DNA of 64,000 nucleotides from Bolinopsis microptera. Taxonomy: Eukaryota; Ctenophora; Tentaculata; Lobata; Bolinopsidae. Below are positions 1-64,000 of this stretch, piece by piece. The notes beneath the pieces are model-generated. The model saw only the letters and a program-made list of their open reading frames with translations. It did not search any database and was not told the DNA's origin. Both the position numbers and the translations under genes were made by a program. The DNA lies in the NCBI RefSeq assembly GCF_026151205.1, contig NC_087081.1, positions 13,930,340 to 13,994,339 on the forward strand, read 5' to 3'. The first letter of the stretch is position 1; every line of letters begins with the position of its first letter.

Positions 1-941
1 TAAACCACTCCCTTAAGTGCGATTCCCGCACTAATATCACAGAGGGTGATATTAGTGTAGATAACGGGTCCACGAGCTTGCCGAGTGCCCTTAAATGCAC
101 ATATTATTAGATTTATGTTTTGATTTTTTGTATTTCCGTTTACCTTTTTCACCTCCCTTTAGCGTTCGTCTAACCTTCCTATCCCTCCTTTAGTTACTCT
201 TGTCGTGTCCTCATCACGCGACCTACTGACGGCGTTTGCATCCTGTCCAGTGCATATACGGACGATCTGCGCGAGCTGGACCGACTCAAGAAGAGATTGA
301 GGCTAGCATAGATGACTAAACGGTATCTCGTGTGGAGAAAGAAGTATATGGCCGACGGCCGAAAGCTAATGCGAGGTGAGAATAGACACTCAGCCCCCTC
401 CGAATTACAACACCCCTAACTTACTAAGCCGAACTCGTCACCGACCTCATCAGAGGGCGTGCAGCCTGCCCAGTCTCAAGATGTTGCATTCATGTCTTTA
501 TGTATTTCATTTCTTATTTTTTATTTGGGTTTTTACACATTTTATTACATTTAAGTGTTTTACATGTACTCATACGTGTGAAGTGGAAATGAGGATTCTA
601 AAAGGAATAAAACTCAAAAAGGAAAGGGAGAAAGAACGGGGAGAAAGGACCTGCAACTTGTATCGTACTCGGTAAATAAAATTGGGTGGTATCAAAGAGA
701 AAAAACTGTAAAATTAACAAAATGCTGCGATACCAGGGTATAAACTATATGACCTTCTTAAAATCTGGACTTGGAACGGTTTAGGCAAATAACGACGATA
801 TGACTACCAGCATGTGTTGTTCAAGAAAACATCAATTTTCAAATAGTTTGCACAATATCCTAGAACGAATATCTCCAGCCCGAATTTAGTTACGAACGGG
901 ATACAAGGCTGTATGAATATACAGTGTGAAAATGTGGTAAG
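1..941. other. Non-coding stretch with one perfect hairpin
   Basis: No gene is recognised here. The only clear structure is a perfect 12-bp inverted repeat at 29-57 (CACTAATATCAC, loop AGAGG, GTGATATTAGTG). The 99-codon open frame at 376-675 has low-complexity composition and no motif, so I do not call it a gene. Confidence 0.5.
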
Positions 942-1140
942 ACAGTTACAGCTGGGATTCAGTGTATTTTAGAATGTTAAAAAAGTTAAAGTGTAAGTTT
1001 TGGGGATTAGATTTAGTATGTAAATAAGCCAGTCGACTAAGGTTTTATAACGGTAGTTTTGCGGAGTAAAGTACCCACTGCTAGACTGGTGGCCATGGTA
1101 GTCGACTAGAGTGCTGTGTCTGTGGCATATATTTTGTTAC
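942..1140 (+). repeat. Diverged direct repeat, copy 1
   Basis: This segment matches 1738-1940 in the same orientation. Shared blocks include GACAGTTACAGCTGGGATTC at the start, then CAGTCGACTA and GCGGAGTAAAGTA. The two copies lie about 800 bp apart and are clearly diverged. They could be two insertions of one family or the ends of one larger element. No coding content is seen. Confidence 0.7.
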
Positions 1141-1737
1141 CTATTTGTACTGAATACTGTGTTTTATAAGTTTGTGTGTCATATCATATTACATTTAATA
1201 TTTATATGTATTTCATATATCAGAGTCCATTTCCTAGAAAAGTTTCATATATCAGAGCTCCATTTCTAAGAACGATTCATTGCCAAACTGCTCATTTGCA
1301 AAATTTTTGCATTACTGGAAGTTGAATGCTTTCACAGCTCATGAAACTTATGTACCGTCAGAAAGTCAACCAGGATGTCGAGCTTCCCCAGATTTCTATG
1401 GAGCTATGGTTACCGCGGGGTTTTTTTTCCTAGTGTTGTGTAATTTTAGGTTTTTTATTTATTTTTCCGATTGCGGGCCTACCTCAGTCCCATATCTTTA
1501 GTTTTTGGTGAAGACTTTTTGGGGCAAATCATTAAGATAACCTACTACTGTACTTGTTCATACAATTTGGTGTGAACGTATGTGAAGCGTACATTTTTCT
1601 AATTAAATTTGTTACCTATAATTAATTAAATTTGTTACCTATCAATAAAATAGTTTTTCGCTATGCGCCATATTTACGCGTAGTTACCGTCAGCCATATC
1701 TCTCCGATCTCTGTAATGTGTAGGTAGATTTGGTAAT
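1141..1737. other. Non-coding spacer between direct repeats
   Basis: AT-rich sequence with two short local duplications: a TCATATATCAGAG-(T/C)-CCATTT segment repeated near 1216 and 1246, and AATTAAATTTGTTACCTAT repeated near 1600 and 1624. No gene is recognised. Confidence 0.5.
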
Positions 1738-1940
1738 GACAGTTACAGCTGGGATTCAGTGTAGTTTAGAATGTTAATAAATCTATCGTGTAAGTTTGGG
1801 ATTAAATTTAGTACTTAGTATTGTAAATTAGCAGTCGACTAGGTTTTTTATATATCGGTAGTTTAGCGGAGTAAAGTAACACGAGCTAGTCGGTGGCAGT
1901 GGTTAAGAGTGTAGACTAGATGTGCTTTGTCCGCGGCACG
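1738..1940 (+). repeat. Diverged direct repeat, copy 2
   Basis: Second copy of the segment at 942-1140. It begins with the same 20-bp block and keeps the CAGTCGACTA and GCGGAGTAAAGTAAC blocks. The downstream flank (1941-2340) holds nothing I recognise. Confidence 0.7.
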
Positions 1941-2344
1941 TGGTTACCACGGTGCTGTTGAACGTGTGGTACCACGTGCTTGAGCTGTATTATTTTTTTC
2001 TTGCAGAAAGTATGTAAAACACTGTCCCTTCAGAAGAAAAGTCGCGTTTGAATTGTCCACCTCCATGGTCACAAGAAAAACAAGCAACACATCCAAAAAG
2101 ATAGTCCGAGCATTTTGAAAATGTCACATTAAAAAGTATCTTCAAAGAAACATTCGACAATATACTCAGAAGTAGAAGTATCCATAAAACTATAAGTAAC
2201 CTCAAAAAATATTAATTTGTTGTGTAATAGCGTCGTCTAGCTAACGGTATTCAATCGGCAAGCCGAGAGCGCAATACAAAATACTATTTTAAGATACCTT
2301 AAAATAAATTAGTGGGCCCCCTTGCTTGCAAAGGTGTAATAGTG

Positions 2345-2700
2345 ACAAAAAAAGGGAAAATTTTCTCGTAAAAATGCCTTAACTTCTTAAATATCGAATA
2401 TTTTGGAATAATTTTTACAGCATCGTATTCTTCGTATTCAGCTCGGTCAGACGCATTAATTTGGAAAAAATATTTGAACATACAATATTTAAAGCACCAA
2501 ATTTTTCAAAAAATGCTTCAATAATTCACACAAGGGGGACGTGTCAGGTTAACAAATTTTGAAAATAATATTTCTTTAAATTTTCAATTTTTAGTACAAA
2601 ATTTTTTGCTTGCTGAGTTGATTACGACCACATAAAAATTATTTCGATTATAACAAAAATTGTGGAAGTTATAAGCCAAAAACTATAAAACTGCAAATAA
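2345..2700 (+). repeat. Dispersed repeat related to a TIR element interior
   Basis: This stretch resembles 58160-58405. Shared blocks are AAATGCCT-AACT, ATATTTTG-AATAATT, a GTCGGACGC-like block, GAGTTGATTACGA and GTTATAAGCCAAAAACTA. At 58 kb the sequence is the interior of an element with about 85-bp terminal inverted repeats, so this copy is probably a fragment of the same family without its ends. Confidence 0.55.
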
Positions 2701-3036
2701 TTCTGGACTTACTGCCTTTTCTCAGGGAAAAAGTTCCCTCACGGAAAAAGTTCCCTCAGAGAAGGCTGTACAATTAATGGACTTGCTGCCTTTTCTCAGG
2801 GAAGGTTTTGAGGATAACGGTGCTAAATTGTCAAGTTTTGTGTGACTTACTGCCTTTCGTGACAGCTAACAACAGTATTTTTATACCACGTGATTAATAG
2901 CTTAAGTTGTAGAGAATCTTCTCCTGAAAAATGTTGGTCTCAAATATATATTCTCAAATTTCGAAAAAATGGACTTACTGCCTTGAAGGCAGTGCCTTCT
3001 CTCAGGGAACGGCAGTATACCCCCTTTACTGTTTTT
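2700..3036 (+). repeat. Short GGACTTACTGCC motif cluster
   Basis: The motif GGACTTACTGCC or a close variant occurs about four times between 2704 and 2981, mostly followed by CTTTTCTCAGGGAA or similar. Several CTCAGGGAA and TTCCCTGAG-like pieces are in inverted relation, so the region can form short hairpins. It runs into the 5' side of the next repeat. Confidence 0.5.
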
Positions 3037-3378
3037 TCAGGCATTTAAGGCTCATTGGAAGTCGTCAGCAGGTTTATTTTATTTCAAAACAGTCTAATTC
3101 GATGTCAAAGATGACAGGAATAAGAAATAGTTATGTGGAGGTTTTTAAGAAAATTTGTTGCAAAATACGCGCCGCACTGTTATACGAAATTCGGTAAAAA
3201 ACCAAAAATAGCCATCTTCAGGTGACTTAAAAACCATGTTAAAATTGAGTTAGAGATCTGAAACTTTGCAGGGCGTCTAGACGTTGACCAAATCGACTGC
3301 AAAAATAAGTTTCAAGTTTCAGGGAGCATCAGGAAGCGGGTTTTCTAGAACCCCTGTTTTACGACAGATTGTCGTGAT
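3016..3378 (+). repeat. Repeat family R2, copy 1
   Basis: About 330 bp of this segment match two copies at the right end of the window (62853-63348 and 63395-63768). All begin near a TACCCCCTTTACT-like motif, pass through GGCATTAAGRCTCAT, GCAGGGCGTCTAGAC and CTAGAACCCCTGTTTTACG, and end at GACAGATTGTCGTGA. No open frame is shared. A SINE or a non-autonomous element is likely, but I see neither box A/B nor a clear target duplication. Confidence 0.8.
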
Positions 3379-4029
3379 ACATACATCTTAACAATGATCT
3401 CAGAATGTGTGTCTGTCGTGTGTGTGCGCTGCGTGTAATTTCCTACCGGCTTAATCAAGAAAACGGTCAGAGTTACGGGACTGGTTTTTTGGTATAGTTT
3501 CGACAAAACTCTGACGAAGCAAATGCATAAGGTTTTTCAAATGGGTCGGTGTAAGTGGTTTAATTGATGGTTTTGTAACACAAATGTGACCATGAAATGG
3601 CTCAAGTTTGCACGGCATGCTTGCCAGCCCTGTGATATATACATGACGTAATATTTTCTTAGTTTAGTAAAACAGGGTTTTGAGTTTGAACGCACGTTCC
3701 AGTTTTTTTTAGTGAAGTTAGTGAACGCCGTGATTATAAAAAACAAAAATTCATGAAAATAAATTTTTAAAACTAAATTTCCCCCAACTGATAATTTATT
3801 AAATAACATCTAAAACATTTAAATTTGCCCTCTTTCCGAAAAGTAAAATTGTTGGTAGCGAATTGAGACTTGCGGGAGATAAAAGACAAAAGATTACTAT
3901 TAACTGTACTCGGTTTTAAGATCGGGGTTGTAGAGTCGCTTTATAAATTTACCAATAATCTCAACACTTATTTTCTTCGGCCTTTCCCAAACCCCACATT
4001 TTACACAAGTGTGTAACCAGCCTTTACAG
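3379..4029. other. Non-coding stretch
   Basis: No gene is recognised. A GCTTGCCAGCCCTGTG block near 3617 is the reverse complement of the GCTGGCAAGC block that precedes the R2 copies at 62.8 and 63.35 kb, so part of this stretch may be an inverted R2 flank. Confidence 0.4.
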
Positions 4030-4297
4030 GAAGCCGAAGGTTAATTATCATTGGGCCGTGAGGTTAAGGTAGTGTGTCCCATACTTCTTCCCCCGGCTTT
4101 CCCCTGCAATGGGCACCCCCTCATTTAACCCCCACACCGATTTTCGAGTATTTGGCTGAGTGGACCGGGGGCTGCATAGACCACTCAGGATCTTAGCTGA
4201 GCGTCGACGACGCTCACCCCCACGGCTAGTGACCAGAGTCGGAATCGAACCTGTACTCAAGCAATGCCAAGGCAGATTAACCAACTGAGCCACTAAG
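4030..4297 (-). mobile_element. tRNA-derived SINE
   Basis: Read on the minus strand, the segment opens with a tRNA-like head that has a box A (TGGCTCAGTTGG, complement of 4281-4292) and a near-perfect RNA polymerase III box B (GGTTCGATTCC, complement of 4241-4251), spaced as in tRNAs. The D stem, T stem and acceptor stem do not pair properly, so it is not a working tRNA. About 190 bp of GC-richer body with GGGGGTGAGCGTCG-like text follow. This head-plus-body layout is that of a tRNA-derived SINE. I found no second copy in the window and no tail. Confidence 0.7.
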
Positions 4298-5251
4298 CCG
4301 TTAATACCACACTTTATATTATCACAAAAGACTAGTAACCGAGTACCGGTCTAGAGATTTGCTACTGAATCGAAAACAGTCGGATATCAATCTATTTTCC
4401 TGCTAGCCAGACCAGAACTGAGTGGAAAACCGGAGAATTAAAACTATACTGAAAGGTTCTGGAATTCTTACCCGCTCATGGTTGCTAGATGTCAGAAAAT
4501 TGTTTTATCTGCCATTGGACCCTGTGATACTATGATGGGGGGGGGGAGGGACCGGCAATAGCCATTGGATCACAAGCAAAACCTATTTATCGAACTAAAG
4601 TTACGCTACCTCATGGACTCTAGTTCGCCCATCCTCGACACGTACCGAAGTTACGACAGGGGTGATATTGGCGGAATTTAATGTGGCGAACTATTTAGCG
4701 TGTCGTACTAGACTCCAGAGTACATGAATCCTACTGAACACTACTAGTAATTTATCCCAAACGTTCAAAACGAGAGATGAGTTTTAGTGAACGTATGTAG
4801 AGAACATTTTTAGTGAACGTTCCGTACGTTGCACTACAACTTAGATATATATATGTGTATATGATTGTAAGTAAGAAAAAGCAGAAAATAACATCTTATC
4901 TGAAGATTGGATATCTTATGCTCTTGTCTTGACAGAGCTGACTATACTTTTTAAAACAGTTTCACTTTCGTGTGATTGACCTCCTTAAAATGATCAAATT
5001 CCTACCAATGAAAGCTGAAAGGTGTACCTTATCCTTAATGAACAAACATTGTATACTCAATGCTTTAATGTGACAATAATCTTTGGGGTTATGATGGAAG
5101 GCTGTCAACTATAATAGCATAACGTATTACACAGTTTTTGTTGTATTAGAATTTTGAATTGTTGCCATGTATTAAGGTAAATTTGAGTTTTACTTTGTAG
5201 AAAACAAACTAAACAAACGAAACTTTTTAAGCTGGATTTGCATTGAAACTG
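4298..5251. other. Non-coding stretch
   Basis: No gene is recognised. A short G-run interrupted by one A lies near 4537-4550, and TTTTAGTGAACGT is repeated near 4781 and 4807. This is the flank of the SRCR-like exon array that begins at about 5252. Confidence 0.4.
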
Positions 5252-5547
5252 GTCGACCGAAGATGGTAGCGAGGTGGGTGAAAGGTGGGAGAACAAGGAC
5301 TGTACTGTACATGGAAGGAACAGTGCTGCGATGATGGCTTCGAAGACAACGCTGCTAATGCGATCTGCAAAGAGCATGGGATATTCTAGTGCAATCACCT
5401 GGGAAAGTGGAAACTATTTTAATGTTCAGGAAGACTTAGTGATAAACTAGGCGATGTCAGTTGCAGTGAACAAAGTTGGTCCTCTTGTTCCTACAGCAAA
5501 TCTCACCAACTGCGGCCATAGAGAGGATGAGTTTCTCACATGTTTCG
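5252..5547 (+). pseudogene. SRCR domain exon, frame-broken
   Basis: Across three frames the sequence spells a canonical scavenger receptor cysteine-rich domain: GGRTRTVLYMEGTV, then CDDGFEDNAANAICKEHG, then YSSAITWESGNYFNVQEDL, then KLGDVSCSEQSWSSCSYS, then NCGHREDEFLTCFG. Each step needs a one- or two-base frame change, about four in 250 bp. The exon end is supported by a donor after TTTCG (GTAACT). All expected cysteines and the C-terminal NCGHxEDxFLTC motif survive. Intact proteins of this kind are secreted or membrane-bound ectodomains. I read it as a young pseudogene. Uncorrected indels in the assembly are the alternative. Confidence 0.75.
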
Positions 5548-5863
5548 GTAACTTTTCTCACCTTGCTAAAAATTTTCCGATTTTTAAATCCATTTGCGAG
5601 CTGAAATTGATTCATACGAATTACGAAAGGTTACTTTTTGGTCATCTTTTGTGTTTTAAGCCGTTGTCTGGGAGATTTTTGCTCAAGTTTAAAAACTTAG
5701 TATAGATTTGACCGAAACCCATAATTGGTAGAAGTGACCGGCTCTTCCCAAAGTCTCTTTTCTTCATTTCATTCACGGCTGACGAATGTAATACTAAAAG
5801 TTTCGATTAATTACATCAATCACATGCTGGAGAAAATCCCTTTGGGTTGTTTTCAGTCGATAC

Positions 5864-6050
5864 CTAGTATTTCGGGATAATGACAATAGTTAGTGTCCAA
5901 TTAGCTGATGTTTATCGAATCGTTATTGCCGAGAACAACTGCCTTCGGTACTAGTATTTCGGGATAGTGACAATAGTTAGTGTCCAAATAGCTGATGTTT
6001 ATCGAATCGTTATTGCCGAGTATAACAAAGGTACAACTGCCTTCGGGTAA
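5864..6050 (+). repeat. Tandem duplication, 87-bp period
   Basis: CTAGTATTTCGGGATA-TGACAATAGTTAGTGTCC and its downstream sequence start at 5864 and again at 5951 with few differences. Each copy ends near GTTATTGCCGAG and ACTGCCTTCGG. The second copy carries a small insertion. The duplication lies in what would be an intron of the decayed SRCR array. Confidence 0.8.
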
Positions 6051-6344
6051 CTGTAAATGAATGGGCAAAGCGAGCGCGACGATTTCATTCTCGGTATCAT
6101 TTTTCATTGCGGACGGTTATTCAAATTAATATCATTTCCTTTTGTTTGGGAAAGAGAGACACCTGGCGGCGGTTCCACTCTACCCATGATTATGGGTTTT
6201 GGATCACACATTTATATCATAAAATCATGACATCAACCACTTGCCGATACAGCTTAAACAATAAATTGGATAATACGACGTCCAATGATCAACAATTCTG
6301 GGCAACAAAATGTCTAATAAATCTGCGATAAATATCCAATTCAG

Positions 6345-6669
6345 AAACTGGTCTCTTGTCTTCGAAATCGTTGATGAAAATGGCACGATGTTCCGAGGGT
6401 AAAAAAAGGTCTGTTGCTCTACAAGTCTGGAACAGTTTGTGGCGATATTTTTCTAATAATACTGCACACACGATCGGTAAAGAAATGGGATTTAGCGGCG
6501 CATACAGTACGGAAAGTGGATACCAATTTGACTTACAAGATATGCTTGACATCAAACTGGATTATGTGCAATGCTACTAGTGAAACAGTGAGGTGGTTCA
6601 TCTGTAGTTACAGGGAATCTCGCAATTACGTGTGACCATGATGATGATATCTTCTTAACTTGTGGCAAG
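6345..6669 (+). pseudogene. SRCR domain exon, frame-broken (second unit)
   Basis: The exon starts after AATTCAG and ends at a donor (GGCAAG|GTAAAC). Its frames spell VFEIVDENGT, then GLLLYKSGTVCGDIF, then SNNTAHTIGKEMGFSGAY, DIKLDYVQC, WFICSYRESRNYV and CDHDDDIFLTCGK. This is the SRCR order: N-terminal strand, TVCDD block, C-x-x-MGF block, the V-x-C block and the closing CxHxxDxFLTC. At least three frame changes interrupt it. The preceding intron (about 6210-6344) also matches the intron before the next SRCR exon (7225-7318), so intron and exon were duplicated together. Confidence 0.75.
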
Positions 6670-6884
6670 GTAAACTTTTTACATGGACTGATGATGACAA
6701 CTTCGATCGTATTCATAAAATTATTTTGTTCTCAGATGTAGTCGTGGCTACTTAGATAGTACTAATTTTCTAATTTTATCACGGTTTTGATGAAGGCGTT
6801 ATAAACCGACCCAAAATTAGGGTTGACCCCTATTTTTACTTTCTACGAAGCTGATGCTAATATAAAGTGCCTTATTATTTTCAG

Positions 6885-7060
6885 TTGATGGAGGGTATAG
6901 TGAATTCGGAATTGGTCAGACGTTCAGCCACTGGTGGAGCGAGGCAGACAAACTCGAACAAGAACTGCACTGAACCCACTCCGTCACACGATGGTGCAGA
7001 TTGTGTTGGGAAGCGACCGAGCCTCAACCTTGCATGAAGATGACTGTCCAGAGTGTCCAG
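6885..7060 (+). pseudogene. Thrombospondin type 1 repeat exon, frame-broken
   Basis: The exon begins after TTTTCAG with VDGGYSEFG, continues in another frame as GRQTRTRT, then NCTEPTPSHDGADCVG, and closes with HEDDCPECP before a GTGGTG donor. VDGGYSEF...(Q)TRTRxCTxPxPxxxGADC is the standard TSP1 layout of invertebrate matrix and immune-type proteins. The usual W-x-x-CS-x-TCGGG segment is degraded. It sits between two SRCR exons on the same strand, so the ancestral gene probably mixed SRCR and TSP1 domains. Confidence 0.7.
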
Positions 7061-7318
7061 GTGGTGAATCATCAGTAAAAGTCTTCACGCATCCACTTTT
7101 TATTTGAATACTGGTATCTTGTTCCAAATTACCATTATACTTTCCCCAATCGTTTAAGTAATTTGTCTCGATTATTCCTCTATTTACTAGAATGGAGATC
7201 CAGATAGTTGATATTTTAATTATAAAATCATGACATCACCCTACTTGCCAAGACAGCTTAACAAATAAATTGGACCATACAATGTCTAATACATCTGAGA
7301 ATAAATATCCAATTCAGA

Positions 7319-7665
7319 TTCAATTGAAACGGGTATCTTGTTTCAAATCGTTGATGGAAATGGTACTGATGTTCCGAAGGGATAAAGGAGGTTTATTGCT
7401 GTATAAGGGTGAGACAGTGTGTACCAATGATTTTGATTATAAAGCTGCCACATTCGATCTGTAAGAAATGGGAATTTAGTGGTGCACTACTTGGGGAGGC
7501 GTAATAGATTTTGGCCGACATCGCTACTCTCAGCAATCTGGGATCAAGTGCAATGCATTGATGATCATTGTTGGTCATCTTGTAGTTACAATGAATATCC
7601 TTACTACGGCTGTGGAGGATCTTCTCTAAGAGTCTTCCTAACTTGCTTTGAAGATGACTGTCCAG
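7319..7665 (+). pseudogene. SRCR domain exon, frame-broken (third unit)
   Basis: Pieces read FQIVDGNGTDVPKG, GGLLLYKGETVCTNDFDYKAA, then in another frame RNRFWPTSLLSAIWDQVQC, DDHCWSSCSYNE, CGGSS and VFLTCFEDDCPG before a GTATGA donor. It is closely related to the second unit. The last residues (EDDCP) match the end of the TSP1 exon rather than a plain SRCR end, which suggests recombination between neighbouring exons. Several frame changes and a stop interrupt the reading. Confidence 0.75.
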
Positions 7666-7789
7666 GTATGAATCATCAATAAAAGTATTCATGAATCCAC
7701 TTTTCAATTTGAATTGTCTTATGCAACCGTTGTTTTCTGTATTTAAAAAAAACGAAATTGTAATACTCAAATACTGCTTACTTCCTCAG

Positions 7790-8271
7790 ATTGGGAGTTT
7801 TATGAGGCAGCCCTGATCCAAGAGGGTAAACGGTACAGATATTCGTTCAACGAATGAAGGTTTGCTAATCGTAAACTTTGCCATAAGCTGAGTGGAGAAA
7901 AAAATGAATGTGACTGTTTGTCCTGGTAACTTTAACTGGTATGCAGCAAATACCTTTTGTCGTTACTTTGGTAACGAACAGGATGTGGACAGTAAACCAA
8001 ACAACTTGACACTCAATTCCGAGTAAGTTTTTATTATTCTTTTTTTGTTGAACATTGATGTAAACACGACATGCTGGACGATATACTCCGATAATTTTAT
8101 GCTACCAACAATATATTCCAGAACGCTGCTTACAATATAACGGATCTGTGTTATTGAGTGTAATAAGCTGCAAGGACGATGAAGATGAAAATTTGAAATG
8201 TGATGCCAGGATTGCAGCAGACAGCTGTGATACAAATGATAGTGTGTGGCTAAATTGCAACAGCGGATCAG
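7790..8271 (+). pseudogene. Two-exon SRCR-like domain, probably decayed
   Basis: First exon about 7790-8022: after TTCCTCAG it reads NEGLLIVNF, then MNVTVCPGNFNWYAANTFC and RYFGN, ending at a GTAAGT donor. Second exon about 8122-8271: after ATTCCAG it reads CLQYNGSVLLSVISCKDDED, then DSCDTNDSVWLNCNSG, ending at a GTTTAT donor. The order (NEG strand, VC, FCRYFG, V-x-SC, VWLxC) is that of an SRCR fold split by an intron. The phases of the two predicted exons do not join cleanly and stops occur near the start, so I call it decayed, although it is better preserved than its neighbours. Confidence 0.6.
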
Positions 8272-8395
8272 GTTTATACTTTATGTCAATTCAGGATAAA
8301 ATTGAATATATAAAATTTTGTTGAAAATTAAAATCAATTTTATGATCAACATTTATTAATCTCAGTTCATCTCAAAATAACTAAAAACTCAACAG

Positions 8396-8871
8396 ATATG
8401 TGGATTCCCTTGTCGTAGATGGCAACCGTATCGGCCCTGTTAATCCGGGGACATCTTACCTGCACTGAGAACCGACAGTGCTGTGGGGTAGTGGTGACAT
8501 AATCACAGTAGATTATCATAATAAGAAGAGACAGTAACAGCACGATTTTCATATCGAGCTATTGTTCTCAAGTTCGACTCCCCTGTAATTATTTGCTGAG
8601 GAACTGCCATAGTAACTATGTTTAACTTCTACTCAAATCTACCAGATCAAGTGGATTAAACACTGGGTGATTAAGAACGGGGATACAGAATTGTAAATTC
8701 TGTAACGGAGAACTGGTGGTTAACACGACTGTGTGTGAGAGTGGTTGGCTATGGCTGGATAGATCATGGAGACGAGACGTGGACAGTATTACTATTAAGT
8801 CCACGATCGGCGTTAATTCCACTGCAACTCTGCACTGTCACAATCGTACTTACATAGGTTGGTACTTGGTT
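8396..8871 (+). pseudogene. Cys-containing exon fragments of unknown fold
   Basis: Two open stretches flanked by plausible splice sites: about 8396-8460 (YVDSLVVDGNRIGPVNPG after AACAG) and about 8645-8858 (GELVVNTTVCESGWLWLDRS, then DVDSITIKSTIGVN and ATLHCHNRTYI, ending at ATAG|GTTGGT). They carry cysteines and N-glycosylation sites, as an extracellular domain would, and sit between the two SRCR-like pairs. I do not recognise the fold. A stop and frame changes occur between the parts. Confidence 0.35.
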
Positions 8872-9147
8872 GCAAGGCTGTTAATTAGTTTAGAATTAGT
8901 AAGAGAGGACACATGTATAACAAAACCCGGCAGAGTTTTTGTCTGTACTGGCTACAGCTGAGGGTCAGTAAGGGCGTAGGCCGTAGAAGGAATTATTGTG
9001 TAGTACATTACGTAATACATACTCGTGTTTATTTATTTTTTGACTAAGTACGGGCGGATAAGAATCATGTGCTGCAAAAGTCGTTAGGGTATCTTTATTT
9101 CTCTTTTAACTATCAGTTCATGCTAACTGTTTCCATGATCGTTTCAG

Positions 9148-9677
9148 AACATGTTTGGGAGTATGAAAGAGCAAATCTGATCAAGTGATTGAAGGAAGAA
9201 AAATAATAAATGATAAGGAAGGTCTTCTGATAGCAACAGTTGTGAATAAACAAACAGGGAAGAGAAAAATGTGACCCGTCTGTATGGACTTGTTTAACTG
9301 GCATTCAGCACAGCTCTCCTGCTGGTCACTTGGACATCACCTTTCCAGGACTGGGGGAGTTACCCGAGAAAACATGAAATACCTTCCTGAGTGAGTTTTA
9401 TTCGTTTATCAACTTTTTGAATTTATTAACTACACCCGTTTCACTGTTTAAGATTGGACATATTTTACCTCTAAACATTTGACATTTTGCAACCATTCTC
9501 ATTTAAATCCTTCAGAAATTGGCGTAATCCGGATAACTTTTCAATTACATGGATGAGGTCAGCTGTAAATATAGTGACACCGGCAAATCAGATTGTGATC
9601 ATTCTAGCCCCTAGGATAATGACACCACACCTGTGAATACCGGGACAGCATTTGGCTCCGCTGCTTTAGTAATACAG
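9148..9677 (+). pseudogene. Two-exon SRCR-like domain, decayed copy
   Basis: First exon about 9148-9390: KEGLLIATVVNK, then FNWHSAQLSCWSLGHH, ending at a GTGAGT donor. Second exon about 9516-9677: YMDEVSCKYSDTGKSDCDHS, a stop, then in another frame TCEYRDSIWLRCFSNT before a GTTTGG donor. It is the same domain as 7790-8271 (FNWYAANTFC versus FNWHSAQLSC; SVWLNC versus SIWLRC). At least one stop and one frame change are present. Confidence 0.6.
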
Positions 9678-9844
9678 GTTTGGTTTGAACTAATACACCA
9701 ATATCTATATTTTGATTAATTAGTACTTTAGCACAGAGAAGTCATATTGTCGGTCTGCAGAAAACATTAAAATGTAAAAATAGTTTTCTAGATTTTAATT
9801 GGAATTTCTAATTACGTTAATTTGTTTTGTTATCTCGGGCGCAC

Positions 9845-9976
9845 TCATTTAGTGTACTGAGTAATTGCGTGCACCATACGATTGAGGGTCGAAATTCGAA
9901 TATTAATACCTGGAGACCCCAGGCTATAATGTTCATAGAGATTCGGCGGAATGACAGGCTGAGCGCCGCCCATGAG
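9845..9976 (+). repeat. Dispersed repeat R3, copy 1
   Basis: The part from TACCTGGAGACC to GACAGGCTGAGCGCCGCC (9907-9970) is the reverse complement, with about ten differences, of 20190-20270. It includes AGATTCGGCGGAATGACAGG. The family is otherwise unidentified. Confidence 0.65.
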
Positions 9977-10171
9977 TAAAAATATCAATTTATGGACACG
10001 TTCATTGAAGTTTGAGGATATTGGTAAATTTTCAAAATAGCGTTTTCGACGATAGTGGCTTAATTTTAGCATCTATTAATCTAGCATGTTCAAAAGCTCT
10101 GAACATTAGCCACGTGACCCATACTCCCATATATATGCACTGCCCAGAAAGAAAATTTATTTTTGTTAGGC

Positions 10172-10695
10172 ACTATGTAAAAAATGTCACATTTTGTGAC
10201 TGTGTTAACCACGACTTACTGACTTACTGACGGGTATAAGTGTTCCCGAGATCCATTGACAACAGTTCTCCACAGCTTTCTGTCCTCCATCAGTCTAGCT
10301 ATCTCATCTACTGACTTCAGCCCAGTATCTGCTTTTAGTTTATCTAGAAGTGGTAAGTAAGGTCGCCCCCAGTTAGTATGCCCATGTGTTAACCATAGCT
10401 ACCCAATTAGCATTCTTTAGTCTAAAATATAGTAGATTAGGTCAATCTAACAATTATGATACAACATTGCATTGGTTAAATAAAAGGGCAGGGATCGAAC
10501 GGTTTTAAGGTAATATTTCGTAAACTTTGTCACACGCAGAATACGATACCTCTTTTCTACTATGATGTGTCAACCCTTTCAGCACATTATTTGATGGTTC
10601 TTCTACCGATCTTAGCCATAAAATGTGTTGTTTTGAAAAGCTAGCTAATACAGGCACTTGATTATTGGGAAATGAGGTAAATTCTGTCACATTAT
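10172..10695 (-). repeat. Inverted copies of a TGTGACAAAGTTTAC-like motif
   Basis: Reverse-complement forms occur near 10172 (GTAAAAAATGTCACA), 10520 (TAAACTTTGTCACAC) and 10677 (GTAAATTCTGTCACATT). Forward forms are clustered at 14184-15111 on the other side of the composite element. Confidence 0.5.
10216..10371 (-). pseudogene. C-terminal fragment of a non-LTR retrotransposon polymerase
   Basis: The minus strand is open and reads GRPYLPLLDKLKADTGL, then SVDEIARLMEDRKLWRTVV, then a stop at 10216-10218. The G-R-P-x-L...LK-x-DTGL...L...M-x-DR-x-x-WR pattern is typical of the last 60 residues of LINE polymerases. A short CAGTAAGT direct repeat right after the stop may be the 3' tail. No upstream RT sequence remains nearby on that strand, so it is a 5'-truncated relic. 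Confidence 0.6.
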
Positions 10696-10783
10696 ATAAA
10701 ATTTTAAATTTTGGGCGAATTGCCAGAATCATTTAGTCATTTATACCTGATTTTAGTTTGAATGGTGGGAAAACTCTATATAA

Positions 10784-10827
<44 letters not shown>

Positions 10828-10830
10828 TCA

Positions 10831-10943
10831 TGTTATTTTTTGTCCGTTTTTGTCCGTTTTTGTCCGTTAATTTTTGTCCGTTTTGAAAATATAGCTGCCA
10901 AACGGACAAAAACGGACAAAACGGACAAAAACGGACAAAAATT
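10831..10943. repeat. TTTTTGTCCG / CGGACAAAAA hairpin module, copy 1
   Basis: Four TTTTTGTCCG units are followed by a spacer TTGAAAATATAGCTGCCAAA and four CGGACAAAA(A) units, so the module folds into a long hairpin. The same spacer is in the same orientation in copy 3 (13846-13943) and diverged in copy 2. Confidence 0.85.
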
Positions 10944-11225
10944 GTAACTTTTTATTTAAATTTTCTCCACAATTTGTAACAGGCTATCTGCAGAAATGGG
11001 TAGCCCGGTTAACGAATCCTCAATTAGGCACAAAGAATAGTCTACACATTTTTTAATAACATAAAAAGGGATGAAAAGTTTTATTACTGGAAAGTAAAAC
11101 TTTGTTAAACACAAAGATTCTTGAGCACATTTTGAGTCAGACTCAAATGCGTTTAAAAACATTTTAGTATATAACAATAAATTATGTAAACAATAACACC
11201 AACAATAATTATAAATTGAACAAAT
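10944..11225 (-). other. Unique insert with an exon-like open frame
   Basis: Non-repetitive AT-rich sequence between the first hairpin and the AGG array. The minus strand is open for 73 codons (11177-10956) and ends in SLTGLPISADSLLQIVEKI. Residue use looks protein-like, but I recognise no family. It could be a captured exon or chance. Confidence 0.3.
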
Positions 11226-12922
11226 TATTGAGAGATGAAAAAGAGGAGAGGAGGAGGGGGACTGAGGAGGGGGACTGAGGAGGAAGAGGAGGGGGGACTG
11301 AGGAGGAGGACTGGTGAAGAGGACTGATGAGGAGGAGGACTGAGAAGTAGGAGTAGGGGGAGGACTGAGGTGGGGAGGACTTAGGAGGAAGAGGAGAATT
11401 GAGGAGGAGGAGGAATGAGGAGTAGAAAGAGGAAGAGGACTGAGGAGGATCAGGAGGACCCAGGAGGAGGAGGAAGAGGAGGAGGACTGATGAGGAGAAG
11501 GAGGACTGAGAAGGAGGACTGAGAAGGAGAAGGAGGACTGATGAGGAGGATGAGGATGAGGAGGAGGGTGACTGGGGGAGGACTGAGGAGGAGGAAAAGG
11601 AGAAGGGATGAGGAGGAGAAGGACTGAGGAGAAGGAAGAGGAGGAGGACTGAGGAGGACCCAGGAGGAGGAGGACCCAGGAAAAGGCCCCAGGAGGAGGA
11701 TGATGACTGGGGAGGAGGAGGACTGATGAGGACTGATGACGAGGACTGAGGACGAGGAGGAGGAGGAGGAGGACTAAGGAGGAGGACTGAGGAGGACTGA
11801 TGAGGAGGAGAAGGAAGTGGATGAAGAGGATGAGGAGGACTGAGGAGGAGGAGGACCCAGGAAAAGGCCCCAGGAGGAGGATGATGACTGGGGAGGAGGA
11901 GGACTGATGAGGACTGATGACGAGGACTGAGGACGAGGAGGAGGAGGAGGAGGACTAAGGAGGAGGACTGAGGAGGACTGATGAGGAGGAGAAGGAAGTG
12001 GATGAAGAGGATGAGGAGGACTGAGGAGGAGGACTGGTGAAGAGAAGGAGGAGGACCCAGGAGGAGAAAGAGGAGGAGGATAACTGAGGAGGAGAAGAGG
12101 GATCCAGGAGGAGAACCCAGGAGGAGGAGGAGGAGGACTGAGGAGGAGGACCAAGGAGGAGGGTGACTAGCGAAAGGACTGAGGAGGACTGAGGATGTGA
12201 AGGAGGACTGAGGAGGAGGAACCAGGAAAAGGAGGAGGAGGAGGAGGAGAAGGACTGAGGAGGAGAAGGAGGAGGACGTAGGAAGAGGAGGACCCAGGAG
12301 GAGGACTCAGGAGGAGAAGGAGGAGGAGGAGGAGGAGGACTGAGGAGGAGGACTGAGGAGGAGGAGGACTGTGGAGTATTGAGGAGGATGGCTGAGGAGG
12401 ATGGCTGAGGAGGATGACTGAGGAAGATGACTGAGAGGGAGGAGGATGAGGACTGAGAAGGAGGAGGACTGAGGAGTACTGAGGAGGATGGCTGAGGAGG
12501 GGGACTGGGGGAGGACTGAGGAGGAGGAGGACTGACGAGAAGGATGAGGAGGAGGACTGAGAAGGAGGACTGAGGATTGAGGAGTAAGAGGAGGAGGATG
12601 AAGAGGAGGAGGACCCAGGAGGAGGAGGAGGACTCAGGAGGACTGAGGAGGAGGATGAGAACTGAGGAGGAGGAGGAGGACTGAGGAGGATGGCTGAGGA
12701 GAATGGCTGAAGAGGATGACTGAGAGGGAAGAGGAGGAGGAGGAGGACTGAGGAGGAGGAGGAGGAGGAACTAGGAGGAGGACCCAGCCGGAGGACTCAG
12801 GAGGAGGAAGAGGACTCAGGAGGAGGACTGAGGAGGACTGAGAAGGAGGAGGACTAAGGGGAACTGAGGAGGATGAGGAGGAGGACTGAATAGGAGGAGG
12901 AGGAGGGGGACTGGGGGAGGAC

Positions 12923-12951
<29 letters not shown>
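11226..12951 (+). repeat. Imperfect AGG (purine) satellite with GACTGAGGAGG units
   Basis: About 1.7 kb of GGA/GAGGA repeats punctuated by GACTGAGGAGGA and GACCCAGGAGG. A higher-order repeat of about 181 bp is visible: the block with GACCCAGGAAAAGGCCCCAG starts near 11673 and again near 11854. Almost pure purine on one strand. Long Pro/Ser/Leu open frames on the minus strand are by-products. Confidence 0.95.
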
Positions 12952-12955
<4 letters not shown>

Positions 12956-13081
12956 TAAATGTTATTTCCATTTTTGTTATTTTTTGTCCGTTTTTGTCCG
13001 CTCTATTTTTTGTCCGTTTTGAAAATATATGGTTCCGAACGGAAAAAACGGATAAAAAACGTGACCCCCCCCCCCCCCCCC
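12952..13081. repeat. Hairpin module, copy 2, with C-run
   Basis: Begins with GCATCTAAATGTTATTTCCA after the AGG array, as copy 3 does. It carries two TTTTTGTCCG units, a diverged spacer (AATATATGGTTCCG), two degraded CGGAAAAAA units and a run of about 18 C (13064-13081). Confidence 0.8.
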
Positions 13082-13787
13082 AGGAGGAAGAGGAGGACTG
13101 AGGAGGAGGACTGAGGAGGACTGAGAAGGAGGAGGACTGAGGAGTACTGAGGAGGATGGCTGAGGAGGATGGCTGAGGAGGATGACTGAGGAGGAGGACT
13201 GAGAGGGAGGAGGAGGAGGACTGAGGGGGAGGAGGAGGAGGACCCAGGAGGAGGACTCAGGAGAAAGAGGAGGAGGAGGACTCATAAGGAGGAATGAGAA
13301 GGTGGAGAACTGAGGAGGAGGAGGAGGAGGACTGAATAGGAGGAGGACTGAATAAGAGGAGGAGGGGGACTGGGGGAGGACTGAGGAGGAGGAGGACTGA
13401 CGAGAAGGATGAGGAGGACTGAAGAGGACTGAGGAGAAGGATGAGGAGGAGGACTGAGGAGGAGGACAGAGGAGAAGGACTGAGGACTGAGGAGGAAGAG
13501 GAGGAGGATGAAGAGGAGGAGGATGAAGAGGAGGAGGAGGTCCCAGGAGGAGAAGGAGGACTGAAGAGGACTGAGGAGAAGGATGAGGAGGAGGACTGAG
13601 GAGGAGGACTCAGAAGGAGGAGGACCCAGGAGGAGGACTGAGGAGGAGGAGGATGACTGAGGAGGAGGAGGAGGAGGAGGAGGAGGAGGAGGAGGAGGAG
13701 GAGGAGGAGGAGGAGGAGGAGGAGGAGGAGGAGGAGGAGGAGGAGGAGGAGGAGGAGGAGGAGGAGGAGGAGGAGGAGGAGGAGGAG

Positions 13788-13813
<26 letters not shown>
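13082..13813 (+). repeat. Second AGG satellite ending in pure (AGG)n
   Basis: Same family as 11226-12951. The last 150 bp (about 13659-13812) are uninterrupted AGG triplets. The poly-Leu, poly-Pro and poly-Glu open frames here are translations of the microsatellite. Confidence 0.95.
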
Positions 13814-13819
<6 letters not shown>

Positions 13820-13961
13820 TAAATTTTATTTCCATTTTTGTTATTTTTTGTCCGTTTTTGTCCGTTTTTGTCCGTTTTTGTCCGCTTTATTTTTTGTCCG
13901 TTTTGAAAATATAGCTGCCAAACGGACAAAAACGGACAAAAAGATGATCCCCCCCCCCCCC
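13814..13961. repeat. Hairpin module, copy 3, with terminal C-run
   Basis: Five TTTTTGTCCG-type units, the AAAATATAGCTGCCAAA spacer and two CGGACAAAAA units, followed by GATGAT and a 13-C run that abuts the CTATATAAG direct repeat. It is the right terminus of the composite element. Confidence 0.85.
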
Positions 13962-14183
13962 TATATAAGGAAGATATAGTTGATTTAAGTTAAGGGTAGT
14001 TGATGCGAACATTGTCACAAAAATGATACAAAATCGTAAATAGGTTAAAATTAAATTTCGAAAAATGAGAACCATATCTCGATTAGAATTCAATATTCTT
14101 CCAGAAATGATTAGTAGGGTATTATTCAGCAATTCGGAACTCGAGTTTAACAATGTTGAGGTTAATTTTGCTAAGTTACTTAA

Positions 14184-15111
14184 ATGTGACAAAATTCACA
14201 TTTCCTGCCCCAACAGTAAAAATTCAATGTGATAAAAAGTGGCGTGCGTTTCTATATTTCCTGTATGAATCAATTCAAACTATAATAAGAACAGATTATT
14301 TGAAAGAAAATGTATCTAACTTTTACAATAACTTATGTGACGAAATTTACATTTCTTGCCCCTATTTTGAAGAATCGTACCTCGATTAGAATATAATGTT
14401 ACTTTATCACCATGTACCTATGTCGATAAACTAGTTATTTTGCCAACAAGGAGCAAATAAGGTCATAATTTGTTTTGTGACGAAATTTACATATTTTTAC
14501 CATGTTGAGATGTTACAATTGTGCCAATGACAAAAATGTTCATTGATACATAGTACGTATGACGTAATATAGGGTGTTTAAGCTGGTATACCAATATTTG
14601 CTCAATTTCACACATGTTGAGATATCATGCAAATATATGTGACAAAGTTTACCTATTTGTGCCTTATGTGTCCTTATTTGCTTATAATAATGAGATATTT
14701 TAACAATTCCCAACACATTCAGGTCATAAAATAATTCTAGACTATTCGGCATTCCTTGTCAGGGTTTCATAAACATCCCTCGTATAAATTTCTTAAATGT
14801 GTGACGAAATTTACCTGGTAGTACCATTTAACGAAAAAAGTCGCTAAATATGTAGATAATTGTCCTATGGAACTATCCTATGAACTTGAAATTCGAAAAT
14901 TTTGTCAAACACGGCAACAAGGGGCCATGTAAACTCTGTCACGTTTCTATAGTGTGACAAAGTTTACAACTCACCGCCGGTCGAATTTAAGCGATATCTT
15001 ATCATCTGATAAAGATATCGTTATGTGACAAAGTTTGCCTAGAGGATGAAACGATTATCCTAACCATTGAGGGTTTATATAGTTTCATAATCATAGTGTG
15101 AAAAATTTTAC
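14184..15111 (+). repeat. Periodic TGTGACAAAGTTTAC motif array
   Basis: Copies (with A/G and C/A variants) start near 14184, 14335, 14476, 14638, 14800, 14953, 15024 and 15097. The first six are 141-162 bp apart. One inverted copy lies at 14929. Short flanking similarities (for example GCAACAAGGRGC near 14445 and 14914) suggest a decayed tandem array with a unit of about 150 bp. The array ends about 110 bp before the GPCR exon. Confidence 0.6.
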
Positions 15112-15219
15112 CACATCGTGCCATTTAATAGGGTCACTAATATTTACCAGTATCCTCAAACGTCAATGAACGTGTTTCATATTGTAAAAATTTCAAAATT
15201 GAACATAGAAATCTTTCAG

Positions 15220-18200
15220 GGTGTGCCAAGGAAAATCAAGTGGTATCAAACAAAAGTTGTACAGTAACAAACATTGGCGGATTTTTGAAAAATTTGTGTT
15301 TTGATGAGAGTATAAAAGATTACTTTCACTTGTGCGCTTATTCGAACGTTACCTATGTAATGGGTACTGAGAATCATACACTCCCAAGTGTCTCCTCTGT
15401 GTGTGACAATGACCCGTATGTTTATCAGGCGTGTGGTTTTGATACAAAAACAACAAAACAAAGTGACATCGGCCTCTGCAGTGGAGGTCCTACTGACAAC
15501 AGCACCAACATTACATGCGATGACAAATGTGATTGGTATGACTGTAGAGATGAGCAACATTGTGGTGGTTACACATACAGAATTTCCTGTCATAATCTAA
15601 ATGGTGAACCAGGCCCTCCCGTTTATTGGTTTCAGGTTTGTAATGGAATTAAAGATTGTCATCCTTACGGGGAGGATGAGAGGGACTGTGATGTTAAGAG
15701 CACCACACAACACACCTGTATTCATTACGGCAAGAAACACTGGGATAAAATTAACAAGAAAGTCCCCATACATAAATACAATAGGTGTAGTGTGTTTGAT
15801 ATTAATGTGCCTCACAACTTTCCGTACTGTTACGATTATCTAGACCAGACAAACTGCAGTGATGTGAACAAAGTGGGAGGTAACTGTTTGGTCAATGATT
15901 ATATGTCAAGCGTATCAAAGTACGTGGTCTGTGGTAGCGAATTTAAGCTTACCAATAAACCGGTTAATTTATGTGACGATAACCTAGAAGACAACTGTAC
16001 TTCACTACCTCAACCTGGGTTCGCTGATGACTGTGTCGTCCACAAGCACAGACTTTGCGATGGAGTTAGTGACTGTGTTGGTAGTAGTGATGAGACCCTT
16101 GATATATGTCAGTACACAACGTTGGGTTATTTGAATTGCAGAAGAGGCTTTAATGCTGATAAAAACATGCCAATACCTGTCAAATGGTTACTGGATGATC
16201 AAACAGATTGTCTGGATGGAGAAGATGAAAAAAGAAACCTTAAGGTGACATACTGTAAAGAAATAAATGAAGGTACTGAAAGAATAAATTTAGGAAACAA
16301 AACATGTCAGGACGTTTTTCTGTGTCCAGGAGATTCCAAGATTAGTTATGTTGAGTTTGACGCTCTTTGTGATGGTATAAACTCTTGTGAAGTTGAAAAT
16401 GATATCTGTACGATTTCAAGAGATTTCCCGAGCATCAATGCATCTGCTGTTATCAACAGTTGTAATGTGCGAGATTTGTGCGAATCAATGGAACAATCCA
16501 AAAATTTAACTTGTCATGTTCAAGAATTTCAGAGTCCAGCAGGAAATACATTTGGTGTAAAAATGATGATAAATGTCCCAACTTCAAAGACACAAGTTGA
16601 CTGCAGTATTCGATATGGTGAATATTATGTCTTCTTGAGTTGCATGGGTTTATGTCTAAACTCCACTTGTCCTCTTCAGAACACTCCCCTAGACTATGAT
16701 TCATGCCCCGGTCAGTATCCTGACCGAATCAACACTCTCGCTAACAATTCTGCTCTAACATTTGTGACTATGTCTGATGAAGGTGAATATGAAAATGCAC
16801 ATTTCCAGTGTGATAACAAAAAGTGTGTTCATTATAGCCAAGTTTGTAACCTGGTTGATGACTGTGGTGACTTGTCAGATGAACGACTTTGTACAAACCA
16901 TTTAGTTTGTGAGGATACTAAAAACCGGAAAAAACAGGACCTAATATCTTATTCCCAAAGGTGCGATGGTAAATTTGACTGCTTTGATTTATCTGATGAA
17001 TGCAATCAGTCATGTGGCAAGGAAATCTTAGCCAATTGGGTATTGAAACTTAGTTGCTGGCTGCTGGGCCTTTTGGCATCCATTTTTAATGTCGTCATGG
17101 TGGCCAAAGTTGGAAGTTCCATAAGAGAATCTGAATCAGGTAGTTTGCTGTGCACTAGAGTGCTGATCTGTTTAATCGGATTAGGCGATTTACTTATAGG
17201 AGTCTACTTGATCGTATTGTCCGTATTCGACAGTATCATTTTAGGAGAGGATTACTGTGCAAAGCAAGCAGAATGGTTATCAGGCACTGCTTGTTCTGTT
17301 TTGGGAGTGATCAGCACTACGGGATCGCAACTTTCTCTATTTTCGATGACTGCTTTGAGTTTGATTAGGATGAGGGGAATCGTGAATAAATCTATGATTG
17401 CTCCTACCCGCGTCAATAAAAAAGCAGTAATAAAAGCTGCCATGATTGTGATCGGAATCGTTACTGCTTCTCTATCAGTGGCACTCATACCATTGGTCCC
17501 CGCCTTAGAGGACTACTTTGTGCAAGGTTTGTTCTATGACCGAGACTACAAGCTATTTATTGGTTTTCCGAACAAAATAAAGCACGTCAAGATTCTCCAA
17601 GCATATTACAAAAATGAGAGTTTCTCTAGAGATACATCCTGGACTGATATTGGCGAAAAAGTAGATGCAATGTTCAGTCATATTAAGAGTTATGGAAGTG
17701 GAAGCTTGAATAAAAGTGCTGTTCACTTTTACGGCAATGATGGTGTGTGCCTTTTTAAATACTTCGTTCGAAGTGATGACCCTAGAAGAAGCCGAACGAT
17801 ATCAGATGCGGAAGAGGACTTGATCGACGTGAAAGGAAATATGATAGTTTGGCTCATGCTAGGTGTAAACCTATGTTGTTTTCTGTTCATTACCGTGTCC
17901 TACTTGTTGATCAACATTAAATCCCGGCAATCATCGAGGAATTCTGGGCAAAACAGCAATCCAGAAACTGTCCGCAGAAACCGAGCAATGCAAAACAGGA
18001 TTGCACTGGTCATAGCCACAGATTTCGCTTGTTGGGTTCCATTCATAATCATCAGCGGGCTCCACAATCTCGAGTCAATCGATGCTACAGATTGGTACCT
18101 CACTTTTGCAATGATAGTTTTACCCCTCAATTCTGTCGTAAACCCTATGCTGTATGACAATACTTTGAGAGAATTTTTTAGTGAGATTTTTACTTTGCTT

Positions 18201-18368
18201 TACTTTACTGTCCAAAGTGTTGCTGTTAGATTTCAAAATGGTGGTAGATTAAGAGCAATTAAAGAGGCTCCAGAAGAAACGCAAATTGTAGAAATGGGAG
18301 GTGATATTGACAAGGGAATGTCACTTGTGGCACCTGCCGACGAGGGTATCATGGAAACACCAATTTAG
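15220..18368 (+). CDS. LDLa-repeat G protein-coupled receptor (RXFP/GRL101-like 7TM), main 3' exon
   Basis: The frame is open from 15141 and runs to a stop at 18366-18368. It has no good ATG start: a splice acceptor (ATCTTTCAG|G at 15219/15220) shows that the first exon, probably with the signal peptide, lies upstream and was not found. Counting residues from the GTG codon at 15240, the ectodomain (about 1-595) is Cys-rich with roughly seven LDL receptor class A modules (for example CDGVSDCVGSSDE, CNLVDDCGDLSDERLC, CDGKFDCFDLSDEC). Seven hydrophobic segments follow near 600-622, 634-662, 680-711, 730-754, 868-894, 920-945 and 954-977. TM6 TDFACWVPF and TM7 LPLNSVVNPMLY match relaxin-receptor/GRL101-type rhodopsin GPCRs, but no leucine-rich repeats are present. 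The second extracellular loop is unusually long (about 110 residues). The TM3 end reads ALSLIRMRG, not DRY. Expected at the plasma membrane; ligand unknown. Confidence 0.9.
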
Positions 18369-19774
18369 ATAGAAATGTGGAAATAGTGATAACAAGGTGA
18401 GACTTCATATTATATAATAGATTTACAAATATTTCACAGGTTTATAATGTTCTTGGAGTTGGAGGATTTAGTTTTCACTAAGCACTAGTACTAAATGTGC
18501 GGTAATGATATAATTCACGGTTGAAAATTTAAGAAGAGGTAAGCAATTAATTATTAATTAGCTGATAGATATGATCAACATCAGTTTAAATATCTCTGAT
18601 CATCTCAGCTGATTGATATATAATTATTTAAATTTTCAGGAAATCATTACATTGGATTCTTTCAACTAGTATTAGTAAGCTAGTATTGCCAAATGTATAG
18701 ACAGTACAATCCCTGGTCGGAAACCGAATTGGAACTTTCATCTTTAAAGACACCACGTGATCACAGCGATTATTATATTTGTACCCAGCCAGGTCTGGTT
18801 AACTTTAAGTTATAAATTATGTGTTACAGTGTTTGTACTATTTTAAAATGTCACCCGAACTTGTAGTATATTTTATTTGATTCTACCTTTTCTTTTGAGA
18901 AGACATTTATTTAAACTCAAATATGCTGGGACCCATTAACCATGACTAGATGTGATGAGTATTATACGAATTTGTTCACACATGAGGGACTACTTGTGGT
19001 TGTATTTGCAAATATCTGACTAGTGACATTTAACTTTCATGATTTTCGTTGATTTTCGTTGATTTTTGTTATAAATTGGACTGTTGAATATTTAAAAAGT
19101 AACCTATAAACTTATAACATTTTTTAAAAACATTTTGAACATTTAAAATATAATTTGAAACACTACAGTAACGTTATTCAAATCTCAAACAGAGAAAGTA
19201 TATTTCAAAGTTTTGTGTTTGATCATATGATCGTGGATGTATAGTTAAGTGATTGATTGCATAATTTTGAATTTGATTGATGGTGATTGTGAGTGAGAAG
19301 ATGTTTTATTGGAGTGCCAGCTAGTAACTCTGTCAAATGAACAGCCCACTGAAAATATAAAGAAGTGTGAAGAGGTACATCTAACATCCGTTTCCGTACC
19401 TGGAAACAATATTTTATTTTTACGACACTTTAATTTAAAACTTTCAATCTATTTGTATTCTTTCATCGGACGTTTTTTATTTGAGCAATATCGTTAGTAT
19501 TTACTTACTTATTAGTCATTTAAATATCTTTCCTTGACAAATCTATTGTGTAATAGTTTTAAGTTATCATCTTAGTTGTATATTTTCAAACGTAATTTTT
19601 GTTCAACAAAAAATTTAAAACTTCTGTAATTTCTGTTTGTCAACCTCCTAGCTCACTTACTAGACTTAGTAGAAGAGTGAAGACACTAATTCGTTACTCG
19701 CTAGCCTCGATTGTCCCTCGCAGTTAAAATTAAATCACTCTTCACTTTTCAAAAAGAACTTTCTCATGTTACGT
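18369..19774. other. GPCR 3' flank and intergenic sequence
   Basis: AT-rich, probably 3' untranslated sequence followed by intergenic DNA. GATTTTCGTT is repeated near 19040. No further exon or repeat family is recognised. Confidence 0.5.
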
Positions 19775-19890
19775 CCATGATATTTGTAGGTTTACAACCT
19801 ACCAGAACGCGCGCTGAGTTGGAATCGTCGATGGTCCTGTTTAATTTGGAACAAATATTTTACGAGTATCACCCGTTAACCATGATATCC
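19775..19890 (+). repeat. Dispersed repeat R4, copy 1
   Basis: From TTTGTAGGTTTACAACCTACCAG through GAGTTGGAATCGTCGA to TTTTACGAGTATCACCCGTTAA this matches the complement of 61080-61195, at roughly 80-85% by eye. The GTAGGTTTACAACCTAC block is itself a 17-bp near palindrome. Confidence 0.75.
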
Positions 19891-19912
19891 AAGTTGCTAG
19901 TATAATCCTTGC

Positions 19913-19957
19913 CGTACGTTGTATGACCCGCCGCGCACAAGTGCGCGGCTACCCCTA
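19913..19957 (+). repeat. GC-rich hairpin repeat R5, copy 1
   Basis: TACGTTGTATGACCCGCC and the hairpin GCCGCGCAC-AA-GTGCGCGGC (19930-19949), followed by CTACCCCTAG. The reverse complement, with a three-base loop change, is at 30015-30058. A GC hairpin followed by CTAG recalls Helitron 3' ends, but that is only a resemblance. Confidence 0.65.
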
Positions 19958-20824
19958 GCTAGCTGTACCGTAGAAACGCTACAGTGAAACGACAATGTAA
20001 TGATGGTCACGACGTGATATAATATAATCCATGCATAGTGATTATACTTGATCGAGATCTACTCTTAACTTTAAATATTCAAAGTGAAAATGAGGCTAAC
20101 CACCTTTTGAGAGGGTGAAATGAAACTTACTAGTATACTTTTGTGTATATTTTCGAGCAGGTTCCGTATTGTGACTTGTCCGTTGTTAATGGCCGCGCTC
20201 AGCCTGTCATTTCGCCGAATCTCTATATGTTAATGAACATGATAGCCTGAGGTCCCCAGGTAACGTAGCACTTGCCTCGGGCCAAGTTTAACATTTCGAA
20301 GAAATTTAGACGAGTAACATCCCTCAATATTGTGACTATCTAATGTGTCAACAATGAACAATAAAAATTGATTCATCGTCTTCAAGCTCAACATTTCATA
20401 AATCGCCGAATCTACTTGTAAGAGGCCAAAATGAGGCTAATAAAGAATTTGAGTTTCGACCGCATTTTTATTCTAATGCAATGTACGGAAAGTGAAACAG
20501 ATCATGACCCACTAATTAACTTGTTAATGTTATTCATATTGTAGCCTGCATGAGGTGATTGAGACTTTATCATAACTTATGTGAGGTTGGATTGATATGA
20601 GGCTACCCTCTGATCTCTCAGGAAGCAAAAATTAAATCTTACCGTAAATAAAAGCATTCTACATTAAAACTGTCACTTGTTAAATATTATAATATGCGTG
20701 ACAGGAGTTAGGCGTTAGCCTCAATCTCACCTCCCAAATTCATGTCAGGTTAGTATATGATCGTCGACTATTCATGAATACTGGTTAGACAGAAACAATT
20801 TGAAGGGCTAGTTCGAAGAAGGAG
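19958..20824. other. Intergenic sequence with R3 copy
   Basis: Holds the inverted R3 copy (20190-20275) and several AT-rich stretches. No gene is recognised. Confidence 0.45.
20188..20275 (-). repeat. Dispersed repeat R3, copy 2
   Basis: Reverse complement of 9907-9970, including CAGCCTGTCATTTCGCCGAA and CCTGAGGTCCCCAGGTA. It lacks the rest of the first copy. Confidence 0.65.
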
Positions 20825-21112
20825 CAGTGGCGTAACGTTGCCTGTTGGCGCCCCCCTGCCGAAAAAAGCGCCCCCCTGTTGGCGCCCCCTCCCCTTTTGG
20901 TGCCCCTCCCTAAAATTGAACAAATTAGGTGATTTTAAAGAATACGCCGGTAAAATCTCTAAAAAAGTGTGTATCTAGAGCAAAACGCGCAGTTTTGCTA
21001 GTACTTTAGTTAAGTTTTCGAAATTTTCCCACATTCATACGACGATTTGGCGCCCCCCTAAGACGGCGCCCCCTGCACAGCGGGGTCAGCAGGGCCTTTT
21101 GTTACGCCACTG
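20825..21112. mobile_element. hAT-type MITE with CAGTGGCGTAAC ends
   Basis: The element starts with CAGTGGCGTAAC and ends with its complement GTTACGCCACTG. It is flanked by a perfect 8-bp direct repeat AGAAGGAG (20817-20824 and 21113-21120). An 8-bp target duplication and CAGTG-like TIRs are typical of hAT transposons. It is 288 bp long with no coding capacity, and carries several GGCGCCCCCT blocks in both orientations near its ends. Confidence 0.9.
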
Positions 21113-21120
21113 AGAAGGAG

Positions 21121-21951
21121 TAGAACAAGTAATGAACAAAACCTTGACAGTTAGCCATATTTCACCCTCCATCAAAAGACAGAATCTGAAAGGGTAGGTG
21201 GAGTCTACCAGTACCATCGTGCATCGACATGATTCGGTGGTTAGATAGGAAGTACCTGACCCCAACAACCAGAGCTAGAGAAACTAATTTTCGACGTCTT
21301 GACCCACTGTACTCAGGCCACTCCCAGTCCCAGGGACAATTCGAAAATATTTTTAAGGGATTTGAAATCCGTGTCAAATCCCCTACAAAATCCCCTACAA
21401 AATTCAGAGAAACGTCTTCAACTACTCGGAATTGTAACGCGCAATTTAATAATTTGTAGACAAAGTAGCGCACCGCGAACCACGCAGAATATCAATTGTA
21501 TCTTCAAGTATTTCAAACTCTGTTGACAAAATAAATTGATTGTGACTCTAATAATTGATTAAAAATTACGGCATACAGCAAATCTTGTGTTGTGTGTAAA
21601 AAAACTGTGATAAACAATATGCTGTAAATAAAACAAATTCGTCAAAAAGTTTAAAAACACGATGACCCGCCCAATTTTCTGAAGTGACAATTTGGGGACT
21701 TTGACGGGCTATAACTTTCGCTAGGCTAATAATATGGTGGGTTTTGAGACATAAAATGTTCACCCGCAAGTTGACGCTCTTCACCTAGCCACGAGTCTAC
21801 GCGTACTGCGTGACGTGCTTGTTTCACTAGAGGGCTCTGGATAGAGCAACGCTCGTAGACAGTAGAGTTAGTACATACACTAATACCCCTTTTAGGTTTA
21901 ATGGTTATTTTTTAGGTTTAATGGTTATTAGTTAAATGACGATGTCAATTC
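21121..21951. other. Intergenic sequence before LINE-A
   Basis: No gene is recognised. ATCCCCTACAAA is tandemly duplicated near 21377. A GGGCTCTGGATAGAGCAA block near 21833 recurs inverted near 29838. TTTTAGGTTTAATGGTTATT is duplicated at about 21890-21930. The sequence ends in the presumed left target duplication of LINE-A (TGACGATGTCAATTC, 21937-21951). Confidence 0.5.
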
Positions 21952-23082
21952 TTTGCAGCATATTTTCTGACTGAGTGCAAAGAAACTGGTAAGTTCAGCC
22001 AGATGAACGGAAGGTCAGTCCTTAAATATGGAGAAAGCTACACATACTCTGGAGACACAAACGCCCCCTCCTCTCCAGCCATCCCACCACCATTAGCAGC
22101 TGCTATTGATAGAGTCACCTCCCAGTGCAAACTTACACACAAGCCTAACTCTGTGCTCATAAACTACTTCCCTCCTAGCACTGGGGTTGAGGAAAGCATG
22201 TTACCCTTCCACTGTGACGATGAGCAAGAAATACTTGCTGACTCCGAAATAGCCACAATTTCAATAGGAGAAGTAAGAAAGATAAGCTTTGTACCTGTCC
22301 ATGAAGGCCATTCACCTACAAAAATGACTGAAATGTCCCTGGAATCCAACTCGGCCTATATTATGACTCGTTCCTCACAAGCTTGGTTCAAGCATGGAAT
22401 CAAGGCCACCCAAAAAACTGAAGTCAACCCGGCCATGTACGGACGATTTTCCATTACCCTTAGAGCCATTAACAACAAATTCAAAAGAAGCACGCTCATT
22501 ATGGGAGATTCGAACACCAAAACAATCAAGTTTGGGTGTGGTGCTGGTACTATGGGCCAGTCTTTCCCTGGTGAAAGAGTCAAGGCAGGTAAAGTCAGTT
22601 TGATTGACCCTTGTCGCTGCATTGGGTACAGCAACGTTGTTATCGTTTGTGGTACCAATGACCTCCGGGTAGAAAACCTTAGAGGAGAGAATGAAATCCA
22701 TCAGCTGGTTGACGTTCTCCACTTGAAGATTCAACAGATAAGAAAGCTCTGCCCAAGTATCAAAATATTTGTCGCAGCAGTCCTCCCATCAAGATTGCCT
22801 CAAATGAACAAAAACATTATGACCTTCAATCGGCTTGTTGGAGAAATGTTAAGTGCCAACTTCAACCAGAGTGTGTGGCACCTTGGAGTTGGCCACTTCT
22901 TAGATAGTAGGGGACTCCTTGCCACCAACCTGACCAGAGGTGGTGATGATATTCATTTAGGAGTTTATGGTATTACCAAATTTGTGAGATGTGTGAAGCA
23001 TTGGGTGTATGTGAGAGAGAGGCAAGAGCGGACAAGACGTGGAAAACACAACCAGTCAGTGGGGTCTAACAACCCCACTTAG
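21952..23082 (+). CDS. LINE-A ORF1: AlkB-like 2OG-Fe(II) dioxygenase fused to SGNH/GDSL esterase (N-terminus lost)
   Basis: The first ATG is at 22003, but the frame is open to the element's left edge and the upstream residues (TECKETGKFSQ) still fit the AlkB fold, so the true N-terminus is missing. Counting from that ATG (359 residues): AlkB part about 1-160, with YGESYTYSG, the iron-binding H70-x-D72 (FHCDDE), distal H131 (WFKHGI) and the 2-oxoglutarate-binding R148-x5-R154 (RFSITLR). All expected metal and cosubstrate residues are present. SGNH hydrolase part about 163-335, with GDS at 168-170, GTND at 217-220 and D315-x-x-H318 (DDIH). Esterase domains are known in ORF1 of CR1-type LINEs. 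An AlkB domain, best known for repair of alkylated DNA or RNA, is to my knowledge unusual there. The stop precedes the ORF2 ATG by five bases. Confidence 0.85.
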   Translation, partial: FAAYFLTECKETGKFSQMNGRSVLKYGESYTYSGDTNAPSSPAIPPPLAAAIDRVTSQCKLTHKPNSVLINYFPPSTGVEESMLPFHCDDEQEILADSEIATISIGEVRKISFVPVHEGHSPTKMTEMSLESNSAYIMTRSSQAWFKHGIKATQKTEVNPAMYGRFSITLRAINNKFKRSTLIMGDSNTKTIKFGCGAGTMGQSFPGERVKAGKVSLIDPCRCIGYSNVVIVCGTNDLRVENLRGENEIHQLVDVLHLKIQQIRKLCPSIKIFVAAVLPSRLPQMNKNIMTFNRLVGEMLSANFNQSVWHLGVGHFLDSRGLLATNLTRGGDDIHLGVYGITKFVRCVKHWVYVRERQERTRRGKHNQSVGSNNPT

Positions 23083-23087
23083 TAAAA

Positions 23088-23490
23088 ATGATTATGAAAA
23101 TGATTAAAGATGTGTGTGAGCCATGTAGTAGATCTATTAACATCGGACAACCTTTACTAGAGTGTGAAAACTGTAATAATGCCATCCATACTAAGTGTTT
23201 CAAATCAGCTAAATACTCATGCAAAAATGGACTATGGATGTGCTGCGAGTGTGCCAGTTCTGCAGAGGAACGGTACTGCCCATTTCCATCTGATGAGGAA
23301 TCTATAGATTCTGATAGATTCTATGATAATAGAAACCAGGAAGATGCCTTAATTGCATCATATGCCCTTGTACTTGAACGTTGCCGTCGCTACTCTAAAC
23401 TCGAGTTCTTAAATGCAATCAAGCAGCTCAATTCCTCAAAAAAATCTACGTTATCAACTTTATTCTACAATATAGATGGAAACGCATCTA
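23088..23490 (+). CDS. LINE-A ORF2, N-terminal part (PHD-type zinc finger), interrupted by insertion
   Basis: The ORF starts at ATG 23088 just after ORF1. Residues 8-55 hold a Cys/His cluster C-x2-C...C-x2-C...H-x2-C...C-x2-C (CEPC, CENC, HTKC, CCEC), as in PHD fingers, which in other LINEs precede the endonuclease. About 80 linker residues end in FYNIDGNAS, where the nested element enters at the target AAACGCATCTA (23480-23490). The native frame resumes at 25677 as NFDSFLIEL. The few codons beyond 23490 (a Met-Tyr-Val-Cys repeat) come from the (TATG)n end of the insert. Confidence 0.8.
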
Positions 23491-25665
23491 TGTATGTATG
23501 TATGTATGTATTTTGACACGGGGCAGCGCTAGACCCCATGTAGTGCCCTCAACCTACTTTTAGATTTGAAGGTCATAAAGGCGACAACAATGCCAAGAGG
23601 ACAGCGCAAGCCGGTGAGCTGTACACTGGGCACGCGCGCGTAATAATAAAGCTCAAACAGGTAATAGACCCCGCGAGCATATAGAATCAGGATTTTACAG
23701 GATGTGGGCAGCCGGCCCTGTGAAGGTGATGGATGCGTGCAAATCTGAGGGCTTGAAGCGAGTGTATTGTGGAGCTAGCGTACTCTGATAAGTGAAGTAG
23801 CCCGAACCAGGTAGCTCACCTGCTCCGCATCGCGGGGGGCCGCTCCAGTTTACAGATGTACATGCGGAGATATGTCGACGCTCGTGAGTGAATGGGGAAT
23901 AGCTGATTTGTGCGAAGGTAATGTGTGGGTTATGATGGTGCTGTTACTTTATAAGTTCTAAGCTTGTAGAATGTGTTGCAAAAACCATCCTAATTGAGGT
24001 TTATTGGTTGGCGTATATAGTGAACTAGTGGGGTTTGACGATGGAAGAGCGCTAAGATAATTTTGGGAATGTAGTATGGGCAGTGACAGATTCAAGGTTG
24101 ATGGAGATAATTAAAACAACGAATATAACTGCAATTGTAAAAAGTAATAGCAAATATTTGTAAGTGAATCTCGATTGTTTGTGAATCCTCTTTATCGACA
24201 CTAGGCAGAGTATGATGCTGAGGCGAAGTTCGGGACTGATCTGGTATCATCTTCCTTGAGTTTACTAATCAGATCAACCTGGAGTGATGGAACGTTTCAA
24301 TTATGTGGATTTGTCGTAATCTCGTGGATTAGTCGTAAGCTCGCGCGCGCGCAGGCTCGCGCGCGCACTAAATTTTCTGTTTAAAAAATGACGACTATTA
24401 GGTTGCTACGTCCTTGAGTTGTATGGCGTTCGCGCGTTACGTTTAATGCGGGAAATTTGAAGGACGGATTTAACCGGTTTGAGTAACTGGATTTGATTGA
24501 AGTTGTGTTTGGTGGAGCAAGGCGGTAGGTTCGTTTTTTAGGGGTGATTAGTGGGAGTGTTCTAACCTGGTGGTGGTGGAGGAACTGCTAATACCGGATG
24601 AAGGGGTACCCTGGAGGCAGTGATTGGATCTCTACTGGTTTGGAGAGTGGGAGTCCTTTATTTAGGTTGTCTGATGAATATCTGTGTCAAGTCGTCAATC
24701 TGGAATAACTCGAGTTTTAGTAATTTATAAAGTGGGCTGTAACATTGCGTTCCAGCCCTGAGAGGGAAAATAAACTAGTAAGAAGATGTAATTATTGGAA
24801 AATTGATGCAGATTACATTTATTGACTGATCAGAACAAGGAATAATGTTATGTGGAGTCCAACTTGTAGTTATTCATCTCATGTGATGGTTTAGCGAAGA
24901 TTTCTGGATCGGAGTAGTATGATGCAGATATCAGATTTCGTAGTGCTGATCCATTGTGTCGATGTACTGTTGCTTAAACTGGTTTCCACGTATGTATGTC
25001 ACAAGGGTAGCCGGGGTACTCGAATCCTAACTAGATCTCTAGCTTTGTGTTCGCCGTAGAGTGGAGAGTGGATATCCATAGTGCTGTGTACCTGTGTAGG
25101 GTTGAAATTCCAAGGTTGCTGAAATGATGATGGTGTTAGAGAAAGACGCAAGGTGTAACATGCGTTACACCGTGGTAAGAAAGGCATTATGGTAGCAGAG
25201 AATGCATTATGACAGGAGAATGAGCGAAAGTAATGCAAATGAAAAAAAGGACCGAATTGACGAGGTGATTGAGTGAGTGAGATGCTGCATTGCTACTGGC
25301 TGACTCGCCAGCAACAATGCAAGTCCAAGAAGAAAGAAGGAGAGACACTGTCCGTTATCTGGGTGAGCCACCACCGACAGTGCTCCCACTTATGTGGGGC
25401 TGAGGGTGTTGGCTCCAAGAACCAGCCGTGAGCGAACAGCGCCTGTCCCCCTCTATGGTTAACTTGAGAGTAACAGGACTATGCCATTCTCCAGGCCAAT
25501 CCGTTCAATAACCAGCTGACCCAGCACCACCTCTGATGGAAGATGTGGTTCGGATTGGACTTCGCTAGGATTTGTCAGTTTTTCTGTAGACACTAATGCT
25601 CCCTCGAGGAAAGACATGAGCCCCGGCGAAACTGACCAAAAACGTGGCAGGGATTCTCACCCTAC
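23491..25665 (-). mobile_element. Nested 2.2-kb retroelement-like insertion in LINE-A ORF2
   Basis: The insert is bracketed by the 11-bp direct repeat AAACGCATCTA (23480-23490 and 25666-25676). Its left edge is (TGTA)n, so on the minus strand it ends in an (ACAT)n tail, as retroposed elements do. The minus-strand 5' end starts at GTAGGGTGAGAATCCCTGCC. I find no RT, endonuclease or transposase; the longest minus-strand frames (79 and 60 codons) show no motif. A CG-rich alternating block (GCGCGCGC) lies near 24340-24365. It is probably a non-autonomous retroelement or a LINE with most of its coding part deleted. Confidence 0.8.
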
Positions 25666-25676
25666 AAACGCATCTA

Positions 25677-28639
25677 ACTTTGATAGCTTCCTAATTGAAC
25701 TCAAAAGTATAGGGCACTCGTTTGATATGATTGGTCTTGCTGAAACCAATACTGATCCTGCACAGCAGGGCCTGTACCAAATTCCATCATACACAGGATT
25801 CTATCAAGAAACATTGGCAGGTAAGAAAAAAGGCACAGGTGTTGCACTCTATGTATCTGACCATTTAAATACTGTGGTCTTAGAAAACGTATCACACTGT
25901 ACTACAAATATTGAGAGCCTCTTTGTTGAAACCACAGATAGCGCAGGCAGCAAAATTGTTCATGGAGTCATTTACCGACCCCCTAATGGCTGCTTTGATA
26001 GCTTTTGTGAAACCCTGGAACTACTTGCAAAGCAGCTAAATGGGAAAACTGTCAATTTGTTGGGAGACTTTAACTCAAACATACTTAATATTTCTACCAG
26101 TTCCCAGCTCTTTGAGGATACTTTATACAGAAACGGCTTTTACCCGACTATCTCCATTGCAACACATTTTCGTCAAAACTGTAAAAGTTCCTGCATCGAT
26201 AACATTTTAACAAATAAAATTGAGAATATAGTCTTATCAGGTGTTATTGAAGAACGGCTTGGTGAGCATGCCCCTATATTTACCTTCACTTCAGTAGAGA
26301 CCCCTCGCAGTACAGAGCCTCAGAAACATGTCCGCTATTATGATTACTCAAGTTCCAAATTGAAAAGCTTTGTAACTGAACTTGAGGTAAAGGTAAACCA
26401 GCTCACTCCTTCAACAAAATTTGATGAGTTTACGGCATGTTTTGACCAGACACTTGACAAACACTGCAAACTGGAGGTACCGAAAGTGACAAAAAGAACT
26501 CCCAAACTTAACCCATGGATTACAGACAGTATCATCCAGTCTGTAGAAAGAAAGCATGAACTACGTAAGGAGTGGTCTGACACCGTTACCAATAAGAACC
26601 CTGGTGGTAATATCTTGCTATACCAAGTATTTAGTGATTATCGTAGGATGCTCAAAGCTATCATTAAAGCTGCCAAACGTTGGCATTACTGTAACGAAAT
26701 TCTAAACAACTGTGAAAACAGCAAGAAAACCTGGCAAATTATTAACGAACTCAGAGGCAAAAAGAAGAGGCAAACCAAGCCCCCATTTATCATTGATAAC
26801 CAAAGAATAGTTGATAGAAGAGCAATTGCTAATGGATTCAATGCTTGGTTTGTCTCTATTGCACCAAAGCTGAATGAGACACTGAATAATCTATCTAATG
26901 GCCTGCCTATATTACCCATGAAAACTTTCTATGACTTCCTGAACCCAAGAAATGAAAAAAATATTAGGTTAGAAGATTGCTCCTCGAACGAAATATTGAA
27001 AATCATAAGAGAGTTCGAAAATGGTAAAGCCAGTGACATTCCCATAAGTGTAATAAAAAAGTCATCTCATGTAATTGCACCTGTATTATCGAATTACTTC
27101 AATATCCTTATGACCCAAGGTATATTTCCTGATGTCCTGAAAACTGGTAAAATAACACCTGTATATAAGAAAGGTAACCCAGAAGAAATCGAGAACTACC
27201 GTCCTATCTCCACACTGTCCGTCTTCGGTAAGATCTTTGAAAAGCTCATATATTCTAGAATATACGGATTTGTTAGCTCCCAGGGAGTTATATCGAAGAC
27301 ACAGTTTGGATTTAGGAAATCTCACTCTACATCTCATGCAGTCAATTACTCTGTAGATTTAATTACGAAATCTCTTAAACTTAAGAATCATGTTTTAGGA
27401 ATATTCATTGACCTTAGCAAAGCTTTTGACACCATCGATCATTCAACACTTCTTATAAAATTAGAGGGATGTGGAGTGAGAGGAGTTGCAAATAACCTCA
27501 TAAAAAGCTACTTAACAAACAGGCAACAATACACTGAAGTTGTAGGAGAAAAATCAGATACCCTATCTATTCAATTTGGTGTCCCACAGGGTTCAATTCT
27601 TGGACCTCTCCTATTTCTTCTTTATATGAACGACATCACAAACAGTTCTAAACTAGGATCATTTGTTACCTTTGCTGATGATACTAATATATTTGTTGTC
27701 GGCAAAACAAAACGTGAGGCATATGAACGAGGAAATGAGCTTTTGTCATCATTACAGTCTTATATGAGAGCGAATAAGTTACATATAAACATGTCCAAGT
27801 GCTGCTACATACACTTCAAACCCAACATGGCAGGTTCTAAGTCAGAGATTTTATCACACCCTGAACCTGTACTAACTATAGACAACTATCCAATCAAAAA
27901 GGTTTCATCCGCAAAATTTCTGGGTGTTATAATTGACGAGAACCTATCATGGGAAGATCACATTAAAGCTCTTAAGCGAACCCTAAATCATTCCACATCC
28001 ACTTTATGTAGACTTCGCTGCTCCCTTCCAGAATTTCTACATCAACAATTATATTATACTCTGTTCGAATCACATCTTTCCTACTGTATATCTGTATGGG
28101 GTGGGGCAGCTAAGCAACGTATAAGCTCAATATTTACTGCTCAGAAGTACTGTCTCAGAGTACTATTTGGTGATAGGCTGGCGTACCTTGATAAGTTTAA
28201 GACTTGTGCACGTACTAGGCCTATAGGACACCAGAAACTTGACCAAAAATTGTTCATAAAAGAACACACCAAACCGATATTCAAGCATAATAATATTCTA
28301 GCTATACAAAATCTCTATACATACCACAGTTACCTCGAGCTCTACAAGATAATGAAATTCCGTGCTCCAATATCCCTATATGAGGGTTACACATGTTCGT
28401 CGAGGAAACCCTGCCTTCTTATCTGTCAGGTAGACCCACCTGACAACCACAACACTAGATCAACCAAAATTTTTAACATTTTAACCCCAAAGTTCAGAAT
28501 GACTGACTTCACTACTAGTGTAATGTGCTTGCGAGGAAAGCTAAAACGTGCGCTATTAGCCAATCAGCATAACCACGCCCTGCTTGATTGGACCGTGAAA
28601 GATTTTGACTGCACAAATATTATTTTCCAAACATTATAA
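25677..28639 (+). CDS. LINE-A ORF2, endonuclease and reverse transcriptase part
   Basis: Continuation of ORF2 after the nested insert. The upstream ATG at 25616 is inside the insert and is not the native start. The AP-like endonuclease (first 220 or so residues) has LAETNT, YRPPNG and NLLGDFNSN. The usual SDH motif reads GEH here (RLGEHAPIF), which may affect catalysis. The RT follows, with PVYKKGN...NYRPIS, FIDLSKAFDTIDH, QFGVPQGSILGPLLF, the catalytic FADDTNIF and FLGVIIDENLSW. A C-terminal region with YCISVWGG and a basic tail ends at 28639. No internal stop or frameshift is present. The product would be the target-primed reverse transcription enzyme. Confidence 0.92.
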
Positions 28640-29373
28640 CTGGCTGTTCACACACATCTCAATTAAATTCCTCTAGGCTACTGTTTTCCAAGTCTTGTCC
28701 TGTGAGTAAAGAATGTGTGAGAAGGTATTAATAAAATAAATGTATATTTTTTGAATTTTTAAATCTAATCTGAGAATGAAGTATAAAGAAATTTTTAATT
28801 AGCACTGTATAGTTTAAGATATTTATAGCTTATTATAACCATTGATACAAAGGCCATAATCTTTCGCAAGCTCTTTAATATACACCTTGAAGCCACATTT
28901 TATATCCTTGAACCACACAATATAAACTAAAGCATGTTTTAGTGTAGACTTTTTGTCACAACAAGACTGCAACCTATAGTAACAACTATAAACAGAACCC
29001 CTAATGTCTACTAACAAATTTCTTCTAGTCCTAAAATGAGCCCTGTCTCTAAAAACCTAACTGAACTAGCGTTTCGGTGTGTGCAAAAGCTTTCAGGCAC
29101 GCGCATTCCTTGCCCCGTTAGTTACCTGTCCTTCCAAAACCAAACTAGCAGTCAAGGACAAAAAGTCATACACCAAATGGGCATTATATTTTATGAATTG
29201 TTTTACATCTTTTTATTCTGTAAAATGTGCTAAAATTAAATTTCTTGTTTCATTGAATTTCTTGTTTCATTGATCTCTGATATTTGGGATACGAAACATG
29301 TATCAAGTAATTGATTGATATGTAATATTTAGACCCGTGGCCAGTTTTCACAATTGCTAGTGGCAGTGTTAAT
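28640..29373 (+). other. LINE-A 3' untranslated region
   Basis: Untranslated tail between the ORF2 stop and the right target duplication. AATTTCTTGTTTCATTGA is duplicated near 29239-29273. No poly-A or simple-repeat tail is clear; the end reads CTAGTGGCAGTGTTAAT. A minus-strand open frame at 28823-29017 has no recognisable motif. Confidence 0.6.
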
Positions 29374-29388
29374 TGACGATGTCAATTC

Positions 29389-30107
29389 ATGGCAGCTCGG
29401 CGCGGCATAGTTAGTAGCGCATTTTGCCGATCCACGATCTAGCCAGAGAAGCCCTATTGAGTGCGCGGCGCGGCACAGTAACGCATCGCGCTACAAGTGG
29501 CAGTGCTATATAATAAAGTTGTTGTATTTTTATCACATATCAAAAGTTTTAGAACTAAGCTATTTTGGTCCATTGTTGAACCAATTGATAATTGCGTAAA
29601 TCGGTCTTCATATTGTTTGTCGTCATTATTAATTTTGGTGTCAATGCTTTTGACCGTTTTTTGAACTTTTCGTGGACGCTTTTATCAATTTATCGAACTT
29701 TTTTTGCTCATGCTGCTACAGTTGCAGTATAACCAATAACACGTTGTAGTATTAATATGTTTACAGTACACTAAAATGCAGATGTACCAAAGGTTATATT
29801 AAAAAGATACTTGCTCTTTTGGCACTCATTTACCCAGACTTGCTCTATCCAGAGCCCTTGCGCTTGCAGTAGCGCGCGCCCGCCTCACGGCGGTAAAAAG
29901 GCTTTTCTTGACTTGTGAAACAAGCGCGCCCGCAGTGGCGCGAAAGCACATGGTTAGGTGAATACCCAGACAATATTTGTATCACGTGGTGACCCCCACT
30001 GTCACTTCGACGATACAGGGGGAGCCGCGCACTTCGTGCGCGGCGGGTTATACAACGTATGACAAGACAATATATAATAAGGTGTATGATTGAATCCAGC
30101 TCACTCC
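29389..30107. other. Repeat-rich spacer between LINE-A and minus-strand coding-like fragments
   Basis: Contains GC-rich GCGCGGCGCGGC blocks near 29398 and 29465, an inverted GCTCTATCCAGAGCCC block near 29840 shared with 21833, and the inverted R5 hairpin at 30015-30058. No gene is recognised. Confidence 0.45.
30015..30058 (-). repeat. GC-rich hairpin repeat R5, copy 2
   Basis: Complement of 19913-19957: GCCGCGCAC-TTC-GTGCGCGGC (30024-30044) followed by GGGTTATACAACGTA. The two copies face each other across LINE-A, about 10 kb apart. Confidence 0.65.
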
Positions 30108-30322
30108 CTAGTTTGGGTGACATGATATTCAGCTTTTTTCTTTTCATTATCCAAATTAAGCATGGTGATGTCTGAGTCTTTTTGGTTAATAAGGCTCACA
30201 AACTTATCGGTGTCAAAGTAGCACATGATTTGCAATATTTTGACTGTAAAGTGCTGAGGCGAGCTAATCACAAAAGTCTCTTCACACTTGGTCGCTAGAT
30301 CGCTCAGTAGTTGAGTTTTCCT
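30108..30322 (-). CDS. Exon-like open frame, unknown product
   Basis: On the minus strand, after an acceptor-like ACTATAG, the frame reads KTQLLSDLATKCEETFVISS, then PQHFTVKILQIMCYFDTDKF and NEKKKAEYHVTQTR, up to a GTGAGC donor. Composition and splice sites look like a real exon of about 215 bp. I do not recognise the protein. It could be a host exon or a piece of a DNA transposon. Confidence 0.4.
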
Positions 30323-30490
30323 ATAGTTTTAAAATCAATATTTCCCGCAATCAGACAATAAATGATAAGGGGAAAGGTCATTCAAACAATATATACATCC
30401 AATTAAATTATTTTACTTTTACTTAACTTGAAACAAACAAATATATGCACAAAATTTTGAAAAACATAATTTACTCCATCACAGGGGCGG

Positions 30491-30640
30491 GATGAGGTTG
30501 TAAGAGACTTCTGATAGAAGGGTCTCATGTTTGCTGTCCATCTCCTTTCCTCTGTACCCACGTAGAGCAATAATTGTTGTTCTTAGCATTGCAAATCTTA
30601 TCTTCGTTCTTACATGCCTTACCACATGTCACTATAAGTA
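30491..30640 (-). pseudogene. C-terminal coding fragment, probably transposon-derived
   Basis: A minus-strand frame reads VRHVRTKIRFAMLRTTIIAL, then RGYRGKEMDSKHETLLSEV, then a stop near 30491. The KIRFAMLRTTLIALRG-like segment reminds me of a C-terminus common among repetitive invertebrate genes, but I cannot name the family. It lies between LINE-B's 3' end and the exon-like frame at 30108-30322. Confidence 0.35.
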
Positions 30641-30969
30641 TACCTCTCCTTCCTCTTTCTGGCGATGAGACAATGAATGACTGCTAAACATTCAATAACA
30701 TCTTTATAACATTGGAAGAATGTTTTTCATTCATCATAGTACCTTATAAAATTATTTATAAATCATATTTAATCAAGATCAACCCTATTTATAATAATAA
30801 TAATAAATACAACTTTTATAAACCGCCTTATAGCTAAATCATATAACACGATATAATTTAATCCTGGAGATAAACTCCAGTGCTTTCTAAAGCGGCTCTT
30901 ACATTAACTGAGCTTAGTTTAATTGAAAATTAGACATGACAAGTTCATTTTACCTATGTAAATGCAAAA

Positions 30970-33867
30970 TCAATCAAATGCTAGAGAAAAGAAGTATGTT
31001 TTAAGTTTGGTCTTGAAAGATGTAACTGACTCAGCTGATCTTATGTCGTATGGCAGGGAATTAAATACTTTAACTGCACAGTGACTAAAAGCTTTCTCTG
31101 TGTTTACATAGTTAGGAGAGGGCGGAAAACTAAGGTAAAAATAATCATTATCAAGACGTACATTTTTAAAACTTTGCTGCCTAGGAGATATCAACTCTTT
31201 TAAGTAAGGAGGAGCTATATTATTTAAACACTTGTAGGCAAGTAGGGCAATCTTAAAATCTATTCTAAATCTAACTGGTAGAAAATGAACTTTCTTAAGT
31301 AGTGGAGTAGTGTGTGCCTTTCTTCCTCTCCCGAAAATAAATCTTACAGCAGAATTTTGCACCTTCTGTAAACGACTTAAATCATAAGAGCTCAGTCCAA
31401 AATATACGCTATTGCAATAATCAATTCTAGAGAGTACTAGAGCATGAACAAGCTGAATCTTAAGGTTAAAAGACAGTTTTGATGCAATAAACCACAAATT
31501 TCTGATCTGAATATTACATGCTTGAACCACTGACGTAATCTGATCACTCATTGAAAGATAACTGTCCAAATACAGCCCAAGACTCTTCACAGTTCCACTA
31601 ACAACATGTGGCTCTTGATCCTTAACAATCTGTAGAGAGGCTGGAATATTTTTTGAGTCAAATTTAGAGGATATAACGATGACTTCAGTCTTAGAAGAAT
31701 TCAGTTGAAGGAAATTGTTTGTCATCCATTTCTTGATATCAGACATACAGTGTTCCATATTGTGCTCTAGCTGTGATGGGTCATCAGAATCAAGAGTGAA
31801 ATACAGCTGGGTGTCATCAGCATACAAATGAATACAGCACCCATGCATACTTGCAATGTTCTCAAGATCTTTGGTGTACAATATGAATAGCAGGGGGCCA
31901 AGGATTGAACCTTGTGGCACACCTATCTCAAGAACAGTTGATGAGGAAGACGAATCCTTGACTTTGACACAAAATGAACGGTTAGCCAAGTAGGACCTGA
32001 TCCATGTAAGAGCAATGCCTGTAATGCCATAAGCAGATCTTAGCTTCTTGATTAATCTTGGGTGATTGACAGTATCAAAGGCAGCACTCAAATCTAGAAG
32101 TAAAAGAACAACTTTAGTTTTCTTGTCAATAGTTATCAAGATGTCGTTATGGATTCTGGTTGTTGCAGTTTCACAGCTATGAAACTTCCTATAGCCGGAC
32201 TGAACTTTAGAAAGCAAGTTGTTATCCTCAAGATAACTGGTGAGCTGTATAGATACACACTTCTCAATGATTTTTGACAAGAATGAGAGATTGCTAATAG
32301 GCCTATAGTTAGATAGTAATTCACCGTCAAGGCCACGTTTCTTCAAACTTGGACGAATGAGAGCCTCCTTAAGTTTTATAGGAAACTCACCTTTAACTAA
32401 TGATTCATTGACTATAAATGAGATCAGAGGAAGGAGTTCTGGGAGACACTTGATGAGAATCTTTGTAGGTATGGGGTCAAGATCACAGAATTTGTTAGAC
32501 ATATTCTTTATGATGCTTACTAGTTCCTCATCAGACACATGACGGAATTGTACTATCTTTGGGCTATTAGAAAGAGGAACAGATTCATCTGAGTTAGGAG
32601 AATCTTCAAGGGATTGTTGTTCTAAATAAATGTTGTTGTATATGTTGTCGACCTTTGATTTAAAGAACTGTGCAAAGTTGTTAGCACTCTCAAGATTTGA
32701 AGAGCAAGAAGGTGTAGTAGTACTAACTTTTTCTTTATTGAGCAACTTATTAACGATGGAATAAGTCTTTTTAGCATCACCTGCACTATCTTGTAACCTT
32801 GTTTTGTAGAAGTGATCTCTTGTGGATACAATGACTGAGGATGCTCTCTCTGATGCTTTCCTGTACAGTCGTTTATAATCTGGGCAATCATGATTCTTTT
32901 GATACAGTCTCTCAATCTTTCTTCTCATTGCTTTTGCTTGTTGACAGTGTGTAGACCACCATTCAGCGTTATGATCTTTTCTTGGGATGAAAGTTTTTTC
33001 TTTAGCATGCTTGTCCAAAATACTGCTCAACTCAGACTCATAGATATCAACTGCACTATCGAGGTCATTGAAGCAATCAGTGTCACATAGTTTTGACTTA
33101 AGAATGTCCTCAACAAAAGCATCTAGGTCTATGCAAGCAATGTTTCTGTAAGTAATTGGTTCTAGAGTGCCTATGGGTGCTGGAGATACATTGCAATTAA
33201 AAGCAACAAAGTAGTGGTCAGACGATGTGCCAGAATCAGTAATGACAGGATCTAGAACTTCAATGCAATCGTGAGTAAAAGAACCATCCCTGGTAATTAC
33301 AAGATCTAATATGCCCCCATCTCTGTGTGTTGCAGCTGAAATTTGTTGCACCCACCCACAAGACTTAAGTAGTGAATTAAACCTTTGTGCAACTGAATCA
33401 TTTTCGTCTTCAATGTGGATATTAAAATCACCCATGATCAAGGGCTTTCCAGGTTTGTCTACTAAATCAACCAAGAGTTGCTCAAAGTCAGTTAGAAATT
33501 GGGGGATGTTAGCACTCTGAGATGTGGAGGTGCCAGAACGGTAAATTGAAACAATTCGTAGTATATCTCCAGAAGATGATTTGAAGGTACATTCACAAGA
33601 CTCAAACGTTTTGAATCGCTTGCACTTCTGAGGAGTCACTTTAAGACTTTTCTTATATAGAACAGCAACACCTCCTCCCCGCCCAGCTCTTGGCTGGCTA
33701 TGAATGGAATATCCAAGTTCTTTCATCTCAGAAAACTTAGCATTGTCATCTTTTCTCAGCCAAGTTTCTGTAGCACAGCAAATATCAGTATCAAAGTCTT
33801 CAAGCAATTGCATGACTCCAGCAGTTTTATTGCATATGGATCTGCAATTGAACAGGGCAAAGTTCAT
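30970..33867 (-). CDS. LINE-B ORF2: endonuclease-reverse transcriptase
   Basis: 965 residues. The endonuclease begins at the N-terminus (NFALFNCRSICNK), with the catalytic glutamate in CCATETWL, then GDFNIH and SSDHYFVAF, so its active site is complete. RT motifs follow: LSNYRPISNLSFLSKIIEK, LLLDLSAAFDTVNH, GVPQGSILGPLLFILY and the catalytic YADDTQLYF. The C-terminus has LSRIDYCNSVYFGLSSYDL, RLQKVQNSAVRFIFG and VRFRIDFKIALLAYKCLN, which is characteristic of the CR1/L2 group. No PHD finger is fused here; a PHD-like cluster is in ORF1 instead. Confidence 0.93.
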   Translation of the reverse strand: MNFALFNCRSICNKTAGVMQLLEDFDTDICCATETWLRKDDNAKFSEMKELGYSIHSQPRAGRGGGVAVLYKKSLKVTPQKCKRFKTFESCECTFKSSSGDILRIVSIYRSGTSTSQSANIPQFLTDFEQLLVDLVDKPGKPLIMGDFNIHIEDENDSVAQRFNSLLKSCGWVQQISAATHRDGGILDLVITRDGSFTHDCIEVLDPVITDSGTSSDHYFVAFNCNVSPAPIGTLEPITYRNIACIDLDAFVEDILKSKLCDTDCFNDLDSAVDIYESELSSILDKHAKEKTFIPRKDHNAEWWSTHCQQAKAMRRKIERLYQKNHDCPDYKRLYRKASERASSVIVSTRDHFYKTRLQDSAGDAKKTYSIVNKLLNKEKVSTTTPSCSSNLESANNFAQFFKSKVDNIYNNIYLEQQSLEDSPNSDESVPLSNSPKIVQFRHVSDEELVSIIKNMSNKFCDLDPIPTKILIKCLPELLPLISFIVNESLVKGEFPIKLKEALIRPSLKKRGLDGELLSNYRPISNLSFLSKIIEKCVSIQLTSYLEDNNLLSKVQSGYRKFHSCETATTRIHNDILITIDKKTKVVLLLLDLSAAFDTVNHPRLIKKLRSAYGITGIALTWIRSYLANRSFCVKVKDSSSSSTVLEIGVPQGSILGPLLFILYTKDLENIASMHGCCIHLYADDTQLYFTLDSDDPSQLEHNMEHCMSDIKKWMTNNFLQLNSSKTEVIVISSKFDSKNIPASLQIVKDQEPHVVSGTVKSLGLYLDSYLSMSDQITSVVQACNIQIRNLWFIASKLSFNLKIQLVHALVLSRIDYCNSVYFGLSSYDLSRLQKVQNSAVRFIFGRGRKAHTTPLLKKVHFLPVRFRIDFKIALLAYKCLNNIAPPYLKELISPRQQSFKNVRLDNDYFYLSFPPSPNYVNTEKAFSHCAVKVFNSLPYDIRSAESVTSFKTKLKTYFFSLAFD

Positions 33868-33896
33868 ACTCTGACATTCTGACTTAGAGTTTGTAG

Positions 33897-35735
33897 CTAG
33901 TTTTTTGAAGTAAGGATGTTTTGTTTATACCGATTCAATGCCTGTTGCATGATGGGGCACTGCTCTGAGCTGGAATGGTGAGTGTTACAATGAGATGAGA
34001 CTCTTGGATCTTTTGACAGACTGCAATTGCGACATCTATGTCTGCTAGGGTCTTCCTTGTAATGACAGTCTGATGTTCTATGCCTACCGCTGCAATACAT
34101 ACAAACCAGAGTTTCTTTCTCAGGACAATTTTGGGAAATATGGTGGAGCTTCTGACAATTATAGCACTGCTTGATGATGAATCTATCCTTTACAGGACAA
34201 GCACTATTCAGAATGAAGATTTTGCCGTCTCCTGTCAATAGGTTCCTAATCTGAGGAGAGACCTTGATCCCAGCAGTAGTGTACCTTAGTCCAACATTTA
34301 TGTACACAATTTCAAAGAAATGCTCATTATCTAGCAAGTGTTTAAGTCCAGGATTTTTCAAGGGAATAATATCTAGAAGAGCTTTTTTAGTCTGTAACCG
34401 GAAATCTTCAGCGGGCAAACCAGAGCGTTCAATGGTTTCGAATATCTGACTGGGAATATTAGACACAGTGACTTTAGGGAGAGCTTTCTGGGAAAGAGTG
34501 ATGTGAAAACCAAGTAATTTAATGACATCAGAGTTTTCAATAAGACTTTTAGCCTTCAGCCTATCAGATGAAGATGGAAAAACTAGCGTTATCTTCTTGT
34601 GTGAATCTAGTAGGCTAGTTTTCATAGCAATCAATCGTGTGTCATAGAGCAACTCAGATAGAACATCTGGAGCAGATGAAATATCAGCAGAAGGAAAGGG
34701 ACTATCTAGCACCAATATCTCTTTACTTTCCTTGCCAACTTGATTTATGTTAGCTGACACTTTTCTTGGCTGAGGAGAACTAGCACCACCTACAAGAGCT
34801 GCAGAAAAATTGCTGTAAGAGGACAGTGCACTTGGAGACCGGGATTGCAAGTTTTCTTTGTTAACATTAGAAACTTGCTCTTCCTGCAAATGTTCTGGAG
34901 CACATAGAGCAAGCTTGTCGACAATAATGCTATGCATTTCCTCACGAAATGATTCCAGAAGGGCAGAGTTGTTTGCCCTCATCAAATGCTCAACTTTGGA
35001 GAGAATATCAGGAGCTTCATCATCACCATTATCATGACTCATCACAGGGTTGGACTTAGGAGCATCTACCACAGATGGTACAGGTGGACCAGGTGGAGAA
35101 ACGTTTTTGGAAGAACGGGTGTCATCTACCAGTGAAATGCAATCTTCACATACGAATAGAAAATAACCCCAACGAGCTTGATCTGCAATCATAGGTCTCA
35201 CCTTAGCACGGAAGGTATTTGTACAAATGGAGTCAAGAAATTGAACACCGGTTTTTTTGCGACAAGCGGAGTGAAACATCCCATCACAGACATTACAGAT
35301 AATCGATTCATTCACAGTGTCATTACTCCCACACTGTTTACACGAGCCGTCTTCAAATACAGGAAGTATAACAGAGTTCTTCTTTGGCTTTAGAGTCTTC
35401 TTGAGCTTCTTACTGGCCAGGGCCTCGTGCCCCTTTTGGCCCGCCATTGACATTGCTTCCTCAATAAATGTATTTAATTGTAGTTGTGAAAATAGTTTCA
35501 CAAAAGGATGATAAGCACTCGGGTGTTGAAGGTTGCGAAACCCCAACTTGTAGCGAATACACTTGACGGATGTTACTCGGGCCAGATCATTAACAATGGT
35601 CAAGAATACACTAGTACCTGCATGAAATATGGGATAATTTAAAGTAAAATACAATTTTTTAAAAAGTAAAATACAATTTTTATTTTCCACAGAAGAATCA
35701 ATACATATTGAATTATAAATATCCGATAATTCCAT
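33897..35735 (-). CDS. LINE-B ORF1: PHD-like and zinc-knuckle nucleic-acid-binding protein
   Basis: The frame is open for 612 residues from 35735. The likelier start is the ATG at 35447 (MAGQKGHEALASKKLKK), since the first 95 residues look like translated leader. Counting from 35735, about 130-205 is a PHD-like cluster (CKQC, CNVC, HSAC, CEDC). The middle is a Ser-rich linker and then a folded RRM/transposase-22-like stretch (about 340-510). Three C-terminal zinc knuckles read CYNCQKLHHISQNC, CMYCSGRHRTSDC and CRNC...H...C. It probably binds the element's RNA in a ribonucleoprotein. The stop lies 29 bp before ORF2. Confidence 0.85.
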   Translation of the reverse strand: MELSDIYNSICIDSSVENKNCILLFKKLYFTLNYPIFHAGTSVFLTIVNDLARVTSVKCIRYKLGFRNLQHPSAYHPFVKLFSQLQLNTFIEEAMSMAGQKGHEALASKKLKKTLKPKKNSVILPVFEDGSCKQCGSNDTVNESIICNVCDGMFHSACRKKTGVQFLDSICTNTFRAKVRPMIADQARWGYFLFVCEDCISLVDDTRSSKNVSPPGPPVPSVVDAPKSNPVMSHDNGDDEAPDILSKVEHLMRANNSALLESFREEMHSIIVDKLALCAPEHLQEEQVSNVNKENLQSRSPSALSSYSNFSAALVGGASSPQPRKVSANINQVGKESKEILVLDSPFPSADISSAPDVLSELLYDTRLIAMKTSLLDSHKKITLVFPSSSDRLKAKSLIENSDVIKLLGFHITLSQKALPKVTVSNIPSQIFETIERSGLPAEDFRLQTKKALLDIIPLKNPGLKHLLDNEHFFEIVYINVGLRYTTAGIKVSPQIRNLLTGDGKIFILNSACPVKDRFIIKQCYNCQKLHHISQNCPEKETLVCMYCSGRHRTSDCHYKEDPSRHRCRNCSLSKDPRVSSHCNTHHSSSEQCPIMQQALNRYKQNILTSKN

Positions 35736-35785
35736 TAATAATCATTAAAAATTGCTTTGTCATTTGTAAAATCAAAAACGAAAAG

Positions 35786-36254
35786 CCGATTCAAAGAGAG
35801 AATGGTTAATTTGTTTATATAGTGATTCTGGTAAGCATTTCTTAATACGGTAGATACGTGCACAAGCACTGCTTAGTTTTTTGTTAAGAGATAGTATGTG
35901 TGGTTTCCAACTTAATTTGTCATCAATAATTACTCCAAGGAATTTAGTTTGACTAACACTCTTGATAACCCTGTTATTCATGGATAGGTAATAGCTATCT
36001 ATATCGGCGTCTAATTCATTATTGTTATGTTTATTTGGAGAGAAGTACATGTAACAGCACTTTTTTACATTAATGTGTAGTAGGTTTACTATCATGTACT
36101 TATTAACAGCCTGCAGTATTATGTTAGCCATGTCATATACCTTATTCTTTGAGTCGGCTGCAACAAATATATTAGTGTCGTCAGCAAATAGAACAAATTT
36201 ACCTAGACTTGTTATATTACAAATATCATTTATGTACAGTATGAACAGTACCAT
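35786..36254 (-). pseudogene. RT fragment of a LINE-A-related element
   Basis: An open frame of about 155 codons covers only the RT palm and thumb: LFILYINDIC, the catalytic FADDTNIFV, LLHINVKKCCYMYF and TKFLGVIIDDKLSW. It is clearly closer to LINE-A than to LINE-B. It starts abruptly in the middle of the GPLLF motif and stops in HSLFES, at LINE-B's 5' side. It is a truncated relic. Confidence 0.85.
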
Positions 36255-37019
36255 TAAGCACCATTGTAAGGACCATTATATAAAAAGATTTGTTTTCAAG
36301 TAAAAGAGGCATAACAAAAGGCTAGGTATACCATAGGGTTTTAAAGTTTAAAGTTTTTGGATAATAAGGTGTTTGTTAACTTCTTGATTACTAGGGCTTG
36401 AATTTTTAACCTGGATAAAAACGTTATATTATGCATGAAAATCAAATCCATTATGAAGTTTAGGTCGGTCAATAAGGTGTGCTGCTTAACTGAAAGTAGT
36501 TCTCCTGCATCCATCAATAGGAAAACAAATTTCATATCTCTGTGATAATATCATATCTCTGTGTATGCAGAATGGACCATATGCCGTTCTACTGATGAGC
36601 TATTATAGTTGCTATATGTTCAAATCTTTTGTAAGTTTTCCTACATTTACGCACTCATCCCTATTCTTTAGAGACAACAAAATTTCCAAGATGATGCTCA
36701 CCTGATGTTTGGATATTAACCCCAAGGTGTACAAAAAATTGTCTGTTCTTTCCGAGTCCGCAATGAAAGAATAGCTATACCTTGTACAGATTTCCTGATT
36801 TGAGAAGTTCAGAGAATCTGCCACAACTTGAGCAGAGCTGTCATCAACATACTACACCATGATAACATCTCCCTATCATAGGCTTTGAGGTCATCGATGA
36901 TCCTGGGTCTTGGCCGTCTTGCAGCATTTGAGTTAAACTGTATTATTCTTAGGTGCCATATTTAGTTGATGGTAGTGATGGTCACCATTTTTAACCTGAC
37001 TTATAAAGTTTGTCTTAGC
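36255..37019. other. Spacer upstream of the ANKLE1 homologue
   Basis: No gene is recognised. ATCATATCTCTGTG is duplicated near 36532 and 36548. A minus-strand frame at 36612-36824 (70 codons) has no known motif. The gene's promoter or a 5' non-coding exon may lie here, but I see no clear core promoter. Confidence 0.4.
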
Positions 37020-38026
37020 ATGAGATTACAGTGTGATGATACTAGACGACCTGAGTATGAACTCTTCAAGGCAGTTCAGGACTGCAATTTGAGGTAATCG
37101 CAATGTTTGTCTCTTTCATTTTACATATCACTGCCTTTTGTACAAGCTTGACTTAGTATAGATGGTTTTTCTAAACATTTTCTGGTTTTATCATACAAAA
37201 AGCTCCCAGTTAGTTCACTCTTACAATGTATATCAATTTCACTTCAATATGGACTGTCACAATCTTTTAAAAATGTAATATTTTACTGTTGTAGAGAAGT
37301 CAGACGTCTGCTAAGAGAAGGTGCCAACCCAAACCTGCTTCTCAAGAGAAAAGGAGGACTGTCCCCCTTTCACCTGAGTGTTGGTCTATCAGGAAGCAAA
37401 GCTCTGGAAATAGTTGCTGTGTTGCTTGATGGAAATGCTCATCCTAACAACCGGGCTTTTGATGGGTTAACTCCTCTTCATATTGCTGGTGAGTGAGATG
37501 TTTCTTTTTAGGAAATACTCCAGCACATCATTGCAGTGTTATTGAGTGTTTGCTCTTATCACAGCTTTTTGATCATCTTGTAATTGTACGCTTCTGTTAT
37601 ATTTAAATTATAGGAAACTGATTTGTTCAATTTTCAGCAATGTGGGGACACTTGCAAGCAGTTGAGTTGCTGGTTAACAGTGATGCAGACATTGAACTGT
37701 GTGACAATGAGGGGAAAACAGCTGTGAGTCGTACACTTAAACATACATGAAACTCAGGGATGAAGTTAAATGACTCCAAACGGATCTTCCTTGCTACTCG
37801 CCATGATAATTACAATAACAAATGACAAAAGCAAATAACAATAACAAATGACAACTATAACTATCAAATTATTTTAATATTGTTTCATTGCAGCTGATGT
37901 TATCACGTGAGATGAACCAGTACCATGTTGCAAGATATCTGGACAAGTTACAGAGACACATTATTACTGCTGTGTGCGAGGCTGAAGAGGCGTGTAGCAG
38001 GATGGACCAGACGAGAAACAATCAGG
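37020..38026 (+). CDS. ANKLE1: ANKLE1 homologue, exons 1-4 (ankyrin repeats)
   Basis: Exon 1 (from ATG 37020) reads MRLQCDDTRRPEYELFKAVQ and ends at GAG|GTAATC. Exon 2 gives VRRLLREGANPNLLLKRKGG, then PFHLSVG and AFDGLTPLHIA. Exon 3 gives AMWGHLQAVELLVNSDADIE, then NEGKTA. Exon 4 gives LMLSREMNQYHVARYLDKLQ. These make about three ankyrin repeats with the usual G-x-TPLHxA and LL-x-x-(G/D)AD features. GANPNL, LTPLHIAAMWG and ARYLDKL match the ANKLE1 repeat block in order and spacing. Confidence 0.85.
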
Positions 38027-41000
38027 GTTAGTATTTATTCTTAATTAATAATTAATTGATTAATTAATTGATTAATTAAGTTTTTTAATACTAGAGTAAT
38101 TTTTGTTTCACCTCAAGTAATAAGGGCCGGTTATATATAGTAGATCTAGTCAAACTCTTCTCGTGGTATTTTTAATAAATTCAACCTATTTTAATTTTTT
38201 AAAGTTTTACGTGGCTTTATTCCTGCAGCATCTTTTTAATGAATCACCTCCTAGCATTTCATCTAAGTTATGGCCTTTTCTTTCTTCAGGTTTTATCAAA
38301 ACTTCACGCAGTCAAGTGTGTAAGTTGCCGTTCACCTCAATACCTAGAATCAGTTAAAATTGTAAAGATACATGGTTATATATAGAGTCTACACAAGGTG
38401 CTGAAATATGGATCTTAAGTGATGAAAAACTGCACCACATCCTAATCCGACCATTAAGAGCCATTCTAGGTATCACGTGAATCAACCACAGTGCAGTATT
38501 TAATCACGTCGGCTGGATACAGGATATATGGTGGGACTGACATTAGTGTCAGATTGTTCAATGTGCCGAGGAAACGAACAGTTTCGGGATGTCCTCTCAT
38601 TATCAAGGATTGGTGGAGTTTTGTCACGTGCTGTATTTACTAGTCTCTGATTGGTAGAATTTGTGGTTCCGGTGGTACATTTAAGATTAGAGTGGATCTA
38701 TTGGATTATAATAGACAAAGTCTAATTACTTGGCTTCTAGGAAGATTAAAACATTAAGTTACACGTGTGGAGGTATTAGACACATGTGTTAAATTGTGTG
38801 GGGTGGATTGTTACACTTAATCTCTGAGTGTAGTGCCCAAGCTGTTATCACGTGTAATTAGTGTAATTAGTAATTAATTATTTATATACAGTGCTCTCTT
38901 CTAGCTCAGCTAATTATTGTGACCAAATTTAAAGTAAAGTTTTTGAGTGACATGGCATTTACATATTTATCGAAACTTGGATTCAGAAAAATATTATTCA
39001 TCATAAATTCAATTTATAATAATATTTTTCATGATGTTCATGCCACCGACAATTTATCATAAATTGTCGGTGACATGAACATCATAAATGGTTTATGTTT
39101 TGTTGAGTATAAAATTTATGTTTTGTTGAGGACCACCCAGCCGAATACTCGAGAAATCGTGAGGGTAAATGTGCAATGTAGTACAGTGAAAAGCAAAAAC
39201 TATAATGGATGGTTACCGTAATTATAATGGGTGCCATATGCCTAGAATGAAATATTTACTTACTTGCACTTGTGTAGGTCTGTAGAAGCATTAGTATCGG
39301 GCGTTGCCTGCTACAGGCTATCCCGAAACTAGAAGCTTGCTTTAATAATGAGGACCAAGTCGTTGTTTACTGGGAACAAACAATCACTTGTATGAGTTTT
39401 GGCGACGTGCCGCTATACTCGAAAGGAAGGAAACTGCTTATTTACTGTTGATATGGTTTAGTAAAGTTGGTAGAGGGCAGAAAAAGATATTACCAGAGTT
39501 ATAATAGCCTCGAATATTTGTGGAATGTGACCCAAATCTCCGCCATCAAAACTTAAGTAACTCTTAAAATGGGCAGTTAAGAATGTATCATGCTGTTTCG
39601 ATAGTAGTCTGTGGTAGTCTGGTATAGTCTCAGGTCAATTTACATATTACAGCGAACATTTTGCAGCCCTGTTATTTTCTCAGCTTGTTAGCTTGAGTTA
39701 GATACTGTGGAGGTGATCCAAATTATCGCTATGAAAATAGAATTAGAAATAACTTAGAATAAGAAAGTTACAATGTTTTGCTAATAATGTCTTAAATAAA
39801 TGTGGTCATTGCGAACTTGCTATGATTGCTACAGCCATCTAAGCTACACAACTTGAGAAGCCAACCAAGCATGATATGTTCTCAACCACGAGCAAGAAGG
39901 TAAGAAGGAATTTAAAACATCTCTTTGTTAAATATGCTGAAGTCAGCTTGATATAATATTATGTGAATGTTGCATTGTGTATGCAGGGTATGCACTATCA
40001 ACTATGGAAACATTCCTGACTTGCTTGTGTAAACAAAACACGGTTGTGCGTGTAAACACAACATATTTTAATGTAAACAAACCATCTACGTAGACTATTT
40101 AAGTACATAGACTGTCAAATAACTGACGTTTTTGTGTGTGTAGACAGTAAAATTCACTGAAATTCCTCTAAAATTCCCATTTCTCCAGTCATACATGTGT
40201 ATCAGGAAGATTAGACTGCCATAATATTACAAACATGTGCTACACGTGATAAATTATGTGATATCATAGTGTCCTAGACAATGTATACTAAAGAATGTGA
40301 CGTTTACAACTTTGCAACTGCACCAGGCACCTGCATGTCAATATCATCACTGTAATAAGAATGCAGCTAAAACTTGATCTGAGTAGTGCTGTTAGTGCTG
40401 TTAGTGGTGTTAGACATTACAATATTACATGTTAGAACCGGATAAAGATATGATTATGTTGTTAATCAAATGTTATTGATTATCAGTATCTAGCTTTATT
40501 TCGGTATCTTAGGATACCAATAACAACTCAAGATATCATTCATGATTTTCTAGATGTTGCAAAATTCGTGCACATATTTTAAATTTCAATCTTTATTTTA
40601 TGAACGAGTCGAGTATCTTATAGTAGGCAGAGTAAAAGATTGCCCACCTTTTTTAAAGGTTTATTTATCAAATATAAACAGAAATATTTATAAGCTGAGT
40701 CCACACTGCACTGATTATGATGAAAGTGTAAAGACACACTGATTTCTGACCTGAAGAACAGAGGGCCCCAGTCTAAATGTGTCTAATTGAGTTTGCTTGC
40801 TAAACATCACACATTATAACATATTACAGCTCATCTCTATCTTGCATAATTACTGTGTGTAGGTTATGTAAACATGGTTACACGTGAAATTAGAGCTAGC
40901 TTCAAGGGGACACACTGTTTGTGTAATAGTATGAACTGTGTAACTGAAACCATTTAGTAACGCATCTAGTGCAGGTAGTGAGACACTAATCACTGCTTAA

Positions 41001-44000
41001 TTAGGCAATTAATTATCAATTAGTGTTTGTTTCTCGAGTTAGAAAGAAATATAACTCTGAAAAGAAGTTGTTTATTAAAACTTTAAAATTTTGTTGATGT
41101 TCGACAAGCAATTCTAATTTCAAAACAAAGTGTACTTGCTACTCAGATAACTAAAAATCTGCACAGTATAACATCTGTATAATATCTGTGCACGTTATTT
41201 AGTTATTTAGCCGTATAAGTTTGTACTTGCAAAGCACTTTAAGTGCTAAGTGTGCTCTTGAAGTGCTAATTTCAGCACTTATAGTGCTACTTGGCACGCG
41301 TACTGCTGTGCTACTGTGATTTTATAGTGTCACTTCTACCAGTGGTGTGATTTTATCAGCTGTCTTGGTAGAGTTACACCGGGTACATAACGGAGATAAC
41401 AGCCATGTTGATAAAGTCAGCTGTACTTATTATTATATAGTAGACATGTTTATTATTATATTATAGTAGACAAGTCAAATATGTAGAATGTAGATTGTGG
41501 AGCTATAAATGGGTGTTTGAAATGATATCGTGTGATTAATTAATGGTCTTGTTCACAATTCAACTTCATCAATCATCAGAGGTTCTACTTTCTGTCACAC
41601 TTAACTTTATTTTCCCGCCAAAACTGACTGTCAGGCAGGTAAACAGGTAAAGATAAACGAGTCTTACATGTCATGTGACAGACAGGTGACAACCAGCTTA
41701 TATTGAGTCTCTCGAGTGTAATAATTTTCAGCTGAACATTGACGTTTACCCACTTACCCCCTGGAGCTCATACAATATGATAGTTTACAACACAGTGTTA
41801 TACTGTGACAGTGTATTATCTCTTTTGAACGATGACTTCATGCAGATTAATTTAACCCCCACTCATTTTCAAGTTGCTTTCATTAATATAATGTGTGTGT
41901 ATTATTACACGTATACTATATCTATTAGACCCCCACCCGGTCCCCCCGGCGAGGTTAATTGTACTGCTTGTAACCAAAACCACTCTGATAATTTAACAAG
42001 ATCTGTTTACCATAACCTACTGTTGTGGAACGTTATAAACTTAGGTGTGGTCTTTGAAAAACAAGATGGCCTTTCACCTTAACCACCTCCTTTGAGCTGT
42101 AGGGGTGGACTGGCCTAGTACATTATACATTATACAATATATGTATGATTGATGACTTGACGCATTATATGCTATTTAGGCGATAACTTCTTACAGATCC
42201 TCTCACGCTTATTAATTTACAGAAAATATCACGTGACTTAGTGAAAATATCACGTGACTTACGGAAAGTATCACATGTTTGGCAGGTTGATGGGTAAGCT
42301 GTGTTTGTCGAGTGTTGCTGCAAGGTGTGTTGACTGTTGAGTGAGAGTTGACATTTCAGTCTCAATGTAAAACTGTAACACGGATAGAGACTATATTTCC
42401 TACAGTCTGAGTTTACTCAAAATATATTTATATTTGCACGCAGCAGCCAGCAATTCCCTAATGTGAACTAACTTGTTTTGGCGCGATGTGATATAATCGA
42501 GCCGATTCTGTTCTATGCGACTCAGTTCAATTCAATTTAATTCCAGAATCCTTAATGCAGGATTTTGTGCACATAACAGAGACAATATGTTTAATGCCAA
42601 CTAAACCTTTCCATTATCATGTAATGTACGTTTACATTCAGTATTAAAGACGACCAAATCACCATTATTTAATTAATTATCATATTTATATTTGCAACAA
42701 GTACATTTCTTTAACTAACCATCTTTAAAATGGTCAATTAAAGAATTGTACTCGTTAAAATATCATACAATAACCCTCCCCCCGGGCTACAATAACCCTC
42801 CCCAGGACTCTACAGTAGCCAAGTTAATCAATTGTCTGTTTATTTATTGTTTCTAAACCTCATGGACTTTAATAACGCCCTAACAATTTATTGTTAATAC
42901 AAATTTTCAAATTGTTACAAGGTACCGACTTGTGTTCGATGAGGTCGGGTGTTACCTTTAAAACCATTCATACAGAATACAATCTCGTTCAATAACTCCC
43001 GCGAAATAATAAACTCATTGTATTGAGAACGTACTTATTGGCCTGATTAGGTTAAGTTAAAGTTTAAACGTGACCTTAATAATGTGATACTCCTTTATAA
43101 ACATTAAACATGTATATTTAATAGTCTCCCCATCATGACCATGGCACATGATTTTTAATCCCCGCATGTAAATTCTTAATTCGAGTATATTTTATTATTT
43201 AATGTTGATCATCATTGAATGGTATTCTCAAATGAAACTCAAACCGTTATGAAGTACGAACATGTTTCAAATAGGGGACTACTCATAACCGTCCATCAAT
43301 TATCATGCATTAGCTTGTGGAGTCCAACCTAGCTGAAAGCTTTTGTAGCAATAGTGGGCCACTCTCCTTCAATCAAGAAGCAATCCACTATCGTCCTCTC
43401 ACTGATACTTTACAGTTTACATGATGTAGCTCTAATGTAACTATTCATTTATTGTTAAATCTAGGACAGACCTTCATTCGCTGAAAGGATTGAGATCTAG
43501 TAAAGCGTAGTGACACTAAATTGAAGGAATGTTACATATTTTTAGACTAGAAACCTAATTCATTGCCGAGTAAAGGTGTTTGATCTCATGACCCAAGGAC
43601 CACGGTCCATATACAAATTATAAGAACTACATTGGTGTAATACCCCACACTACTGTAGTGAGTGTAGCCAGCCAGCGCACTAGTGTAGCCAGCCTGCTCT
43701 AACTAATGATCCACACTTTTAACAAGTCCCGGAGATACACCCCCTTAGTCCCCTGCTTGGACACATGTCAAGTTCCCTCCAATCACAGTCCCCTGCTTGG
43801 ACACGTGCCAGTCTCCCTCCAATCACAGTCCCCTGCTTGGACACATGTCAAGTTCCCTCCAATCACAGTCCCCTGCTTGGACACGTGCCAGTCTCCCTCC
43901 AATCACAGTCCCCTGCTTGGACACGTGCCAGTCTCCCTCCAATCACAGTCCCCTGCTTGGACACGTGCCAGTCTCCCTCCAATCACAGACCTCCAATCAC

Positions 44001-47000
44001 AGACCTCCACAGCTGTAGATTACCCCACTGTCCTGCTAATTCCTCACTACTGTCCTTCTCATTCTCTATAATAACCAGTGCTGTAACAAGTCCCCTCAGT
44101 CAGAGAGCATTACACTGCTTGGTCACGTGACTTCTTGGTCACGTGACTTCTCTCCACCTATCAGCTCCCTGACTGCAACCAGCCCTGGTAATGACAATTA
44201 TACCATATACGGACTTGCTGAGCTTGCTCTCTCTCTCTCCCTACCCCCAACTCCACGTGAAACAGCATACAACACCGTACAAGAGAAGGAGAGAGTTATA
44301 TTTAGAGCTGTGCAAACCAACCCTGATACCTGGATTGGGGAGGAGGAGGAGGAGGAAGAACCCTCGAGGTTCGTTTAGCAGGAACCTGGAGTGTTTTAAC
44401 ATAATATAGCAATTGAGGATTACAAGTGGGGTTGTATGGCTGGATTTGAGAAGGAAATGTGCTGTTTTGCAATAAAGTGCCATTTTATCTTTTGGAAATT
44501 ATAAGTTCAGAGTAGGGTTATATATGTTGTTATGCCAAAAAAGTATCTAGTATATATACTTCGAGCAGTTAAAGTTGGTTTAAGTTATAAAACAGCGAAT
44601 CATGGACAGAGTTCCCAGGTTAAATTAAGACTGAACCTGATTTACAGATATAGGTTATTATCAGAAACAACACCATTCTAGAATAAGTGTGTTAAAAAAT
44701 TCCCACGGCAATGTCACACAGTGGCGACCAAGTGCTAACACCTAACACGTTTAATACACACAACGCCGGCCCAGACAATTAGATTGATGAAGGAGTATTA
44801 AAACACACAACTACAGAGTTAATCTCATCAGGGGTAGGATGAGAAAATGCTGGCCTCTGTGTGCTGCTCTTACACTTTAGTGGCGTAGTGAGGTATGAGA
44901 ATACACTGTTCTGGTCACTGCGCTCTAGTCTCGTTAGTGGTGAAGTTTAAAATTCAGAATATATGCACATATAAATACATATTACTGATCCTGTGAGGAT
45001 TTAAAATATCTGAATATCAAGATATGGTATTACTAATTATACAGGTCCCAATGTGTGTACTTTCTGAGGCTGAAACCAAGAAGTGTTTGTCAAGGAATCT
45101 TTCTGGACACAGGACACTGACATGGTCTTGTCTCAGTTCAGCCTCATTGAACCTGGAAACACTCGAATAACCTCATTTCCACTGTCACAAAATATCAAGT
45201 TATATACATTGGGACCTTAATTTACTGTAATTATAGTCTGTGTATCTCAGTTATTAACTAATTAAATGGTAAATGTTACTGTGTGCACTACTGTTACCTA
45301 ATTATATATATATAATTATATAAGCCACAAACTGCTGTGTGCACTGATTAGGGGTCATGTTGCAAGTAATAATGGCCCACATGATATGCTAGAGGTTTAA
45401 TTGGATTCTCTAAACGTTGTTGTAAGTAGTTTGTGGTTCCACAAGAGGGGTGTGCCCTACTTTCTGTCCTAAAGTAAAGTCGGAAGTCCCCTCTGCTGTA
45501 GAGTCTTATTGGCTGCCGACAAACACTTATAGGATGGTAGTTGTCTTGTGGCGCCTGGTAGTAAGATAGTAGTATTTGCTAAATTGAGTTGGATAATATT
45601 GGGAGATGAGCTTTATTTGTTGTACGGGACAGTGATCTGTGATCCTGGGATATTATAAAGGTCACAACTGGAAGCTTATTGGTCAAAAACTGTCACGTGT
45701 CACGTAAAATAAGGCTCACTTGTAACTTTGCAACAGTATCCAAGTAAATTGGGCCATGAAATTGGGAAAACTTTACCTTAAATCGGTATCCACCAACGTC
45801 AGTAAAAGTGAGTTCTAGAAGAATGTTAGGCCTGGTTGGTGTCTGCTTTGGGGAATTTCACTGGACAAAAAGAGAGTTGGTTAACAGAACAATAGACTTC
45901 CAGACACTTTTAGAGTATTTATAGTCTGTTTCTGTATCTGACTAATGATAGAATTACCGTTTATAGACGCAACTCCTTTTCCTTAGAAACTATCCCGGTG
46001 CAGTTATATATAACTAGAAAAATCTATTTACAACCTACCTATGTGAAGTATGTTGAGTTTCGTCAAGACTTGACAGGGCCATCACATCTTCTCACAGCAG
46101 AAAGTTCGTATTTTAAAGCTGCGGTCTAATCTTAATTATAATTGGAAAGGTTATGTTTTATTGTCGTTTGTACGACCGCCCACGTGCAAATTATATGAGA
46201 AATAGGAAGTGGCATAGTAACCATGGTAACGGTGGTGAATGTGCACGTGCAAAGATTGTTAGAACGGCATTTTGATCGGTTTTGTGGTAAATACGTTGTG
46301 TTCAGTTCGAGCTACATTTTAATCGGCTGTAATTGTATCTTCGGTTGTGACGGATATTTTTTGATGCGATAAAAAGTGACTACCAAAGAATACTATTAGC
46401 TTCCTCCCTGCGACCACGGGCTTTCTAATCTTACATAAAGTAGATCAAATTGCTGTCTTTTACACAATATTAATTAAAGGGTAAATCTCTCAGAGATATT
46501 GTAAAAACGGTCCCTATCTCAGTGTCCCTCTAAATGGTGTAGAGTTGAGAAATTGTTGAGAAATTGTTACCTTCAATGGTAAGTGACTGTAGACTACAGT
46601 TTTCTCATTTGTCACTCAGCTCCCTATTTGTCACTCCTCTGACATTGCCAGCTTTTACAGGACAAGTGGACACCGTGTTACCTAATTACTACTATAATGC
46701 AAGAGTAATATTAGTGTGTAGGAGTAATATTGTTACATTAGTGTGTAAGTGTGTATTAAGTGTACATTTAGTAGTGTATTACCTAAATGTGTATTCTCTA
46801 ATTTGGGGCCAACGAATTTGTAAAACACAACACTTGTCTAAGGCTCTTAGGTGTGATTATGGGAGCAGACTGCCCCTCCTACGTGCATGATAACTAAAAA
46901 ACATCACTTAGCATCTTAGCAAGCACCCTGCCCATACCCCAATTAACACACTTTACAGCAGTTTGCTTAATTGGACAGCTTATCGTCTTGTTATCATAGT

Positions 47001-50000
47001 TAATTAGGTAGCTTGTCAGAACCAGTGTGAAAATTTAACACCCTGTCCAATATACTGATATATCGTATCTAGCTCCTGTCCAATACTAAAATCGTATCTA
47101 GCTCCTGTTCAATACTGATATATCGCCCATATATCGTATCTAGCTCCTGTACAATACTGATATATCGTATCTAGCTCCTGTCCAATACTGATATATCGCC
47201 CATATATCGTATCTAGCTCCTGTACAATACTGATATATCGTATCTAGCTCCTGTCCAATACTGATATATTGTATCAGAGCTGGGTCTACTCATATCTCCA
47301 GGCCCAGAAACTTCTCCCTCCGTCTACCGGAACAATGTTCATTAGACCTGGTATTTTATATCAAATTTGATGATGTTAGGTACTCCTTTGTTGCAATGGA
47401 TGTAAGTGGTTAGGATTAACATGCCGTTAAATTCGATTGCTTCAATACCCGACCTCTTAGTCAGCTCCGTGTCTCTGTCAGCTCCGTGTCTCTGTCAGCT
47501 CCGTGTCTCTGTCAGCTCCGTGTCTCTGTCAGCTCCGTGTCTCTGTCAGCTCCGTGTCTCTGTCAGCTCCGTGTCTCTGTCAGCTCCGTGTCTCTGTCAG
47601 CTCCGTGTCTCTGTCAGCTCCGTGTCTCTGTCAGCTCCGTGTCTCTCTCAGCTCCTTGTCTCTCTCAGCTCCGTGTACGACGTACGTGTCTGTCCCTGCA
47701 CTGAGCCCTGGGGGGTTGTATTCGTCTGAAATCTAATCAGGGACACACTGGTTATTATGTTGGTTGTTGTAATTGTGATTACAGTAATTCCCATCAAGTG
47801 GTTAACAATGGTTTGATTATTATTGTCATCCTGAGAATCTAAAGTCAGATCTGCTAATTTACACCTGAGTTTGTGGTGAGTGAGCGGTATTAACTGATAT
47901 CAGACATTGGATACTACTAGTAGGATACTGTCATGGTGGTGGTGTCTAGTTCCTTTTGAAAGAGAGTGTAAATTGTAGCCTGACCTCTAGCTCTGTTTTG
48001 CAGACCTAGCTAAATATCTTGTGTGATATTCCACATTGATATTGCACGCATGGTCCATAATTAGCTGTATGATACATCACACTATTAACAGCATGAATAG
48101 TATAAATAGTGGATATGATTGATATTACATAACACTGCCAATTATACTAGCCAGCTCCTTTAATACTAGTACAACACGTAATGTGAACAGCTAATTATCA
48201 TTACATTACTACCCCGGCCTCCCCAGCAGTAGCTTCTTTACCACGTGGGCTCACACAGTACACTTATACACCCCTCAGGCGACCAAGAACAGTAAATAAT
48301 TGCTCTAACTTTACAATCACTAACTATTGTTATAAGGGAAGGGTACCGGTGCCAAGGTAACGTTTAGTACTGTGTACATTGTGATGAGAGTGTCCAAGCG
48401 ATAACTATTTTTATAACAATCAGGTGTTAGAACTTACAAGTGGTTGGATCTTGTACATTTCTTTTACTGTTCAAGTGTGAGAGGAATCTTTAAGATAATT
48501 TGATCGAGAAACGATATAAGACATCAGTCATTCAGTCGACTGGATGGGGGAATAATATCTGGAAATTCGACTGCGCTGTGTTTTCTTGCAACTCCCTTTT
48601 CTAATAATCCAACTCCCTTTCTAATAATAGTTGTTAGTTATAATCAGTAATCACCTGAGCTCCCTTACTCTCCTGTTTAATTGTTTAATTAGGTGGTTAC
48701 CTAATTATCTAATAAGTGACTGGCATTGTTATACTAAGTTCCACAAGTGTGGAACATTTGAGAGCTCTCAGCTGGAATCCGGCGGTTTTATCTTGATTCT
48801 TGATACTTCTACACACAACTACATCTGCATCTGAGAAGTTATTCTATAAGACGTGTGGAAAGAGGAAGTAGCTTTAATATAGTACTCTTCTTACTCACTC
48901 ACAGATTTCAGTGCACGAAATGTATCACCCTGCTAACACCCTGTGTTACTACTATTATATTGTTCAGCCAATCAAAACACTCGCTGGACGTCATGTGACT
49001 AGATTTCACAGAGCTATTTAAAATTATTTGAGGGAGTTCATTCGCTCATTTTTCTACTCAAACTTTAGAAATAAGGGTTATTATCTTTGTCACGGAGTAT
49101 TTAACCAGAGAATAAACTGAGTATAATATTTCAAGATTACACGTATAGTATGACAGGTGAGACTGTTCAATTTTACATCTAACCTTGTGGAATAAGATAA
49201 AGATAGAGATAGTGTAATATTACATACCTCACTCATTACACTAGATTACAACTACATGTTCACCATTCTACAAATATATGAGAGTGATTGGTCTTATCTA
49301 CCGAGAAACTAACTTGTAGTTTAGTGTATTTTACAGGTGTTGGTTCGCGATTCTATTATTTCCAGCTCATTGTAAGGTATTTTCTTGAAAACCCAGCTTC
49401 GAATCATTTTAGAGATCCAATTAAGATAAAGTCGATGTTGCTTTAACGCATTGCTCTCAATAAGGCGTCCGGGCATGTTTTTACGAGCTTTTTTTTCTTT
49501 CAACACTACTATTATTATATAACGAGGTGTAATGTTTAAACTTGATAAAGTTGGCAGTAATTTGAAAAGGTGTCATTATTGTCTCAACTTACAGTAGGAT
49601 AGGCTGATGAGTAACACATACTGTTGTTTATAAGACACCTTGCAACTCAACACTTAGTTTTAATTAACCTACAATCAACAAATTATCAACTATATGCTGT
49701 AAACTGTAATTTGATTATTATGATGTTGTTGGGTTGGGCTCTTTCAACTGAGGTTAAAGGAAGAGGTTAATTAATAAACTGGGTTTAGTAATTGATCTGA
49801 ATCTAGCTAAGGGAAATAGCAGGAAAAGCTTTGAAAGTATTATTTATTATTGTTATTATTAATTTCCTTGCCAGTATGAAACGTGAGAAAAAGTAAGGTA
49901 TTACGTTCAATTAGTTAATTATCAAACTTTTTCAGTGTTCAGCCGGCAGTCGAGTAACATCCTCAGCCAGAGTGAAGAAAGTGATAACAATTCTGTGAAA

Positions 50001-53000
50001 AATACAAATATCAGTAAGTTTATATATTACATTTACATACACCAGGCACCAGCATGTCAACAACCGCGATCATATCTGGAATCGTATCAGATTGGGTGAT
50101 TTGTAATCATCTTCAATAATACTCCTAAAAACGATCGAATATGGTGATAAAACTAAAATAGTTGAAACATGTACATAGAAAGTCAGATAAGATATATATA
50201 TCTGTATATATACAGTCCACACTCTGGTTCCATAATACGAAGGACGTTTATTCTAAATAAAAAGCTCTAATTAATACATAATGTTTAGAAGTCAACCAGT
50301 TCTGCGTAGCGCGAGAATCGTCGACTATGGGACACGCTATCTCATATTTTGTGTAAATACGGCACGCGCGGTATCATGTGGGTCATTGAAATCTCTGTCG
50401 CGCACTGTAAAATGCTGCCGAGCTGCGCGCGCACGCATGATCTGGCACGAGTCCAATTTTCTTCAAACATTAAATTCTGCATCTAAATTTTGAATATGGA
50501 ACGAATTTGCTCGCTGGAATATTTTATAATGTGTACTGCTCGATGTTATTCAAAGTGCTTATACTTCAAATCATTGCAGAGCTGAACATCCAGCCAAACA
50601 CGGTAAACCGTGGTCGAACGAAGACGGACGCTTTCACCCAATTTCCTGACGGACCATCTATTGAATCAGACAAAACAAGGTAAGCAGACTTACTTATCGC
50701 TACAGTTGACTGATAATGGTGATACAATTAAAAGATTTTACTTTCATTCCTACAATTTAGCGATTGTTATGATTTGCCCCCATAACAGTATAACAATTAC
50801 TGAAGAAAAAATCAAATATATGTCTTGTTATAATCCATTGACACTGAACCAACTCTCCCATTACATATCGACTTTATTTCAGATGGAGTTCCTGGGTAAG
50901 ACAGGTAGCTGATAGCACTGCAGGGATCAAGAAATTTAGCAACGTTCAGAGCATACAGAGTCTCACTGCTCCTGATATATCAGGTATTGTAACTAATTGA
51001 AAATTTGAGAATGCTCCCCCCCCCCCTCTGGTGAAAATACATCTCCAATTAGAATCCAATGTGATGTAAATGGGATGTAAATTTTAATGTTCCTATCTTC
51101 ACATAAACATTTCACAGGATACTCTGGCCCTCTAACATCCTGTCTAAGAGGATATCCCATGAAGAATGTGGTTGCTAAGGTGGATGAGATCTCTAAATCT
51201 TTCAACTCTGGCAAACAGTACTTCAACTACCTACTACTAGATTCTAGATATACCAAGGTTTGTTTGTTTGTTCGAATGAAGGAAAATACCAAAGCAAAAA
51301 GTGTCCCACATTATCATATTCTGAATGCTTAATTGAAGTAGCTTTTAAATCACCGATATCTTTTCATACAACATCACATCATTCACACAAATGTCACCGT
51401 CACCCACTGGTAACAACCCTGGATCACTTCACTAACATCTTCATCACTCACAATGTCACCCCGCTGGTAGCCAATCATCACTCACATAGCATCTTATAAA
51501 CAAGGTGTTATCTAGATAGATCCATAGACGGATCTGTCGGTAATAAGGGTAAACAAATGCATAGAGAGTAAGTCAATTGTTAATGTTATTTTAATTTAAA
51601 ATATCGTTTTTCTCATTAATATTTTAGACATTTCATTCAGTTTAAAATCCATGTACACCGTAACTGCATTATCACTCATCAGACAAATTCACTCAATCTA
51701 AAAACCAATTAACTAATTACCAACTAAATGATTTAATTACAGAATCTGCCTTGCCGGGCCTCCCAGCTGCCACTACAAGAGTGTTTCAGAGTCTTCTGTA
51801 GTTCTCTGTTTCATGTTGGGTGTGGCAACAAGTCTCGTCCTCTAGCTCACGTGCAGGATGCAGCTAGTAGAATCAAGGTATTAATTTATCAAATTATTTA
51901 TTAATTAAGTTTTATTAAGTTATAATTTGACAGCTGGTACCGGTGCTCATCATTTCGAGAACGTTAAAACTATCAATTGTTGTTTTTCCTTCCCATTGTA
52001 ATACCCATACAAGAGCTTCTGTTGATTTTTTTGTCAAGGGACTTGAATTTTTCCCAGACGTATGAGATTTTTGGGGACATGATTTCCCCGAGAAATTCCA
52101 TAAATGATACAATTTAAAGTCTGGATTTGAGGTCGTGATCCCGAGTGCCCCCAATTAAACTCAACCCTTTTACAGCAATCGTTATCCAGTTGAAATTTGC
52201 CTTTATCGTGGATTATACGGCAAAGCTGTCTAGACGCCCACTTAGGGACTACCTGTAGAGTTGGTTTAATGGTTGGGCAAGAATAGAAATAGCGTAAGAC
52301 TGAAACTGATGGGGAAATTTTTTTTTCAGTGCAATTTTTCTCCAAGGACCCATACGCCCCAAGCATAACTCAATTTATCTCGGTGGAGGGGGGGGGGGGG
52401 GGGGGGGGGGGGCGGGCTGAAAATGAACCCAATTGCCACATTATGGCAGATGCACGACGTTTTCAAAGTGATCAAAGTGATCAAAGTGATTCACATAACG
52501 AGATATTTAGATTTTTTTGAAAAATATACTTTAGCTATGGTCGATTATACGGCAAAGCTGACACCAAGTCTCGATATTAACGAAACTTCGTGAGCGAAAC
52601 CACCTCCATCTGCGATTATCATACCAAGGCAAATTCAGTTTAGTGATTAGAGCCGGGGTCAGAAGTTTATTTCCAAATATTTTTTGTTTTTACTTGTCAC
52701 ATAGGTCCAGAGTTAGACTATACAGTGTGGCCAGAAATCACCCACCCACACCCTGTATACCGGACTTTTAGGCAGGGTCATTTTATTGGTAGACAGAGAC
52801 AGTGTTTGTATGTATGTATCTGATGACACTGTAGCTAACCATAACACTAAACTATACCCTAACCATAACACTATAGCTAACCATAACACTATAGCTAACC
52901 ATAACACTATAGCTAACCATAACACTTTAGCTAACCATAACACTATAGCTAACCATAACACTATAGCTAACCATAACACTATAGCTAACCATAACACTAT

Positions 53001-55120
53001 AGCTAACCATAACACTATAGCTAACCATAACACTATAGCTAACCATAACACTATAATAGCTAACCATAACACTAAACTTCCCACAGCTAACACATTGTTA
53101 ATTTACACAACGTTCTCAGGAGAGTAATAAAGTCAGGAGGATCAGGACGGTATGGAATGCCGGGTACGGAGTTGTGAGTCTTACGCTACAACCAACTGGT
53201 CGCACTCAGGAGGAAACCCTCACCAGGCAGGCTCTCATCGTTACATCGCTAGGTAAAATATATTCTAAATGGAAATTTAGAGTTTTCTATTCTAAAGACT
53301 AAGAGGCTATTCTAAATGGAAATACGCAAAGAACAGTACATTCAGGGCCCAGCTTTGCGTTCGCGAGTGTAGGCGGTACAGTTGAATTCTCAAGTGATTT
53401 CTTTCATTGATTCCGTGGAAACGATGATGCTGGTGAAATTGAGAAATTGAGCTGGTATTTGTGAAAATAGGCCTCTTCGTCGCGGTGTTGTGACTGAAAT
53501 TGAGAAATTGAGCTGGTATTTGTGAAAATAGGCCTCTTCGTCGTGGTGCTGTGACTGAAATTGAGAAATTGAGCTGGTATTTGTGAAAATAGGCCTCTTC
53601 GTCGCGGTGTTGTGACTGAAATTGAGAAATTGAGCTGGTATTTGTGAAAATAGGCCTCTTCGTCGCGGTGTTGTGACTGAAATTGAGAAATTGAGCTGGT
53701 ATTTGTGAAAATAGGCCTCTTCGTCGCGGTGTTGTGACTGAAATTGAGAAATTGAGCTGGTATTTGTGAAAATAGGCCTCTTCGTCGCGGTGCTGTGACT
53801 GAAATTGAGAAATTGAGCTGGTATTTGTGAAAATAGGCCTCTTCGTCGCGGTGTTGTGACTGAAATTGAGAAATTGAGCTGTTATTTGTGAAAATAGGCC
53901 TCTTCGTCGCGGTGTTGTGACTGAAATTGAGCTGTTATTTGTGAAAATAGGCCTCTTCGTCGCGGTGTTGTGACTGAAATTGAGAAATTGAGCTGGTATT
54001 TGTGAACATAGGCCTCTTCGTCGCGGTGTTGTGACTGAAATTGAGAAATTGAGCTGGTATTTGTGAAAATAGGCCTCTTCGTCGCGGTGTTGTGACTGAA
54101 ATTGAGAAATTGAGCTGGTATTTGTGAAAATAGGCCTCTTCGTCGCGGTGTTGTGACTGAAATTGAGAAATTGAGCTGTTATTTGTGAAAATAGGCCTCT
54201 TCGTCGCGGTGTTGTGACTGAAATTGAGAAACTGAGCTGGTATTTGTGAAAATAGGCCTCTTCGTCGCGGTGCTGTGACTGAAATTGAGAAATTGAGCTG
54301 GTATTTGTGAAATTAGGCCTCTTCGTCGCGTTGTTGTGACTGCTAAACTCCGTTTGCATCCCCAAACTTTGCTAAAGTCAACTATTCGATCGTTTAAACT
54401 CACTGTTTACGCAGTTTATCCAACTCTTTATACAGGTTACCAACTCTTGTTGTTCAACTGCATAAAGAGTGGACAAACTGCGTAAATGGTTGTTCTTTAA
54501 GCATTTGACCCTTTATTTATACAGTTTATATGGTTTATTCCAGATTTAAGTTCTTCTTCTAAAAACGAACTTTGATCCTAGATCTATAAAAACTGACAGC
54601 AATTTACCCTCGCTCTGGTAAAACCCAAAACGCTTTGCTGACCTTAAAAGTAGCCATAGACTGTTTAACTTTATGCAGTTAATCCTCTAGACTCTACCTC
54701 ACAAACCACAATTCAAAGTAACCCGACATTTAAATGTCTACCCTCAATATTTAGCCGCCCCTAAATGTTGCAATTCAATGTCGAGTGATGGAACAGTTTA
54801 CCCATATCTATTATCTATGTAGTTAAACTACTGGTTTACCCCTATCCACGTAGTTTACCTCAATGTTTACATAGTTTACATAGTTAAAATAGTTAAGTGA
54901 ACAGTTAACATAGTTTAAATAGTTTAAATAATTTAAATAACCACCACCCTCCCCAGGTCTCCACAACGTGACTAACGCACGAGGAGGTGTTCTCTACCCT
55001 CCATACAACCTACTCTCCGGAGACGAGGGATCTGAACTGGGTGTGGTCATGCTCTTCAGGGCCATGTTGCGGTACCTGAGTGCGGGGGAGAAACAGTGGT
55101 TCAAACACGAGCTTGTCTGA
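37020..55120 (+). CDS. ANKLE1: ANKLE1 homologue: ankyrin repeats plus C-terminal GIY-YIG nuclease domain
   Basis: Ten exons joined by GT-AG introns: 37020-37093, 37295-37488, 37638-37723, 37894-38026, 49936-50013, 50580-50679, 50883-50983, 51118-51257, 51743-51877 with 53120-53252, and 54957-55120 (eleven if those two are counted apart); every junction keeps phase. In known animals ANKLE1 is a LEM-domain endonuclease that cuts DNA bridges and branched DNA. The N-terminal ankyrin part and C-terminal nuclease part both align end to end with the vertebrate protein as I remember it. I found no LEM exon; it may be lost, diverged or hidden in the 11.9-kb intron. The stop is at 55118-55120. The start ATG at 37020 is plausible but could be internal if a coding exon lies upstream. 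Confidence 0.85.
38380..38760 (+). pseudogene. Degenerate LINE polymerase fragment
   Basis: One frame reads GAEIWILSDEKLHHILIRPL, then RAILGIT and later NHVGWIQDIWWD, with stops between. A-E-x-W-x-L...R-x-LR-x-ILGI is typical of the C-terminal part of LINE reverse transcriptases. It is heavily decayed. Confidence 0.4.
39031..39085. repeat. 27-bp near-perfect palindrome
   Basis: ATGATGTTCATGCCACCGAC... and its complement are separated by one base at 39058, with a single C/A mismatch. The flanks add AT-rich pairing and a TTTATGTTTTGTTGAG direct repeat at about 39094-39129. It may be a small foldback element or a hairpin RNA. Confidence 0.85.
43749..43988 (+). repeat. 40-bp minisatellite, six copies
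   Basis: Unit GTCCCCTGCTTGGACACRTG followed by YCARTYTCCCTCCAATCACA. Six copies with two subtypes (ACATGTCAAGTT and ACGTGCCAGTCT). Four copies carry CACGTG. The open frames of 121 codons over this block result from the repeat. Confidence 0.95.
47058..47275 (+). repeat. Local repeat, ~31-bp unit
   Basis: GTATCTAGCTCCTGT followed by CCAATACTGATATATC recurs about six times, some copies with an extra GCCCATATATC. AT-rich, intronic. Confidence 0.9.
47459..47672 (+). repeat. 17-bp minisatellite, about 12 copies
   Basis: Unit TCAGCTCCGTGTCTCTG, nearly identical in about the first ten copies and diverging at the right edge. The Val-Ser-Leu-Ser-Ala-Pro-Cys frames over it are by-products. Confidence 0.95.
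49936..50983 (+). CDS. ANKLE1: ANKLE1 homologue, exons 5-7 (linker)
   Basis: Exon 5 (49936-50013) continues phase 1 from exon 4: VFSRQSSNILSQSEESDNNS, then VKNTNI. Exon 6 (50580-50679): LNIQPNTVNRGRTKTDAFTQ, then FPDGPSIESDKT. Exon 7 (50883-50983): WSSWVRQVADSTAGIKKFSN, then VQSIQSLTAPDIS. This polar Ser/Asn-rich linker occupies the place of the LEM domain in vertebrate ANKLE1, but I cannot see a LEM motif in it. Acceptors and donors are canonical. Confidence 0.7.
51118..55120 (+). CDS. ANKLE1: ANKLE1 homologue, GIY-YIG nuclease exons
   Basis: 51118-51257 reads YSGPLTSCLRGYPMKNVVAK, then NSGKQYFNYLLLDSRYTK (the GIY strand; the first Tyr is kept). 51743-51877 reads CFRVFCSSLFHVGCGNKSRP, then LAHVQDAASRI: the YIG strand is F-H-V-G, the following G-K-G is G-C-G, and the helix Arg (SRP) is kept. 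53120-53252 reads NKVRRIRTVWNAGYGVVSLT, then QEETLTRQALIVTSLG, where vertebrates have T-R-E-A with the catalytic Glu. 54957-55120 reads LHNVTNARGG (Asn kept), then GVVMLFRAMLRYLSAGEKQW and a stop. The domain is complete and uninterrupted but has three pocket substitutions, so nuclease activity is doubtful. Confidence 0.85.
51878..53119 (+). other. ANKLE1 intron with G-run and 18-bp minisatellite
   Basis: GATTATACGGCAAAGCTG occurs near 52210 and again near 52542. A run of about 22 G follows GGTGGA near 52389. TCAAAGTGA is repeated three times near 52460. The 18-bp minisatellite (52832-53075) follows. No exon is seen between 51877 and 53120. Confidence 0.6.
52832..53075 (+). repeat. 18-bp minisatellite, about 13 copies
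   Basis: Unit CTAACCATAACACTATAG. Because 18 is a multiple of three and no frame holds a stop on either strand, it gives spurious open frames on both strands (Asn-His-Asn-Thr-Ile-Ala and its mirror). Confidence 0.95.
53433..54343 (-). repeat. 61-bp minisatellite, 15 copies
   Basis: Unit of 61 bp containing GAGAAATTGAGCTGGTATTT and AAATAGGCCTCTTCGTCGCG. Fifteen copies, one with an 8-bp deletion near 53930. The period is not a multiple of three, so a frame passes through all three readings every 183 bp; the 352-codon minus-strand open frame exists because no reading contains a stop. It lies in the last ANKLE1 intron. Confidence 0.95.
54344..54956 (+). other. Remainder of last ANKLE1 intron
   Basis: AT-rich with many short TAGTTTA(A/C) repeats near 54840-54940. 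The polypyrimidine tract and acceptor CACCCTCCCCAG precede the last exon. Confidence 0.5.
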
Positions 55121-55590
55121 GCACTGGGATAACAGTGAAATAGCAGTGAGATATCTGTGGAACTGAAGTGGATCATCAGCGAAAGAGATGAGAGGCAGAG
55201 CTGTAAAGATGTGAACTGCATGGATTGGACAGTTGTTGTTTATAGTGGACTAATATATATTCTGGACAGTGTTTAAGTTATTAAAAGTTGTTGGGATGAA
55301 GTATTAGATGTTAATTGGACGATGAGTTTATGAAAATGGGATAATAATTTATTGACATACAGAACGAACTGATATCAGTCTTATTAGAACAATTGTTGGA
55401 TTTGATGGAATGTGGAATTAGAACACTTCACAATTGTTGTAAACAAGCTCTAGTGGCTGCTGGAATCTAGTGCATACTATTTGTTGCATAGTTGTCACTA
55501 AGTCTGTTTGTAAGGTTGACATTTGGCTCAGACTGTGTTAAGATTTTGACTGATAAGCAGCTAAAAGGTGTACAGAATTTGACTGATAAG
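55121..55590 (+). other. ANKLE1 3' flank
   Basis: Presumed 3' untranslated region. An ATTAAA at about 55280 could be a polyadenylation signal. Nothing else is recognised. Confidence 0.4.
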
Positions 55591-55755
55591 GGGTCGTTCA
55601 CATATTACATAATCAGCTGAGGGGGGGGGGGGGTTTCCGAATGATTACGCTAGTGTAATTTTGACACAATAGCTATGTGTAAAACTGATTACGGAGGGGG
55701 GGGGGGGGGGGGTAAAAATGTTCCAAAAAATGATTACGTAATATGTGAACGACCC
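55591..55755. mobile_element. Short MITE with GGGTCGTTCACATATTACGTAATCA ends and two G-runs
   Basis: The left end GGGTCGTTCACATATTACAT and right end ATGTGAACGACCC form a 25-bp TIR with one mismatch. The 165-bp element has two G-runs (about 12 and 18 G). A second, incomplete copy lies at 62565. I see no convincing target duplication. The TIR resembles a widespread invertebrate MITE type, but I do not assign a superfamily. Confidence 0.8.
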
Positions 55756-56940
55756 AAAGTAGCGAAGGTGAGTGATTTATGACCAACAGGTAGCGTATAT
55801 TTACAGAGATGGGCGGAAAGTGAATTTACCATAATTATGAAAATTCCTTAACAAGCAAACAAAGCGAGTTTTCCCTAAAAAGTTGTTGTTGTTTGAAATT
55901 TAAAAATGGTCCGTAAAACGGACACTGTGATTATTCGTAAAAAAATCTTCAGGAGAATCTACAATTATTATTGTTTAACATTGATAATTAAATACCCTGG
56001 ATATTTCTTATCAATTCTTTTTGTTTGGCATGATGTTTTGTGGAATATTGATAAAATTCGGAATCTGCCGAATGTGGAGTGTCTCTAACGTTCTTATCAA
56101 AATTGTACCAAGGATTTTTTTTTGGTACTGAATCATAATTATGCGTTATTTAAAACCAGCATTTAAAAGTTAATCAATTCTATAAGATTTCTCGTGATTT
56201 TCTTGCAAATCTGTTCAATTTCAAAATTTAGAATTGAATCAATGTTGTTTTATACTATTTTATACTATGTTATATATACGTGTTTTTCCTCTATAATATA
56301 CTATGATTATATTACGAGACTATCTGCTAGTCTTTAGAATGATATATCGTTTGCATCTTGCTTTTTCGCTAAGATTTTCAATCCATTCGCCCTTCATAAT
56401 CATTTTCTCTCACTTATGATACTATATCATATTAAATTCTACACTGAAGTTATAGAACTGAAAATTTTTGATGGACTATTATAAAAATCCTACTTTTTTA
56501 GTTTAAGCTCAACTTGTATTATGGAATTAACTTTGATTTTACTCCGAATTATATTGTGGCATTCTTAAAGGTCTTAATCTTAAATGTATTAAATAATAAA
56601 TGTAAAATAATTACCTTCAGTATAGTATCATTACAGTTGCTATGTTGGAGACAATTAAGTGCCATCAGTTTTGTCTATCTCAGAATTTTGAAGAATTGGT
56701 TTGAATTTATATCCGTCAAAAATTCGTATTAGGACTCGATAACTGGGTGTAAATCGTCTTTAGGACAGCTGTACAAAGTAAGAAAGAGCACCAAATTGAT
56801 TACGATTATTTGATCTTTGCCGATGAGTCGAATTTTTGACGGTTATATTTTGTATGTTATTAATGTCTATATTTTGGACTTGTTCAATACTTTTTACGTT
56901 CGCTTGATGCAATAAAACTCGTTTTTCTTGTTCCTGCCAG
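55756..56940. other. AT-rich intergenic stretch
   Basis: No gene or repeat family recognised. Open frames at 55906-56088 and 56514-56732 have AT-driven composition and no motif. Confidence 0.45.
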
Positions 56941-57063
56941 TTCTTTGTTGAAAGGGATAATGACGCGGACAGATATTTGAAGAATCGAACTGCAGACAGG
57001 AGAAGAAAGGAAGGGTTGAAAGGAGAGGCTATGGAATCTCTGACACGACGTGAACAGAATCAG
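56941..57063 (+). CDS. Orphan exon, unknown protein
   Basis: Between an acceptor (TTCCTGCCAG) and a donor (CAG|GTATTA) lies a 123-bp frame, phase 0 on both sides, reading FFVERDNDADRYLKNRTADR, then RRKEGLKGEAMESLTRREQN. It is highly charged and helical in character. GC and codon use differ from the AT-rich surroundings, which supports a real exon. I do not recognise the family and found no partner exon. Confidence 0.45.
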
Positions 57064-57394
57064 GTATTAGATCTTGTTAAATGTGTCCTGTACTGTGACA
57101 CCATACATGGTGTCCTGTACTATGACACCATACTCTGATGGTGTCCTGTAGTCTGTACTGTGGCGGTGTTGATGTCGGGGAGACATTGATCGTATATAAA
57201 GGCCTGATTCTTTGAAGGACATGTGCTACAAAGAATTCACTGTAAATTATGAAAAATGTTCTAATATTACAAAATCTAAAATATACAGTTGAAGGACGCA
57301 TTATTCATTATTTGGGAACAATGATTAGGAGTATTAATACTTATACTGCGGTCCTCAAATTGTTCGTAGTCACACACCATCCAGAAAAACAGAT
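57064..57394. other. Spacer with GTGTCCTGTACTRTGACACCATA repeat
   Basis: Three near copies of GGTGTCCTGTAC-TGACACCATA-type text at 57082-57160, partly inverted. No gene is recognised. Confidence 0.45.
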
Positions 57395-57852
57395 CCGGAA
57401 AAATACTACTACATCAAGATTTTTTTATACTTTCCTTGGAGTGCTTGGACTGATGAGGCAAAAATATTGGGGAATTCACTTGTGGAGTCGTTTTTTGCAA
57501 AATACGACGTTATAAAATTAAAATTGAACATATGAAAAGATTTGAACAAATTGAGGCGACTCTTGATTCAATGATAAGTAAAACTACCGAAGATATTTTA
57601 AATTCGCACGTGCCCGTCAATGTTCAGTACGATGAAAAACTTCATCCGCGTGGTCTCGCAAGCCATCCACCAAACAATTTGAAACGTGAAGAGGATATTG
57701 ACAACTTCAAATTCACTAATTACGAGGAGCCAACAATTACAGAACAAGAATACAACAGCATGGTCAGCTCTCTCAATGAAAAACAATATGTTTTGTATGA
57801 TTCAGACTCATGCTCAGAAAGTAAACCAAATTATACACTTCATATAGTCTAA
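57395..57852 (+). pseudogene. Helitron helicase relic
   Basis: The first frame reads PEKYYYIKIFLYFPWSAWTD, then EAKILGNSLVESFFAKYDVI, and hits a stop at about 57532. A second frame carries on as KRFEQIEATLDSMISKTTED and later ITEQEYNSMVSSLNEKQYVL, with a stop at 57850. (E)xYYxxxxLxxPWR-x-E followed some 100 residues later by E-Y-x-x-M-V-x-SLN-x-KQ is the layout just before the helicase domain of Helitron Rep-helicase proteins. The PWR arginine is replaced, one frame change is present, and the helicase itself is missing. Confidence 0.55.
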
Positions 57853-58004
57853 CTCTAAACGTGATGGTTAGCGCTAACTTGAACTACTACTAGCGCTCAC
57901 TATAAGCGTTTCCTATCAATAGCTTTAACGATAGTCGATATCTAGTGCTAAAAATAGTTTGTTACCTTCATCATTTGTAGCGCGATGCACTACTCACTAC
58001 TAGT

Positions 58005-58576
58005 CTATGTAATAAGCGCCATGAGCTGGCACAGAATTTTTTGTCTCTGATTTTGATAAATTTGGTACCAAAAGTTGCCTCTAAGTGTGACTAATGAAAA
58101 CTCACCGTGTAGCACGATAACGTCGAGCTGTATGTGGGCCTTTTGTGCATCACAAGAGTGTACAAAGGACGAAAAATGGGTAATTTATTGCTTAAAATGC
58201 CTATAACTCCTAACATATTGAATATTTTGAAATAATTCATACAGGATCGTAATGAGCTTAGTCGGACGCAACTTTTAGATTAATTTTCCTTTAAATCTTA
58301 AAATATTAGTACTAAAAGTTTCGTCTCGATGAGCTGATTACGATGCCATAATATTTATGTGATAATAACTGAAAATGTGAAAGTTATAGGCCAAAAACTA
58401 AAAATTTGCGCGAAAAAAGCACGCGCGGCGAACAAGCGCCGTGCGTGTAGCATTTTTAGCGAAAATTGCTACACGGTGGATTTATTTTATTCACATTTTT
58501 AGACAACTTTTGGTACCAAATTTATCGAAATCGGAGAAAAAAAGTTCTGTGCTCGCGCTTGGCGCTTATTACACTG
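58005..58576. mobile_element. MITE with ~85-bp terminal inverted repeats
   Basis: The left arm 58005-58089 (AATAAGCGCC, then GATAAATTTGGTACCAAAAG) and the right arm 58492-58576 are reverse complements with scattered differences. The interior (58160-58405) matches the dispersed repeat at 2345-2700. No transposase. Confidence 0.85.
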
Positions 58577-59307
58577 ACTATACTGGGCCGCACCGCGCAT
58601 CCAATAATGCTTCTCGCGACCACAGATCGGCGAGATGCGAAGGATTGACATCGTGAATCAACTTCATCATCGCTTGAGATAGCCATCTACTTCCAGGAGA
58701 TTTCACTGGAGGAACTGTTCCTGAGTCGAATCCTCTTCGCAGAGTGAACTTTTTGGACGAGGGTACGTATGTGATACTGATACCTCCAAAGTCTCTGTCT
58801 AGTGAAGAAAGTTGTATTTATAAAAAATTGATATATTTTAGTTTTACCATAGATTCTGTATAACTATATCTTTGTGTATTAAATTTTGCAAGATAACCAA
58901 TTAATTTCCTAATTTATCATCAAATTAACTGCAATTTTGAACTGACCGGATCGTTTGAGACATTCGCTCTGAGCTTTCAGAAGACTGCGCTCTAGCCGAA
59001 CAGATATTTACCAGCGTTCTTGCTCCAAATTCCTGGAAGTAAATATTTCCATTACCTGGCACAAAGATTCCTAGGATTATTAGTATTTTGAATTAAATGT
59101 CCAATTTCAATTTCTATCATCGGACTTGAATATATAATCATTTTTACTGCTTATAATAACTGCTTTTCTTGCTCACTGTAACTGTAAGCTGTATTAAAAA
59201 CGAATACAAATTTATTTTTTTGAAATTAAAAAAAAAGCCCAAAAAGATGCAAAAATGTCGGATTTTTAATCTTAATATTAATAATAATATATGTATGTTA
59301 TTGTATG
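58577..59307. other. Intergenic stretch
   Basis: AT-rich sequence, no gene recognised. Confidence 0.45.
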
Positions 59308-59309
59308 TA

Positions 59310-60188
59310 CAGGGTGGGCCAAAAGTCAGTACCCATACGTTGGGTCTTATACCTCCGCCGTGTTTTATATCTGAGAGTTGTTGCTTAATTGCAAATGGCA
59401 TATTGTACCTACTTGTTCGAGGATTCCGTCGCCAAAATTTGAAAATTCGAATATTTTAGACCACGCCCATTCAATATTAAAACATTTATATTATTCTCTC
59501 TGAACATGCTGGACGCCTAATTTTTTGAATAATTCACCCAGTCAATTTTGTTAACGAGATACACAAAATGCTTAATAATCTCGTTATTTTTAATCTGTTT
59601 CACATAATTTTTTCAGATCAAATGCAACATTTAATAATCTACCGTCTCTGAAAAAATTAGGCGTCCAGCATGTTCAGAGAGAATAATATAAATGTTTTAA
59701 TATTGAATGGGCGTGGTCTAAAATAGGGTGATTATGTGACACCGTGACACGACACTTTAATTGGGCAGCCTTAACGATTCCCATAATGTTTAACGGGGTG
59801 GTTAACGGGGTCACCTTATCACGTGATTAGGTAAGCCAATCACCTGATCACACGTAATGAATAAACTCATTATGCTTCGTATCTCGGTGATCTGAGAAGC
59901 TAAAACTCTAATTTTTTCAGGACAAACGTAATTCGAATGGCCAAACACAATTTAATAAAATTTGGCTCGATCCGACTATCCAAACTATCAAATAAATGCG
60001 AAAATGAACCTTAATTTTTTAAAAAATGAACGCGAATATTTTTCGATTTGACAAATTCCTCGAACCAGTGGTGGTATTAAGTCATACCAGAAAGAATTAT
60101 TTCAATTGGGCACTCAGTGACTGAGCTATTAAGGCCAACGTATAGTATGGGTACGTATAGTATGGGTACTGACTTTTGGCCCACCCTG
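59310..60188. mobile_element. Mariner-type non-autonomous element
   Basis: The ends CAGGGTGGGCCAAAAGTCAG and its complement (ending TTTTGGCCCACCCTG at 60188) are typical mariner TIRs, with TA on both sides (59308-59309, 60189-60190). GTATAGTATGGGTAC is duplicated inside the right end. The 879-bp interior holds no transposase but contains a second inverted repeat at 59453-59724. Confidence 0.9.
59453..59724. repeat. Nested 74-bp inverted repeat inside the mariner element
   Basis: Arms 59453-59526 and 59651-59724 are essentially identical in inverted orientation (ATTTTAGACCACGCCCATTC ... CTGGACGCCTAATTTTT), with about 125 bp between them. Probably a separate MITE inserted into the mariner element, or its fixed internal hairpin. 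Confidence 0.9.
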
Positions 60189-60239
60189 TATATAAATCAT
60201 AAATATCTTGACAAGAATGGAATGAGAGTAAACGTTTAC

Positions 60240-60383
60240 CACATTGAGTATTGGCTTCATTGGCATGAGATCCTTGAGGACATGTTCTACAGAATCCTGA
60301 ACTCTCTTCACTGTATGTGTTTGTAGGACATTGTTGACATTCTGTCATAGAAGTGTCTTTGTAGTTGCCAGCTGGGCAGGGGT
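60240..60383 (-). CDS. EphR-like (GCC2/GCC3-type) Cys-rich exon
   Basis: On the minus strand, between an acceptor (CCACTTTAG) and a donor (TGTG|GTAAAC), the 144-bp frame reads PCPAGNYKDTSMTECQQCPT, then NTYSEESSGFCRTCPQGSHA and NEANTQC. The spacing CPxGxY...CxxCPxxTYSExxxGxCxxCPxGxxA is that of ephrin-receptor-like/TNFR-like repeats in large ectodomains. It is open and well spliced. Other exons of the gene were not found in the window; upstream ones would lie at higher coordinates. Confidence 0.65.
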
Positions 60384-60528
60384 CTAAAGTGGATAAGGAT
60401 TAATAGGAGAACGATAAGGTCATATCAAAAGGCCATTAAATCTCAGCAGTTTAAGCCATCAAGAAATTGTTCAATCTAGTATCAGGCTCCATTATGATAT
60501 GTTTGAAATTATTTAAAATGTATTGCGA

Positions 60529-60638
60529 ATGGAATGAGAGTAAACGTTTACCACATTTAGTATTGTCTTCATTAGCATGAGATCCTTGAGGACATGTTCT
60601 ACAGAATCCTGAACTCTCTTCACTGTATGTGTTGGTAA
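60529..60638 (-). pseudogene. Truncated duplicate of the EphR-like exon
   Basis: About 110 bp match 60216-60325 almost exactly (NTYSEESSGFCRTCPQGSHA, then NEDNTKC, and the same donor plus intron start). The copy lacks the first half of the exon and its acceptor, so it is probably not spliced. Confidence 0.7.
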
Positions 60639-62122
60639 ATATGCTCAATATTTATCCCGATAGTGGGTTATTAGCAACAAGGACCTATATAATGCATGCT
60701 GCATCGTTACACCACTCTCAGGAAGGGTTACTAAATCCAGAAAAAAAATGTTTGGACACATTCTGAGAAGTGACTGTAACTCTCCTCCGTAGTTAGCTCT
60801 TGCTTTTGCTGTTTGTAGTATGATAAGTATGAAGGGTATAATTGGCAGGCATCAAAGTAACATTTAAAAAATTATTTTGAGTAATCTTAATAAAAGAAAT
60901 ATAAAATTAAACAATACAGATGACTACAGATCATTTTATATTTGTATCAATCAGTGTTATTTCAGCTTCAAGCTGACTTAAATCAAGCAAAGCAAACGTT
61001 TACCTGTGGTATCGACATTATTTATCATCATCAAGATACTGAAGATAGTCAGAAGATGAGGGAAGATGCCCCTTTTAGCTCTTCCCATCATTTAACGGGT
61101 GATACTCGTAAAATATCTGTTCCATATATTGGACCGTCGACGAGTCCAACTCGGTGCGCGTCCTGGTAGGTTGTAAACCTACAAGTACAACCCATCATAT
61201 ATCGAGTTCAGGATCACGCAAAAGACGGCTTGCTAGTACAAAATAGTCAATGATTAAATTAAAATATGTGTATAGAAAATTATATCCATCTTTAAACATA
61301 AGACTAAAATGTGAAATATTATTGTTGCAATGTTGATCGAATGCGAGAAGTAGTTAGTTATGTTAGCAAACTAGTTTTCAGATGTGAGTAAGCGCTGAGG
61401 ACATCCTTTTACGTAAGGGGTCCAACTTATGTTATTTATTTGTACTTCTAAGCATAGTGGTCACTGTTTTTGGACCCTGATCAATTATCAATTTTTGACA
61501 AAAAGAACAGGGTGTAGGGTCGCATACGTAGTCCAAGCACCTAGTATTGGACCCTTGAATCCGAACCAAAGGACTCAGCATGTAACTTAATAACCTGCCA
61601 TCAGATCTAGAGCCCTGTTACTGGGCCTGAGATCCACAAGACCTGGCATGTTACTTAAGTATCCGAGACCGGGGTTTCAATGGTAAGAACAACTTAGAAT
61701 GAGCAGACCGTTAGTCAATGTGATTAACGGGCAGTGCAGTAGGAACCGACCGCGACCAGTTTAAAGGTTTTGGCTAGGCCGGACCGGAAAATACCAGATA
61801 TTTCCAATTTCGGTTTGCCGCATTTCGCCGAGAAGAAGACATTTTTTATCAATTATAATATTAAAAGCCATGTGGACACAATGAGAGAATGAGAAAGTGC
61901 TTACAGTCCGAACTCCGACTATCTGTGTTCATGCCCTATTTCAAATTTCAACCAATTTTCTGCTCTGCGAGTAGCAGTCACTTGTTGATATGTTGTGCGA
62001 GCAGTGCAGAGGTCACTGATTGATCTCATGCGTTATGAGCAGAGCTAGAAAAGAGTTAGAATAAAATTAAAACACACATTGCAAGAAATCACTGCGCTTT
62101 GCCTAGTACAAATGTACAAATT
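60639..62122. other. Intergenic stretch with R4 copy
   Basis: Holds R4 copy 2 (61080-61195) and otherwise nothing I recognise. An open frame at 60942-61169 overlaps the repeat and has no motif. Confidence 0.45.
61080..61195 (-). repeat. Dispersed repeat R4, copy 2
   Basis: Complement of 19775-19890, including AACGGGTGATACTCGTAAAA and GTAGGTTGTAAACCTAC. The similarity continues for about 115 bp. Confidence 0.75.
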
Positions 62123-62139
62123 GCTTTATAAATATAAAG

Positions 62140-62231
62140 CTTATGAGAGCAGGATGCTGGATCTTGGGCTCTACTTCAAAGGCTTTAGAACTAGAAGTTA
62201 AGCCCAAGATCCAGCAGCCAGCTCTCATAAG
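62140..62231. ncRNA. Pre-miRNA-like hairpin
   Basis: Arms 62140-62177 and 62194-62231 pair with about four mismatches (CTTATGAGAGC...CTGGATCTTGGGCT against AGCCCAAGATCCAG...GCTCTCATAAG), leaving a 16-nt loop. Length 92 nt, arm length and scattered mismatches fit a miRNA precursor. A short palindrome GCTTTATAAATATAAAGC lies just upstream. A small foldback transposon is the alternative; there is no expression evidence. Confidence 0.45.
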
Positions 62232-62564
62232 TTCGTGGCGTCGATGTAACCGAGGACAATGTCCATTGTCCAATGTGTTTAATGGCATAATGGCCTTTGT
62301 TTTATTCCTAGACAGAAGGGGAGTTAGCAACGGGTTCGCTTACCACAATAAAGCAGGGACCCTCTGCTTGAAATGCTCATTAATAAATCATAAATGGTAG
62401 CTATTTTGACTCTCTGTGTTATATTACACAAAATGTCACATGAACGGAACTTGAACATTTGCTGACAGATAACAATAGGGACTCTGGGTGGAAGATGAAT
62501 GATTGAAATTCCAACAGCATCTTGTTCCCTGCATTGTGCTGATTCCGGGAAGCATTCTCTTTAG

Positions 62565-62592
62565 GGGTCGTTCACATATTACGTAATCAGCC

Positions 62593-62627
<35 letters not shown>

Positions 62628-62660
62628 TGGACTTTGGTCGTTGATTACGTAATCAAAATT
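62565..62660 (+). mobile_element. Second, damaged copy of the GGGTCGTTC MITE
   Basis: Begins GGGTCGTTCACATATTACGT and AATCAGCCGA, then a run of about 31 G. The right end is rearranged: TGATTACGTAATCA is present but the closing GAACGACCC is absent. Confidence 0.7.
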
Positions 62661-62818
62661 TAATACCAATTGGACATTGGACAATTTTCGTTAATTATGT
62701 AATCAAAATTTTCGTTTTTTAAACCAATTTTCGTTTAGTAAGTGCTTTGCGATTATTTCATTCATTTATCCGTTGTGATAGCTTTTAATAAATAAATGGC
62801 TTAACATGAACATGTCAC

Positions 62819-63348
62819 AGTGCTGGCAAGCACGAGCGGTGTCTTTATTGGGGGTATACTATGTACCCCCTTTACTATTCTATCCCCTTAACTATTATAC
62901 CCCCTTTACACCCCCTTTGGTACACGTCGGAAGCCTCTTTCGTGCACGCGAAGCGTGCACTCCGGCCGGAGGCGGCGGCCGAAGGCCGACGCCTCCGGCA
63001 GGAGTTTTTCAGGCATTAAGACTCATCGGAAGTCGTTCAGCAGATTTATTTTTAGTTCAAAATATTCTAATTTGATGTCAAAGATGTCAGAAATAAAAAA
63101 TAGTTATGTTGAGATTTTTAAAAATTTGCATAAAATACTCGCCAGCACTGTTATACGAAATTCGGTAAAAAACCCGAAATCGCCATATTCAGGTGCCTTA
63201 AAAACCATGTTAAAATTGAGTTAGAGATCTGAAACTTTGCAGGGCGTCTAGACGTTGACCTAATCGACTGTAAAAAAAGTTTTCAAGTTTCAGGAGCATC
63301 GGGAAATTGGTTTTCTAGAACCCCTGTTTTACGACAGATTGTCGTGAT
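62819..63348 (+). repeat. Repeat family R2, copy 2, with GC-rich hairpins
   Basis: Starts GTGCTGGCAAGC, then several CCCCCTTTACTATT-like units (TACCCCCTTTAC, ATCCCCTTAACTATTATA), then two GC-rich inverted repeats absent from the other copies (GTGCACGCGAAGCGTGCAC at about 62942-62960; GGCGGCGGCCGAAGGCCG near 62970), then the R2 body ending at GACAGATTGTCGTGA. Confidence 0.8.
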
Positions 63349-63351
63349 CAC

Positions 63352-63768
63352 AATGCTGGCAAGCATTACCGTCGCCCTTATATTCACAATACTATTTACC
63401 CCCTATACTATTATATCCCCTTTTTTGTTTTCCAGGCATTAAGACTCATCGAAAGTAGTTCAGCAGGTATATTTAAGTTCAAAACATTCTAATTCAATGT
63501 TAAAGATGACAGGAATAAGAAATAGTTATATGAAGGTTTTTAAGAAATTTGCGCAAAATACGCGCCAGCATGTTATACGAAATTAGGTAAAAAACCCAAA
63601 ATCGCCATATTGAGGTGCCTTAAAAACCATGTTAAAATTGAGTAAGAGATCTGAAACTTTGCAGGGCGTCTAGACCTTGTCCAAATCGATTGTAATCAAA
63701 ATTTCATGTTTCAGCAGTATCGGCAAGTGGGTTTTCTGGAACCTCTGTTTTACAACAGATTGTCGTGA
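63352..63768 (+). repeat. Repeat family R2, copy 3
   Basis: Starts AATGCTGGCAAGC right after copy 2, so the two form a tandem pair. It has TTACCCCCTATACTATTATA, the R2 body, and ends at AACAGATTGTCGTGA, followed by a (TATATG)n microsatellite. Confidence 0.8.
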
Positions 63769-64000
63769 AGTATATATATGTATATATGTATATATGTATG
63801 TATAGACGCTTTTGGCAGTCAATTGTAGCCTACATTTAAGTGTCCGTAGATCCAAAAGTATAAACGATACAGTCATCTCGAACCACAGGTTTTAAAGATA
63901 ATCGTTTAAGCTTTAGTTTACATTGTATTGAAAAATAATTTAACGTCATCATCATCACTTGATGACGTCATCAAATTAAGTGTTTTTAAAACTTAATTTT
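63769..64000. other. Microsatellite and end of window
   Basis: TATATATG/TATG repeats at 63770-63802, then AT-rich sequence with a GATGACGTCATC palindrome near 63960-63971. That palindrome holds the CRE core TGACGTCA, but no gene is nearby to support a regulatory role. Confidence 0.5.

What the first reader, a model, noticed from the sequence alone, without database searches (positions are those of the whole stretch)
21952..28639. Retrotransposon encoding an AlkB-like dioxygenase, an esterase and a PHD finger together with EN-RT
LINE-A ORF1 holds a full set of AlkB residues (H70-x-D72, H131, R148-x5-R154 counted from the ATG at 22003) directly joined to an SGNH hydrolase (GDS, GTND, DxxH). ORF2 starts five bases later with a PHD finger. 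Esterase and PHD domains are known in some LINE ORF1 or ORF2 proteins. An AlkB demethylase in a non-LTR element is, to my knowledge, not standard. It might protect element RNA or cDNA from alkylation or remove host methyl marks; that role is inference.
Basis: partly seen in the sequence, partly recalled or inferred. Interest (0 to 1): 0.88.

Follow-up and report, generated by a model that had tools for sequence, protein, structure and literature searches.

The report
Jumping genes carrying an AlkB enzyme
A comb-jelly-like genome holds several families of LINE jumping genes, and even Helitrons, whose own proteins include an intact-looking AlkB nucleic-acid demethylase joined to an esterase; this suggests that some mobile elements carry their own tool for cleaning methyl damage off their genetic material.

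Summary
Window 22003-23082 encodes an ALKBH2/3-type AlkB dioxygenase (PF13532, E 2.2e-17) joined to an SGNH hydrolase, followed five bases later by a PHD-EN-RT ORF2. The window copy is dead: it is 5'-truncated inside ORF1 and a 2.2-kb repeat splits ORF2.

Best reading: the AlkB part removes RT-blocking methyl lesions (m1A, m3C) from the element's single-stranded nucleic acid. That role is inferred. My paper searches found AlkB in an orchid Gypsy element and in viruses, not in a LINE or Helitron.

The parts
21962..29272 (+). LINE copy, 5'-truncated inside ORF1, 99.5-99.7% identical to a copy with open frames elsewhere in the genome
   Evidence: blastn against L045; 8 ORF1 copies at 99-100% protein identity over residues 1-359, window included
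22003..23082 (+). ORF1 remnant (359 aa), equal to residues 360-718 of the 718-aa ORF1 of L045
22030..22464 (+). AlkB 2OG-Fe(II) dioxygenase domain (PF13532, ALKBH2/3-type), N-terminal strand and helix missing in this copy
22480..22992 (+). SGNH hydrolase (esterase) domain: GDS, G, GTND, DxxH blocks (borders approximate)
23088..23489 (+). 5' part of ORF2: PHD-like finger and start of the endonuclease
23480..23489 (+). 10-bp duplication, left copy, of the nested insertion
23490..25665 (-). nested 2.2-kb dispersed repeat splitting ORF2; (ATGT)n at one end (strand inferred from that tail); 11 matches (window included) at 98-100% over all or nearly all of the 2146-bp query
25666..25675 (+). 10-bp duplication, right copy
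25666..28639 (+). 3' part of ORF2: APE-type endonuclease and reverse transcriptase (RVT_1 at 27167-27934)
28640..29272 (+). 3' UTR ending in a short tandem tail (17-nt unit, 29235-29273)

Best explanation
This is a dead copy of a young LINE family whose ORF1 protein is PHD, linker, AlkB, SGNH and whose ORF2 is PHD, endonuclease, reverse transcriptase. The AlkB part looks like a competent ALKBH2/3-type dioxygenase (by conservation and fold, not by assay). I infer that it rides on the element's own single-stranded nucleic acid and removes Watson-Crick-face methyl lesions (m1A, m3C), which would otherwise stop reverse transcription: a built-in template-cleaning enzyme that favours full-length insertion. 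The SGNH part may handle lipid contacts of the RNP, as proposed for ZfL2-1, and the PHD fingers may read chromatin; both roles are inferred from relatives. An AlkB lineage is shared by several LINE lineages and by Helitrons, whose single-stranded DNA stage (recalled) gives the same kind of substrate.
Against: No activity, substrate, expression or RNA-binding data. The conserved acid does not tell m1A from m6A: the m6A eraser FTO has it too (Glu234), and a title implies that ALKBH2/3 and AlkB can demethylate m6A. In PMC12140624 the gain for intact tRNAs was modest. The SGNH partner is not explained by template repair. Three of 141 rows miss one catalytic residue. dN/dS could be used for one ORF1 pair only; four deeper pairs were saturated in most cells. 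The tree has five cellular rows, all ALKBH2/3-like, so bacterial, viral and other ALKBH donors are untested; its root is for drawing only; LINE A as one clade is not rejected (p-AU 0.133).
Confidence: 0.5

Rival explanations
1. The AlkB part is an m6A eraser that removes host RNA marks from the element transcript, so that m6A-based control misses it, as proposed for the orchid Gypsy element.
For: The AlkB protein of an orchid Ty3/Gypsy element shows RNA binding and demethylase activity in vitro (PMC9289625, abstract and passages). The acid at HxDxE is also in FTO.
Against: Best matches are ALKBH2/3, not ALKBH5. For human L1, m6A promotes retrotransposition and ALKBH5 overexpression cut it about 4-fold, though FTO had no effect (PMC7873242, abstract and passages). 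Helitrons, DNA elements, carry the domain too.
Confidence: 0.2
2. The domain acts on DNA: it repairs single-stranded cDNA, flap or rolling-circle DNA during insertion, or removes 6mA at the target; RNA is not the substrate.
For: ALKBH2 (dsDNA/ssDNA) is the best PDB match; weaker profile match to a solved DNA N6-methyladenine demethylase (E 1.7e-5); Helitrons work through ssDNA (recalled).
Against: ORF1 proteins are presumed to package element RNA (PMC3905857, abstract passage); no DNA-specific residue was tested; no 6mA data here.
Confidence: 0.15
3. AlkB and SGNH are kept mainly as non-catalytic binding modules (RNA binding, RNP packing), replacing the RRM or zinc knuckles of other ORF1s.
For: Esterase-type ORF1s in RepBase had no RRM (PMC3905857, passages); no RRM or CCHC family was listed for the ORF1s scanned here.
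Against: AlkB iron and 2OG residues and the SGNH Ser, Gly, Asn and His are invariant across divergent lineages, and AlkB ones nearly so in the database, which binding alone would not demand.
Confidence: 0.1
4. A chance capture or host-gene fusion in a single copy, without function.
For: The window copy itself is truncated and broken.
Against: 113 listed matches to the ORF1 in this genome, pairing with ORF2, database relatives, purifying selection.
Confidence: 0.01

Closest known systems
Esterase-type (type IV) ORF1 of CR1/L2 LINEs, e.g. zebrafish ZfL2-1
   Same: Two-ORF LINE with an SGNH hydrolase in ORF1; the profile matches a solved ORF1-encoded protein (4c1b, E 0.005; that it is the ZfL2-1 esterase is recalled).
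   Different: In the passages seen these ORF1s are described with coiled coil plus esterase and no AlkB is mentioned (PMC3905857, PMC4120745). Here an AlkB dioxygenase precedes the esterase.
PHD-bearing LINEs of the CR1 and L2 lineages
   Same: PHD at the ORF1 N-terminus or at the start of ORF2 is known (PMC4120745, passages).
   Different: Here both ORFs have a PHD-like finger, plus AlkB; 'alkb' and 'dioxygenase' do not occur in that paper's main text.
Orchid Ty3/Gypsy element with AlkB (Gypsy_Pa_2799)
   Same: A retroelement that encodes an AlkB-like demethylase (PMC9289625, passages).
   Different: LTR element, AlkB in a separate ORF, called ALKBH5-like and recent, orchids; no esterase or PHD mentioned in the passages seen.
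AlkB domains of plant RNA viruses (mainly Flexiviridae)
   Same: A selfish RNA genome carrying an AlkB domain; proposed to repair methylated RNA (PMC544882, abstract and passages).
   Different: Viral polyprotein context, not a retroelement.
TRAS LINEs of Lepidoptera with a virus-derived RNA helicase
   Same: A LINE that took up a foreign nucleic-acid enzyme and kept it (PMC5563155, abstract and passages).
   Different: Helicase in ORF2, not AlkB in ORF1; 'alkb' does not occur in that paper's main text.
Human ALKBH2 and ALKBH3
   Same: Fold, iron and 2OG ligands, HxDDE.
   Different: Host repair enzymes on another branch of the tree, not fused to an esterase.

Membership tests
AlkB (ALKBH) dioxygenases | Iron ligands HxD...H and 2OG arginine with R-x5-R | tested here: met
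   Window residues 70/72/131/148/154; complete in 138 of 141 database rows that cover all five columns
AlkB (ALKBH) dioxygenases | Double-stranded beta-helix fold | tested here: met
AlkB (ALKBH) dioxygenases | Oxidative demethylation of nucleic acid | not testable with these tools
   No assay data
Non-LTR retrotransposon (LINE) | ORF2 with APE-type endonuclease and reverse transcriptase | tested here: met
   L045 ORF2: RVT_1 E 1.5e-36; Exo_endo_phos E 5e-5, just under its cut-off
Non-LTR retrotransposon (LINE) | No long terminal repeats | tested here: met
   No direct repeat of 40 bases or more in the 10 kb of L045, which holds both ORFs and flanks
Non-LTR retrotransposon (LINE) | 5'-truncated copies | tested here: met
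   Window copy, and six of the seven inspected ORF2 loci without an ORF1 match
Non-LTR retrotransposon (LINE) | Target-site duplication flush with the ends | tested here: inconclusive
   A 29-nt repeat at 90% (21931-21959 / 29368-29396) lies 95 nt beyond the 3' end found by alignment
CR1/L2/Jockey group | RT placement among named reference clades | not testable with these tools
   No named RT references were at hand; the placement is recalled from general likeness
Esterase-type (IV) ORF1 | SGNH catalytic blocks in ORF1 | tested here: met
Helitron (L044, L053) | Helitron Rep-type domain and PIF1 helicase | tested here: met
   PF14214 E 4e-22 (L044) and 2e-23 (L053); PIF1 E 9e-22 in L044; no helicase match in L053, whose fetched stretch ends inside the ORF
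Orchid AlkB Gypsy element | Long terminal repeats | tested here: not met
   None in L045; largest direct repeats in window 21700-29700 are about 30 nt

The most novel reading that the evidence does not exclude
AlkB plus SGNH is a trans-class 'nucleic-acid care' module of mobile elements: one AlkB lineage, specialised in transposons, is shared by at least three LINE lineages and was captured by Helitrons, and a second AlkB (LINE C) may have joined an esterase-like partner independently. These elements would carry their own repair of RT-blocking and replication-blocking methyl lesions.
Probability: 0.45. Interest if true: 0.92.

Novelty: new variant of a known kind. Interest (0 to 1): 0.83.

Why it matters
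If true, some transposons have their own repair of alkylated template. That links two fields that rarely meet (alkylation repair and retrotransposition) and gives a direct test of what limits full-length LINE insertion. It also gives a case where RNA-copying and DNA-copying transposons share an accessory enzyme pair, and a natural AlkB that works together with a reverse transcriptase, which is what tRNA sequencing methods do by hand.

Tried and rejected
Rejected: one-off capture. Rejected: that ORF1 starts at 22003; L045 shows 359 more residues upstream.

Led nowhere: the search for related loci in viral contigs and genome contigs with A1 found no relative; this only says that no relative was found in IMG/VR and in the prokaryote set by two or one peptide patterns. 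Of the 154 database relatives only one carries an organism name (Mnemiopsis leidyi, P0020), so the taxonomic spread is open. Copy counts for LINE B and LINE C failed: those two genome searches did not complete. The 29-nt repeat around the element could not be settled as a target-site duplication; about 50 nt of the stretch between is a common dispersed repeat. dN/dS of the deeper pairs was saturated in most cells. Pfam listed no SGNH family for the LINE C ORF1 L052 or the lineage A ORF1 L051; for L051 the alignment shows the blocks, for L052 I judged by eye only. Two Foldseek searches and one VIA look were made with one model; the second structure job was not used.

Absence in print rests on searches in an open-licence library, judged from listings and from passages of the papers cited; Repbase reports and most subscription papers are not covered.

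Mended: the SGNH claim for LINE C, the Helitron count, the number of searches behind the 141 rows, the meaning of the conserved acid.
Full report
WHAT IS IN THE WINDOW. ORF1 (22003-23082, 359 aa) matches PF13532 (AlkB type) with E 2.2e-17 and 64.3 bits against a cut-off of 31.2; the SGNH part is weak in this copy alone (E 0.007-0.01). The 142-aa frame at 23088 begins with a PHD-like finger (PHD E 0.0024; C1 domain E 3.8e-5; both under their cut-offs), and the 1007-aa frame at 25616 carries endonuclease and RT (RVT_1 E 6e-37).

THE COPY IS DEAD. Against a relative with open frames on another chromosome (L045), the window element is 99.5-99.7% identical and runs from 21962 to 29272. Its 5' end is cut inside ORF1: window residues 1-359 are residues 360-718 of the ORF1 of L045. 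ORF2 is split by a 2.2-kb dispersed repeat (23490-25665) with a 10-bp duplication on both sides. That repeat has 11 matches in this genome, window included, at 98-100% over all or nearly all of the 2146-bp query. The first 17 residues of the 1007-aa frame come from the insert; the near-identical copies match from residue 18 on. The missing ORF1 part includes the first strand and helix of the AlkB fold, so this copy's AlkB is unlikely to work.

THE FAMILY. L045 has ORF1 = PHD-like finger, linker, AlkB, SGNH (718 aa) and ORF2 = PHD-like finger, endonuclease, RT (1121 aa); the copies L031 (the same place as L045), L033, L035, L036 and L037 have ORF1 frames of 714-724 aa. The genome holds 113 listed matches to ORF1 (787 candidates, 113 scored, so a lower bound). 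Eight of these, window included, are at 99-100% over residues 1-359; further levels lie near 88, 83, 68, 64, 48 and 37%. A search with PF13532 gave 151 matches (150 of 587 candidates scored, host genes included); all listed rows but the last have no stop inside.

IS ALKB A FIXED PART? Of 45 ORF2 matches (45 of 7577 candidates scored), 34 have an ORF1 match just upstream, 27 of them at exactly 402 or 427 nt. By my reading, 24 of the 34 start at query residue 1-3 and so span the AlkB part as far as the window copy does; the others are shortened or in pieces. Of the 11 without an ORF1 match I read the upstream 3 kb of seven: six lose homology at ORF2 residues 24-70 or at the last residues of ORF1, and one shows no match; for the other four the ORF2 match itself begins at query residue 53-166 and upstream was not read. 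No copy was seen that keeps ORF1 without AlkB.

OTHER ELEMENTS OF THE SAME GENOME. AlkB-SGNH ORF1s followed by EN-RT ORFs recur in LINE lineage B (L043, L048, L049, L061, L062; in L049 the RT frame lies on the other strand) and E (L063, L064, L065). Lineage C (L052; related ORF1s L017, L020, L027) has AlkB first and an SGNH-like C-terminus that I saw by eye; Pfam listed no SGNH there. ORF2 identity between lineages is about 21-32%, and A, B and E are separate groups in the RT tree (92/91, 98/98, 99/100). Helitron loci L044 and L053 carry SGNH, a proline-rich stretch, AlkB and then the Helitron Rep domain, with PIF1 helicase in L044. In one search (150 of 723 candidates scored) eleven rows match this Helitron AlkB at 72% or more, ten of them over the whole query. 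The other LINE in the window (30970-35735) has no AlkB match, so the domain is not in every LINE here.

SELECTION. For L045 vs L040 dN/dS (NG86) is 0.089 (AlkB), 0.113 (SGNH), 0.129 (PHD), 0.26 (linker) and 0.49 (N-terminal tail). Four deeper pairs were saturated in most cells and are not used.

TREES. With 31 AlkB domains, those of LINE A, B, E and Helitron lie on one side of a branch from human and host ALKBH2/3 plus LINE C (99/95.9). Helitron joins the LINE E member L064 (98/95), which suggests that a Helitron took the domain from a LINE of that kind. LINE A as one clade is not rejected (p-AU 0.133), and 'all TE including C' has 62/53 only; the root is for drawing only. An earlier tree without lineage E also put Helitron among LINE rows. 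Only ALKBH2/3-type cellular rows were available, so the donor is open. Host genes L001, L002 and L003 match ALKBH2, ALKBH3 and ALKBH3 best.

HOST. The genome has 264.65 Mb in 232 contigs, 13 of them of chromosome size by the contig lengths seen. Bolinopsis microptera is listed at 265 Mb with 13 chromosomes, but with 346 scaffolds (PMC11797021, passage); one database relative is named Mnemiopsis leidyi. A ctenophore near Bolinopsis is therefore likely; this is inference.

HOW IT MOST LIKELY WORKS. Shown: domain identities, order, conservation, fold, selection in one pair, pairing with ORF2. Inferred: activity and role. m1A, m3C, m1G and m22G interfere with common RTs; with the R2 RT of OTTR, m1A impedes copying, AlkB removes m1A and m3C, most 3' tRNA halves are captured better, and intact tRNAs change modestly (PMC12140624, passages; that R2 is a non-LTR element is recalled). 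A LINE must copy its RNA over kilobases from the 3' end, so a lesion in the template would truncate the insertion; an AlkB on the ORF1 protein could clear the template. Helitrons make single-stranded DNA (recalled), and ALKBH3 prefers single-stranded nucleic acids (PMC7835257, passage). The m6A-eraser alternative is weaker: for human L1, m6A helps and ALKBH5 suppresses, though FTO had no effect (PMC7873242, passages). The SGNH partner is not explained by this; for ZfL2-1 a lipid role is proposed (PMC3905857, passages).

WHAT IS KNOWN. Esterase and PHD in LINE ORFs are known. AlkB in an orchid Gypsy element is known, with demethylase activity in vitro (PMC9289625, abstract and passages), and in plant RNA viruses (PMC544882, abstract and passages). 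A virus-derived helicase in insect LINEs is known (PMC5563155, abstract and passages). In searches no paper on AlkB in a LINE or a Helitron showed in the listings; Repbase reports are outside that library.

Noticed in passing
L044 (G000 C10:16873900-16882899) and L053 (C9:15866500-15873499): Helitrons whose giant ORF begins with SGNH, a proline-rich stretch and AlkB before the Rep domain (helicase seen in L044); AlkB nearest to that of a LINE (L064).
   Followed up: partly
L052, L017, L020, L027: A further LINE type (C) whose ORF1 has AlkB first and, by eye, an SGNH-like C-terminus; its AlkB groups with cellular ALKBH2/3, perhaps a second acquisition.
   Followed up: partly
window 30970-35735 (-): Another LINE with ORF1 (612 aa, weak PHD and CCHC matches) and EN-RT ORF2, no AlkB match.
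   Followed up: partly
window 23490-25665: Young 2.2-kb repeat family, 11 matches (window included) at 98-100%, with (ATGT)n at one end and a 10-bp duplication; no long ORF listed in this copy.
   Followed up: partly
window 29273-29396: 95 nt between the LINE 3' end and a 29-nt direct repeat of the left flank; about 50 nt of it is a common dispersed repeat.
   Followed up: partly
window 15240-18368 (+): 1042-aa frame with LDL-receptor class A repeats and a rhodopsin-type GPCR domain.
   Followed up: no
window 11243-13813: Long degenerate GAG-rich low-complexity array, with TTTTTGTCCG repeats at both ends and poly-G before it.
   Followed up: no
window 53434-54342: 61-bp tandem array (15 copies, 96%) with a 352-aa frame across it.
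   Followed up: no
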